Below are positions 1 through 64,000 of a DNA stretch of 64,000 nt, in pieces. The number at the start of each line of letters is the position of its first letter. Within the stretch, counting starts at the first letter, position 1. The DNA comes from Sphaerolaimus hirsutus (lineage: Eukaryota > Nematoda > Chromadorea > Monhysterida > Sphaerolaimidae). Below the pieces are notes generated by a model, which had not been told where the DNA came from, did not search any database, and was given only the letters and a program-made list of their open reading frames with translations. The translations under genes and the position numbers were made by a program. The stretch covers positions 7,564,001 to 7,628,000 of the forward strand of contig OZ038458.1 of NCBI GenBank assembly GCA_964036195.1, read 5' to 3'.

Positions 1-40
1 GACTCTTCAGTAAAACCAAACCAAACCATACCCCACACAG

Positions 41-3000
41 CGCCGGGTCCGGGCAGCTACTACAACGGGCTGGGCTGGGCGGGGGGCGTGGCCTCGTCGG
101 GCACGGGGGCGCCCATCGACGTGGACGTGTGCCACGAGCGGCGGGCTTTGGCTTTGCTAGCTGCCGATGGGTCGCTCAGAGTGGCCCCCGTGCATTCGGG
201 CGCGCCACTCAGTTTCGAGCAGATTTCTTACAGTGAGGAGGCGCCCTCTGGTTGGTTGATGTGGGGGGATTATTTAAATGTGAGGTTTGTTTTGAACGGT
301 GTCGATGCCGTGCCGTTGCGTGAACTTTGAAATTGAAAAAATGTTCGAAATTTTTGATAAGCGTAATTAAATATAATGTTCACGCAGATAATTTAGACAT
401 TGAATTACCGAGAATCAAGATATCATATATCGATTAACTGTACCAAAAGGTAGAATATTCGTATTGGTGTTTATATTGGTCCAACCATTGCCTAGGTTTC
501 TTTTTCTAATACGAATTCATTCAGATTATGGTAATATATATAACTGTTGCTCTTATGCCCCCTGTTCGGCATTTATACACCCCTAGTTAAAAATCAGCTC
601 CTCCAAAACATTGTCGCGTTTCACTTTCAACCCCACATTAAATTTCCCGGTCACTTTCTCCCACCCACAGAAGTCTTCTGCCCGGCGCTCTTGAGCGCGC
701 CCAGCGTGTCTCTTTTGCGCGCCCTTTTGTCGGGCATGGTGCCCGTCGCCGAGTCGGGCTTCGAGTCGTCGGACGAGTGGCTGGACGCCGCAGTACAGTT
801 TGTGCAGCGCATGGACCAGTTGGAAGAGAAGGAGTTTGTCGTTGGGCAGCTCTTGAATATGCCCACGTGAGTTTTTTTGTTTGAGGGATTGGATTTGGTG
901 GGAAAAAGTCATGCACGTGAGTTGACGCTGGATCGGGTTGGCATATGACAAGTTGGCCCACGTCCAAATTACCGGTTTCGTAGTGTACCCCAATTTTTGC
1001 TCAAAATCGCTTAAGTATGCTCTATTTTGCCAATTTTCACCTTCATAAACCTGTGCCCTAATAAATGTCCATTTCTCTCAGGGCGACATTGGACCAGTTG
1101 TTCGCTTGCGACAACACTGTACAGAGATATCGTATCGTGTCATTGTAAGTGTTTCGTATATAGTTCGCCTCACAATCGTTATCCTATGTTCAGCATCATA
1201 AAAGCGTTTTGCAAAGTCAGTGTATAAATCAATTTACATGTGCAGATTAAAGTTTTTTAAATCATTTAAGACGTTTTACAAATGTTACAGATTTATTCTC
1301 CAGTGACATGACACTCATCTGCACTCGCAATTATCAAGTCTTACGTTGGAAGCGTGCCAGTGATAATCAAAGAAAGCGATTTTCCTGAAAATATGAAAAA
1401 AATATTGTGAATACGTTAAACGTTAACGTTACAGCAATGATTTTTCCGTCTTTTTTTGAAAACCATAATTTTGAATTCCGTTCGCGCGCTTCCAGCGTTT
1501 ACCTGCGCGTGTAATTTTTAAAGTCACTGGATTATAGTCGGTTTCAAAGATGGTTTCATGTTGCTGCCTTAAAACATTTTATTTGACATGTGCAAATCGA
1601 TTTACACACAGAACTACATAAATTTCACAGCAGCTAAGTAACCCCTCCCCCCTCCTAGATGTCTTGGTGAAACGTGGGAGTACGTGTTTTGGACGATCGT
1701 TGCAGCCAGTTTGGATGGCGCGCATGCAAATTCCGTGTTGCCGATGCACTTGGGAGAGTACTGGCCGACTGAAGTGGCCAAGGTTTGTCCAACTTTTTGA
1801 GGCTCCTTTTTCACGGAAAGTGTGAATTAGATTATTCGATGGTGTCTTTTTTAATCTGAACTTAAAGTTCTGTGAATTTGTATTGTTTACTGTTTGCATT
1901 GCGGATCGTGCGCGTCACGGGGGCCGCTCCGCTCTCACCCCATTTAAAGTGTCATTTGAACTAAATTAAGGACGTGGCCCCAGTAAAGTGTCTACCGCAT
2001 TATCTTCACTTGAAATTTTCAATGTCCACTTTGATATCCACACGTGTCAGCCTTCATCCACAACCAATCGAAACAACCTCAAACTCCGCCCACAAACACC
2101 CATCTGCCGCAGCGCGCCCTGTCGCTGCACTGCGCGCAGTTCGACTGGCGGCGGGCGCCGGCCGCGCGCATCCGAGCCACAGTGGACGCGCTGCTGCGGC
2201 TGGGGCAGCGCGACGCCGCCGTGCAGCTGCTCCTGGGCGCCGAGCCGTCCGAGGACAACTTCTATGCTGATTGTTTGCTGGCGTGCTTGGTCAGCTCCGT
2301 GGGCGCGGCCAAGGGCAACGTGCAGGGCGGTCGGTTGAGGGTTTTTGGTTTAGATGAATTTCCTACGTAGGGATGGCCGGTGTTCTTTAACGGTTAAAAA
2401 AAGGTTCTTTAACAGCCAACGAAAGCGTTTGTTATAAAAACAGCCAAAAAAATTTTTTAGTCTTTTTGCACTCGGTATTTTGGATTTTTTTCAATCGCAA
2501 GCGCGGAATTTCAGATACACATTACTATTGGTTTTGAGGTAATTAGTGAAGTAGTGGAAAGCAATGTGAGAAAAGACAATTTCTACATGGTGGTCACTGA
2601 GTTGAGTTGACTGATTTGGCACTCGACCTGCCAGTTTCAACTTCTCTCAACTTACCACCCGTACTCTCACTTGGCCATTTGTGCAATTGGCACCTGTCTT
2701 ATCACTTGCCAATGGAATTCTTTTATAAACAGCCGACGCGTCAAGTGATTCTGGCGGCACGGCCACCGAAAGCACGGTGAAATTGGTGGCCACCAATCTG
2801 ATTGCATCCGGCATGCTCATGGGTACGTTTTGTAGAGGATTTTATCATTGCCGCGGTCAGGGCCTAGGTCCAATTTGGTGCAAACCGTCGAAAATGAACC
2901 ATTTTTCGATATCGAACCTTGAAGCGATATTCCAAAATTCATGCAAAACAACGGTGTCTTCCTCAGCGAAACATTTGCACTTTTTTATCAAGTCATCCTT

Positions 3001-6000
3001 CTTCAGAATATCGACATCAAAATATCGATGTGTCAAGCACTTCTCAATTCTCAAACCTCTGTCAAAGATCTCAACCCGATACCCAAAGTCAATATCAATT
3101 TCTATATCGAAAATACAATCACAAAAGAATATCGAGTATCGACAAGTGACGTCATTCGAACGCCGCACTTCGCAGAGGGCGTGCAGCTGCTGTGCCTGAT
3201 CGGCAAGGCGTCGGACGCGTGCCGCTACCTGCAGTCGTCGGGCAAGTGGGACGCCGCGTCGCATCTGGCTAAAGTTGGTTGACATGCGCATCCATGGTCC
3301 TACCCACGCTAGTTGACAAAGACAACTGGTTGTCAAGTGCCAAATGTCAACTGGTACCGTTTCCAATTCAAAGCTTGCTGACGAGCCGACGAACGACGCT
3401 CAAATGCAAATGAGGCGTCTAATTCTAAAAGTCGACAAGTCCACAACATGTGATTTTGAGTAAATCGCATTTTAAGTTTCAAACCCAATTCCAGGCCCGT
3501 GGTGCGTGTCCAATTTGGCTCTCTCATGCTTTCCATTAAGTTCCATATGTTAAAAATAAAGTGTCAAATTTTCAGCCCCTAATCCCAACGTATATGTGAA
3601 AAATGGGGTGTCCATAAAATTCCATTCGGTCAGAGCAAAACTGTTTTTGGGAGGGAAATGGACTTGTCGCCTTCTTGCAGGCAAGAACATTTTTGTTCCC
3701 GCCCGCGTTGCGCCCATAGGGGATTTTGGGGTTAGCATTTTGGGGGGGGGGGGGTTAACCTGCCGGCGCGTGCTAATAACTCGGGAACCGCTTGGCGAAA
3801 AATGTTGAAATTTGGATATGATATAGTTCTAGGTTGGGGCTACGCACAATTTTGACGATTTTTTTCTACGACCCCCCAGACCGGAGATAGGGGGGTCGTA
3901 GAAAAAAATCGTCAAAATTGTGCGTAGCCCCAACCTAGAACTATATCATATCCAAATTTCAACATTTTTCGCCAAGCGGTTCCCGAGTTATTAGCACGCG
4001 CCGGCAGGTTAACCCCCCCCCCCCACAAAAAATGCTAACCCCAAAATCCCCTATGGTTGCGCCTCCCTTATGGGAAATTTATGTACTTGTCGGCTTTTAG
4101 AAATCGGTGCCCATAGTGGACTTATCACAAATCTTGCGTTTTTTTCACATAAAAAAAGGAAGCGGAGGATGGACTTGTCGCCTTTTAGCCCAAAACTAAG
4201 TGGAGTTGTCGACTTTTTGCCCAAATTTTTGCATTTTTCCCCAAAAATGTCAAATTGGCACTATGCCATATGGGCATGTGAGGTCAAAAAATTTATGGAA
4301 AATGATGAAAAATGTGCGGAAGTAGCCCCAGATGACGTTTCCGGGCCTTACTCGAAATTTTCATATTTTGGACTTGTCGACTTTTAGAATTGGACGCCTC
4401 AAATGTGTTGAATCATGTTGCCAATGAAGCTGGAGTGATGATAAAAGTATTCCTGTGTGGTGTTCAATGTACAAGGCCAGCATGAAGTACGTCTGCATAC
4501 AATAATGCGAACTGTGACTCGTCAGCGAGATTTGAATTCGGATCGCAACTACCTTGTTGTAATTTAGGTTGACATTTTGTGTTTAGGTTCAATTTCTGGA
4601 ATATATTTTTATGGTTTGACTGTTTTTTTGTAGATCATGCTGTCCGGCGACGACCAGTGGGAAGTGCTGCGCCGCACCGCCGACCACTACAACAGCCCTG
4701 TCGTCGCTAATAAGGTAATTCACGTGTACTTTTGTGAAAAAATAAGAAGTTCAATATTCCCGTATATCAGAATATTCAAGGGCCCCTGCCGATTTTCCGA
4801 TCCCTACACCCAGGGGTCTCGAATGGGGATGGGGGGGTTACGCCCCCCCAAACCGCCCAGCTATCTGTCTATCCCGGAGGCAAATATTTTGGCTACTACC
4901 CCCTAACCCCCCCACCCCAATCGGCCAGCTATCTACGTATCAGGAGCGATTTTTAAGAAATGTTAAAAGTGAAATGATAAAGAAATTGTTGGTCAAAATC
5001 GCTACTTTTCATGCCTTTTTATAGATTTTGACCTCCAAAATCGCTAGTTCTGTTCATTTTTGCATATTTTGGCTAATCATATATGTACTTACATACATAT
5101 TTTTAGCCATTTTTCACCGACGTAGGCCTATTGTTTCACATTGTCCATCTAGGCCAGATGCGCATCTAATTCTACCCATTGCCCATCTGGGGGGGGGGCG
5201 TAAATAGACAAAGGCAGCGGATATAGATCGCTGAGCAAGCGCATAGTTGAGCAGTGGGCGGCGGACTAGCGAGCGGCATTAAGATGACATATTTTTCCTA
5301 CCGTGGTGGATAAAACACAAAGGGCTACAACAATGGACGCCAAACACGACAGTGTTCGACCGCTTCGCTGATACGCCCATTGCCGAACTATGCACTCGCT
5401 CAGCGATCAAACCCACCTAAGCTCTTGCCTTTTTACGCCCACATAGATGGGTAATGGATGGGTAGAATTAGATGGGCAATGGATTTAGATTGACACCGGT
5501 ACAGGCCCTTTATCACCTACTTTTAGCGATACACCCCGAAAGAGACTATATATTGAACCCCCGCAAACCCCCCCCCCCCCCCACAGAAAATTTTTCAGCT
5601 CTCTATCCCTCCGGAGGAGCGATTTTCTATCTATAAAACCACCCAGAGGGTCGAAATTCAAGATATCCCTGCCTACACCCCAGTCCACAGTCTGGATTCT
5701 GATATAAAAAATTCCTGTCCCTAATCACGGCTCGAGTTATTTATGATATCGCGTTCAGTACCTAGTTCCCTTTGACACCCGAAGTGTACCCCAACAATTC
5801 CCCCCTAATGGCGACCCACACTTTAGTTGAAACGTATATCAACTGGTCTGTGTCTACTCAGATTTCGGCTTCACGTGTCGCAAGCGATTTTCCATGGCAC
5901 TTTGCAGTCATCTTTATTTTTCAGCATTGCCGCACGTGCATTAGGAGACACGCAAGGGGTGGGTGAGGCGTGCACATCGCTCTCTATTCACCTTAACGCG

Positions 6001-8371
6001 AATTTCTACATTTTGACATTTACACAAGTTTTCGCTGTAAACACTTAGATACGGTTTTGGACTTCGGCAATTTCGACTTGGAGCGTCCAACCCCGGCATG
6101 AATTATCTAAAATATTTGGATGGGTAAAATTGTTGGTTTGGTGATTTGATGCCTTTATAAGTTCGCTGTGCGACACGTGAAGCTGAAATGAGTTGACAGA
6201 TGTGTCAACTAGTGTGTGGGCCGCCTTGTGTATTGTTGCAAGAAACACACTTTCGATCAAATCAAGTAACTTTTAAATCTATCAATACTTTCCGCTCTCA
6301 TTTGCAGACGAGCGCCCTGCTGCAGTACGTGTCGCTGGGGCACTGGCGCTGCGTGGCCGACACGCTGCTGAGCCTGCGGCACGTGGAGTGCTGCGCCGCC
6401 CTGCTCGACTCGCTGCAGCACAGACAACTGGCGCAGTGCGTCGACCAGTGCGGCCAGGAGTTAGTGTCGAATTTTTTTTTGTTTTGTTGATATTTTGATG
6501 ATTTACTACCGTATGATATCGAGTAACTCCCCTGGGGAGTTTTTTTCTTCCGATTGTTCGGACTTCCTCGAAGGGGAGGAGTTATTTTTATGTAAGAATT
6601 TTCAGTAAAATTCACGATCAATTTGCCGCATGAATCACATTAAATGTATTTGATTACCGTAGTTTCATCGATCGTAAGTCTGAATTCAAAATCCATGAAT
6701 CAAGCAAGTAATCAAGCAAGTATATCATTTTCACAAGTTCACAGATCCAGCCAAAAACAAGGTTCATATCAGGGTCAGGCAGCAGTCACAGGCTCTGCTT
6801 TTCTCTTTAGGTAGGCACCATTCATCCCAAACATAGCCTGACCATGTCCACGCTGTGAATGTTATGTGCGTCGCGTGGACATGGTCAGGTTATTGTTTTG
6901 GAGTGGTGTAGAAAAATAACTCAGCATTCGTGCAATTGCCAGTAAATATCTGTGTATTTATATCAGGGCCGTATCCAGGGGGGGGGCACCTAATTGTTCA
7001 TGTGCCAGTGGCTATGATAGGAGTATAGTTCTGGTTGCAGGAGGGATGTAATTTTGCTTTAATCACATTAATGTGCACAGACTGAGTGGAAAATAAAAGT
7101 AAAGCGAGAGAATGCAGTCAAAACCATAATATTTTATCATATGTAAACATCATGTGTAAACATTCTATCTAAATAATCATATGTAAACATTCGGTGCAAT
7201 GCAAAATGAGCTGATTTAGTGATCTGAAAATTTTGGTCGGGTACTTTTTGTCACATGGTTTTCAGTGGGGTAATTCAAGTGTACGTAATAATATGTTATT
7301 TAACTTTGAATTTCAAATGTTCAGATTTACTCCCATTTTGGGTGGTTTTGAAAAAATGACACGACCAGCGAAATATTTATTTGCTGGCCGACAAAAGTTG
7401 TGGACACAAACAATGTACCTAGACGAATTCCAATATATCTCATAAGTGCTGAGTAAGCTTTCTCGCTCGCGAACATTGCGCCGTCAGTCGAGCGTCAAGC
7501 TTAAAAACGTGATTTTGAAAAATCTAAATATGTGGATATGTGCACTTTTGGAATGGAAGTCTTCATTTAACACCCTTGCATTTCGCTTTGCAAGCTGCTA
7601 AGATTGGCCTCTAAATTATGATAAAGTCTGTTAGCAGTAGCACCCCGGTGTCTTTTTAACACTAATCATTCGCTTCGAATGTACATTTAATCTAAGTTGA
7701 TCTAAAAGCTCGAACCCTAAATGTAACCAAATGAGATATGCATTCGCAAGCACATTCTTATCATCCCTGTAGACATCTTCCCCAAACTCACTTGCGCAGC
7801 GACACGATGGACTCGACGGAAAGCGGCGAAGATGCGCAGCGGGATTGCGCGGTGGCGCGCGGCTCGCTGCAGCAGGTCTATGCCGCCTTCGCTAGACATC
7901 TGGCCCAGTTGCGCTGCTACGACGCCGCTAAAACGTCCGTTCTGTTTGGGGTTGGGATTGGCGTTTGCTTTCTTGGTGTAAGCGTGGGATTGGGAACCGG
8001 AAAACTTCCCTTTTTTAGCCGGTGTTGAGTAGAATAGCATAATTTTTCAACCGTTTTTCACAGACTTGTCTCGTATAAATAGCTGTAAATGTTGACTCAT
8101 TACGATACTTGGGATGTTTTAAAGAAGAAGAAAAACTTATTTTAATGTTGTTATTTAAAAGTACGTAGGTCGTTTAAAACGTTTTGTTCATCCCTAGTCG
8201 GGAGTAGAAAAGGGTTCGGCATCTCGTTTTTATCTTACGTGTAAGTGCGCCTAATTAAATCTAGCGTGGACCCTGCCAATAAATTTTCTGCAACGCAGAT
8301 ACTGCGATAAAAGCGGCGAGCTTGGAGAAAACTTGCGCAAGGAAATCGATTTGCTGCAAAGTGATGATTGA
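41..8371 (+). CDS. WDR11: WDR11 C-terminal portion (11 exons, 5' end outside window)
   Basis: WDR11 is a beta-propeller and helical-repeat scaffold known for roles in endosome-to-Golgi trafficking and Hedgehog signalling. Predicted exons: 41-250, 671-866, 1082-1144, 1659-1782, 2113-2329, 2733-2822, 3176-3273, 4634-4714, 6308-6459, 7800-7943, 8299-8371. All phases agree and give about 481 residues ending in TGA; vertebrate WDR11 is about 1,220, so this is roughly the last 40%. Family-like stretches include VFWTIVAA, RDAAVQLLLG, KLVATNLIASG, GVQLLCLIGKASDACRYLQ, LAK followed by WEVLRRTADHY, and YAAFARHLAQL. Identity is firm from 1082 onward and weaker for the first two exons. The 2329 (GTCGGT) and 7943 (GTTTGG) donors are weak and were chosen by phase and family alignment. 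Exons are GC-rich and introns AT-rich. Introns carry MITEs, but the coding frame looks intact. Confidence 0.85.
3412..4400. mobile_element. TIR element, GAGGCGTC family, copy 1 (WDR11 intron)
   Basis: The terminal inverted repeats read GAGGCGTC...GACGCCTC and continue as AATTCTAAAAGTCGACAAGT. A 4-bp duplication AAAT lies on each side (3408-3411 and 4401-4404). Inside, the phrase GGACTTGTCGACTTTTAG recurs in both orientations. Without the younger insertion at 3715-4055 the element is about 640 bp, matching the 671-bp copy at 33786. It is non-autonomous, with no coding content. The superfamily is not assigned; a 4-bp duplication would suit Sola- or Chapaev-type elements. Confidence 0.8.
3715..4055. 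mobile_element. Fold-back hAT-type MITE nested in the GAGGCGTC element
   Basis: This 341-bp element is a nearly perfect palindrome from CATAGGGG to CCCCTATG with a very short centre near 3885. It is flanked by an exact 8-bp duplication GTTGCGCC (3707-3714, 4056-4063), the hAT hallmark. It splits a repeat whose intact copies are seen elsewhere in the window, so insertion order is clear. The near-identity of the arms suggests a recent origin. Confidence 0.9.
4740..6307. repeat. WDR11 intron with two inverted-repeat elements
   Basis: The stretch holds a sequence with CGCCCAGCTATCT words (4780-4960) that recurs at 51780-51915. An inverted repeat lies at about 5141-5486 (arms around CATCTAATTCTACCC). 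A second lies at 5810-6225, with ends GGCGACCCACACTTTAGTTG and CAACTAGTGTGTGGGCCGCC. No coding potential was seen apart from the WDR11 exon that follows. Confidence 0.6.
6460..7799. repeat. WDR11 intron; short hairpin, otherwise unassigned
   Basis: A TACCGTA-type left end is at about 6508. A 17-bp-stem inverted repeat (CCTGACCATGTCCACGC and its complement) lies at about 6837-6894. Nothing recognisable was found in the rest. Confidence 0.45.
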
Positions 8372-8402
8372 AAAGGGTATTGGTTTTTATCTACCTATTT
8401 AT

Positions 8403-8639
8403 GGCTCACCGCGCACTGCAAAGTGTAACGATCGGGTCCGGACGTTTTCATTTCCGTCCGGGCAGAATTATTAAGTCAGTTCGGACGATTTTTTTACGAC
8501 ACATCTAAACAACTACTGAAATATGGGTCGGTTCGGACAATTTTTAATTCCACCCCTCTTTTTTTTATTCCGCCTTTGAATTTCACCCATGCAAAAATCG
8601 TCCGAACTTCCCGTTACACTTTGCAGTGTGCGGTGCGCC
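8403..8639. mobile_element. PIF/Harbinger-like MITE
   Basis: This 237-bp element has terminal inverted repeats reading GGC[T/G]CACCG..CACTGCAAAGTG. A 3-bp duplication TAT lies at 8400-8402 and 8640-8642. The GG-initial repeat and the 3-bp target fit PIF/Harbinger. It lies just 3' of the WDR11 stop and has no coding content. Confidence 0.7.
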
Positions 8640-9054
8640 TATGCTTCTGGGTTGATTTTTATCGCTATTTATCGATATAGGTTTTTGCCCCTAAATTTAC
8701 CTAGCGAATATCAATTCTTTAGACAAATCGACTTATGGCACATTTCGCAGGTATTTTGAGTTTGTATAGATAGCACAGACCGGTCTGTGTGTATTTTTAG
8801 GTGGTTTATAACATGTAAATAGGAATTCTAGAGTCGTTTTCTAAATTTTACGTGTGTGAATTAGTTCTTCTGAGAAAATATTTGCAGCGTAGTAGAGCTG
8901 AGACATTCAATAGTTGCTGTTGTTGTTTTTACTCATCAAAAACTTCCGCATGGTTACGTTTCAACCATTCCCAACTTTTCAGCGGTGTTTTAATGCATTC
9001 TGCTTCTGTCAAAGTCTCATGTAGTTCGTTTTTATCTACACAAACTTGCACACG

Positions 9055-9223
9055 GTGCCAGATCCGAGCCCTGTAAGGTGAAGTGACACATGTCATACAA
9101 ATTTGTCAATTGTCATGAAAAAGACTCAAAATTACATTATAAGAATATTTTTGTATTCATTGACATTTTACATGACATTTGACACTTGACTTCGCACTTT
9201 ACAGGGCTCGGGACTGCCCCCAG
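9055..9223 (+). mobile_element. Introner-like element, CTGTAA/TTGACA subfamily
   Basis: The 5' end reads GGTGCCAGATCCGAGCCCTG and the 3' end CAGGGCTCGGGACTGCCCCC followed by AG. Read as an intron it starts GT and ends CAG (169 nt). The interior is made of TGACA, ACATTTGAC and TTTACA words. No exon is recognised on either side, so splicing here is unsupported. The end structure matches the copies that interrupt genes further on. Confidence 0.6.
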
Positions 9224-10165
9224 ATGTGAATGTTTTTTTAAAGTGACATCTTTCAGGAATTTTACTTGCTACTTTTTATTAGTTGTGATATTTTTTCGGG
9301 ATGCTTAATTTAAGATCTATGGTTTAAAATATTTCGATTTGTTCAATTTCGCTACAGATTGCAAGCTTTGCAGTCGATTTATCTGGTCCCCTAATGTGTC
9401 ATGAATTATTCCAAACGGAATATACGAATTTGATTTCTTATGGATTGACAGACGAAAGTTTACAGTGAAAGGCTATCGAAATGGATTTGATATTGTTTCG
9501 CAGTGTCGCTGCTCACGCTAGTTAACAAAAGAAAATTTAAGGTTTATTAAGCTCATAATTCAGCCTTGAACGCATTCAGTTTTACTGTAATGATTTATTT
9601 TTGCTTCTCGTCAAGTATAGTTTAACATCTGATTTCAGAACTATGTAAAATTCCATCGAAAACTCAAATGTCATTCACAGTTGATCAATGAGTTTACCAA
9701 ATGTTTTGTTTACTGTCAGTAGACAGCGTACGCCGCGCCAGTGTGTAAATATATTATATCCGTACTGACTGCGGTCGGGTATTTACTTTTCCATCCGTAT
9801 CATGTCACAAATTTGTCAAGTGACAAATTTCGGACGGTGTTCGAGATTACCGGTGAAGTATCGCACCTAGCGTTGGCCGATGTTTTTTTAAACGTTTTTT
9901 GTAAAACGTTTTTTTATATAAAAGCATGACGTCCGAAATGTTGTTTTTAGGCCGAAATGTTGAAACAGGCCGAAATTTTTAGTGCTAAGCACTAGGTATT
10001 TTGCAAAATTTTTGCGCGCAACCGCGCAATTTCACACACAAATTGACATTGGTGGTTGTTTTCATCGGTTTTGTGGCATTTTGAGTATCAAAGCATCCAT
10101 TTCTATGTGCTACCATGGGTGAATAAGCCATCATATGTTGCTGTAGTATATAATATTGAGGTAAT
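9224..10165. other. Intergenic stretch without recognised content
   Basis: AT-rich sequence. No open reading frame, RNA gene or clean terminal repeats were recognised. Confidence 0.4.
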
Positions 10166-10429
10166 GGCGCACCACACACTGAAATTTTGCGTTCAGCGTT
10201 CGAACGTTTTCGCACGCTGAACTACAAACGCTGAAATCAAAATCTAATGGACACAAGGATTTTGAAGCGTAAAAATTCGGAATTTGTAATTCTTCGCGTA
10301 ATTAACGTTCGAGCCAAAAATTTTACGCTTCAAAAACGCTGTGTTCTTTAGATTTTGATTTCAGCGTTTGTAGTTCAGCGTGCGAAAACGTTCGGACGCT
10401 GAACTCAAAATTTCAGTGTGCGGTGCGCC
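10166..10429. mobile_element. PIF/Harbinger-like MITE, second copy group
   Basis: The inverted repeats begin GGCGCACC[A/G]CACACTGAAAT and the 264-bp element is flanked by a 3-bp duplication AAT (10163-10165, 10430-10432). The outer 15 bases match the element at 8403, but the interior differs (GTTCAGCG and TTTTACGCTT words), so the two share ends rather than bodies. Confidence 0.75.
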
Positions 10430-10899
10430 AATGTGCTTCCGTTTACCTCCACAGTCTGTAACTTCACTCCCAAAGTAACAACCTCCTTTTATAACCTTGT
10501 TTGATCACTATTCCGTGCCAAACTTCACCTGAAGTCACGAACATTCGACTATAAGGCGATATACGAACATGTCGACAAAAAATGGATATTTTTGACACAA
10601 ATCACACCTTATAATGCTATCCCATGGCTCCACAGCCATTTTATGGTCAAATTGACCATCACAGAGTATTGCCACTGTCTGATATACAAATATATTTAGG
10701 TATGTTGACACTAGGTCATATCTGGGAGCTTTTAAAAAACAACGTTTTTCCAACCCTAATCGCACCTGGTGGATATTCGGACAGGTATTTGGTGGACAGG
10801 GTTCGGCATTGTCCCCTCGAGTCGCTATATCGCCCGCTTACTTTTGGCACGCTTCCAATTTTATTCCACACTTTAATCCGACCGCAGATAGATGTCGCC

Positions 10900-13431
10900 A
10901 TGCTGCCGATAGTGTGCGGAGGGCGGCACGCGGTCGCGCTGCGTTTGCGCTGCCCGACTGCGGCTGCGTTCGTGGCGCAGCGGCGACGTTGTAGCGGCAG
11001 CGGGAAGGCGCCAGTTGCGCCCCAGGCGGGTACCCGAAACCGGAACCGGGTACCCGTGGCTGATGATGCAGATAGTGAAAGCAGTCCGTCTGAGGGTCCA
11101 TTTAGGCAGCAGCAGTCGTATGATAAGAAAGGCACTTTGAATTATATTACCAAGAGGGATTTGAAGTACCACAGGTAATTTTAATTTTTTCCTGTTTCTG
11201 GTAGTTTGATGCAATTTCTGTTGGCATTGATTGTGTTCAAGGTGACTTCTTAAGTTCAAAAAGAAGACTTTCTATGTTGTCTTTACTGGAAACTTAAATG
11301 AGTTCTTACACGTGCGCATGAACCTTCACCAAACTTGAATAAATCCGTATGGTCTGATTTCGGCGTTTGACATTTTATCTGTCGACGGCTCATATTTCTT
11401 CACTTTCCCACACTCGCTCCACTCGTCAGACAGCAAATGATGCACGGCGGCTTTGGCGGGCGGCACGAGTCTGGCGGCGGTGCCGAGCACGACGGACACG
11501 ACGCAGAGGAGGGGCTCCGACAGCTGTACATTGAGATGACCCCGCTGCGCAAATGGCTCATGGTGCTCACTGGATTGTACTCTAGACGGGCAGATGTGCC
11601 CGATTATATACCGTTGGTGTATTTGGGGTGCTTTTGGCAACGCGCCAGGTCGGAATTTGTTCAGCACAAGAGGTTGTTTTTCGCTTAACCCGCGATGTCG
11701 AGAAGTTACACACATTGCTGTTAAATCAAACATATTCCATCTGAATAAAAGACCAAAAGTGTTTTATTAATTTTGTTTTTCAGATTACGCCATGATCAGT
11801 ATGATTAGGTAAATTTATGCAAATTCCGACCAGGTTACACATTCAATGTGTCGGGCGCCTTACGCGTGCCCTAAGTTCCTATTGAATGTGGGTAGGGTTG
11901 GGACGACGTAGGCTCATCTAACATCCCAACTAAACCCATCCCACATCTAAATCTACTTTGTCTCTCAAATAGACTCTATTTAATTTAAGGAATTTCAAGA
12001 CAGTCATGATGACACAAGGTAATCAATCTAATATAACATGTTAGAGTGTTTGATGGCAATTTGACACCACATGTGTTAAAACATGACAGTTGACAACTAT
12101 TGAGTGCAGTCAGTGTTATTGAGTACAACTTTACCCTGCGAAATCACCGAGTCATCGTAAGTGGCTCTTAATGTAGCACTTTTTCATCATCAACTTTTTT
12201 GCATCCATTATCCACCAAAAATGCAAGGAATACGGATCAAATATGACAGGCATCCAATTTCTGGGTCAGTATGTGGGATGGGTTTAGATGTGGGATGGCA
12301 CAGACCCGGTTGGGTGGGACCCCGAACCGACCCGAACCGAACCGAACCGCGGTTCCAAGCATGTTTAAGAACCGAGAACCGGAACCGAAAAAACACCGGA
12401 ACCGAGAACCGGCACTAATACCCGGAACCGACCTTAATGCCCGAAATAACCGAAATTTTTGTTTTATTGCCTGATCAAAATGGTTATGTGTAGTGATTTC
12501 AAAGCACCATGCCGCTTTTGGTAGTGCCATAATCCAAGCTAGGGGTGGAAAATAAGACTTTTTGCAATGGTCCCAAAGGCTTTTTTTAAATCACCTAGGG
12601 TCAAAGCAAAAATTGTTTCTGGGGCCAGTTCCGCAAAATGAGAAGTGAAATGGAAAAGGCGAAGTAAAAGCGCAAAGGCGAAGTGAAACGGCAAGTGAAT
12701 TGGCAAACGAGAAGTAAAAAAATAAAAATAAAAAGTAATTTCTCTTCGCTTTTGCCATTTCACTTGCCAATTCACTTGCCGTTTCACTTCGCCTTTGCGC
12801 TTTTACTTCTTCGTTTCGCTTTTGCCATTTCACTTCTCAGTTTTTCGGAACTGGCACCCGGTGTGGCATTTCTCATGCTTGGCGCCATTTTGCTCTGGCA
12901 CAATTGGCGCTTGGCGCTGAGGTTCGGAAAAGCGCCATGCCACTTTTGACACTTGGTGCCAATGTCCTGGTGCTTTTTCCATCACTACACATGACACTTT
13001 ACGGGGTATTCTACATGACATTTGACACTCTACAATGTCGTTCACATGACACCATTGACATCACTGATGACCTATGTATGTTCGTATTACGTTATTCAGC
13101 CAATTATTACCCGATACCTGATTTTTTTGTTAGCCGGAACCGAAATTTTAGACGTTTTGGAACCGAAAGAATCGAACCGGAACCGAACTTGAGAACCGGA
13201 ACCGAACACCGAACACCTATATCCGAACCGCAATTTTTTGGAACCTAGAACCGAGAACCAGAACCGAAAATTTTGTAAAATTCCCAACCCTATCCCCTGG
13301 CACTTATCAGACGCAGCGAGTACGGTCGAGGGCGCGACCGCCTGCGCATCATGCTGTCCACCGGGACGATGCTCACGTTCGTGTTGGTCTACGCCTTGGC
13401 GCACGTGGTTTGGAGGTCCGCCCACGGCTGA
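10900..13431 (+). CDS. FAM162/UPF0389-like mitochondrial membrane protein (3 exons)
   Basis: Predicted exons are 10900-11174, 11430-11612 (a donor at 11618 is equally in phase) and 13311-13431 (or from 13317), giving about 192 residues. The N-terminus (MLPIVCGGRHAVALRLR..., Arg- and Ala-rich, no acidic residue early) looks like a mitochondrial presequence. The second exon carries RKWLMVLTGLYSRRADVPDY, resembling the family signature of a Trp-containing LTGxY/F segment then x-V/I-P-[D/E]-[Y/F]. The third has a basic RGRDRLRI stretch, one membrane segment (MLSTGTMLTFVLVYALAHVV) and a short tail. FAM162 proteins are small inner-membrane proteins linked to hypoxia-induced cell death. The third exon is shorter than usual for the family. 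Phases agree at both junctions. The family call is moderate; an unrelated single-pass mitochondrial protein is the alternative. Confidence 0.55.
12619..12861 (-). mobile_element. Introner-like element in reverse orientation (FAM162-like intron 2)
   Basis: On the minus strand it begins GGGTGCCAGTTCCG and ends GCGGAACTGGCCCCAG, the same ends as the copies that act as introns. The interior is built from AAGTGAAATGGCAAA and its complement. Being antisense inside an existing intron, it cannot serve as an intron of this gene; it shows that the family also lands outside exons and in reverse. Confidence 0.8.
13120..13290. repeat. GAACCGGAACC-word repeat (hAT-like right end)
   Basis: The block consists of degenerate GAACCG repeats and ends AATTCCCAACCCTA. 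A second GAACC-rich block is at 12300-12450, and a TAGGGTTGGGA motif at about 11893 may be the other end. No clean 8-bp duplication was found, so boundaries are uncertain. It ends about 20 bp before the third FAM162-like exon. Confidence 0.45.
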
Positions 13432-13441
13432 TTCCAGGTAC

Positions 13442-13590
13442 TTTTCCCCCCGTGGACAACTTTGTATTAGCGTTTTGTCCGTGTTGCATTAGCGTTTTGT
13501 CGTGTTGCATTACCGTTTTGTCGTGTTCCATTAGCGTTATGTCCGCACGGACATAAGGCTAATGCATCACACCACGGGGGGAAGAAGTCC
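13442..13590. repeat. Small inverted repeat with tandem TTAGCGTTTTGTC units
   Basis: TTCCCCCCGTGG at the left pairs with CCACGGGGGGAA near 13582. Between them about four copies of a CATTAGCGTTTTGTC-like unit occur. It lies just downstream of the FAM162-like stop codon. The sequence CGCCCACGGCTGAT from the end of that gene recurs at about 13610, suggesting a local duplication around this insert. Confidence 0.5.
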
Positions 13591-14200
13591 ATGGGGGAAA
13601 CGTGAAGTTAACGCCCACGGCTGATGCTCAGTGGTGCTGTTTGCTAAGATCGCGTGATTTTTTTGGTCTGCTCTCAGATTGTAAGATTTTATGTTGTCGT
13701 ACATTCGATTGTAATCATGACGTACATCATTGACGTGTGCTCTGTGTATACCTACATAATATTTATGTATTTTTTTATTGATTATATAGCTGGAGATTTA
13801 CAGTGTCACCTTTTTATATGTAGGAGAATTATTTATTGCGTTTGTGTGTATGTGAAGGCTTGTCGAATTTCTATGAAGTTGTCAGATTTATAGTAAGTTT
13901 GAACACCAAAACTGTGCCAGTGATAGTTGGTTCCTTACTTTTTGCACCAAATGCAACGTGACTTTGGCCTGGGGCCAGTTTTTATTCACCTACAAATTGT
14001 TGCCTTGCCTGATAGATAGCGTTAGGGCGATATAACTTTTCGGTATCTAAGTCAATTTTGGACGGCTCACATAGTCCCAACCCTGTTTCCCATCTGCCAG
14101 GTGAATCTACTTTTGGTGAACTTTTTTATAGAGAAACGTGCAGTCTTCAACTTGGCATTTGTCATGGCACTACGTAACAGTTTGCGAGATTGATTCTAAT

Positions 14201-14611
14201 TACCGTATTTCTTTGAAATACCCCCCGGGGGGTGATTGTTTCATAGCGGTCCCGAGAGGGGGGGGGGGTTAAACGAGGGGGTTATTATTTCGCCCAAAAT
14301 GTTTTCAAATCCTAGTACAAAATCGTCGTTTGTGATGTACACTGGGGTAGAAAAATGCATCTATAACTGACATGGATAGACTCCTGTAGACTAATAGTAG
14401 TACGTAGATGGTATAAACACTGTTCTAACGTGATTACGACATATTTAGTTTGAACGTGTGTTCTGCACTGCATTACGCAGAACACAAACTGCAGTATTTG
14501 TCATGTACGTTCTCTTTACACTCAATCTGGGGGGTATTTCGAGGGGGGGGGGGCGTGATTATTTCATAGTGGTCTCGAGAGGGGGGGGGGGTATTTCGAG
14601 GAAATACGGTA
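14201..14611. mobile_element. TA-flanked TACCGTA...TACGGTA MITE
   Basis: The ends are TACCGTATTTCTTTGAAATA and its near complement TATTTCGAGGAAATACGGTA, with TA at both borders. The interior has G-rich arms (GGGGTATTTCGAGG) and a core shared with other copies (GTACGTAGATGG, GTGTTCTGCA, GTCATGTACGTTCTC). The TA borders fit a Tc1/mariner-type target. No coding content. Confidence 0.8.
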
Positions 14612-14983
14612 AGTAATTCTTTTCGAAAATGTTGAGATTTGGCGTGTGGTCGGTCATCGGCAAAAAATAAATTTTGGGCCAGATTTGGTTCTGAAAGTTC
14701 ACTTTGATTTCGTACTCAGTAAATTCGACTGATTCCCCCTTTCGAGTAATTTTCTTTTTTACCGGAGGATAATTGTTAAAAATACTAACTGTGTAAATAT
14801 GATAAGCCAACATTAAATAACAACTGCTTGTTTCTCGCATCGCTGCCCACCAGCATCGCTGCCAATATTTCTAATTTTGGCATTTTCATTTCGCCTTTCT
14901 CCTCTGTTTTACTGACTCAACCTCCAAACTCAACCTAAATAACCTCCAGCTGAACCTATTTACACACAAAATGGACTCGCAAC

Positions 14984-16387
14984 TAGGGTTCAAACGATAT
15001 CACTTTTCGATATCGATATTCGATATTCGATATTTTTTCAAAATTTTCGATATCGATATTTGATATTCGATATTTTTTCAAAATTTTCGATATCGATATT
15101 CGATATTCGATATATTTTAAAAATTTTCGATATCGATATTCGATACGATATGGACCCTCGATATCGATATTCGATACTAAAAAATGGTCGATATTCGATA
15201 TCGATATTTCGATATTTTCGATATTCGATATTTAGCTTTTGGTATAGCAAGGCATATTTCAAGCAGCATATTGTACAGGGGTGGGCATCTTCAGTTACCG
15301 CTGGAAAAACGCGATAGCTTGAGCTACGGTTGAGCTATCACAGTGAAATTTTAACACAATAGAGTAGACTCCATAGGACACCTATTCTGAAGTTTGCAAC
15401 CCAAACGGCCACATTTTGGGTGAGTAGTGGAACACACCGTTTTTAGTGTAATTTTGTGACTAGGCGTCACCCATAGGATAAATCGAGGGTGGCATTTGAG
15501 GGGGGGGGGGGGGTCACCGGTCTTTGGTGTTGTCCCATTCTGTCGTACATTGGCCGATTTGGATGCCCTTTGAGTGTGTTGGGGTTTGGGGTCGGGGCTA
15601 CAACCAAATTCTTTGTTTTTCTCGAATAGTCCCCCAGTCCTGAGATAACGGGGGTCAAGTCACAAAATTACACTAAAAACTGTGTGTTCCACAACTCACC
15701 CAAAATGTGGCCGTTTGGGTTGCAAACTTCGGAATAGGTGTCCTATGGAGTCTACTCTATTGTGCTAAAATTTCACTGCGATAGCTCAACCGTAGCTCAA
15801 GCTATCGCGTTTTTCCAGCGGTAACTGAAAATGCCCATCCCTGTATTTTCATATGTTTGCAAACATAGTTGATTATCTCTTTACTGAAAAGTACAATTGA
15901 TTTTAACAAGGTTTACAATGGTCAGAATGAGAAAATCGAAGAAAAAAACATGACAAATCAAATTGTATCAGACAAACAAAAATTGGTAGATATTACAATT
16001 CATACTTATAACCCAATTGTTTAAGGCCATGTTGCAAAGAAGCAGCATATCAGCACTTTCTGGCTTCAAATTTGAGGTAGGTAGTTCAGTAGGTATGTGG
16101 CCAAACCAAATACAAGAAATGTGGAGTAAGCACTCCAACAAAGATGACTTTTACTCAACAACTTAGATACTATAAGCAACTCAAATTAATCACAAATATC
16201 TCAAAACAAAAATAATAACTTAATTAAGGACATTATACAGGTTCGATATATCGAAAATATGGTCGATATTCGATATCGATATTCGATATTTTTTTAAAAT
16301 TTTCGATATCGATATTCGATATTCGATATTAAAAAATGGTCGATATCCGATATTCGATATTCGATACGATATATCGTTTGAACCCTA
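14984..16387. mobile_element. hAT-type element with ATCGATATTCG interior, inserted in zinc-finger A
   Basis: The termini are TAGGGTTCAAACGATAT and its exact complement ATATCGTTTGAACCCTA. The 8-bp target duplication CTCGCAAC is exact (14976-14983 and 16388-16395). Arms of ATCGATATTCGATATT words flank a unique core and a second nested element. Removing the element and one target copy restores a frame matching the paralogue at 19941. No transposase reading frame is present. Confidence 0.93.
15276..15843. mobile_element. Long inverted-repeat element nested in the ATCGATATTCG element
   Basis: The ends are CAGGGGTGGGCATCTTCAGT and a near-complement ending GCCCATCCCTG, in hAT-like style. The inverted arms extend about 200 bp (for example CGATAGCTTGAGCTACGG against CCGTAGCTCAAGCTATCG). 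Flanking 8-mers ATATTGTA and TATTTTCA do not match well, so the target duplication is unconfirmed. Confidence 0.75.
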
Positions 16388-16501
16388 CTCGCAACGGAAG
16401 CGTCAATGTGCCCACTGCGACTTCAGCGAGCGGGACCAGTTGCTGGTGGACATTCACGCAGCCACGCGGCACCCCCTGGAGCACTACAAACTGCTGCTCA
16501 G

Positions 16502-16673
16502 GTGCCAGTTCCGTGAGTGGTCAAGTGGCAAGAAAAGTGGGTGTTAAGTTGGTTGACAAGTGGTATTAAGTGGTAGATTGATTCCTGTTTTCTTGGTCGA
16601 TTCACTTGTCCTTACAACTTGGCTTAGCACTTTACACTTCTTGTCACTTGTCCCCTTGTGGAACTGGCTCCAG
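16502..16673 (+). mobile_element. Introner-like intron 1 of zinc-finger A
   Basis: The 172-nt segment starts GTGCCAGTTCCG and ends TGGAACTGGCTCCAG. It exactly separates two coding segments: CTGCTGCTCAG before and GTATCGCGCAAG after. Reading through it meets an in-frame TAA within about 45 nt, whereas removing it joins AG to G and keeps an open frame. The interior has AAGTGG and CACTTG words. Confidence 0.85.
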
Positions 16674-16808
16674 GTATCGCGCAAGGAAAAGTGTGCCCAA
16701 TCCGGCGTTTGTGGCGCCAGCGCCAGGGCCAATGGAATCTGCAAAATTGCTGGTCGATGTTCACGCCGCCAAGCAGCACCCTCTGGAGCACCACGAACTG
16801 ATGCTCAG

Positions 16809-16962
16809 GTGCCATTTCCGCACGTGGACAAGTTACAGGGAAAGTGGTAACTTGAGTGTCGACCGGTCCATTTTTATTGGTAGTTAACTTGTCATTCCTT
16901 TTCGCTTACCACTGGCTTTTTTATTGTCACTTGTCTTCTTGTGGAAGTGGCTCCAGCTCCAG
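16809..16962 (+). mobile_element. Introner-like intron 2 of zinc-finger A
   Basis: This 154-nt intron starts GTGCCATTTCCG and has the family end GTGGCTCCAG at 16956. Alignment with intron 1 puts the used acceptor six bases later (CTCCAG, 16962). It follows the second copy of the duplicated exon unit, so it probably arose by tandem duplication of exon plus introner rather than by a new insertion. Phase is the same as intron 1. Confidence 0.8.
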
Positions 16963-17122
16963 GTCTCGCGCCAGGAAAAGTGTGCCCACGCCAAGGTTTG
17001 TGGCGCCGGCGCCAGAGCCAATGGAATCTGCAGAGGTTGTCCCCCCTGTGTCGAGCGCGGTACGTGAGAAGGTATGTAAATATTATAAAATGTGCTGGGT
17101 ATATGTTTAACTCGTTTGATTC

Positions 17123-17555
17123 CTGGGGGCAGTCCCGAGCCCTGTAAAGTGTAAACTCCGATATCAAATGCCACGTAAAGTGTACGAAAAAAGATGATTT
17201 TATTACTGAAAATTTGACACTAAGCATGGCTAGTGATGTGAAAGCGCCATGGCTCTTGGCGCTATGCACATAAAAAAGCGCCATGCGCTTTTGGCGCTAG
17301 ATTTACAAAATGGCGCTTGGCGCTCGCACCAAAGCCAAAAGCGTCATGGCGCTTCTGGCGCATGACGCCATTTTGCTCTAGCGCCATTGGCAATCGTCGC
17401 TGGGGGTCGGAAAAGCGCCATGGCGCTTCGCGCAAAAGTCATGGCGCTTTTTACACCACAAAGCAAGACAATTAACAACTTGCGATGATATTGGTCATGG
17501 CAATAGACAAATCTGTATGACATTTGACACTTTTCAGGGCTGCTTTTGCCAGCAC
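17123..17555 (-). mobile_element. Introner-like element (reverse) with nested GCGCC element, zinc-finger A intron 3
   Basis: The left side, CTGGGGGCAGTCCCGAGCCC then TGTAAAG, is the complement of the 3' end seen at 9223. The right side near TTTTGCCAGCAC is degraded. A GCGCC-word element starting TAGTGATGTGAAAGCGCC is inserted from 17231 to about 17455. Confidence 0.55.
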
Positions 17556-17997
17556 GTTTGCGCTGCTTTAGCGGTCTGTTTGGCATATCCTTTATGCAGT
17601 TTTTGAGATGTTACTGTGTCAATAGATAGTGTAGAATACTGCAAATCCGGGCGGAAGGTCCGAACATAATCCTTCTAGTGTTCCATATTGATGCAAAGTA
17701 GCTGTCTACCGCGCAGAAATCCGAGTGCAACTTGTGCCACAAGCAAATTTCTAAGTCGAACCTGCCAAGGCACATGCGCGTGTACACGGGCGAGAAGCCG
17801 CACGCCTGCCACCAGTGCGGCGCCAAGTTCCGGGATACAGACACGCTCACGAAACATAGGCGCCGACACACAGCCGAGCTGCCGCATGCGTGCCCGCTGT
17901 GCGAGTGGCGCTACAGCACGCCCGGCACGAAATTCAACTCCATCGATGTGCTTTTTTTGGATTGCCGCATTGGTTGTGTTGGGAAATTATACAATGT

Positions 17998-18102
17998 TAC
18001 CGTATTTTTTCTAAAAGAAGGGCGCCCTTCTATTTTTTTCGTCGACTTTTTTACCTGCCCTTCTATTGGAGACCTGCCTTTCTATTAGAAGAAATACCGT
18101 AA
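17998..18102. mobile_element. Short TACCGTA MITE with TTCTATTAGAAG words
   Basis: It starts TACCGTATTTTTTCTAAAAG and ends CTATTAGAAGAAATACCGTA, with TTCTATTGGAG words between. It lies in a zinc-finger A intron. A better preserved relative is at 25863-26063. Confidence 0.6.
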
Positions 18103-18645
18103 TAAGTTTAGTTTTTGGCATAAGTTTTTTGGAAGCTAGTTCGTACTACACCGGTCTGCAGCGGATCGGTTTGTTCAAAGATGTGCGATACGCTGGATTT
18201 GGCTACCAAAAAAGTGCTTTGGCTGAATTGAATTTCACTCCAGGCCGCGTCGGCTCGCACTTGCGACAAATGCATCCCGGGCACAATGTGGACATTGGTC
18301 GCGTTCAGGTAAATGATGCATGAAAAATGGCAGACAGTTTTTTTTCCATTTGAGTATGGGTGTAGTTAGCTGTGGAATTATTTCTCAACCGCCATTCCCA
18401 CCATAATTCCACTCGAAAATTGGCAGGGCTATCGAAGTAAGTATCTAACCTAGACTAGATTTAGATCAAGATACAGATGACATTTTTCATCGAAATATTG
18501 TCAAAGCTACTGTTGAAGGAGCATTGGCCCCACACTCGAACCCTCAAAGCTAAACTAAGAAATCAAAAACTCTCAGAGCCCAACGACGACAGCGATCACA
18601 TACAAGCGACAGTTTGGCGGCGCGGCCGCCCCCGTGCGGCATTAG

Positions 18646-19940
18646 CAGCCGCGCGGCAAGATTATCATGTCGTTGCACATATACTTGGTGGACATCACAC
18701 TTAGTATAAAAACCTACCATAACCCATCTGAATAAGGAACCAAAATTATACAGTTTTTCCTTCATAATATTTCGTTTTTACTATGGAATTGTTAATTACG
18801 AAATTTATCACAAGATTTTATTCGTTAAATTATGGTAGGTTTCCATACTAGGTGTGCTGTCCGCTGAATATACGAAGGGACCAAGATCCACGCACTGGGT
18901 GATTAACAATCGTCTGTTTGTGTGAAAACATGTACAATTTTGTTGTTGTTTTTTTTTGCTATCTCATGTGAAACTAGAGTTACCTATTAATGCAATTCTA
19001 TGGAAAGAAACAATCCTATAGAGGGCACAGTGCACACGCATTTGATGTGCGTCCCAAAAAATCTAATCTAGAAGTTCGCACTAACCCAAAGAAATTTGAA
19101 GAATAAATCATTTTAACTATGAAATGAGTGGAATCCATCCATCCATTGAAATTCCAATTTTCGACACAAATTTTTAGGTATTCGAAATTGTTCAATAAGA
19201 CAATCGAGTTTAATTATGTAAAATTACCTCGATGTAATTGAAAATCAGAATTTTGATATTTTGTATGAATGAATTGAGATTTTAGTCATTTATTTGCCGG
19301 TGGAGTCCAAGTTTTTTTCTCTGTAAAATGATGTTTGTTTGTTTGTTTCAGTTTCACTTTTGTTGATGTTCGTTCTGTTCTCGTGAGTTTGAAATCGGTT
19401 CAAAGGTCTTTTTTGCAAAGCTAGGTATGTTTTTTATTTTGCTTTCCTTTTGCATCTTTCTGTACAAATGGCGTAAATAAATATGAGTAAACATATCTAG
19501 CATTTTTGGATATGAGAATGAGTTTGCTATTATACTTGTTACGCTGAACCTACTATATTTTTATCAATTTATACCTACACGTCATGTAACATTTTTGGAT
19601 CGATTTGACGTTCACGCTGGTGATTTGACGTTCAGGCTTACGCTGGGTAATATTTATTGGTTCCAAGTAAAATACTTTTTAAATGGTAACGTAAAGGTGA
19701 GTATTTTTCTCACAGAAAATGTAAAGTTAAGTACTTTTTGATTTTGAGGCGCCCGCTTTAACAAAATAATAATCCCCCTCGAATAGTCCCCCTTGAATAA
19801 TCTCCCCTCAAAAAAAGTCTGACGAAAAAAAAATTCCCCAGGGGGATTATTCAAGCAAATACGGTATTTATTTTACATTTTAGTTCCTTTTGGGCACGCA
19901 ATCATCCATCCAACCATCCAGCTGCACCTTCGACGACAAG
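18646..19940. repeat. Spacer between zinc-finger genes A and B
   Basis: An inverted repeat at about 18691-18861 has arms ACATCACACTTAGTAT and its complement plus AACCTACCATAA; one arm recurs at 52290. The rest to about 19640 is AT-rich with nothing recognised. A right half of a TACCGTA element (CGAATAGTCCCCC words, ending AAATACGGTA) occupies about 19760-19865, just upstream of gene B. Confidence 0.5.
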
Positions 19941-22831
19941 ATGGACTCTCAACAGCAACATCAATGTGCCCACTGCGACTTCAGCGAGCGGGACCAGTTG
20001 CTGGTGGACATCCACGCCGCCACGCAGCACCCCCTGGAGCACTACAAACTGATGCGCGGGCGTCGCGCCGCGGAAAACCTGCCGGCGTCAGATGTTGCGC
20101 CGCCAGAACCGATGGAATGCATGGAAGTTGTGCCGCAGGAACCGGAACCGGTGGTGCGTGTTAAGGTACAGGGTGCGGCAATTTAGACGCCCCGCATAAG
20201 TTTTCGAATAACTTGTCACTGGGTGGTCAACATAACCAACTAAATAGGAAAGGATCCCTGAAAATATGGCTGCGATAGCTCCACTTGTTCTCAAGTTATT
20301 CATGCAAACGCGTAATTGTCACTTTTCCACCACCTTGTGATATCGTTCAAACGGGATTGACTTTTCGGGATCGGATTGTTTTTACAGTTTTTACAGTGCA
20401 CGCCCGCCACCATGCCCATAAGGAAATCGGCAGGCACTTGCGTAATTGGTCGTAAAGCTAGGTGGTGGAAAAGTGACAATTACGCGTTTGCATGAATAAC
20501 TTGAGAACGAGTGGAGCTATCGCAGCCATATTTTTAGACATCCTTTCCTATTTAGTTGTTAAAATTGAGCTGAAATTTGACGTCAATCCGACCACCCAGT
20601 GACAAGTTATTCGAAAAGTTATGGGGGCGTTTAAATTGCCGCACCCTGCATGTTTTGAGAGGTTTGGAAGATGGGCCATGAAATTTTCTGGGGTTGTTGT
20701 GGCGTACAATCTTTATATAGGCCTTTCTAAGGTGTAAAAGCAAAAGGGAAAATATATCAAAATGGTTTAATAATAGCTCAGTAGGTTCAAAGTACAGATA
20801 TGACCCCAAAATGGTGTTTTGAAGGTTACAATTGGCAAAAATGTCACAAAGAACGTTCGCCAGGCTGCACTGTTGTGGAGTACTGTACCGTGTGTTTTGA
20901 GTGCGAATGGGCAAATTTGGAAATGACTAAACGTTTTTTTGAAAAGGAGAAAGCCCTCTTTTCCAAAAAGCGCTTTTTTAAAAATGGGCCAAAAAGTGCT
21001 TTTTTCCTATCCCTATGAGGCACACCGAGATTTCTTCACAATACCTGACAATTCTGTTACTCAAATCCAAAATTTGGACGTGAAAACCTGGGGCAAGTGG
21101 TGTCGAAAAAAATTGAAAAATGTACGGCAGCTATTTTCGTGCTTAATTCAATTTTCAGAATTTTGAGTTTCCATTTGCGCGCAGAGGTTCGAGTGCAAAT
21201 GGTGCCATAAGCACTTATGCAGCAAAGCGAGCCTGGAGAGGCACTTGCGCGTGCACACGGGCGAGAAACCGTACACCTGCGACCAGTGCGGCACCAAGTT
21301 CGGGGGCCAGTTCCGCAAATTGAGAAGTGAGAAGTAACATATGGCAAATACGAAGTGACATGTCTAGAAAATGGGCAAAAGCGAAGTGAAATGGCAAGTA
21401 AATTGGCAAAAGCGAAGTAAAAAAATAATAATAAAAGTAGGCAATTTCCCTTCGCTTTTGCCAATTTCCTTCTCAATTCCGTTCTGAGTTCGCATTTGCC
21501 ATGTTACCTCTCACTTATCAGTTTGCGGAACTGGCCACAGGTCGGCAAAGTTACTTTCGTGCCACAGGCGGCGGCACTTGGCTGGGTTGCCGCACGCGTG
21601 CCCGCTGTGCCAGTGGCGCTACAGCACTCCCGGCGCGAAATTCAATTTTACTGACGCGTTTTTTGGGCAGCTACATTATTGTGTCGGAAATTGTGTACCG
21701 TATTTGCTAAAATAATTCTCCTTGGCAAATACTTAACGTCAGACCTTTTTATGAGGGACTAGGTATTGCTATTTATTTCGTCACACCACATTTAAAATAT
21801 GCCTACAGGGAGAAATTATTCGAGGGGGGGGGGGGTGATTTTTCATCCCCACTTTCCTAACGGAGGCGGATCATTCAAGGGGAAGTTGTTCTAGCAAATA
21901 CGGTAAATAAGTAAATAGCTGTATCTAGTAGGGCATTTGTTCGTTTTTATGGTTTGCACAGCTATCGACTTTGAGTGGTAGACATGGCGCTTTAACCAGT
22001 TTAGTTTTGTTCCCCCACCCCTCTGTTTGTTTGAAATAGCACACTGCCAAGAAGAATAGCAGTCCGCATTCTATCACTCTGACAGATACCGTATTTCCTC
22101 TAAATACCCCACGGGGTTTATTTTTTAATAGTGGAAATTTTCTGGGGGTATTTCGAAGGGTTTTTTTTATTCATAGTGGCCAGTTCGAGGGGAGTTTTTC
22201 GAGGAAATACTGTATATGTAATTTCTGATGCAAATGAATCTGGATACACGAAAAATGCGTCGGCCGCATTGAATTTCGCCCCCGGCCGCGTCAAGTTTCA
22301 CTTGCGTGAAATGCATCCTGGGCAGAATGTTGAAATTGATCCAATAAAGGTAAATGATGATTTCCTGTTTAGAATTCTACAAAACTAATGAAAATTATGA
22401 AACGAAAATTTCATCATGAACATATTTACATAATTGGCCTGTATATGTTGACTCATGGCCATATCTGGGAGTTTTTGAAGAAAAAAACGGTTTTATTTTA
22501 AGATAAAACCCTTTTTTGAAAAAGCAGTGTTTAAAAACAAACAAACCTGTCGTTGAAAAAAACCTTTTTGGCCATCCCTAGCTGGAACCTTTGAATCTTT
22601 AGAACCGCAAAAAGCGAAAGAGTTTTTGTTCAGTGTAGTCGAAGTAGCTACCCGGTAATGAGAGGGACCCCCCTCGAAACGCCAAACCCAAACGCAATAC
22701 ACCAATGCCAACTAAAAAGTAACCACAATAATTCACAGGACCCAGTGGCAACAGCCAGCCGCGCGCGAACGGGATCCAAGCCGCAGTTGGGCCGCCCGGC
22801 CCGAGCACAAAAAGTGAAGACTTCATTCTAG
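19941..22831 (+). CDS. C2H2 zinc-finger gene B (tandem paralogue of gene A)
   Basis: Predicted exons are 19941-20165, 21185-21303, 21541-21655, roughly 22230-22349 and 22739-22831; phases agree where boundaries are clear. The protein opens MDSQQQHQCAHCDFSERDQ, one C-x2-C N-terminal motif shared with gene A. An acidic Pro-rich linker (PPEPMECMEVVPQEPEP) follows. Finger 1 is CKWCHKHL...RHLRVH with all four ligands. Finger 2 is CDQCGTKF...CHRRRH, split by an introner. A third is CPLCQWRY, with HLREMH encoded in the next exon. The last exon encodes a basic tail ending KTSF. The role is probably nucleic-acid binding. Oddities: the introner donor reads GG instead of GT, the 21655 donor would be GC, and the fourth exon lacks an obvious AG acceptor. 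The gene may therefore be decaying or use non-canonical sites. Confidence 0.7.
20169..20648. mobile_element. Inverted-repeat hAT-like element at the exon 1 donor of gene B
   Basis: Ends are CAGGGTGCGGCAATTTA and TAAATTGCCGCACCCTG, with arms of more than 150 bp (ACTTGAGAACGAGTGGAGC and complement). It begins only 4 nt into the intron (AAG|GTA then CAGGG), so its first bases form donor positions +4 to +6. No clear 8-bp duplication was found. Confidence 0.8.
21304..21540 (+). mobile_element. Introner-like intron inside zinc finger 2 of gene B
   Basis: The 237-nt segment starts GGGCCAGTTCCGCAAATTGA and ends GCGGAACTGGCCACAG. Gene A lacks any intron here. Removing exactly this segment makes the protein align residue for residue with gene A (KFGSAKLLSCHRRRH against KFRDTDTLTKHRRRH). 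The interior uses GAAGTGAAATGGCAA words and complements. The expected donor GT is GG. Confidence 0.85.
21696..21905. mobile_element. TACCGTA MITE (AATAATTCTCC words) in gene B intron
   Basis: Ends are TACCGTATTTGCTAAAATAA and TTCTAGCAAATACGGTA, flanked by TA. A shorter relative (22087-22214, TACCGTATTTCCTCTAAATA to GAGGAAATACTGTA) follows in the same intron, directly upstream of the fourth coding exon. Confidence 0.7.
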
Positions 22832-24267
22832 ATATGGCACTAGGGATGGAAAATAGGGTTTTTTAACGACCCGTGTTTTATTTTAAAAAATTTTTTCAAG
22901 ATCCCCAAAACTACGTGGCATATAGAGATAGAATAAGTAAAGCAGTATTAATGAGGTGTCACATTATGTATTGTTGTGGCCATTCCGTTTCGATGGAACC
23001 ATTGGATTGCATTTATTTTAAGTAGTAATATCAGCCCAATAAAATCCATTCTACATCAACTCGATACATATATCGTATTAGATCAGATGTTCGTGACATC
23101 AACAAAGAAAATTGGGCATGCAAACATTTTAATAGAAGCTTAGAAGAGAAGGTTTATGCATTGAAAGTTCTGTTTCATACTACTGAAGCGTACAGAACAT
23201 CGGTTCGATTTTATGTATAATCGGTGAATCACATGTTATTCATTTTTCTGAAGGAAACACTACATCATGACATCATCATTAATAACAGAAAAAATTCAAA
23301 TCGCTCGCACGCGGTTAAATGGAGTTTTGTTCAGTACAAAAGTATTGCATACAGTGTGTGGCACGAGTCAATGGGTGTGCAACAGATAACTAAAATTTAT
23401 TTGCAAACTTGACATTAATCCACCTAAACTGCAAAATGACATCTGTGGCACACCCGTTACCACGCGGGGCCCGCGCCATGCGCCGTATGCGATACTCTTG
23501 TATTGAACAAAACTCCAAAGCGCCTTGCACGCGACTGCGCCTTTTTCTTTTTTGAAATTTTTTCTTGTGAAGTTTTTTTGTGAAGTGCCACCATAAGCAT
23601 CCTGCTGGCGCGTTATTGACCAAGTCATAAGTAATTTAGGACGCGTGCTCTGCGGTCCGACTAGTAAAGTTACTGCACTGACTGACTGCACGATTAGCTG
23701 ACATCGCAAATTCGTGTCAACTCAATGTCAACTAAATAACACAAAAAATATTAAAAGCATCAGACTTAACAGAAACAATGAAACTTAAGCGTCATTATGT
23801 AAAATTAACTATGCTCTATCAGATAGGCAAGATCACACAATTCACTAAAATTTAGTTGACACAAATTCAGTTGACATCAAGTGTGTGTGGCGCCATTATC
23901 ACGCTGCAAAATTTTTTTTGCTTTGACACTCAAATGTAACGAAGCCAATGAAAAAAACCCACCAATTTATATTTGAAATTGCGCGCTTGTATGAAAAAAA
24001 TGCAAAATACCTAGTGGATAAGTACAAAACGTTTTGCCTCGCTCGAGTTAACTCGTTTTTTAACCCTGGCCATCCGTAGTGGGCGCAATTCGAGAAGGGT
24101 TATTGTTACGTCAGAATGTTTATAAAAGTCTATAAATAAGTTTTTGCGTTAACGTACGCAGATGCTTCCAACACAATCATTATTAAATTCACGTGATACG
24201 ATCTCAATAATGTTACATGAATCAGCCCTGTCCGGGTACAGTTGTTGTTTTTACGTGTATACTCGGG
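22832..24267. repeat. Intergenic; one inverted repeat
   Basis: An inverted repeat at about 23317-23522 has arms GGAGTTTTGTTCAGTACAA and TTGTATTGAACAAAACTCC, with CACGCG flanks. No coding potential was recognised in the remainder. Confidence 0.45.
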
Positions 24268-24558
24268 TACCGTAAATACTCTATAGTACGACCCCCTCCA
24301 ATAAAGCGACCCCTCCATTAGTGCGACCCTTTGGGCACGTTGAGTGCTTATAATGCGACCCCCTCCAATAATGCGACCACCGACCTCCTAAATCACAGGT
24401 TCATGTGTATAACTGCCCGTTTTCAACTATTTTTAGTATAAGTCTTCTTATATACATATTTTAAGCTATTTTTCACTTTTAGCGATTTTTCTCCAATAAT
24501 GCGACCCGTAAATGTGTGCTGAAAACGATAATGTCACATTAATAGAGTATTTACGGTA
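24268..24558. mobile_element. TACCGTA MITE with AATGCGACC words
   Basis: Ends are TACCGTAAATACTCTATAGT and ATAGAGTATTTACGGTA with TA borders. The interior repeats CCTCCAATAATGCGACC-like units. It has the same architecture as the CGAAATACCCCC copies but a different repeated word. Confidence 0.75.
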
Positions 24559-25056
24559 TACGTGTACGTACACTCAACAAAATGCGATTGTTAAGGTTCG
24601 TGTACGGCTTAAGTTTTCAGTGGGGGGGGGGGTATTTCAAGGGTGTGTATTTTCCCAGCTCATTCGAACATAGGGTTTTGCCATTGTTGTTTTATTTCGG
24701 GATATACGGTAATTGAGGAATGCAATGCGGAATTTAGATTTTTCGAATGGATTTATTTGTTTCATTTTGAACAATATTAGTCATCTATTTCCAGGTATCG
24801 TTTTTTATCGAAAAAATTTGTTTTGTGGATTCTCCGTGTATATTAATATTTACAATCTTACAAATTTAGATCTGTTCAATTTTTTATATCGATTTTGATT
24901 TTTCGTCATCTTTCAAGGCATCTGAACTTCTGGAAGGGATGCCATTCAATGGGTATTTTATTAGGCAAATATTTTAATCATCGCCATGAAGCATCTTTGG
25001 TTGAAATGAAAATATCAAAACACGACACACTACACCCACCAAACATAACTCGTGGC

Positions 25057-25439
25057 GGGTTCAAACAGGATTGACCTTTCTGGGTCGGGATTGGGTTTTT
25101 GAGTTTTCGGGATCGAGAACAGGATTCGTTTTTACGTTTAGGATTTCGGGATCCAGATTTTGGGCACAGTTCTAATATTAAAGGTTTTTCATTTATTTGC
25201 TATGAAAAGCACGCCAGAAAAATGACATAAATTGGACATGAAGGTTTCCGTGTACATTTTTCAGTGCTTTTTTTCTCTTCATATTGGGATGGTTGGGATC
25301 ACCGAATCGGGATGAGGATCGCGATTTGAAAATATTCGGGATTTTCAGATTTCGGGATCGGGACTGCGGCTTCTGGATCGGGACCGCTGAACCCCAGAAA
25401 ATATCGGGATCCGGGGTCGGGATGCCGTTTGAACCCCTA
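25057..25439. mobile_element. hAT-type element with GGGATCGGGA words
   Basis: An exact 8-bp duplication CTCGTGGC flanks it (25049-25056, 25440-25447). The right end is GCCGTTTGAACCCCTA and the left GGGTTCAAACAGG, lacking the first bases. The terminus resembles that of the element in zinc-finger A (TAGGGTTCAAACG), though the interior words differ entirely. Confidence 0.85.
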
Positions 25440-25480
25440 CTCGTGGCTTAAATGCAAACATTCGAAATACCACATATAAA

Positions 25481-26063
25481 TACCGTATTACCTCGAATTA
25501 ACCCCCCTTGAATTAACCCCCCTCGAAATCCCCCCCCCCTAAAATTGAATGTAAAGAGAACGTACATGACAAATACCACAGTTTGTGATCTGTACAATGC
25601 AGAACACACGTTAACGCCGATGATTGAGAGACGTTTATGTGTATATATACAGTCTTTATATATGACTATAAACACATGTACGTCTATGTAATTGTTTAAT
25701 TTTTATACGTCTGGGTATGGGGATTGGGGAATTTCCAAAAATTTCTGGCGATATAATAGACCCCCCTCGAATAAACCCCCCACGAATTATCCCCCCCTCA
25801 AATTTTGCTGGCGAAATAATAATCCCCTTGGGGGTATTTCGAGGTAATACGGTAAGTATGAATACCGTATTTCTTCTAATAGAAGAGCGCCGTTCTATTT
25901 TTCTTTTATTCGTTCTGTTCTTTTCGTCAACTTTTTACCTGCCGTTTTATTAGAGGTGCCGTTCTATTGGAGGCTGCCGTTCTTTTAATTTTGTGAGTGC
26001 AAAAAAGTACCAAAACCTGCCGTTCTATTGGAGGTATGCCGTTCTATTAGAAGAAATACGGTA
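25481..26063. mobile_element. Two adjacent TACCGTA MITEs
   Basis: Copy one (25481-25854) has CGAATTAACCCCCC words and ends GAGGTAATACGGTA. Copy two (25863-26063) runs from TACCGTATTTCTTCTAATAG to CTATTAGAAGAAATACGGTA, with GCCGTTCTATT words. Each has TA borders. They lie upstream of the lectin gene; 26064-26600 shows nothing recognised. Confidence 0.75.
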
Positions 26064-26637
26064 TTTAGGTACATATTATCTATCATCTTGTGATTGGTAA
26101 AAACGCATTGCTCACCCAATAAATAAAATGTAAATAAACTAGACGGACCCACCCAGGCTCTTCAGGTCAATCAGACAAGCTCATCAGATCAGAGTTATAC
26201 CAATGATGAAATTGATCATCGAGTCAACATCATTGAAATGTGCCGTGTTGATATCCAACTAAACATAACTGATTAATCATTGTGATGCACACCTGAATTT
26301 ACCTCAATTGCTTGGGTGTTTCCAGTGACCCTGATCACTTTAAAAATATACAAATATTGCCTAAAAATCATGAAAAGTAATGAGTTTCCGTATTTAATGT
26401 GTTTTTGCCATCGTTGGTCGTCATCTTCAGTAACTGTTATGTCTGATTTTTTGGTAAACAATTTGAAAAAACGCTAGACAACACTAGTTACTAACATGTT
26501 TTTCAAACAATCATCAAAACATTTCCATTAGCATTGGTGGTTATAAGGAACGTTTCTTACATTTTCACAATCAATGTATCAATACATCTTGAATTTACAC
26601 AAGCTTTTAGCATAGTTGGGAAATCGCCATCATCCAG

Positions 26638-26851
26638 GTGCCAGTTCCGCAAAATGAGAAGTGAGAAATGAAATGGCAAAGGCGAAGTAAAAGCGCAGAG
26701 GCGAAGTGAAATGCAAGTGAATTGGCAAGTGAAATGGCGACAGCAAACAGAAATTACTTTTTCTTTATATTTTTTTTACTTCGCTTTTGCCAACTTGCCG
26801 TTTCAACTTGCCTTTTCCATTTCACTTCTCATTTTGCGGAACTGGCCCCAG
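26638..26851 (+). mobile_element. Introner-like intron in the lectin 5' UTR
   Basis: It starts GTGCCAGTTCCGCAAAATGA and ends TTTTGCGGAACTGGCCCCAG (214 nt), preceded by CAG and followed by GT. It lies 29 bases upstream of the lectin ATG (26881), so it would be a 5'-UTR intron. The ends are the best preserved of any copy. The interior uses GAAGTGAAATG words and their complements. Confidence 0.75.
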
Positions 26852-26880
26852 GTACACCGCTGCTGCTCGAGCAACGGAAA

Positions 26881-29800
26881 ATGGACGCAAAATTGCTCGT
26901 ATTTGCGAGCCTGGTTGCACTTGGCGCCGCGAACACATTTGAATGGCCGATAGACGCTAGCGCGGGCGACATACTGCATTGGGTAAAATGCCAATCATGT
27001 ATTTGATGAGGCGTCCAATTCGAAAAATCGACAAGTATGAATTTTGAAAATTGCGAGTCCGGCCCAGAAACGTCGTCTGGGGCAGCATTTTTCGTTTCTC
27101 CCGGCACATTTTTCATAATTTTCCGTAACTTTGTTGACCTCACATGTCCCTTTTCTCATTGTGTCAAATTTGTCATTTTTTTGTGAAAAAATGTAAAAAT
27201 TTGGGCAAGAAGTCGAGAAGTCCACTTAATTTTGGGCTTAAAGTTGACAAGTCCACCTTGCACAGCCTTTTTTGTTGGAAAAAGAAAGCGACGAATGTGT
27301 TAAGTCCACTGCGGGCAGCGATTTTTAAAAGTCTGGAAATTGCCCATATGCTGCGATTACAAGCTCGACGTAAAATACGACGCAGCGTAAAATTGTTTTT
27401 TTTTGGGCGTAAAATTGATTACAGGGGAATGGATAAAGATATAGCTAGCGTCGTAATTTCAGTTAAAGAAAGCACATATGCAGAAGTTTCTTGTGTCCAA
27501 AGCTCATAAGTTTATTTTAATTGTAGTAGAATTTATGAACTTGGCGCAAATTTTTTTCATTTTACGCCCTAAATTTACGCAACTTACAGCGCATAATTGA
27601 AAAAATTGTGCTAAAATTCATAACTCCCAGTACGATTAAAATAAACTCATGAGCTTTGGACACAAGCAACATCTGCATGTGCGCCTTTATGACTGAGATT
27701 GCAACGCCATATCTTTATCCACTCACCTGTAATTTACGCTGTCAGTTGCGTATACGTAAAATTAAAAAAATTTAAAAATTTCGATTTGATGTTGAAATTT
27801 TACACTAGCTGAAGAAAAATCAATCGACAAATCAGCTACGCCAGGTGAGTGCATGCTGAAATTGATGACATTGAATGACATAGTGTTGAATTGATTTTTC
27901 GTCAGCTGATGTAAAATTATAATGTAAAATACCGTAAATCCTCGAATAAGTCCCCAGGGGAGTTATTTTTTCGTCAAAATTTTTTGAGGGGGGACTTATT
28001 CGAGGGGGGGAGTTATTCGAGGGGAGGAGTTATTTTTTCGTCAGAATATTGTCTAAAATGCATGATCAATAAATTGTTTGATTGGGGTTAAATTCGTTCA
28101 TGAATCCATATTTAATGCAATATAAACAATGCTAGTGAACATCAGCTACAAAAGAATACATTCTTTTAATGTACACATACATTTACAACGTGTTAATGCA
28201 TGTACGTCGTTCCCACCCATAAAGTAGGGGGGAGTTAATCGAGGGGGGAGTTATTTTTTCCTCGGTCATGTAACAGGGGGGACTTATTCGAGGGGGAGGA
28301 CTTATTCGAGGATTTACGGTAGAAATTTTTTAATTTTCACAATCAAATGGCAGTGACTGTGGACGATGACATTTGGACACAATTAAGGTATTGATAAACA
28401 TATTCTCCATGAAAAATTGCAGAACCTGCATCATCATCCACTTTCATGTAATCAATTATATGATGGAATTTTACGCTGGAATTTTACGTCCGAGCTGTAA
28501 TCGCTCCATAAGGCAGATTCATCCGGGTCGGGAACAAAAATGTTATCGTGTGCAAGAAGTCCATTTTCCTTTCCAAGTTGATTTCCCTCCCAAAACAGTT
28601 CTGCACATGCCCAAATAGGATTTTATGGACGCCCCGTTGTTTACATATACCGTAGTTCTTCTAATAGAATAGCATAATTTACCTCCAATAGAACAGTAGG
28701 TAGATATTGCGTTTGAAGGGCACCAGAGAAGAAATTCAAACATTGATATTTATACTAAATTAAAAATTTATGATCTGATATAAAAACTTTGCTCAAACGT
28801 GTTTAAATGTGAAACTGAAAAATGTGTAAAAATGGTGAAAAATTGTATGGCAGCCTCGAATAGAACGACACCTTCAATAGAATCGCAGGTAAAAGAGTTG
28901 ACGAAAAAAAGATCGGCGCCATTCTATTGGAAAAATTACAGTATGTTGAGAACAGGAGCTGAAAATTAGACACTTTATTATCAACATTTGGAACTTAATG
29001 ATAAATAGGCATGAGACAATTACTATTGGACACATAGAACAGGGCCATGAATTGGACATGAAGTTTAAAATGCGATTTACCCAAAAGCGCATTTTTGACT
29101 TTTAGAAATGGATCCCTCATTTGTCATTAGTTATGTTTTTTTATGAAAAGAGCGCGCTATTCCCAGGTTGCGTGTAAGTACTTTTGTCGCCATGTCGCGG
29201 ATGGTGAGGAGCTGAGTCAGTGTCATCAACTCTGCCTGCAGCGTACCCCGCACTTACTTGAACCAATAACAGCTACATCCAGAGCATCTGCAACTACACC
29301 ATCAACGACCACACCTACGACCACTACACCATCAACGACCACACCTACGACCACTACACCATCAACGACAACACCTACGACCACTACACCATCAACGACC
29401 ACACCTACGACAACAACTACTACAACCGCACCGACAACAGGAATCCCTACAACAACTTTACCTTCAACAACACCTGCACCTACAACTCCAGCAGGTCAGG
29501 CGTACATACATATCCGACCGGAGATTGACAATGCAAACTGTTCGGGCGCAAAGATATTCGAGGCATCTCATTCTAAAAGTCGACAAGTCCACAAAATGCG
29601 ATCTTTAGTAAATCGCGTTTTAAGTTTCAGACCCAATTCCAGGCCCCGTGGTGCGTGTCCAATTTGTCTCTCTCGCATGCTTTCCATTAAGTTCCAGGTG
29701 TTGACAAAAAGTGTCAAATTTTCAGCCCCTGCTCTCAACCTACCTATATGTGAAAAATGAGGTGTCCATAAAATTCCATTCGGTCAAAGCAAAACTGTTT

Positions 29801-32800
29801 TGGGGAGGGAAATGGACTTGTTGTCTTCTTGCACGCGAGAACATTTTTGTTCCCGGCTACGACGAGACTGCCTTATGGGAAATTTATAGACTTGTCGACT
29901 TTTATAAATCCGTTTCCACAGTGGACTTATCACATTTCTTGTGTTTTTTCCCCATAAAAAGGATGCGGAGGATGGACTTGTCGACTTTTAGCCCAAAACT
30001 ATGTGGATTTGTCAAAATCTTGCCCATTTTTTTTATTTTTCCCAAAAAATCTCAAATTTGGCACTATGCCATATGGGTATGTGAGGTCAAAAAATTTATG
30101 GAAAATTATGAAAAATGTGCGGGGGTAGCCCCAGATGACGTTTCCAGGCCTAACTCGAAATTTTCATATTTTGTACTTGGCGACTTTTATGAATAAATGT
30201 TATTATGTTTGCATCACTGGGCTAACAAGTAAAGTTGTTACTTCAATATTTACATGAAAAAGCCTATCGCAACACTTGCTGGGCAATTGAATTTTGTATG
30301 TTTTCTCTGATTCCCGGGTATTTTGGCCAGGAAAACAGAACAAAATTTGCTGTTTTTTGAAAATGTCAGTGTAAATTTAAGTGTAAATACCCAGAGTACT
30401 CAGGTATTTTAGGTAATTGTAAATACGCTTTCGCACTTGCATTGTCAAAAATACAAACCTTTTTGAAACACCTTCACAATTCACATTACACTCGCAGATT
30501 GGTGTTACGCGGAACGCATGCCTGAAACACAGCAATGTATAAAACTCCTCACTCCAGAAAAGCAAAACTTGACATTCAATGACGCAAAGGTACAGTGTGA
30601 AAAAAACAAGGGCAAACTTCCAGTCGTCAGTACAAGAGAAATACAAGAATTCTTGACCGTCTTAGCAAAAGAAGGCATCGTTTGGGTGGATGGACAATCT
30701 AGTGGTGCTGAGGGAAGCAAAGACAGGGATGACTGGCACTTTTCCGATGGCACCATGATACCACATGATTTGTGGCGGGTTGAACGTAAGTTTGACAGCA
30801 AACAGCAGTTAGCGTTGAAAAAAAACGACCGCTTTTGAGAAAATATAATTAAATATTATCTCAGAAAATCTCTCAAGAAACAAATATAATTAAATCTCTT
30901 GGGTCATTTTGGAAAATATGATTAAATATCTGAGAAAATCTCTTGCAGTTCAAAAAAATCTCATAAAATCTCTCAACTTAAAGTATGATTTAATTGATAT
31001 TTCAAGGTGTTTGAACCATTCAGAGTAGATGTTAAGCACATTATGTGTTGTTTACCCTTTTCATACACGATTTCATAAATTTCAATTACAATTTCATTTC
31101 ACAATGATAACAGCATATTGTCTACTGATGGCACACTTTGTACTATTTACCATGTACTTAGTATCTGAATAATGAACAAAAATACGGTTCAGGCACATTT
31201 TTCCTCAAAGTAGAATACATTACTTTCATGTGTGATGATCCCCACAGAATTTATCAGATGTCTTTTTCACCAAAATTTCACTATATTTCCAAAGCGTGCA
31301 GTCAACTCTTTAGTTGTTAGAACCTGGTGCATAAGTTTACCCATTGCACAAGTAGCAACATCCAGTGCCAATGTAGACCCAGTGCTTAGGTACAGCCCTG
31401 TACTTGAGCACCGGGTTTTCATGGGACTGCAGGGGTTTAGTATGGTAGAGTGGTTTAAACATATTTACATTTACTCAAAAATTCATATACTGTATATCCT
31501 TGAATAAGACCCCAGGGGCCAGATTTAATTCTCCCTACAGATTTGTAGGGTAGGGCGTACGCCCGATAGATTTTTTAAAGTTCAGCCGCATCGACTCACA
31601 TGCACCGAGAGCAAGACGGTTCGTAAAATATGCGAAACCATCCCTTAAGGTCACCGATATTGCAATATGACGTATATCACTTCGAATTTGGCACGGAAAT
31701 CATGATTTCGTCATTTCATGGCCGTCGGTCAATTCGTTTTTTATTTTATTTTGTCGGGCGGGTTACTCGCATAAGGCGCGCTTTTGTGTAGTCAGGTGGT
31801 CACTTTTTTAGTGTTCACTGCCTACAACCGAAACCATGAGGGCAGCGACAAGAAAGAAATGCATGCACGAGCGTACAAAAGCGTGACTTATGCGAGTAAC
31901 CCGCCCAACAAAATAAAATAAAAAACGAATTGGCAGACGGCCAAGAAATGACGAAATCGTGATTTCCGGGCCAAAATCGAAGCGATATATGTCATATTGC
32001 AATATCGGCGACCTTAAGGGATGGTTTCGTATATTTTACAAACCGCCTTGCTCTCGGTGCATGTGCGTCGATGCGGCTGAACTTAAAAAAATCTATCGGG
32101 CGTACGCCCTACCCTACAAATCTGTAGGGAGTATTAAATCTGGCCCCAGGGGAGTTACTATTTTCTCAGACATTTTGGAGGGAGGAGTTTTTCAAGAGGG
32201 GATTTTATTCAAGGGGAGGAGTTATTTTTTCCTCAGAACTCGCACATTTTCCTTTGTATGAATGCATTCTGTCAACTTATGTATAATCGAGGTATTTAAC
32301 AGGTTAACAACAACAAAAACAAGGTATCCATGCTAAAATCTGTGTTCTTCAGTATCCAAATCATTCAAGTACGCATCGTGGATACACATATCAAATACGA
32401 GTTATTCAAGAGGGGGACTTACTTGAGGGGGGGAGTGATTTTTTCCTCATCTGGCCAACACGGGGGTTATTCAAGGGGGAGTTATTCGAGAAGGGGGGAA
32501 ATTCTTCAAGGATATACGGTACTTGAGTACTAAGTAAATGCATCTAAATTTACTCTGAAAAAGTACTAGTAAAACTCGGCGGACATGAAACGAATCAGCG
32601 ATTCGGCCCTTCGTTACCAATGACGAATGTTTTTTAATTCGAACTTGAATGGACGGATTCCATTCGGTTCACGATAAATTTGATACAATCCTACTTTTTA
32701 TGCGAGAACGATGTGAATTTGATAGACAAATCGTTATAGAAAGTCGGATTGTTAGGTCCTAGGTAAGATCTTATCGTCGCAGTCCCGACAAATTCATTCA

Positions 32801-35800
32801 AAAAATTACGTATGAACTTACCGCTGCGTCCAAGTTACTGTTGCGTTTTATAGGAACGATATAAAAGACGCATGATTTCCGTTCGCGTCAACGATAATGA
32901 CCGCAGAATGCAATTAAGTCAACACAAGTGTCAACTCGTGTGTGGGCTGCCATTAGCGACCAATTGCGGTCGCTTAATCGCATTCCGCAGCAACTTTTGT
33001 TGACGCTGACGGAAATCCTGCATCTTTCATACTTGGTAACATTCTCGCAAACGGTAACTTGGACGTGTGCCAACAAAGAATATACGCAGTTGTACGAAAA
33101 TTCCTTAGACCATTGACTTCTATAATGTCCGTCGAGTTTACTCTCTGTTATGTATACTTCTTGAAAGTACTTGAGTACAGAAAAAGGGGAGGAAAAACTA
33201 CAAATATGGGGAAAATAGCCAAAAAATGGGTATACCGTATTATCTCGAAATACCCCCATGGGGGTTTATTATTTCGCCAGCAAAATTTGAGGGGGGGTTA
33301 ATTCGAGGGGGGGTTTATTCGACGTTTTTTTATTATTATTTTGTCAGATATTTTTGTGAAATTCATAGTAAAGAATACGCATTTTCTTACACAAAAACAG
33401 TAATAAACGTGAGAAAATAGGTTATATTTGGGCTATAGATCTATTTACATCGTACACAAATGAGCGTATAACTGTAGCTGCGATGCAAATCAGTAGTAAT
33501 AAATACATCATGTACATTGCATACATGATGTACATCATTCCGGAGGGGGGGTATTGCGAGGGGGGGTTTATTATTTCCCCAGCCCATTTTGATGGGGGGT
33601 TAATTCGAGGGGGGGTAATTCAAGGGGGGGGGATAATTCGAGGTAATACGGTATATAAGCAAACATATAGTTAAAATTGATGAAAATTGGTAAAAAGCAC
33701 ATGAACTAGTGAATCTGAAGGTGAAAATGGGCAAATATAGAGAGATTTTCTCAAGAGATTTTCTCAATCAGGAGAAAATATAATTGAGGCGTCCAATTCT
33801 AAAAGTCGACAAGTCCAAAAAATGAAGATTTCGAGTTAGGCCCGAAAACGTCATCTGGGGCTACTTCCGCACATTTTTCATCATTTTCCATAAATTTTTT
33901 GACCACATATGCCCATATGGCAAAGTGCCAAATTTGACATTTTTGGGAAAAATGCAAGAAATTTGGGCAAGAAGTCGACAAGTCCACTTAGTTTTGGGCT
34001 AAAAGTCAACAAGTCCACTTAGTTTTGGGCTAAAAGTCAACAAGTCCACCTTCCGCCGCCGTTTTTTATGGGAAAAAACGCAAGAAATGTGATAAGTCCA
34101 TCATGGACACCGATTTCTAAAAGTCGACAAGTCCATAAATTTCCCATAAGTCAGGCGCAAATTGGACGGGAACAAAAATGTTCTCGAGTGCAAGAAGTCG
34201 ACAAGTCCATTTCCCTCCCCAAAACAGTTTTGTTCGGTCCGAGTAGAATTTTATAAACACCTAATTTTTCACATATACGTTGAGAGCAGGGGCTGAAAAT
34301 TTGACACTTTATTGTTAACATTTGGAACTTAATGTTGAGCATGAGAGAGCCCCATTGGACACGCACCACGGACCTGGAATTGGAAATGAAACTTAAAATG
34401 CGATTTACTCAAAATCGCATTTTGTGGACTTGTCGACTTTTAGAATTAGACGCCTCAATTAAATCTCTCTGGAAAATCATGAAAAAAATATAAATCTCAG
34501 AAAATCTTATATTTTCTGAGATTTTCTGAGATTTTTTTAATATAAATCTCCCAGAGATTTTTTCAATGCTAACTGTGCTACGTGAGAACAGTGTTTATAC
34601 CGTCTACATACCGTATATCCTCGAATAAGTCCCCCGGGGAGTTATTTTTTCGTCAGAGTTTTTGAGGGGGGAGTTATTCAAGGGTGGGGAGTTATTCAAG
34701 GGAGGGAGTTTTTTTTTCCTCATAACTTTCAGGAAAACTTGCATGTAGATAGGTGTGTATACACTGCGTAATACACACTGTGCATCTGCTTTCGCTGCCG
34801 TATGCTAACATCCTTTGTATTTTTTTGTCTCACACACTGCACTGCATTTGCATTTCGTTTTTTTTTCACTTGTTCCAGTATCCTCTCCACTCATCACAGA
34901 GGGGGGAGTTATTCAAGGGTGGGGAGTTATTCAAGGGGGGGAGTTATTTTTTCGTCAGTGTTTTTGATGGGGGGAGTTATTCAAGGGTGGGGAGTTATTC
35001 AAGGGGGGGGTCTTATTCAAGGATATACGGTACTTGTATATAAGTCTATACAACAAGTCTATAAAATCTTATAAATGGCGATTCTTGTTGCATTTTCCGA
35101 CGTCTGCGTACGTTTCAAACGATAATTTAGTACTTGGATTAAAACAAATTTCTGGGAAATAATACCCCCCTCCGAAATACCCCCCTCGTTTAACCCTCCC
35201 CCCTCAAAATTCTCACTCGGAAAAAATAAACCCCCTATGGGTATTTCGAGGAAATAGCTATCTATAATAGTAAACTAATGCTATCGAAAATGCCAAATGT
35301 TTACATCTTTCGAATCCAGAGTTTTCACCAAAAACAAACAAACAACAAACAGAGTTTTTCTTAAAAAACTGAAAACACAGAAAGTGGTTTTTTAAGAAAA
35401 GTTACCCATCGTTGGTCGGACTAGTGATGTGAAAAGCGCCATGGCGTATTACCGACCCCCAGCGCCAAGCGCCAATGGCGCCAGGGCAAAATGGCGCCAA
35501 GCGCCAGAAGCGCCATGGCGCTTTTTGCTTTGGCGCTAGCGCCAAGCGCCAGCACCATGCATTTTGTTCCTGGCGCCGGATGAAAATAGCGCAAATGGCG
35601 CCACAGCATGGTTGCGCCAAGGGCCAAAAGCGCCATGGCGCATTTTGCTTTGGCGCTAGCGCCATGGCCCTTTTTCATCACTAGTCGAGACTGAATTTGT
35701 CATTTCACTTTTTATTTGTTGTTACGCTGTCAATGCACCTTTCCGCACCCATTCTAACAGAGCCAAACGGTGGAGAACTGTGCGTAGCGAATTCACCCTT

Positions 35801-35879
35801 TGGTCTTGAAGATTGGGGCTGTTGGGAGAGTCCAGCACACAAGCTACTGTGTGAATATTGGTGCTATGAGTGCATTTAA
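26881..35879 (+). CDS. Secreted mucin-like C-type lectin (4 coding exons)
   Basis: Exons are 26881-26982, 29167-29494, 30498-30785 and 35761-35879, with phases 0, 1 and 1 agreeing; 278 residues. A signal peptide (MDAKLLVFASLVALGAANT) leads to a Cys motif CKYFC...CHQLC (C-x3-C...C-x3-C) that I do not recognise. Next is a Thr/Pro mucin-like region with 10-residue repeats (TTPTTTTPST) suited to O-glycosylation. The C-type lectin domain follows: DWCYAERMPETQQCIKLL, FNDAKVQCEKNKGKLPVV, then IVWVDG, WHFSDG and LW. The last exon has QPNGGELCV, DWGCW and LLCEYW. QPN is a variant of the EPN/QPD calcium and sugar-binding tripeptide. It is probably secreted or extracellular and sugar-binding, perhaps immune or mucus-related. 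AATAAA lies 57 bases after the stop. Codons are more AT-rich than in WDR11. Introns contain three GAGGCGTC-family copies. Confidence 0.87.
27008..29118. mobile_element. GAGGCGTC-family element, copy 2, with two nested insertions
   Basis: The left end GAGGCGTCCAATTCGAAAAA and the degraded right end (ACTTTTAGAAATGGATCCCTC) lie in lectin intron 1. An element at about 27353-28504 interrupts it, with arms GCGATTACAAGCTCGACG and complement-like AGCTGTAATCGC and a shared CATA at the borders. A TACCGTA element sits at 28648-28943. The 4-bp target is not preserved. Confidence 0.65.
27353..28504. mobile_element. TTTTACG-rich TIR element with nested TACCGTA MITE
   Basis: The inverted ends share GCGATTACA, GCTCG and ACGTAAAAT. 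Interior arms match in reverse (CTTTGGACACAAG and CTTGTGTCCAAAG near 27495 and 27660). A TACCGTA element with CGAATAAGTCCCC words is nested at 27930-28321 with TA borders. Confidence 0.6.
29291..29425 (+). repeat. Tandem 30-bp repeat encoding Thr/Pro decapeptides
   Basis: About four copies of a 30-bp unit (ACCATCAACGACCACACCTA then CGACCACTAC) sit inside lectin exon 2, encoding TTPTTTTPST. Copies are almost identical at the DNA level, so length polymorphism is likely. A looser Thr-rich tail follows to 29490. Confidence 0.85.
29560..30190. mobile_element. GAGGCGTC-family element, copy 3 (lectin intron 2)
   Basis: It begins GAGGCATCTCATTCTAAAAG and follows the same internal order as copies 1 and 4 (TGAGTAAATCGC, TTCCAGGCCC, GTCGACTTTTAG, TATGCCATATGGG). 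The right end is decayed. Long open frames here are not genes because they match the repeat. Confidence 0.75.
31488..32521. mobile_element. TACCGTA-class MITE (GAGTTATTCAAGGGG words) split by another element
   Basis: The left end is TACTGTATATCCTTGAATAA and the right TTCAAGGATATACGGTA, with TA borders. The insertion at 31519-32143 duplicates its CCCCAGGGG. Confidence 0.7.
31519..32143. mobile_element. Fold-back element with 8-9 bp target duplication
   Basis: Ends are CCAGATTTAATTCTCCCTAC and GTAGGGAGTATTAAATCTGG. The arms of about 200 bp on each side are almost perfect (GGGCGTACGCCC, TTCAGCCGCATCGA). CCCCAGGGG is repeated at both borders (31510-31518, 32144-32152). The empty site matches the normal TACCGTA-family sequence, which proves the insertion. 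Confidence 0.85.
32571..33140. mobile_element. TAAACTCGGCGGACAT element
   Basis: The inverted ends AAACTCGGCGGACATGAAA and GTCCGTCGAGTTTA match the element at 44982-45360, which shares the internal phrase GATTCGGCCCTT and the end phrase TAGACCATTGACT. It carries an embedded GTCAACTCGTGTGTGGGCTG unit. Confidence 0.65.
33233..33653. mobile_element. TACCGTA MITE (GAGGGGGGGTTTATT words)
   Basis: It runs from TACCGTATTATCTCGAAATA to AATTCGAGGTAATACGGTA with TA borders, in lectin intron 3. Confidence 0.8.
33786..34456. mobile_element. GAGGCGTC-family element, copy 4 (intact, 671 bp)
   Basis: This is the cleanest copy. Its TIR is GAGGCGTCCAATTCTAAAAG and complement, and the 4-bp duplication AATT is exact (33782-33785, 34457-34460). 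The phrase AAAAGTC[G/A]ACAAGTCCA occurs about six times, partly as a local tandem duplication near 34000. Confidence 0.88.
34609..35260. mobile_element. TACCGTA MITE nested in the right half of a second one
   Basis: The inner copy is 34609-35032 (TACCGTATATCCTCGAATAA to CAAGGATATACGGTA; GAGTTATTCAAGG words). Sequences on both sides (GTGAGAACAGTG before, GACGTCTGCGTACGTTTC after) are the core and right arm of the CGAAATACCCCC type. The outer copy's left half is missing. Confidence 0.65.
35422..35683. mobile_element. hAT-type GCGCC-word element
   Basis: Ends are TAGTGATGTGAAAAGCGCCA and a right end finishing TTTTTCATCACTA. The interior is nearly all GCGCCATGGCGC, GCCAAGCGCCA and GCGCTAGCGCCA words. 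The flanks GGTCGGAC and GTCGAGAC look like a decayed 8-bp duplication. It lies 77 bp upstream of the last lectin exon. Confidence 0.8.
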
Positions 35880-35935
35880 TTGGTCAGATTGGGGTCTAAA
35901 AGGATTACCATTCTGTTTCTGTGCGTATATTCAAC

Positions 35936-35941
35936 AATAAA
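35936..35941 (+). terminator. Poly(A) signal of the lectin gene
   Basis: AATAAA, 57 nt after the lectin stop codon. Confidence 0.6.
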
Positions 35942-37066
35942 ACACTCTTATACCCATACAGATAGCCTGCAGTTACAACGATCACGGTGAACTATCTTTC
36001 CGTTCGACACTTTCTGGAATATAACGTAAATCCTTCAAGAGTTCCCCCTGTTTGTGAGTGAGAAAAGAATAGGATGTTGTCCATTGTATTTACAGTGACA
36101 TCACATACACGCTGTATTTATACCTATTTATTTTATATTGTGCCGATATATTAAGGTACATGCCAAAATTACCCCGGGTAACTAATTGAGGATATACGGT
36201 ATGTTCTTTCAGGCTGGTTCTTTATTTGGTTCCAAGGGTTTGGGTCTGTGACCAGTGATGTTAAAAGCACTGGGGAATACGGCACCACACAGCAGAGTTG
36301 TTCAAATTACCAAACTTTTTGCACAGTATACGTGAATGTAAAGTATTTATTTTTACTCACCCCCTGAGTACAGAAAACATCAAGTAATTTTAGAGTAAAA
36401 TAAGAGTACGTATTTTTCCCCAGAAAATGTAAAAGTGAGTATTTTTTAGAATTTCACCCCAATTTTTACTAAAAATCACCACCCCATTGCATACTTTTTG
36501 ACCATTTTAACCTTCAAAATCACTGGTTCATGTGATATTTGCCTATTTTCAGCAATTTTTGACAATTTTTCCCTATTTCTTGCTGTTTTCCATTTTTTCT
36601 CGTCTATGCCTTGAAAAAGCCTATTACACAGCCAATCTTGAAGAACGCATAGCATTTTCATATGAAAATACTTAAGTATCATCAAAAAATGACATCTTCT
36701 ATGTCTTCCAGTGTAAAAATCACTATCACATGTATAAAGTATACTCCGCTTACTTTACACCTTGCACGCGTGGTTCCAGCTGGAAGTGTGCCAACGATGG
36801 TTAACGCGTGCGATTTTCATAAAAAGATGACAAAATTGATTGTTGTTATAGTGTTATTCATTAACATATACACATCGATGGATTTTTTTCATCTTTTTAC
36901 GGAAATCGCATGATTAAATGATCATTGGCACGCTTCCAACACGAGACATAAATATGTGCGTGGGCAGAGTATCACGTACGCCGAGTATACTAGCATTTGC
37001 ATTTTGGGTTGGAACACATTCTGCTGCATGACACAACCAAAATTCAAATTCTTCATATACCACTGT
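35942..37066. repeat. Intergenic with repeat fragments
   Basis: A TACCGTA-class element lies at about 36022-36201 (ACGTAAATCCTTCAAGAG to GAGGATATACGGTA). At 36735-36990 is a unit with CACGCGTGGTTCCAGCTGGA and GGCACGCTTCCAACACGAGA, inverted at 38975-39235 and echoed at 1290-1530, 55490 and 57180. No coding potential was seen. Confidence 0.5.
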
Positions 37067-40000
37067 TAGCATTTGAAAAATAACCCGTGATTTATATTTT
37101 TGAAAATCACAAAAAATATAAATAACCCGTGATTTATATATATTTATATTTTTTTCAAATTCTGAGTGATATATTTATATATATTTTTTAATTTTGAAGA
37201 AAATCACTCATACTAGATACATTGTGATTCAATCATTGTACTTATGACTAAAACATGTAATCTGTGCAAGAGAATTTTGCAAGTGATTTTCTCCAGAAAA
37301 TCTTTCTGTTCATGTAGCGCATTTTTGAGTTATGATATTGTGCCTATCATGAATTTTTGAAAACTGAAATGGCCAAACATGACTAGATTATCCACTTTTC
37401 CACTATTGAATGCTCTATATGGTCAGTTTTCACAAATGGCATGAATTTTTGTCAGGTGGTGTTGGCAACAGTTTGGTGTTGGCAACAGTTTGGTGTTGGC
37501 AAGAGTGCAACGGGTCAGGCCTAAATGGCATCTAATCCGCTTGGCATCTGGACCCGGATAGCATGGATTTCTGCCTGCTTGGCATCTAGACCTGCTTGGC
37601 ATCTATCCAATGCTGGATGCTAAGCGGGCGGTGGCGTAGGTGCCAAGCAGACGGCTGGGGCCAGGTGCCAAGCGGGCTAGATGCCATCCGGGCGCGCGGG
37701 CAGGTGGCGCGGGGAGGTATGTGAACTCAGGCGGCAAACACAAAGGGCAAAGAAGAATGGAAGTACACATAACAATGGATGTCCCTTTGTGTTTGGCTTC
37801 TGAGCTCAATGTTTGACACATACCCCCCCCCCCCCACCCCCGCTGCCCACACCGATCGATTGCGAGTCATGATGTTTTGATTGGGTTTGTTTGCGAGAGA
37901 CATCGGTGCAACATGCGATGATCAAATTAATTAATTGATGTCAAACATAAATATCGAACATTGACATCAACATTGACATTGACCGAAATCCTAAAAAGCC
38001 AATCCTGATCCTGAATTTTGGGAGTTATGTCATATTTTGTAAACCACCCAAAATATGTAAATTTGAAAATTTGAACTTGAAATGTAAATAACTTCCTAAC
38101 GGTGCATCAGAAATGGAAATGAAAATATTTTTTGGGCTTGTGAACTTATGAAATGAAACTCAAGTGGTCTGTGATGGATATGTGAACTTTCGACGTGAAA
38201 CTTCTGTTTTTCATAGGGGATTTGAGATGGATATGTGAACTTTCGATATGAAAATTGTGATTTTACTGAAAATCTGAATGAACAAAATCTCAGGACTGAA
38301 ATGGACTATAATGCTGAAATTTTTTCTCTGAAATGTGAAAAACTATACGTGGAGGTCAATTCCATGCTTAACTCGATTTTTCTAGATTTGGCGCTTGTGA
38401 ACTTTTGGAACGGAAGTCCCCAATTCCAATACAAGAAAAAACGTGAATCGCGGTGTGCAATGCAATTGCCCATTTCCGGCTTCAAAGGCAGTTGTCGCGT
38501 CACTGCAGTTCGCGGCTGGCCGCGAGAGCTGGAGCTGGGCAATTACATGCACCCAGTTCGCCTGCAATTATATAATTATAGTGGCCGCAGTTTGCGGCTA
38601 GATATAGTTAACTCATAGTAATTATGAGATTATAACGGCGTCAGTTCGCGGCTGGCGGTGAAAGCCAGAGTTGGGCAATTAAATGTGCCCAATTCATGTG
38701 TAATTATAGGATTTGTAGTAGATTAGTGATTAGTAGATTTGTGCAGTTTGCATTGGCGATAGTCCAATGCAGTGCAATTATTAGATAAGTGTGCACGCGT
38801 TTTCGCAGCTGGCAATATTCCAATGTGGTGCGCGTGCACGCGTCCACGTGTGTTTGCACGTGCACCACACAAATAGATACAGAACTTTAAAATCAGTTCC
38901 GTTCTGTGTGCACGTGTAACGTCGAGACTACCTATCAAATCGATTAATTTGAAATGCAAAATATAACAGGCACAGCATCAATAATATACTCGGCGTACAT
39001 GATACTCTGCCATCGCACTGATTTATGTCTCGTGTTGGAAGCGTGCCAATGATTGTGAAAGTCACGCGATTTCCGTAAAAAGATGAAAAAATTCATCAAT
39101 GTGAATATGTAAATGAATAACATTATAACAACAATCAATTTTGTCATCTTTTTATGAAACTCGCACACGCTAACCATTGTTGGCACACTCCCAGCGGGAA
39201 CCACGCGTGCAGGGTGTAAAGTAACCAGAATATAAGTATAATGATATGCACATTCAAAGCCTAAAATTGGCTGCGGGGGGGGGGGGGGGGTCAGATGCAT
39301 ACATGTGCCGTCTCGTGGGTGTGTGGGGGGGGGTTCAGCCTGCTTGGCATCTACACCCACACGGCATGGAGACCGCATGGCATGTGCCGGCATGTAGCCC
39401 GCTTGGCATCTATGGGACGATAGATGCCAAGCAGGTCTAGATGCCAAGCAGGCAGAAATCCATGCTATCCAGGTCCAGATGCCATGCAGGTTTAGATGCC
39501 GAGCAGTGCAGACTCGTTGGCAACAGGGTCACTAGTTTGCCCCTTGTGATTACCTAATGTGAAACACAGTAAAAAATGGTTGTGGATGCACAGTGAAGCA
39601 TCATGAAGTGTTTTCATGCAAACACTTCCCGATGATTCACCAAGAACGCTGGAGCTTCCACACACATAACAAATATCTGCATAAAGACATTTCACACTTC
39701 TTAATATGGCACTCCCAGACAAATGTATACATAGGGGAAACGTGTGGAAGCGCTAGCATCATGAGGTGTCTTCCACATTTTTGGATGTGCATGGTGAAGT
39801 GGGTGGAAGACACTTCACCGAGATTTTCTTGACGTTGGTGGAAGCGAGTGAAATTGTGTGGAAGTGCGCCACTTCACGCGCATCCAGCCTGGTTCCACAC
39901 CTTCACGGATCCATTTTTTTGCTGTGAAAACTCAAACTCATCACTTAGTTTCCATTTTGTGTGTGACAAAGATGTAAACTGTTTTAGTATTATGTCATCT

Positions 40001-40852
40001 TATGCATTTTATGCTTTATTTACTGGTTGCCCACACAGCATACCAAAAAGGCAAGAAAAATGTACTTAATACATTTTTTAGTATTGATTGTGCAATTTTT
40101 TGCCGAAACTGTTGCACCTGATACAGAAAACCTGGGTGACAGCATGGCAATAACTTTTTGCTATGAATATGACAAACAGTAAATTTTATTGTAAAATTTT
40201 TGAAAGCCTGAAATCAGTGCTGACTGACAAGGTTTACTTGATGTCTAGGATGTGAGACAACAAATTCTGGAATGGATGAAGACTCCTGAAGGCTGTGTGC
40301 CTGCTTTCAGTTTTGCTGTTTGCAAATAGAAAATTAAAAGTGTATTAAATTGAACTGGATGACATATTTTGGTTGCATTGACTAAAACTTGCTCAGCATA
40401 CCTGGCTCTGCTGCAAATGCTGAGCATCTATTTAGCCAAATGTCCATTGCAACAACCAGGCGCTTAAGGTTGAGTAAAAATGTTTGCAGTGCAAAATGTT
40501 TTTTAAGTTGGCATTGAGGTTGTAGGTTGCATTTTACTATTCTGATATTCGCTTGATGTTTTCACTTGTAAAATATTGTATAAATATTGTGGAATGATAA
40601 TAAATGACTGTGGGATATTAAAGTACATTTTTTTGTCTGCAAATGGTAAACAAAGCCCAGAATATCACTTTAAAATGAAAAAAGGGCAAGTGATTTTTTC
40701 TAATTTTTTTCCAGCTTTGAGTTATTTTTTCAGTAATTTAATTATATTTTCTTGAGACCTCGAGTGATTTATATATATTTATATTTTTTCTAAATTTGGA
40801 GTGATATATTTATATATATTTTCCAAAAAATCAGTGATTTTTTTGAATGCTA
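37067..40852. mobile_element. 3.8-kb hAT-type element, copy 1 (no intact transposase)
   Basis: Ends are TAGCATTTGAAAAATAACCC and TTTTTTTGAATGCTA. The 8-bp duplication ACCACTGT is exact (37059-37066, 40853-40860). Parts of the body (40080-40640) match in reverse the body of the 41788 element, so both derive from one family. The body contains a GGCATCTAGACCTGCTTGG inverted repeat (37500-39510). No long transposase frame remains. Confidence 0.88.
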
Positions 40853-40967
40853 ACCACTGTCTTCGCAAGTCAAATGGGTAAAGAGTATTATAACAGTCAT
40901 AACTGTAACATAACGCAAAAAAGTAGGAATAAAATGTAATGCGAAATAAGTTAAGTTGTGTGAGAAC

Positions 40968-41245
40968 TTTGGTTGCGCAGTTTTATAAATAATTATGTTT
41001 TGCACAACCAAGGTTTGTGATGATGGTTTTTCTGGTTTTATTTCAATTTAGTGTTGGAATGGCACCATCGCGCTGGCATCAAATGGAACTTTTGTTGTGC
41101 AGCTCCATTTGACCGACCATTTCCAGTTCCATTTGATGCCAGCGCAATGGCGCCATTTCAACACTACATTGGAATACAACCAGAAAAACCATCATGACAA
41201 ACCTTGGTTGTGCACAACCTATTTATAAAACTGCATGACCGAAGT
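40968..41245. repeat. Inverted-repeat MITE
   Basis: Arms of about 125 bp pair (AGTTTTATAAATAATTATG against complement near 41225; GATGGTTTTTCTGG against CCAGAAAAACCATC). The central part repeats TCCATTTGATGCCAGCGC in both orientations. Target duplication not determined. Confidence 0.65.
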
Positions 41246-42663
41246 TGGTCATGTGGGAAAAAATGTCGTGAACCTTACATTTTCCATGAAAAAGTACCCA
41301 CTTTTACATATTCTATGAAGATAAGTATTCATTTTTACATTTTCCAGGTGAAAACTGAAAAGTACTCGACTATACATTTTCCTCTAAAAGTATTTTACCA
41401 ACATGTACTCATGAGTACAGGTAAAAAAGTGTCTTACATTTTTTGTACTCAGGGGTGAGTAAAAAAGTATTTCAGATATAAATATATATACTTTGAAATA
41501 AGTTCAGTAATTTTAACAACTCTGACCTGGGCACTGTACCCGGCGCCTTTACATCACTGTATGAATGTTGTTTTTGGTAGTATTATAATATACATGGTCG
41601 GGCCGAAAAGTCCCCGGGCAGTGCTCGCCATTCACGCTAGGGGTAAGCTACGGTTATAACATTTTAACACATTAATATATCAGGTGTTTTGAGTTCTCAC
41701 CCAAAATTTCACCCCTCTAGCTCCACCCACTGCGGAACTGTGGGTGTTACAATTTCGGTCATTTTGTACTGATGTACAAATGGTGCTTAGCATTTGAAAA
41801 AATCACTGGAAAATATATATAAATATATCACTCCAAATTTGGAAAAAATATAAATATATATAAATCACTCTAGGTCTCCAGAAAATATAATTAAATTACT
41901 GAAAAAATAACTCAAAGCTCAAATTAAATCACAAAAAATCACTTGCGCTTTATTTCAATTTCAAGTGATATTCTGGGTTTTATTTACCATTTGCAAGCAC
42001 AAATAATGTACTCTAATATCCCACAATCCATTTAGTATCATTCCAGAAGCAGTATTCATTTCATACAATATTTGACAAGTGAAAACATCAAGCAAATATC
42101 AACATAAACATACAACAGAAAAATTCAACCTACAACCTCAATGACAACTTCAAAAACTTTTTGCACTGCAAACAATTTGCACTCAACCTATAGCGTCTGG
42201 TTATGGCAATGGATGTTTGAGTGTTTGACTAAATAGGTGCTCAGCACTTGCAGCAGTGCCAGGTATGCTGAGCAAGTTTACTGTAAAATTCACTTAGTTC
42301 ATGCAACAAAATTCATCATCCAGTTGAGGATTTGTTATCTCATGGTCTAGGCATCAAGTAAACCATGTCAGTCAGCACTGATTTCAGGTTTTCAAAAATT
42401 TTACAAAAAAAATACTGTCAGTCATATTTATAGCAAAAAGTGATTGCCATGTAGGTTTTGTGCATCAAGTGCAACAGCTTCACCAAAGAAATTGGACAAT
42501 GAAAACTAAATAAAGTTATTGAATAATTTTTTTCTCATTCTGTGTGACCAACCATTGAAACGAGCATAAAATTCTGTATAAAACCTGCAAATATGAAAAT
42601 TTTATCTTAAAAAGCTACTTTTTTTGACAATGGCAAGCTGTGAAAACTCATTTATGGTGACAT

Positions 42664-42828
42664 TGGCCCCACACACGCTAGTTGACATTGACACCAAATG
42701 TAAACTGGTTCCTTTCCTAATTCAAAGATTGCATTTGAAAGTTGTCCGTCCACTCGTCAGCAAGCTTTGAATCGGGATCTGCACCAGTTGACATTTGGTG
42801 TTGATGTCAACTAGCGTGTGTGGGCCCA
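42664..42828. repeat. Short inverted repeat (CACACACGCTAGTTGACA)
   Basis: CCCCACACACGCTAGTTGAC pairs with TCAACTAGCGTGTGTGGG over about 45 bp. Related ends occur at 3306, 5815, 6210 and 32935, so this is a dispersed MITE family. Confidence 0.65.
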
Positions 42829-43163
42829 CTGTGGCACTGGTGATGCCACAGTGACAGTTTTCCACAGTTGTTCCCCATATTTGAAAACTAGTGACATTGG
42901 TGCATGTCACAATCTGTCATCATTTAGGTTTTCACATAAGGTAAACACAGTGGCAAACTAGTGACTTGCCAAAACTACCCCACCAAATATCATGTTTTGT
43001 GAAAACTGAACATACACAGCATTCAATAGTGGAAAATTGGATGGCGACATGTCACAATGTTTAGCCATTTCAGTTATCTTTAAAGTCATGGTGAAAACTA
43101 CTGGGTGTAGGTACAATATGGTAAATACTATTTTTTATTGTATTATAATGCTCTACATGTGCA

Positions 43164-44380
43164 TAACGATGGCAAACAGTCGAAAAAAAAGTATTTAAAT
43201 TTTTAAGTGTTTTTTCTGAAATGAATTATCGAATTTTCTAATTTTTCTTCAAAATAATTTTCGAATTTCGAATTTAATTTTCGAATTTCGAATTTTTGAA
43301 TCTTTTTTGGCAATTTTCGAATATTTTTGGCTAGTTTTCGAATTTTTTCAAATAATTTTCGAATCTTTTTTGAAAAATATTGAATATTAAGCTTTAAACA
43401 CAGAATTTAGACTGTCTTCATGTTCTGCTCAGTTGTTATAACCTTATTTTAACCATAAATTAGCATTAAAAATGGACGAAGGAGTTATGCAAACCAGTGT
43501 GCTGCTTCATTTAATTCACACATTGATACATTTAATTCGCCAACAGAGTGAAGGCAATAAAAACAACAATTTAAAAGTTGGCATCAAATAAAATATCAGC
43601 AAAAAAATACAAAATTGGCATCAAATACCATATTATTTTTTCAGAGTGGAAACTTGGGGGGGGTTAAACGAGGGTGGGTATTTCGACGGGGTGTATTATT
43701 TAGCCAGAAATTTTTCGAAATCCCAGTACTAAATTGTTGTTTTTAGGTAACACAGATGTCAAAAAATGCAACAAAAACTGCCATTTATAAGACTCTATAT
43801 ACTTATATAAGTACGTAGATGGTACTAAATTAGATGGTACTAACGTAGATGGTACTAACGCCATTTATAAGACCCTGTTCTAAACAACACAGTCATTGTT
43901 TTTGATGTGTGTTCTGTATTTCCCAGATGACAAACTGCATTACGTTCTCTATACACCAAATTGGGGGGGGGGTGGTATTTCGAGGGGGGTTTATAAATGT
44001 ATAGTGAAAATTTTGAGGGGGTATTTCGAGGGGGGGGATATTTCAAGGAAATACAGTAAAAAAACGGATGCGTCGAAGTCCGCCTCTTCCGCCGTGGATG
44101 ACACTTCAACGTTTTTTTTGTTACGTTTCGCTTTTCGATACGCGCCGAGTATCAATCGTTGATTTATTTAGCACGTTGAACTTAACAGCGTGTTTTGTTG
44201 CCTTGAATTCCCTAAAAAATTCAAAAACTATTTTTGAATTTTCGAATTTTCGAATTTTCGAATCTTTTGAAAAATAAATCGATTTTTAAGTGTTTTTTCT
44301 AGGGGCGAAATAAAAATTTGAAAATTACAAAAAAATTCGAAAATGTTTTCGAATTTTCGAATCTTTTTTTGCCATCGTTA
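43164..44380. mobile_element. hAT-type element with TTCGAATTTTCGAA words
   Basis: Ends are TAACGATGGCAAAC and TTTTTTTGCCATCGTTA. The 8-bp duplication CATGTGCA is exact (43156-43163, 44381-44388). Both arms are arrays of TTTTCGAA-like words. A TACCGTA-class element (about 43627-44058) is nested at its centre. Confidence 0.9.
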
Positions 44381-44438
44381 CATGTGCAGAGAGGTTTTCT
44401 GGAGAAAATCACTCTCAAAATTATCTTGCACAGATTAC

Positions 44439-44935
44439 CAGAGTTGTACAAATACTGGTATTTTCGGAAAACGTAAACGTAAATACCTTTTCTAAATTGT
44501 GAGTATTAATACTGAAAATGTAAAATACTTTTAAAATACACGGGTAAACGTAAAAAAAACGTAAACGTAAAAATTTCTTTGAACTGCACAACCCGTGATC
44601 AGATGCATTGAATAACACCTTTGTTTTTCCTATTTCAAGCATTTCTCTGCTAATACGATCACATTTTTGCTTACCTATGTTATTTATCAAACAATTAAGC
44701 AGCTAATTGGCCAAAAATATAAATTGTACTTATTGTATCAGAAAAAGTTCAAAAATGCACTGTTTTTGTGCATATTCCATACGATTTTTACGTTTTCTCT
44801 GGTACCCGGGTAATTGTGCCAGGAAAACGTAACAAAACGTAATGGTATTTTTGGAAAACGTAAACGTAAACGTAAATATAAATACCCAAATAACCGGGTA
44901 TTTCGGGTAAACGTAAATACGTTTTTCCAACTCTG
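44439..44935. mobile_element. hAT-type element with ACGTAAACGTAAA words
   Basis: Ends are CAGAGTTGTACAAATACTGG and GTTTTTCCAACTCTG, with an exact 8-bp duplication CAGATTAC (44431-44438, 44936-44943). The interior is dominated by ACGTAAACGT words at both sides. Diverged relatives appear near 19660, 30300, 36340 and 41250. Confidence 0.9.
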
Positions 44936-44981
44936 CAGATTACATGTTTTAGTCATAATGTGCAATCATTGCACCACAATG

Positions 44982-45360
44982 TAAACTCGGCAGACATGAA
45001 AGGAGTCAGTGATTCGGCCCTTATGTACCAATTTTAAATTTCGTTAAAATTGTTAAGTTAATTTTGAATTTGAATGAATGCATTCCATTTCAATTCACGG
45101 TAAATCTTATTCAATCAGATGTTTTATGCGAGAACGGGATAAACTGGACACACATATTGTCATATATCGTATATTTATCAAGTGTAGATTATTAATTCAA
45201 ATTTCGTCGGTGACTTTTCACTTATTTAACTAAAAAATTTGTTGATGATGGTCACCCGTAAGCATGAAATACGAGTGTAAATTACAATGAAATTGGGTTA
45301 GAATGGCACTTGTACAAAAATTTGTTAGACCATTGACTCGCATAATGTCTGCCGGGTTTA
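44982..45360. mobile_element. TAAACTCGGCAGACAT element
   Basis: TAAACTCGGCAGACATGAAA at the left pairs with ATAATGTCTGCCGGGTTTA at the right. It is a shorter sister of 32571-33140. Confidence 0.7.
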
Positions 45361-45784
45361 TCTAGTATGAGTGATTTTCTCAGTGATTTTTTTTCAAATT
45401 TCAAAAATATATATAAATATATCACTCAGAATTTGAATAAAATATAAATATATATAAATCACAGGTTATTTATATTTATTGTGATTTTCGAAAATATAAA
45501 TCACGGGTTATTTTTTGAATGCTAATGGTGCTCTAGCTCAACGCTGCTTTAAGTTGTGATCATGAAACTTTGGCTAGTGTAAGCCACCAGTGTTGGCAAT
45601 GTGCTGATAGTATTCAACACTTTCATCAACATCATTGCTATTAAGGTAAAATTAATATGCAGATCAGGGTGATGTGCAAGAAACGTGGGAACTGTGGTCT
45701 GTGATGGATGTTTTTGGTGATCATCTGAGATCATGTTGTAATGCAATAATTTTAATGTTGTTTTGTAATGTGCAGTAAATGAAT

Positions 45785-46236
45785 TACCGTATTTCCTCGA
45801 AATACCCCCCCCCTCGAAATACCCCCCCCCCCTCGAAATACCCCCCTCAAAATGGACACTATGAACTTATAAACCCCCCCCCCTCGAAATACCCCCCCCC
45901 CAAAATTTAGTGTATAGAGAACGTAAATGACAAAGGCTGCGGTTTGTCATCTGGGTAATGAAAAACAAACGTTAAAAACGATGACTCTGTTATGTGAGAA
46001 CAGTGATTATACGTCTACACACTTATACAAGTCTTTAGAGTCTTATAAATAACGATTTTTGTTGCATTTTCGACGTCTGCGTACGTTTCAGACGACAATT
46101 TAGTACTTGGTTTTCAAAAAATTTCTGGCGAAATAATAAACCCCCCCTCGAAATACCCCCCCCTCGTTTAACCCCCCCTCAAAATTCTCACTCTGAAACA
46201 ATAAACCCCCCGGGGGTATTTCGAGGAAATACGGTA
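45785..46236. mobile_element. TACCGTA MITE, reference-quality copy (CGAAATACCCCC words)
   Basis: It runs from TACCGTATTTCCTCGAAATA to TATTTCGAGGAAATACGGTA with TA borders, 452 bp. The core order (GTGTATAGAGAACGTAAATG, GGTTTGTCATC, GTGAGAACAGTG, CTTATAAATAACG, GACGTCTGCGTACG) is followed by many other copies. Confidence 0.88.
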
Positions 46237-47616
46237 TGTGGATAAAATTTCCCTATGTTTTATTACTAATGTGTAGTGGACACATTACCTGTGTTCAACA
46301 GCACTGTGCATGAAAAACGCCTCCTGTATTAACCTGTATTGACCAACCGTAGAGGCAGAATGATGAATTTGGTCGTGAGAGTAGTGACAGTCATGGCAAT
46401 ATGAACTAGGCTTATGATATTGTAACTAATGTTGGTTAGTGCTGGCACATTGCCAACACTGGTGGCTCACACTAACCAAAGTTTCATGATCACAACTTAA
46501 AGCAGCGTTGAGCTAGAGCACCATTTGTACATCAGTACAAAATGACCGAAATTGTAATCCCCACAGTTCCGCAGTGGGTGGAGCTAAAGGGGTGAAATTT
46601 TGGGTGAGAACTCAAAACACCTGATAAATTAACGTGTGAAAATTTTATAAACGTAGCTTACCCCTAGCGCGAATGGCGAGCACTGCCCGGGGACTTTTCA
46701 GCCCGTCCATGTACATAGGTATTTTAGGTATATTTATTCCCTTTGCGTTTGTTGCCGCGGCACTTTTGTTTGTTGTCTGGTGGACGCATAACTTCAGGCA
46801 CTTCTCTGAACATCATTCATACGAATTATACAGTGAGTGCCATTGTATATTTATATGATGTGATAGTATGTCCTGGTTGCCGCTTTAATTCCCTGTATTG
46901 TGGTTATTTCGCAATATTCAACTGTTTTTTTCAATTCTAATACTGGGGAATATTTGCAGCAATGCGATTCTTGATTCCGGAATGAACCAAAATGAAATGA
47001 AATGAAATGAAATCTGAGCATGCCATCCGCTACATTCAAACAAACATGAAATCCATCTGAGCAGTGACACCCTGAAAATAACAGCTGTCTTGTGTAAATA
47101 TGGCACAACTCAAATTCTCGAGGGGGGGGCGAGAATTAAAATGATAATTTTACGAAAATCACCGAGAATTCTGCCAGCCAATTCCACGGAAACTTCATAA
47201 AATCGTGCGGACGCATAGTTCGCTGAGCGACAATGCATCTGGAAATCTCGGCAAACTTTCAAAGCAACAAGCACCACCGCGCCAGCTCAAAAACAGCGTT
47301 TTTATTTTTCGATTGTGTAAAATGAAAAAGTGAGTAAATATGGTAGTCGTGTTCACTAGTATTTTCGTTATTTCGTCAATCTCCATTGAAACCGTCTGAA
47401 TTCAAGATTTGGATACAAAAAATAAAATTTGACATTTGACACTTTGCATTACAATTGACATTTGACTTTGCATTTGACATTACATTTGACACTTTACTTT
47501 ACACTTTACGGGGAAAACTTCTTGAAATAAAAATGCGGTTTAAACTGTTGTTTTACAGCCCTTTCTGACGCAGCTAACCCCACTGATAATGACACATTTT
47601 TTACAAAAATGCTGAG

Positions 47617-48513
47617 TACCGTTTTTTCTCGAATAGTTCCCCTCTCTTGAATAGTTCCCCGCATTGAATAGGTCCCCCCCTGTTAGCCGGGCGAGGAAAA
47701 AACAATTCGCCCCCCTCGAATAGTTCCCCCCACTGCTGCTGCTGGGTCTGGGCATTGAATGCGTCATCAAACGCAAATGCATCCAGTTTGCAAAAATACA
47801 ATGGAATGTGCACTATCGATGGGAAAGGGCATACCGTATTTCTTCGATTTTATTGACGTGTTCATTCACATTGGCTTGCTCGTTTACTTTGCTTTTCCTG
47901 TGGGGCATCCGAAAAATACATTGCCGTGTTCAATTACATTGGCGTGGTAAAATATCGATGTCACGGTATCCGATTTATCCGTTTATGTTTGCCGCTCTAA
48001 GAGTCTAACAACTCTACCGCTGCGACAATTTACCTAATTTATGATGAAGACAAAGTGGATTTTTCATTAGAGATATTCCACATTCATATTTACCTTAGAA
48101 ATGCACATGAAAAATACACTCTGGAATATACATTGCCATGCTCATTCACTTTGCCGTGCTCGTTTACATTGTCCCCCAAAACAGCTTATGAAACAATACA
48201 TTGCCCGTCAATAAAATCGAAGAAATACGGTAGGTAGGTATACGCATTGGGGGACAGTGTATTTATGTTGTGTATACGCTATTCCATTTTTGTGTTCACC
48301 GAATTTTAGCCTATGATAATTTTAGCCTATGATGGTGGTAGAATTTGAACAAGAATAGCATGTTGTTTCATTAAACATGATTGTTGTGTGAAATAAATTG
48401 AAAGAATTTTGCTTGAAAATTTTGACAAAAAAACAAGTCCTTGAATAGTTTCCCCCTCAAAAAAGTGGAATAAAAATAATTCCCCGGGGGAACTATTCGA
48501 GAAAATACGGTAA
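47617..48513. mobile_element. TACCGTA MITE with a second one nested inside
   Basis: The outer copy has CGAATAGTTCCCC words (TACCGTTTTTTCTCGAATAG to TATTCGAGAAAATACGGTA). The inner copy, 47832-48232, runs from TACCGTATTTCTTCGATTTT to AAAATCGAAGAAATACGGTA and carries CATTGCCGTG[C/T]TC words. Each is TA-bordered. They lie upstream of the GPCR start codon. Confidence 0.8.
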
Positions 48514-48679
48514 ATAGGTAAATAAAATTTAGTCGTCTCGTGACATTGGATGTCACCAGTCTGCGGGCAACTGTGTGTGTGGACACAATTTATTGGACTT
48601 AACTATGAGCTCTATTTAAGCAAAAACTTCAAAAATTCACAAATCTTAAACGCCCTGAAATCCAGCTAACTTCGCCACA

Positions 48680-51600
48680 ATGTCCCATTTTGATAACACC
48701 TTAACAATCGTCACAGAGAAAACGACGCCCACAAACTGCTCGCATGTTCCCATAGACAATGCTAATGTTATAGTTGCATGTGTATTATTCAATGCGATCA
48801 GTATTTTCTGTGGGCTAGCAGCCTTTTTGGGAAATTGTCTATTGCTGTTTCTTTTTTACAACGACAAAAAGTTGTGCAGGAAGCGTGGTATTGATGCCAT
48901 AGTTTTGTGCTTTGACATTGTAGCTTCGTTTTCACAGAAATCACAGTAAAATGGGTGAGATGCATGGTTGGTGAAGCAACTGCATGAATTTTGATTATTG
49001 TGAAGTTGTTTACTACATGCAAAATCTTATGAAGCATGTGGAGGTGTCCTCACGTGATGTAAAAGCGCCTTGGCGCTGGCGCCTGGCGCTAGCGCCAAAG
49101 CAAAAAGCGCCATGGCGCTTGGCGCTATCTTGCTCTGGCGCCATGCCCATGAAAAGCGCCATGGCGCTTGGCGCTATTTTTGCAAAAAGCAAAAAGCGCC
49201 ATGGCGCTTGGCGCCGTTTTTCTCTGGCGACATTGGCGCTTGGCGCTCGGGGTTGGAGGCAGCGTCATGCGCATCCAAATCGCTTCCACATCCACCTGAT
49301 CACCACCTGAAAATCCCCCCCCCCCCTTTACCCAGTACCACTGTCATTCGCTGATATGTTCACTGGGTTGACAATAGCCTTTACCTGCACTCAGAGGATA
49401 CTATTTACAATGGATATACTCGATCTGTCGCCATATTGTTAGTTAGAAAATTACCTCGATATGCAATGATTTTTTGTTCATTTGTATTTACTACCCACTG
49501 TCATCCGAATTACAGGGTTGCTTCAAGCATTTTCACAATCTCTGCAGTTTGGTTACAACCCGGGTTTCAAAAAAGGAACCTTATGGTAATCAGAAAATGA
49601 AATGGTCAAAATTCTCACTTTTTGGAATGTGGAAAAGTAATGAATTTCGCCTGTGAGAAAAAAAACTTTGGTAAAATGATTGAAAATTGAAAAAAATGTG
49701 GTAATTTGTCTGGCACACAAAAATTAAAATTGGAGTTTTTTCTACTCGCGTTTGACTACTCTTCGTACTGCGTACTTCTTGTTCTTCAGTCTTCATCTAC
49801 AGATTATCCATGTATTTTACCTAAATTATACCTCTTCTCAAAAAAAATCATTAAGATGAGCTTAGGGGCCAGAAGGGTCAAGAAAGTTTTACAAAAAATG
49901 TGAAAACGCTAAAGTTGACACCCCTGGATCAACGCCTCAGTCTTTTTAACGATAGCAATTGCAATGGATAGATTACGGGCAATCAATTGGCCTCTCAGAT
50001 ATATCAGGGTTAGCCGAATTGAATTTATCCCCCTGAAAATTATCAACCAAAATTATAATCCATGCACACTCAGAGCAATCACAACAGAGTGGTAATGACC
50101 AGGGTTGGTTTTATAAAAATCATTTGTATACAAATTGTATAAAAATTGTATAAAAATGTATTTTATTTTTATTTTATTCTTGTTTCATTTTATTTTATTT
50201 TATTTTATTCCAAAATAATAATAAAATGGACCATTTTACAAAAATTTTACAGAAATTTTACAAAAAATCAGAATCTTGCATGCAAGGTCAGAAAAATGTG
50301 ATAATCAGACCTAAACATGAAAAACGTGTGACAAATTTTTCCATTACTTTGCAAAAGTTGCATGCAGTAGGTATTGATAGCTAGTTGCAAGTGTTAAGTT
50401 ACAATTATCGATAAGAATGGTTTGCATTTTCAGTAGAAGGATTACTGGAGTGTGCTGGGTGCATTTGTAAAACATCATGCAAAGTGTCAATTGTCATGAC
50501 AAATGTAGTAAAGAGTCAATTGGCATCTCAAATGTCAAGCAAAGTATAATTGTCATGACAAATGTCATGCAGTGTGTAAATTGTGTATCTGAATGTTTTG
50601 GTATCCAAACTTTATATTTTGGTATCCAAATCTTATGTTTTTGTATCCAAATGTTCACATAAGATTTGGTTACAAAAACAACAAGATTTGGATACAAAAG
50701 ATAAGATTTGGATACAATTTGCTTTACAGTTTCCACTTAAATTGATATTTGTCATGACAATTGACACTTTACTTAACATTTTCATGATAATTGACACTTT
50801 CCATTCCATTTCATATGACATTTTGACACTTTACATGGCTTGGGACTGCCCCAGCTCCACGAATGAACAGGTTGAACTATAAACAACAGAAATTTTTTTA
50901 CAAAAAATATGATTTTTTATACAATTTTTACAAAAATATGAATTTGTATACAATTTTACAAATTTTTTACAAAAATTCGAATTTTTCTACAATTTTTATT
51001 TTTATTTTGAAATTTTCCATTTTATTTTTTTTTATTTTATTCTTCAATTTTCCATTTTATTTTAATTTTATTTTTATTCTTTTCTGAGATTTTGCCAACC
51101 CTGGTAATGACATGGACAATCGCAATTTTTGGTTTTGCTGCGGTGTTTCAAGTCACTGGCTACATCACGTTTTTGGTGCAACAAAGCCAAGACACTGATG
51201 ACTGTATTGTACGTTGAAGCTTTTTTCAGTTGATGCCCAAATTCAATATCCAAGTTATACCGTATTCTCTCGAAATGGGGAGTTTCATTCTAAAAGTGCA
51301 TATATCCAAGTTTTTCGATTTTTCAAAATCGCATTTCAAAGTTTGACGCTGGCCCGACAGCGCCACGTTTGAGTGTCAATGTTTGCCCGACACTTTTCGG
51401 ATACCTCAAACATTTTTCTAAATTTTTGATATATATAACCACCAGTGGCCCGTGATCTATATGCGAGTTACAGCCCGTTTCGTCTGACGTGTTCAGAGTT
51501 TCATATCGTAAGTGCATAAGCGCCACCTAGTGAAGATGGCGCTTATGCACTTACGATATGAAACTCTGAATTTTTACTCAGAGAACACATAGAAGGAAGA

Positions 51601-54600
51601 AAAGAAGCAAAATCACATAGAAGGAAGAAAGGTAGAAAAATCGCTTTGAAGTAAGTGAAAAATATCTGAAAATAGGTAAAAAAAACACATGAACTTACGA
51701 TTGTGGCTATGAAAATCTAAAAAAGGGTATGAAAACTAGCGATTTTGAGTGTAAGTTGGATAAAAATTTCTCAAAAGTCGCTTCAGATAGATAGATAGCT
51801 GGGCGATTTCGGGGGGGGGGGATGGGGAGGTTCAGGGGATAGTAGTCAAAAATTTGCCCCCGGGATAGATACCTAGATAGCTGGGCGGTTTGGGGAGTAT
51901 TCGAGACTCCTGGCGCCAACACGATTTTAGCGCCAAGCGCCAGTGCCATATGTTTTTGATCACATTCTACGTAAGTAGACATGTACAGATGTACCTACCA
52001 TATTTCTTCAAGTATAACGACATACCTCCAATAGTAGGGCACCTTCACTAGAACGGCAGGTAGAAATTACATTGGGAGAGTGCCAAAACACAAAAAATAC
52101 ATATTAAAAATGAATGGCGAGCACATTCAAAGTGTTCAAATAGCTAAATACCTATACCGAGTGGAGCACATACTTTGTGCAGAATCCTACAATAATTTGA
52201 TAAATAAAATCTAATAATAAATTTCATAATTCCATATTCCATATTCAAAATGAAACATGATGAAAAAACTATAATTATAGGTTCATTATTCAGATGGATT
52301 ATGGCAGGTTTCCATACTAAGTGTGATGTCGGCCATAGGGTTCAAAAAGATCATTATTTCATATGTCTTGATATAAAAAAGTATTAAAACAATTAAAATC
52401 AGATTTTTTTTCAAAATTGTTCAAAATGGACATTTAGGCAAAAAATGCATATGTAAAGTGTCACATAACATATTGTTATGTCGATTGTGGTCAAGACAGT
52501 GGAGTCATGAGATAGCATTATAAACAGTGATTTCTTTCAAAAATAACTATTGTATTTCCTCAAAATACCCCCCTTGAAATACCCCCCCTCAAAATGGACA
52601 CTATGAACTTATAACCCCCCCCCCCCTCGAAATACCCCCCCCAAATTTAGTGTATAGAGAATGTAAATGACAAAGGCTGCGGTTTGTCATCCGGGCAATG
52701 CAGAACACACGTTAAAAACGATGACTCCGTTATTATGTGAGAACAGTGTTTGTACGTCTACACTAGTGATGTGAAAAGCGCCAGAACTTTAGCGCCAAGC
52801 GCCAAAAGCGCCATGGCGCTTTTTAATCGATGGCGCCAAGCGCCAATGGCGCCAGAGCAAAATGGCGCCAAGCGCCAAAAGCGCCATGGCGCTTTTCTGG
52901 ACATGAGCACCAAGCGCCAATGGCGCCAGGAGGCTATAGCGCCAAGCGCCAATGGCGCCAGCGCTAACAAGATTTTCTGTCAATTACGCAGACACGATAC
53001 ACAGTATTTTTGTATAGCTTCTACTATGTCCCAAAACATAAAAATAGCTAAATGAAAGCCAAAAGGCTTTCTTACTTAACAATATGGGCAAGAATGACAC
53101 CTGGAAGCAATTCCAGGTGCCGGTTCCGCAAGTGGACAAGTTAAGAGTTAAAAGTTAAGAGTTAAAAGTTAAGAGTTGAGTAAAATGACAAATGGCGAGT
53201 TAAGAGTAAAGTTAAAGTTTAAGAGAAAAGTTAAAGTTTAAGAGAAATTTTAAAATTTAAGAGTTGAGTTAAAAGTTGAGTTAAATGTTAAGAGTTGAGT
53301 TAAAGGTTGAGTTAAATGTTAAGAGTTGAGTTAAAGGTTAAAAGTTGAGTTAAGAGTTAAGAGTTGAGTTAAGAGTTGAGTTAAAGGTTAAAAGGTGAGT
53401 TAAAAGTTGATTTAAAAGACAAATGGGGGAAAAATGTAATAAAAAAATTAAAAAAATGAATTCGGATCTTGAGAGCGTTGTATCAATACCAATTTCACAT
53501 TTTTATTTTTTTTAATTTTTTTATCATCATTTTCCACTTGTCTCTTAACTCTCAACTCTTAACTCAACTCTTAACTCAACTCTTCACTCAACTCTTAACT
53601 CAACTCTTAACTCAACTCTTAACTCAACTCTTAACTCTTAACTCAACTTTTAACCTTTAACTCAACTCTTAACATTTAACTCAACCTTTAACTCAACTCT
53701 TAACATTTAACTCAACTTTTAACTCAACTCTTAAATTTTAACTCAACTCTTAAACTTTAACTTTTCTCTTAAACTTTAACTTTACTCTTAACTCGCCATT
53801 TGTCATTTAACTCAACTCTTAACTTTTAACTCTTAACTTGTCCACTTGCGGAATTGGCCCCAGACCCTGTAAAAGACCCTGTCAAGTGTGAAAGTCCCTG
53901 TAAAATGTAAAAAAGGCATGTGAAAGATCTTCTAAAGTGCCAAATGTCATGTAAAATCACCTGTAAAATTTTACATGCCATGTAAAAAGCCCTCTAAAAT
54001 GTAAAATGTCATGCAAAGTGTCATATTCAGGTTGAACGAAATGCCCTGTAAAATGTAAAATGTAATGTACAGTGTCATATTTAGGTCATGACTTCTGACA
54101 CTTTGCATAAAATTTAACATTTTACAGGTTCTGGGTCATGGCATCTGCTGACACTTGTGCAGGTGGACAAGTAGAAGAATATGTATGGTAAGAAGAGTTA
54201 TAGGCTGTAAGAAAATTTATACTTGGCAAATAAATGTTCTAAGTGGTAGGTCATAGACAAGTAAAACTCATATGTATGTTTGTTACTGAAAGTACTTGTC
54301 AGTTATGAGTTTAGTTATACCACTTGGTTTACCATGTGAATTTACTTGCCAACTTGCCAGTTATGATCGTTTTACTTGTTCTCTTGTCAGTGTGGCTCTC
54401 CATTTTTCAGATTTTTTTACATCTGAATTTTTAGCAGTTATTAACTCTAATAGATATTTCGAAAATAGAATTGCAAAATCCAGTGTTTGCAAATTTTTTG
54501 CAAGCCCACTCTTTTGCATTTGATACCCGGGTTGCCTTCATTTATTTTGTCCTAGAATCCACAATTTCATTTTTGAAAAACTATCGGTGGACAAATCAAA

Positions 54601-57600
54601 TGAGAAATAATTTCATCGGTAATGCTCACTTTATGTTTGACTTTATTTGCTTTATATTTTTTCTTTCATCTGTTCAAATGATTATTTATGGTGCGTGAAA
54701 TTAAGTAACATCTTGCACACTTCATTGGACTGGCATAAGAAAAATAATTCTGTAGTTAAAATACTACCGAGTTTATGCAATTCGCTGTCAGTTATCACAT
54801 GGAATTGTTGATTCTCTGGCGCTTTTTTGGCGCTTTCAAAAATGCTAGCGCCAAGCGCCAATGGCGCCACCGGAAAATAGCGCCAAGCGCCAAAAGCGCC
54901 ATGGCGCTTTTCGGAACCACGGCGCCAAGCGCCAATGGTGCCAGAGCATTTTAGCGCCAAGCGCCAAAAGCGCCATGGCGCTTTTCGCTTTGGCGCTAGC
55001 GCCAGGCGCCAGCGCCATGGCGCTTTTACATCACTAGTCTACACACTTATAAATGTCTTTAGAGTCTTATAAATGGCTCTTTACGACGACAAATCTGGGA
55101 TTTCAAAAAATTTCTGGCGAAATAATAAACCCCCCTCGAAATACCCCCCTCATTGAACCCCCCCCTCAAAATTCTCACTCTGAAAAAATAAACCCCCCGG
55201 GGGTATTTCGAGGAAATACGGTATGTTTATTTCAACTCTGGGGATTAAAAACGTTTTTTTTCAACAAGCCAGGTTTTTAAAATGAGTTTTTTCTTCAAAA
55301 AAAGTTGATTTTAAACAATTGTATTTGAATGATTTGAACATTCTTGGCATCCCTTTTCTGTTTATTTTCGTGTCTTGGCACACTCCCAACATTATTTCTA
55401 CCTGCCATTCTATTAGAGGTGCCGTTCTATAGGAGGTATGCCGTTGTATTAGAAGAAATACAGTATTATATACAACTCCAGTGACTTTACACTTTGTACG
55501 CGTGGTTCACGCTGGAAGCGTACCAATGATATTAAGACTTGCTTTGCAAAAGGGCCAAACCTCAGTAGGTACAAAATTCTGACCCTCATTTTTTATCATG
55601 GATTCAGAATCTACATACCATAAAAACTCAAAATTTTATTCCATACATGTATCTGGAAATGTCATCCTCCTACTTAAAAAATGATCAAAAATGGTCATTT
55701 TTGGGGCTGTTTTTTTAGAAATTCATAACTATTGCTAAACATTATCTATCAATATACCATTTTGGATTCTTATAAAGATAGTTATGAAGATTTATTGGTC
55801 TATACACACAAACTTCATCAAATGTTTTTTTCTTACTGAAAATAATGGCTGAAATTTTGAAAATTGCACCAAATTTTCAGTTGTGCATTGAGACCTCTAC
55901 AATTTTTACAAAAACTGTGCTCAATTACATAGTTAATCATACAGAACATTCTGTGACGTGAACCCAGCAATGAATAAAATAAAATAAAAAATTGAAAAAG
56001 TAGGTCTGCACTTTTTTGTCACATCAGTTTGAAACAGCCAGACACCCATATCACCAGCACAGACAATCCCACTCTAAACACTCAGGTGAGGTTTTAGGGA
56101 AAAAAGTTTTCATTATAAACTAAGGTTATTTTTTCATGCTCTTTGATTTGTATATCTCCATGTAAAACATAGTGATTTTTAACCCTTTTTCCTCATAAAG
56201 CTCGAAAAAACACATATTGAACCCCTGCAACCCCCCTCCAAAAACAACAACTATATACATGATTAGTGATGGGATGGTGCCATTTGAGGGCGCCAAAGTA
56301 CTCCGCACCATGGCGCCCTTCTACTACTTTTGTTACTTGTGCACCGGGTTTACTTGTGCACCGACACACCCTTGTTTCAAACTGATGTGGCAAAAAAGTG
56401 CAGACTAGTGATGGAAAAAGCACCAGGACTTTGGCACCAAGCGTCATGGTGCTTTTCTGAACCCCAGCGCCAAACGCCAATGGCGCCAGAGCAAAATGGA
56501 GCCAAAAGCGCCATGGCGCTTTTCTGAACCCCAGCGCCAAACGCCAATGGCGCCAGAGCAAAATGGAGCCAAGCACCAGAAGCGCCATGGCACTTTTTGC
56601 TTTGGCGCATGTGCCAAGCGCCAGCGCCAGGCATCTTGTTCCTGGCACCAGGCAAAAATAGCGCCAAGCACCAAAAGCACCATGGCGCTTTTTCATTTGG
56701 CGCTAGTGCCAGGCGCCAGTGCGATGGTGCTTTTCCATCACTAGTCCGCACTTTTTACAATTGAGCACAGTTTAGCACAGTTTTTATTAAAATTGTAGAG
56801 GTCTCAATTCAGAACTGAAAATTTGGCACCATTTTCAAAATTTCAGCCATTATTTTCAGTAAGAAAAAACATTTGATGAAGTTTGTTTGTATACACCAAT
56901 TAATCTCCATCACTATCTTTAAAAGAATCCAAAATGGTATATTGATAGATAATGTTTAGCAAAAGTTATGAATTTCTAAAAAACAGCCCCAAAATGACCG
57001 TTTTTGACTTAGATCATCGTTATAAGCAGGAAGATGACATTTCTGGATACATGTATGGTAGAAAATTTGGAGTTTTTATTATGTAGATTCTGAATCCATG
57101 ATAAAAACGGGGGTCAGAATTTTGAACATACTGAGGTTTGAGCATGTTTAGTTCTTGGGCAAAGCGAGTCTTAAATGAATGTGATTTTCACAAAAATTTA
57201 ATTGCTATTATAACGTTGTCTGTTAATGTATTCACAGATAAGAGTTTTTCACACTTTACAAAAACGCATGCTTCAATTATTATATCATTGGCAAGCTTCC
57301 AACGTGAGACATAAATAAGTGTGCATGCAGAGTATTCAATTAAGACGAGTAGAAAAAATCATTCATGAAAAACGTGGTGGGTAGGAATAAGCAGAAAGAT
57401 AGACGGTATATAAATCAATATGCACAGCAAATATAGACAGGGGACAGGCCAGGTCCAGCACCCAAAAGTTGAGTCGGTTCCGGAGCCTATAACTCATGTT
57501 TTAGGGGGGGTAACAATTTGAAATTTTGGGGGAATATACTCTAAACCCCCTTCGACCATACACTGCAGCGGGGCCCCGGCGACTCACCTGAGTGTGGGAC

Positions 57601-60600
57601 GCCGTATAGGTGAATTTTTTTTTGAAAATACATGTTCACACGAGGTCCGTACCCTGTGTTTTTACAGTATAACGGGCTGCTAATTAAAAACTGTTGGGGG
57701 GAATTGATCGAAATTTTGAGGGGGTGTACCCCACTATTTTTGGAAGTTTGAGCCTTTTGGTGACCCGCCTGAGAGTGGACTGCTGGAAAAAAACCCTGAT
57801 ATTTTTGAGAATTCACTGTCCAGATTTGGCACTGGACAGCAAAAATAATAATTACATTAGAATGTCCCTTAGAGGACAATGTATACCACTGTAAAATGTG
57901 TGTTTAGTAAAGCGAATTTTAAAATAAAAATTTGATCTGCTACCAAAGTGTATTTGACACCCATACACATGTTAAATTTCGATTTAAGTCAAATCTTCTT
58001 TACACACTTTAAAAGCTGGTTTATGATGTCCTCTAGGATATGATTAAAGGTAAAAATTCGCGTAAACAACATTGCCCCAAAAATCAACCATAGTGGAGTT
58101 TCAATGAGGGTCCCTGTAATGATGTCATCAATGACCTCATTCCAGGAACAAAATTCACCTTGTGGGACAGCTTTTGTGTTGACTAGTGATGTAAAGGCAC
58201 CGGGGCACCGGTACCCTGGTGCTGGGCACCGAACGGCACCAGCACCGGTGCTGGTGCGGTGCCATTACAATCTTCAGGGGTGCCCTGTCGGTGCCGGTGC
58301 CATTTTTTTCAGAATAGCACCGGTGCCGGTGCGGTGTGGTGCTATATTTTTGCCGGTGCCAAAGGTGCTAGCACCAGGGCCAAAGTAAAAGGCACCGGGA
58401 AAGGCACCGGACATGGCTTCATGTGCTGTGCAATTTTGTCCATAGTAAATACGTGCTTTTTCATATTTCAAAATACAGCGATTTATTTACCCAACCCTTT
58501 TTTGCCTTTTTTGTAAAATCCCATCAAATAGATCCCGTTTTTGCCTACTGTGAAATCTATTATACCTGAAAGGTTATCTGATGAGCGAATATAACATTTT
58601 GTTGAGTTTTAAATCATATTTACCGTATTTCCTTGGGGGGGGGGGGGTGATTGTTTCATAGTGCTCCCGAGAGGGGGGGGGGTTAAACGAGGGGGGGGGG
58701 TATTTCGAGGGGGGGGGTTATTATTTCACAGGAATTTTTTTGAAATCCTAGTACAAAATCGTCGTTTGTGATGTGCGCTGGGGTAGAAAAATGCATCAAT
58801 AACTGACGTGTACACCACCTGGGGCAATGTTGTTTACATGAATTTTTACCTTAAATCATATCCTAGATTCCATCAAGATATCATGCTGTCCAGTGCCAAA
58901 CCTGGACAGTGAATTCTCAAAAATATCATTTTATTTTCCAGCAGTCCACTCTTAAGGGGGTCGCCAGGGGGCTCAAACTTCCATGAAAAGCAGTGGGGGA
59001 TGTCGTGTACACCCCCTAAAAATTTCGATCAATTCCCCCCAACAGTTTTAGATTGGCAGCCCGTTATACTGTAAAAACACGAGGTGCCGGACCTCGCGTG
59101 GACGGCGATTTTTTCAAAAAAATATTCATGTATACGGCGGCCCACACTCAGGTGGGTCGCCGACCATCCTAAGCCCGTATTTAGTAGTTGGGGGGGGGGG
59201 GGGTTTGAGTATATGCCCTAAAAATTTCGAATCAATCCCCTAACTACAGCTAAAGATATGGTGTCCGGCACCGACTCAGAAATTAGGTGCCGGACCTGGC
59301 GTGTCCCCAGTCCCCAGTGTCCCAAAACATAGCTGAATTAATGGCTTTTTTATATTAAAAAAGGATCGCTACACTTATTACAACTTGGCACTCGTCCAAT
59401 TTTCAACTTGCGTATTGTACAAACGAAAGTGAAGGGCCCATGATATTCGCCCGCGTCACCGCTAATCGCGCAGAAAGGAATTAAGCGACCAGAACTGGTC
59501 GCAAATGACGCCTGAATGCACCATCCTTCCCTCTGCATCATTATGGATATATGCATTTCTTCCGTGAAACATTATGGATATGTTAACTTTCGATATGAAA
59601 CTTTTATGGATATGTGCACATACGACGTGAAACTCCAAAATTGCACGCGTGCACTTTTGGAAATGAAACTCCATTTTGTATGGGGATTTCGGCATCCTCT
59701 TCCCGCCGAATCTGAAGCACGCGTGCACTTTTGGAAATGAAACTTTTTTTTGGAGATATGCACTTATGAAATGAAACTATTGTGGCCCGAGTGTGACTTA
59801 TGCATTTACGGCGTGAAACTGTTGATTTTCACGTTGGATATGTGTACTTTCGATGTGAAAATCGTGTTTTTTATTTAAATCAGCATGTACGTATCTCGGG
59901 AACGAAATGGACTATAACACTCATTTTTTTACCAAAATGGGCAGAATTATACGTGGATGTCGAATCCACAGCTAACTCGATTTTTCTGGATTTGGCGCTT
60001 GTGCACTTTTAGAACGGAACTCCCCAAATACCCCTAGGGGGTTTATTTTTTCATGGTGGAAATTTTGAGGGTGGTTAAACTAGGGGGCGGGTTTTGTTTT
60101 CGCCTGAAATTGTTTGAACTCTCAGTACTAACTTTGTTAACGTTGAGGTACAAAAATGCAACGAAAAAGCCGGAATTACAGCTCAGCGGCGTTTGACATG
60201 AAACGATGAGGTCGTAAAATTGATTGCATCAAAATAGACAAAGGTACAGCATTGAAATTTCAGAATTAGATAGTTCCAGTAATTGTGTGTAATGTTCTAA
60301 AAAATTTTTTAACAAATAATCATTATTTAAGTAGTTATTAATTTAACGTCAAAAATTTTTGGTGACAAATGTTGACGTAGAATGTGTAAATTTTGACGTA
60401 AAATTAATAACTTATTAAATAATAATTATTTTCTTAATTTTTTTAGATATTACACACAATTACTAGAACTATCAAATTCTGAAATTTCAACACTGTACAT
60501 ATGTCTACCGTATTTCCTCGCAATACCCCCCGGGGGGTGATTGTTTCATAGTGGTCCCGAGAGGGGGGGGGGGGTGGGGTTTAACGAAATAGTCGTCTGA

Positions 60601-63600
60601 AACGTACGCAGACGTCGAAAAATACAACAAAAACCGCCATTTATAAGGTTATGTAGACTAACATTAGTACGTAGATGGTATAAACACTGTTCTAACGTGA
60701 TTCCGACATTGTTTTAACGTGTGTTCTGCACTATGCAGAACACAAACTGCAGTATTTGTCATGTACGTTCTCTTTACACTCAATCTGGGGGGGGGTATTT
60801 CGAGGGGGGGGGGGTGATTGTTTCATAGTGGTCTCGAGAGGGGGGGGGGGTCAAACGAGGTGGGGGGGTATCTCGAGGAAATACGGTATTTTGATGTAAT
60901 CAATTTTACGTCATCATTTCACGTCAAACGCCGCTGAGCTGTAATTCCAGCTTAACTGACATGTATTTACGTAAATATGTACACTTATACATGTAGATGG
61001 TACAAACATAGGGGGGTTATAAGTTCATAGTGGTCATTCTGAGGGGGTATTTCGAGGGGGGATTTCGATGAAGTACGGTAAATACATTGACTTACGATAT
61101 CATAGATTTTCATTTTGCAGGACTTCTATAGCTTGTGGAGCCCCTGGTACATCTATAACAGCTGCGTGATTATGGTAGTGGGATCGATCACACTTGTCAT
61201 ACTTTTTCTGTGTGTGCTCATTTCCTGGCACTGCACTGAGCGGAGAACGGTGGGTTCAATTTAACAATTTTCTGTGTATTTAATTCAGAAAGTAGTGAGA
61301 AGACTGGGCTCAAATTCAATTGGCCAGGGGGCACTCCCAGACCCTGTAAAAACCTGCATGGCATTTTGCAGGGCATTTTCCATGGCTTCTGACACTTTGC
61401 ATGGCATTTGACATTTTACAGGGTCTGGGAGTGGCACCAGACATTGGTGGTCGGAGCGCCGCGCCTGATAAATCTCTGCCGTGCCAGAAGGGAAGAATGA
61501 TGCGCGGTGGACAGAAAAGTACATTCTGTCAGTTCAGATTTTGTGGGGCAGTCACCGACTTATGTGATATAGGTACTGAATGGCAAAAATAAAATGAGAA
61601 CATTGGCCCGTTGCCAAGAACACACTTCCATATGAAGGGTGTGCTTCTAAAAGTGCCGATCTACGAAAAATCGATTTTGAGATGATTGCAATTGAAAGTT
61701 TGCAAGTATGCAATACCCATACATGGGTATTGGGTATGGGAATTTTGGGTATGGGTATTTGGGGTATAGTATTGGGTATCCACATGCATGGGTATAATCT
61801 TAAAGTATACGCATGAAACTAGTTATATAAAATTTAGCGATGGTGATACGAATAAGTTTACTGTAGATCGGTACTTTTAGTGGCACAAATTTGGAAATCA
61901 CATGGAGATCGGTACTTTAAAAAGCACAAACTGTAGATCAGTAAATTATCAAAGCACAGATAGTTATATTCTAAGTACATCGGTACTTTTAAAAGCACAA
62001 TTTTTTAAAAACATGTTTTTATTGCATTTTTAGTGTTGTAGATGGGTACTTTTGGAAGCATATTTTTAAAAATCGTTTTTTTATGGAAATAGGTTCTTTT
62101 AAAGGCCCAATTTTGTTTACATGCAATTCTAAAGCACAAATGAATTAAAACCATAATTTTTTTCGATGTGTACTTCTAAAAGTACCGATCAACATCACAA
62201 AAATAAAATTTCAAAATTTGTGCAAATACAACTACCTATCTATTTACATGCAGATCGGCACTTTCAGAAATAACGGTTTTGGCTTCATTTTGATGAAAAC
62301 CGTAATTTTATTCAATGTGTGCTTCTAAAAGTACCGATCTACAGGAATTTTTTTTTCAAACTTTGTGCAAATGAAAGTACTGATCTACATGCAGATCGGT
62401 ACTTTCAGAATTACCGAAAGATTGCATGTGAAAGTACCGATCTAACATCGGTACTTTCAGAAGCACAAAAACGCTAGATGTAGATCGGCATTTTTATCCA
62501 TACAAAAAAGCACAAAATGAGTTTGTGCTCTAAAAAGTGCCGATCTGACATCAGTACTTTTAGAAGTACAAAAAATAATGTGCAGACTGCAGATCGGTAC
62601 TTTAAAAAGAACAATTTTGGAAAAACTGTGTAGATCGCGGTAACTTGTAAGATACAAAAGCAGTAACAGCTTGTAGATCGGTACTTTTAAAATTTCAGTA
62701 ATTGTATTTTGCCATATTTTAGAATTTTTCGACCCCCTAAAAATTTATTTTCACACCGCCACTTTTTATTATTTTTTTTAAGTGCTTTTCTATGGGGACA
62801 CCAAAAATGGTCGTAACTCAAAATTGAAAAAGTTGTAGATCGGTACTCTTTGAAGCACACCCTTCATATAAGCGTCTACCGTATCACCTCGAAATAACCC
62901 GAGGTCTGAGCGACTTCGTGAAAAAAACCCGCTCGAATTACCCCCTAGAAATTTTCACTCTGAAAAATACCCGCTGGGGTTTTTCGAGGAAATACGGTAG
63001 TTCAACATCGTTAATATTTAGACGTGTCTTTGCACATTTTGAGAGTGGTTCTGCTTGCAGTGCGTGGCAGAGATTTGTCGGGTCCATTGTTACCATTGAC
63101 GAATCTGTGGGCTAATCAAACTTGGCCCCAGGTAGTTATGTAAGAGCGCCATGGCGCTGACACCTGGCGCTAGCGCCAAAGCAAAAAGTGCCATGGCGCT
63201 TGGCGCTATTTTGCTGCGGCGCCAAAGTCGCTTGGCATATATATATATATATATATATATTAAAACATATTTCAGAACAGACTGTTCTCGAGCATGAATT
63301 CTCACCGATTTCGGATACGAGAACAAGGCCACATCACCAGACTCTCCATCGCGGCAATGCTTTGTTCAGTGATTTTTATCACCATCCCATATATAAGTTT
63401 GGAGTGTATATTTCATCTGACTGACATACATTCAAAAGAATTTCTTATGGTATATGGACCCTGCTTGGGTGCTTTAGTGTCACTTAATTTTCCTTTGAAT
63501 ATGGTAGTTTACGCTTGGAGGTATCAGCCAATCAGGAGTGGCATCACTAACATTATAAAGTGTAAAATGCCAAAAAATAATCCACATAGAATAGTTCCGC

Positions 63601-63635
63601 ATGGAACATGTGATCATGTGCAGACTGTATTTTGA
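48680..63635 (+). CDS. Class A-type seven-transmembrane receptor (6 exons, hAT element inside exon 4)
   Basis: Exons are 48680-48887, 49336-49426, 49516-49585, 50074-50091 + 51104-51208, 61121-61249 and 63276-63635. All phases agree, giving 326 residues. The N-terminus has Asn-x-Ser/Thr sites. TM1 contains FLGNCLLLFLF (family GN), TM2 LSFADMFTGL (the conserved Asp), TM4 VMTWTIAIFGF (the Trp), and ECL2 a Cys. TM5 is VIMVVGSITLVILFLCVLI and TM6 LSIAAMLCSVIFITIPYI. TM7 ends LNMVVYAWRY, where NPxxY is N-M-V-V-Y. A canonical DRY is not seen after TM3 and TM6 lacks CWxP, so this is a divergent rhodopsin-like receptor; the ligand is unknown. Exon 4 is interrupted by a 1,004-bp element that might be spliced out. 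AATAAA follows at 63718. Transposons account for most intron length. Confidence 0.78.
49050..49275. mobile_element. GCGCC-word element (partial ends) in GPCR intron 1
   Basis: GTGATGTAAAAGCGCC opens the left side, and GCGCCATGGCGC words follow. The right end (GGCAGCGTCATGCGC) is degraded. No clear target duplication. Confidence 0.6.
50100..51103. mobile_element. hAT-type element inside GPCR exon 4; candidate spliced intron
   Basis: Ends are CAGGGTTGGTTTTATAAAAA and a right end finishing TTTGCCAACCCTG, with an exact 8-bp duplication GTAATGAC (50092-50099, 51104-51111). Arms are ATTGTATAAAAATTTTAC and TTTTATTTTATT words. The left target copy gives a potential donor (GTG|GTAATG). The right arm gives a T-rich tract plus TTCTGAG|ATT at 51088. 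Splicing 50092-51088 would keep the frame and add five residues (ILPTL). An introner-like element is nested at 50459-50854. Confidence 0.88.
50459..50854 (+). mobile_element. Introner-like element nested in the GPCR hAT element
   Basis: The left end GGGTGCATTTGTAAAACATC is degraded. The right end CATGGCTTGGGACTGCCCCA then G is a good match to the 9223 end. The interior consists of TTGTCATGACAAATGTC and TGACACTTTAC words, plus a GTATCCAAA block. Confidence 0.55.
51209..52547. repeat. GPCR intron 4, first part
   Basis: A TACCGTA left end (TACCGTATTCTCTCGAAATG, 51260) lacks its partner. A palindromic segment lies at 51480-51565 (AGTTTCATATCGTAAGTGCA and complement). The CGCCCAGCTATCT-type sequence occupies 51780-51915, followed by GCGCC words. 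No coding potential. Confidence 0.5.
52764..55036. mobile_element. 2.3-kb hAT-type GCGCC-word element
   Basis: Ends are TAGTGATGTGAAAAGCGCCA and GCGCTTTTACATCACTA, with an exact 8-bp duplication GTCTACAC (52756-52763, 55037-55044). GCGCCATGGCGC arrays occupy both ends. The middle has a nested introner-like element (53117-53863), TGTAAAATG words (53870-54130) and about 600 bp of AT-rich sequence without a transposase. Confidence 0.92.
53117..53863 (+). mobile_element. Introner-like element with GAGTTAA word array
   Basis: It begins GTGCCGGTTCCGCAAGTGGA and ends TCCACTTGCGGAATTGGCCC then CAG, so the GT...AG end signature is kept. The interior is a 300-bp array of AGTTAAGAGTTGAGTTAA words followed by its complement, a large fold-back. 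It is inside another transposon, far from coding sequence. Confidence 0.75.
55224..57437. repeat. Long inverted repeat with GCGCC-word hAT element in the centre
   Basis: Arms of about 400 bp (roughly 55555-55935 and 56755-57170) pair, for example TTTTGGGGCTGTTTTTT with complement and ATACATGTATCTGGAAATGT with ACATTTCTGGATACATGTAT. The centre holds a TAGTGATGGAAAAAGCACC...TTTTCCATCACTA element at 56406-56743, flanked by GTGCAGAC and GTCCGCAC (imperfect duplication). No coding potential. Confidence 0.65.
57438..59310. mobile_element. Long-TIR element with two nested partial elements
   Basis: The left end CAGGGGACAGGCCAGGTCC and the right end GACCTGGCGTGTCCCCAG are complementary in part. Pairing continues inward (GAGTCGGTTCCGG with CCGGCACCGACTC; GGATATGATTAAAGGTAAAA with complement). 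A TAGTGATGTAAAGGCACCGG left end with GGCACCGGTGCC words begins at 58185. A truncated TACCGTA element begins at 58621. Confidence 0.65.
59400..60030. repeat. Tandem-like GTGAAACT/GGATATGTG repeat
   Basis: Units such as GGATATGTGCACATACGACG then TGAAACT recur five or six times. Both this block and 38130-38420 contain the phrase CTCGATTTTTCT[A/G]GATTTGG and TATACGTGGA, so they are copies of one element family. Confidence 0.55.
60030..61080. mobile_element. TACCGTA-class element split by a TIR element holding another TACCGTA MITE
   Basis: The outer right end is GAAGTACGGTA at about 61079. The inserted element, about 60170-60951, has ends CCGGAATTACAGCTCAGCGG and CCGCTGAGCTGTAATTCCAG. A full TACCGTA MITE (60506-60888, TACCGTATTTCCTCGCAATA to TCTCGAGGAAATACGGTA) is nested inside that: three levels in 1 kb, ending 40 bp before GPCR exon 5. 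Confidence 0.75.
61325..61440 (-). mobile_element. Short introner-like element in reverse orientation (GPCR intron 5)
   Basis: On the minus strand it begins CTGGTGCCACTCCCAGACCC and ends GGGTCTGGGAGTGCCCCCTG. The interior has GCATGGCATTT words. It lies 75 bp after a GPCR exon, antisense to the gene. It matches the CTGTAA subfamily. Confidence 0.65.
61631..62870. mobile_element. 1.24-kb element built from GATCGGTACTTTTAGAAGCAC words
   Basis: TATGAAGGGTGTGCTTCTAA at the left pairs with GAAGCACACCCTTCATA at the right. More than ten internal copies of GTAGATCGGTACTTTTAAAA or its complement are spread throughout. No reading frame of note. Target duplication unclear. Confidence 0.75.
62877..62999. 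mobile_element. Short TACCGTA MITE
   Basis: It runs from TACCGTATCACCTCGAAATA to TTTCGAGGAAATACGGTA, 123 bp with TA borders. It is the smallest complete copy seen. A GCGCC-word fragment (63145-63235) and a TA dinucleotide run (63237-63260) follow, ending 15 bp before the last GPCR exon. Confidence 0.8.
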
Positions 63636-63717
63636 AAATTTTGAATAGGAGTCGAATTGTAATTCCGTACTTTTTGTGCTATCAAGTTAACAATGCCAAT
63701 GAACAATTATTAACAAA

Positions 63718-63723
63718 AATAAA
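63718..63723 (+). terminator. Poly(A) signal of the GPCR gene
   Basis: AATAAA, 83 nt after the GPCR stop codon. Confidence 0.55.
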
Positions 63724-63733
63724 CGCTTTAATA

Positions 63734-64000
63734 TACCGTATTTCCTCGAAATACCCCCAGGGGTTTTTTTTCAGAGTGAAAATGTTGAGGGGGGTATTTC
63801 GAGGGGGCTTATTCGAGGGGGGTTTATTATTTCGTCAGAAATTTTCGTGAAATTGGTAGTAAAGATTACGTGAAAACATGCCCAACAGGGGTAATAAATG
63901 TGACAAAATAGGATATACCGTATTTCCTCGAAATACCCCATCTCAAAATACCCCCCTCAAAATGGACACTATGAAATAATTACCAACCGCATCGAAATAC
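63734..64000. mobile_element. Two TACCGTA MITEs, the last cut by the window end
   Basis: TACCGTATTTCCTCGAAATA occurs at 63734 and again near 63916. Between them is a left arm and part of the core (TTTATTATTTCGTCAGAAAT). The second may be nested in the first; the right ends lie outside the window. Confidence 0.65.

Follow-up and report, generated by a model that had tools for sequence, protein, structure and literature searches.

Results

Copies of a palindromic element lie at exon borders of two zinc-finger genes of the nematode Sphaerolaimus hirsutus, raising the question of whether transposons that insert into exons of this animal become introns. The elements were first noticed in a 64-kb stretch of DNA (contig OZ038458.1, positions 7,564,001 to 7,628,000; hereafter the window), and all coordinates below refer to it. 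The window has six complete copies of the main-family element, whose ends are GTGCCAGTTCCGC...GCGGAACTGGCNC, and a seventh that has decayed. At up to one mismatch, GCCAGTTCCGC matched the window 12 times against 0.53 expected, a number reached in 0 of 100 shuffles. A profile search with the element ends returned 12 strong ends, which are those of the six full copies, plus one weaker match (E 0.0014). In the list, a slash marks a border.

16502..16673, forward strand: copy A, CAG/GTGCC...GGCTC/CAG, candidate intron of zinc-finger gene 1
16809..16962, forward strand: copy B, in zinc-finger gene 1, begins CAG/GTGCC and ends CAG
21304..21540, forward strand: copy C, in zinc-finger gene 2, CGG/GGGCC...CACAG/G, i.e. 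GG..AG borders without a GT donor
26638..26851, forward strand: copy D, CAG/GTGCC...CCC/CAG, 29 nt upstream of the lectin ATG
12619..12857, reverse strand: copy E, not in recognised exons, 80% identical to copy D
53117..53863, forward strand: copy F, 747 bp, arms ~97% complementary
2628..2693, reverse strand: decayed copy, antisense in a WDR11 intron, the weaker profile match

The original prediction held that copies A to D begin and end at GT...AG borders. This is the case for A, B and D, while C has no GT at its border; the proposed end consensus fits D exactly, and A, B and C depart from it by one or two mismatches at one or both ends. In copy B, CTCCAG is doubled at the 3' end, leaving two possible acceptors (16956 or 16962). 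Copy D may be an intron of the lectin 5' UTR. A search with the WDR11 exons gave 312 matches, with 70-75% identity among the 120 matches listed, the named ones being vertebrate.

Copies A and B descend from one insertion, the exon unit having been duplicated afterwards: the flanking exons of the two units are 84% and 87% identical with no gaps, and the elements are 78.6% identical with 36 gap columns. The genes themselves are arranged as follows.

14971..18308, forward strand: the part of zinc-finger gene 1 that was followed, with its ATG at 14971; exon pieces to 16501, 16674-16808, 16963-17071, ~17715-17960 and one ending at 18308
19941..22349, forward strand: the part of zinc-finger gene 2 that was followed; exons 19941-20165, ~21185-21303, 21541-~21690 and one ending at 22349
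14984..16387, no strand assigned: hAT-like element with a perfect 8-bp duplication, CTCGCAAC, at 14976-14983 and 16388-16395

The hAT-like element interrupts gene 1 after ATGGA and is unrelated to the introner-like families; its borders, TAGGG...CCCTA, allow no GT..AG. A terminal inverted repeat (TIR) element begins at the donor of the first intron of gene 2, and the third intron of gene 1 holds a copy of such elements. Compared with 5.8 billion proteins, the gene 2 protein gave three distant matches (at most 45% identity).

Two or more families share intron-like ends

Of the further copies that the original prediction named outside exons or antisense, those at 9055 and 61325 belong to a second family with a different interior and similar outermost bases; its assignment of 53117 and 12619 to the main family stands.

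9055..9223, forward strand: second-family element, GTGCCAGATCCGAGCCCTG...CTCGGGACTGCCCC/CAG
61325..61437, reverse strand: second-family element with CTG on both sides, CTG/GTGCCACTCCCAG...CTGGGAGTGCCCC/CTG
50459..50854, forward strand: probable second-family element, 5' end poorly conserved

A second-family 18-mer has 1,402 + 1,425 matches genome-wide (control, 0 + 0); the polarity of this family was seen on the three window copies just listed. A third family, represented by locus L082, has TIRs that pair at 17 of 19 bases (checked on L082 alone). At the DNA level, ends able to give GT-AG introns occur in two or more families whose interiors differ.

The elements duplicate a CWG target and are polarised

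The 11-base end GCCAGTTCCGC matched the 348.5-Mb genome 7,014 times (3,494 + 3,520), against 147 (118 + 29) for the reversed control. Flanks were compared in 54 copies (49 from the genome and five from the window). These remained from 60 end pairs, reduced to 58 by removing two with duplicate flanks and then to 54 by removing spurious pairs (window 11010-11557; L020 771-881) and pairs with three mismatches (copy B, L066); loci L001 and L005-L008 were excluded from the target-duplication counts. The flanking trinucleotides were identical in 34 of the 54 copies, compared to a shuffle mean of 20.4, and 34 was reached in 0 of 20,000 shuffles; the looser set of 58 gave 35 identical flanks versus 20.8 expected (0 or 1 of 20,000 shuffles, depending on the seed). 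CAG lay on both sides in 20 of the 54 copies and CTG on both sides in 14, with CAG followed by CTG in two and CTG followed by CAG in five. Window copies flanked by CGG and CAG, ACG and CAG, or TGG and CAG had left room for the view that the 3' CAG belongs to the element and that nothing is duplicated. The genome sample settled the matter in favour of a CWG duplication.

The two ends were predicted to be inverted repeats except at the splice dinucleotides. In the sample, the ends do differ at the second base in this way: 47 of the 54 copies have T there at one end but not at the other, and 45 have GT at a single end.

We consider it probable (roughly 80%) that these elements are introners, that is, non-autonomous DNA transposons of small size (MITEs) that carry long inverted repeats and, on integrating at CWG (CAG or CTG), duplicate this target. 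At the DNA level, one end starts in GT and the other usually does not, which gives the elements a built-in polarity. Insertion with the GT end upstream at a coding-strand CAG yields CAG/GT...CAG/, a potential GT-AG intron: the element itself supplies the donor GT, and the duplicated target the acceptor AG. Since the target is CWG, insertions land on CAG/G, the proto-splice site. Exact excision gives back the ancestral exon. The spliceosome would take the elements out of the RNA, and the hairpin could bring both splice sites together; fold z-scores are -8.1, -6.0, -3.5 and -11.7 for D, A, B and C, respectively. The CAG/GTGCCA donors pair with U1 at -6.8 kcal/mol, among the top 3.1% of 3,713 GTs and on a par with six other inferred donors in the window, all GT (-6.1 to -8.4 kcal/mol).

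The spread of these sequences through RNA, by reverse splicing of intron RNA, would fit the sense orientation of the insertions in zinc-finger genes described below. It is nevertheless extremely improbable: inverted repeats and the CWG duplication fit DNA transposition, as do copy F, which sits at a CAG inside a second-family element, and the antisense copy in the WDR11 intron; intergenic copies likewise speak against it.

Zinc-finger paralogues show filled and empty sites

At site C (residue 115), 57 of 57 relatives run unbroken through residues 100-130 (best 60 rows for the gene 2 protein, gene 2 itself excluded), and at site A/B (residue 39) matches are continuous in six of six N-terminal relatives among the matches listed; at both sites unbroken matches score higher by construction. 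Judged from these relatives, which show empty sites, the insertions at A/B and C are derived gains. That they are old host introns, later invaded by MITEs that now fill them, is very improbable. Host introns do collect such elements, as in the third intron of gene 1 and in WDR11, and a TIR element adjoins the donor of the first intron of gene 2. However, the relatives just described lack the introns, element ends equal exon borders to the base, and different families occupy different codons of one and the same finger.

At least 25 matches end at residues 113-123 (counted by eye), of which 19 were inspected, the remaining six all being on C16. Elements were found in 15 of these 19 matches (for L081 and L088, the 5' border alone was seen), and the loci without one are L089, L092 (an unbroken array), L102 and L103. 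The GT-ended elements are all in sense orientation (12 of 12); together with A/B they represent seven events, with a chance of 1/128 if each family is polarised. Main- and second-family elements fill the whole interruption at 12 zinc-finger loci as well as at A, B and C. After exact removal, each of the 12 models, like gene 2, has the finger spacing C-X2-C-X12-H-X3-H, and the 12 spliced paralogue models contain no stops or frameshifts, with stops present in seven of seven elements tested in frame. Any transposon with a 3-bp duplication restores the frame on exact removal, so frame restoration alone does not show splicing.

Borders vary among these loci and copies A to D:

Exact GT-AG: A, B, D, L083, L085, L087, L099, L100, L105 and L106
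GG..AG: copy C and the third family (L082)
GT..TG: L084 and L086
GT..CG: L090 and L091
GT..GG: L104

If the genes with borders other than GT-AG work, their sequences imply either non-canonical splicing or the use of sites 6 nt away that change finger spacing. It is possible, if doubtful, that the spliceosome, perhaps with assistance from the hairpin, also excises transposon introns in which GT or AG is missing (GT..TG, GT..CG, GT..GG, GG..AG). Any rightly oriented CWG insertion would then become an intron, and waves of insertion would be tolerated, with the zinc-finger family as their record.

Recent duplicates are under purifying selection

Three duplicate pairs diverged after insertion (L083/L085, L084/L086 and L105/L106). 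Over 132.0 synonymous and 525.0 nonsynonymous sites they show 9.0 and 6.0 changes, respectively, for a dN/dS of 0.16 (Fisher P 0.0007) that stands on 15 changes in pairs chosen as recent. This value suggests that the element is removed from the mRNA. Older pairs gave dN/dS of 0.90 (L090/L091) and 0.75 (L099/L100), within an analysis that pooled four pairs at 0.68, and the duplicated A/B exon unit gave 0.44.

These values bear on whether the insertions are ordinary MITEs in dying genes, with zinc-finger copies that are pseudogenes, elements that stay unspliced and GT..AG borders that arise as a by-product of the ends and the CAG target. The weak constraint in the older pairs would fit such decay, as would the hAT-like insertion in gene 1, which is second and non-intronic, the several borders that differ from GT-AG, and L089 and L103, whose frames are disturbed although they are free of elements. 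The random genome copies, too, give no sign of genic location: seven of the longest joined flanks, checked against Pfam, contained no domain above cut-off, and CAG stands on both sides in 17 of the 49 copies, with CTG in a similar number (14), so that they look like ordinary MITEs. In reading frames joined across the flanks of 44 genome copies, sense was longer in 28 and antisense in 16 (P 0.006). We nonetheless regard wholesale decay as unlikely, given the dN/dS of 0.16 after insertion, the intact spliced models and the uniform sense orientation of the GT-ended elements. The original proposal of an introner family is well supported in its origin at the DNA level by empty paralogue sites, CWG duplication, polarity, repeated sense gains and purifying selection in recent pairs. 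It needs amending in that copy C has no GT donor, copies A and B count as one insertion, copy D is a candidate intron and activity of the family is a conjecture.

Discussion

Introners with TIRs and target duplications were described by Gozashti et al. 2022 (PMC9860276), whose survey of 3,325 genomes found introners in just two animal groups, copepods being named. The elements described here share with them DNA-transposon ends that equal intron borders, the presence of several families per genome and some donors other than GT (GC and GA in that paper); as in Chrysochromulina (Fig. 2C legend of that paper), one splice site is carried by the element and the other comes from the duplicated target. 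They differ in their animal host, in the CWG duplication, which the cited parts of that paper do not describe, in that a single zinc-finger family was struck several times within the finger, and in some borders without AG. Non-canonical introns have been described in tunicates (PMC13326754); unlike these, the six other inferred window donors are GT.

The mobilising enzyme may be a NuwaI-type transposase, an assignment less certain than the splicing. NuwaI transposons belong to the PHIS (PIF/Harbinger-ISL2EU-Spy) superfamily, occur mainly in animals and have a 5'-CWG-3' duplication and terminal inverted repeats (PMC4482050), both of which are found in main-family copies. The cited parts of that paper do not describe NuwaI as introns. 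The genome contains at least 163 matches to PF13359 (150 of 306 candidates scored); the one copy inspected had no family TIR, and the analysis turned up no transposase bearing these TIRs. Pfam detected no transposase in 20 further window open reading frames, Rfam at gathering thresholds gave no match, and exact 25-mers had no matches in viral or in GTDB contigs, where records near this genome may be missing.

In work by Huff et al. in 2016, introners of Micromonas and Aureococcus reportedly obtain their splice sites from a TIR and the target duplication; those are algal and reportedly use other target sites. Exonic transposons excised as new introns, as these sequences would have it, seem to be rarely reported in animals. 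The genome of this animal contains such elements by the thousand, and filled and empty sites occur together within a single gene family. These sites would make intron birth directly testable, including its target, its orientation, the speed with which splicing becomes efficient and the acceptance of borders other than GT-AG.

Palindromic elements in the window

At one mismatch or fewer, the window holds 12 matches to the 11-base end GCCAGTTCCGC (0.53 expected; 0 of 100 shuffles), and an end profile found 12 strong ends that resolve into six full copies of a palindromic main family, each with fold-back structure, in addition to a decayed copy.

Main-family elements in the window (start or range, strand, description)
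16502, +, copy A, full, zinc-finger gene 1
16809, +, copy B, full, zinc-finger gene 1
21304, +, copy C, full, zinc-finger gene 2
26638, +, copy D, full, before the lectin ATG
12619, -, copy E, full, outside recognised exons
53117, +, copy F, full, within a second-family element
2628-2693, -, decayed copy, in a WDR11 intron

The presence of WDR11, C-type lectin and C2H2 zinc-finger genes marks the window as animal DNA. The original prediction also counted 9055 and 61325 as copies; their ends are similar but their interiors differ, placing them in a second family, to which 50459 probably belongs. Copy F lies nested, to the base, at the CCCAG|ACCC of a second-family element, and so demonstrates mobility of the main family. 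The predicted GT start was correct for A, B and D (GTGCC), but not for C, which starts GGGCC and has a border without GT; E and F also carry GTGCC at one end. Repeats TACCGTATTT...TCGAAATACCCCCC and GCGCCATGGCGC arrays are abundant throughout (for example 14200-14612, 25861-26065 and 27930-28321).

Genome-wide abundance and target duplication

Across the 348.5 Mb assembly the 11-mer end has 7,014 matches versus 147 for a reversed control, and a second-family 18-mer has 2,827 versus 0. The 63 genome loci retrieved, which all come from the initial 5.7 Mb of contig C1, yielded together with the window 60 end pairs, 58 of them independent; removal of spurious and poor pairs left 54, including 49 genome copies. 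In these 54, CAG and CTG predominate among the trinucleotides preceding G[T/G]GCC and following GGC[C/N]C, and the two sides match in 34 copies (20.4 on average after shuffling; none of 20,000 shuffles reach this), so the target duplication is 5'-CWG-3'. One end, and only one, carries GT in 45 of the 54. Among the genome copies CAG/CAG (17) and CTG/CTG (14) are near-equal, as expected without selection. An introner survey states that AG duplications are hard to distinguish from target preference (PMC9860276); here the existence of CTG copies settles the question as CWG duplication.

The same CWG duplication characterises NuwaI transposons of the PHIS superfamily, which are found mainly in animals (PMC4482050). 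The genome is rich in PF13359 transposases (at least 163 matches), but the one copy inspected had no family TIR. These matches are mostly one homogeneous family (for example C1:2186255-2186878), in which a ~190-nt interruption of the domain may be an ordinary intron.

Insertions in zinc-finger genes 1 and 2 and the lectin gene

The A/B site is empty in gene 2 and site C is empty in gene 1, with sequence alignable on both sides. Among the best 60 genome rows for the gene 2 protein, 57/57 other than gene 2 itself read through site C, a count biased by the higher scores that unbroken matches receive by construction, with about 25 lower rows ending near site C. Site A/B is read through by 6/6 N-terminal relatives among the matches listed. 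Empty sites are widespread and the filled ones hold several unrelated kinds of element, so presence is derived; on this sequence comparison the insertions are gains, not losses.

Elements are present at both predicted introns, A and B, but do not represent separate insertions. They occupy matching positions in the two copies of an exon unit duplicated within the gene. The flanking exon sequences are 84% and 87% identical and gap-free, the elements 78.6% identical with 36 gap columns, so both derive from one ancestral insertion copied with the unit.

Gene 1 is also interrupted, directly after ATGGA at the start codon, by a hAT-like element of 1,404 bp (14984-16387) with a perfect 8-bp target duplication, CTCGCAAC, a length typical of hAT elements. 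Its borders lack GT..AG, so a transposon in gene 1 is not intron-like by default, although gene 1 may be dead. A palindromic element (15274-15845) is nested within this insertion. The first-intron position of gene 2 seems common to gene 1, and a TIR element, CAGGGTGCGGCAATTTA (~20169-20650), which we take to be mariner-like, starts 3 nt inside its donor in gene 2 (GTA|CAGGG). Copy D stops 29 nt short of the lectin ATG and is a candidate, unproven 5' UTR intron.

Repeated insertion across the zinc-finger family

The interrupted matches among those listed for the gene 2 protein, about 25, end in mid second finger. Elements with ends of the kind described above were found in 15 of the 19 that were fetched.

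Elements in fetched zinc-finger loci
Main family: L084, L086
Second family and variants: L083, L085, L087, L090, L091, L099, L100, L104, L105, L106
Third family: L081, L082, L088

Their codon positions differ (AR|F, QQ|E, NL|G, QL|V, GL|V, SE|V; copy C at FG|S), and all 12 GT-ended elements are in sense orientation. Grouped by site and element type, the loci represent seven GT-ended events including A/B, with a chance of 1/128 that assumes a second family polarised like its window copies and an event grouping that is a matter of judgement; copy C and the third family bring the events to nine. The AR|F site hosts two element types, and in its more diverged pairs the elements are 83-88% alike versus 67-73% for exons, suggesting either that elements inserted in parallel into one CAG or that gene conversion took place.

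The third TIR element (GGGCCAATCACGCACAC...GTGTGCGAGATTGACCC in L082) breaks this finger in L081, L082 and L088; in L082 its borders are GG..AG and the flanks carry a degenerate 8-bp repeat. The C2H2 family is large and partly tandem (contigs C14, C653, C557, C148 and C13), and some members share a conserved N-terminal motif, MDxxxxxxCxxCxF...LLxDIHxAxxHPL.

Evidence bearing on splicing

Exact removal of the elements gives an unbroken C-X2-C-X12-H-X3-H finger in 12/12 modelled paralogues; a restored frame is in itself proof of transposition only. In-frame stops occur in 7/7 elements checked. Three pairs duplicated after insertion differ by 9.0 synonymous changes over 132.0 sites versus 6.0 nonsynonymous over 525.0 (dN/dS 0.16, P 0.0007), and the A/B exon unit, likewise duplicated after insertion, gives 0.44. 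Counting against removal from RNA, dN/dS is 0.90 and 0.75 in two older pairs, and 0.68 for the four pairs of one comparison taken together. U1 pairing of the donors CAG|GTGCCA falls inside the span set by six other inferred donors, and RNA of A-D is predicted to form hairpins with both borders at the base. The fingers left unbroken by exact removal of stop-bearing elements, the dN/dS of 0.16 and the ordinary U1 pairing make removal from RNA, as judged from DNA, the likely outcome. When the flanks of 44 random copies were joined, the longer open frame was sense in 28 and antisense in 16 (P 0.006); seven of the longest joined flanks had no Pfam match above cut-off, so the sense excess is only suggestive.

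Dinucleotides at the exact element borders
GT..AG: A, B, D, L083, L085, L087, L099, L100, L105, L106
GG..AG: C, L082
GT..TG: L084, L086
GT..CG: L090, L091
GT..GG: L104

Copies with borders other than GT..AG are either spliced non-canonically or impaired. The L084/L086 pair has intact fingers, with 2 synonymous and 2 nonsynonymous changes. By eye, canonical sites lie 6 nt off the exact border in C, L084, L086, L090 and L091; their use would add two residues to the finger or remove two.

Proposed mechanism and standing

On transposition into CWG, the target is duplicated. An element that enters a coding-strand CAG with its GT end on the upstream side yields CAG|GT...CAG|, with the donor supplied by the element and the acceptor by the duplicated target. 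A CTG target provides no acceptor unless its 3' copy mutates to CAG, as may have happened in L087 (CTG|GT...CAG). The introner survey likewise describes elements that recruit one of their splice sites from the duplicated target, and in animals it found introners in two groups only (PMC9860276). Introners as such are already known, and this animal may belong to a group already reported to carry them; among the open-access journal papers searched, no title or abstract opening named CWG introners. Allowing for the bias of the 57-relative count towards unbroken matches, we place the introner reading overall at a probability of about 0.8. The C2H2 family offers a natural archive of sites with and without introns.
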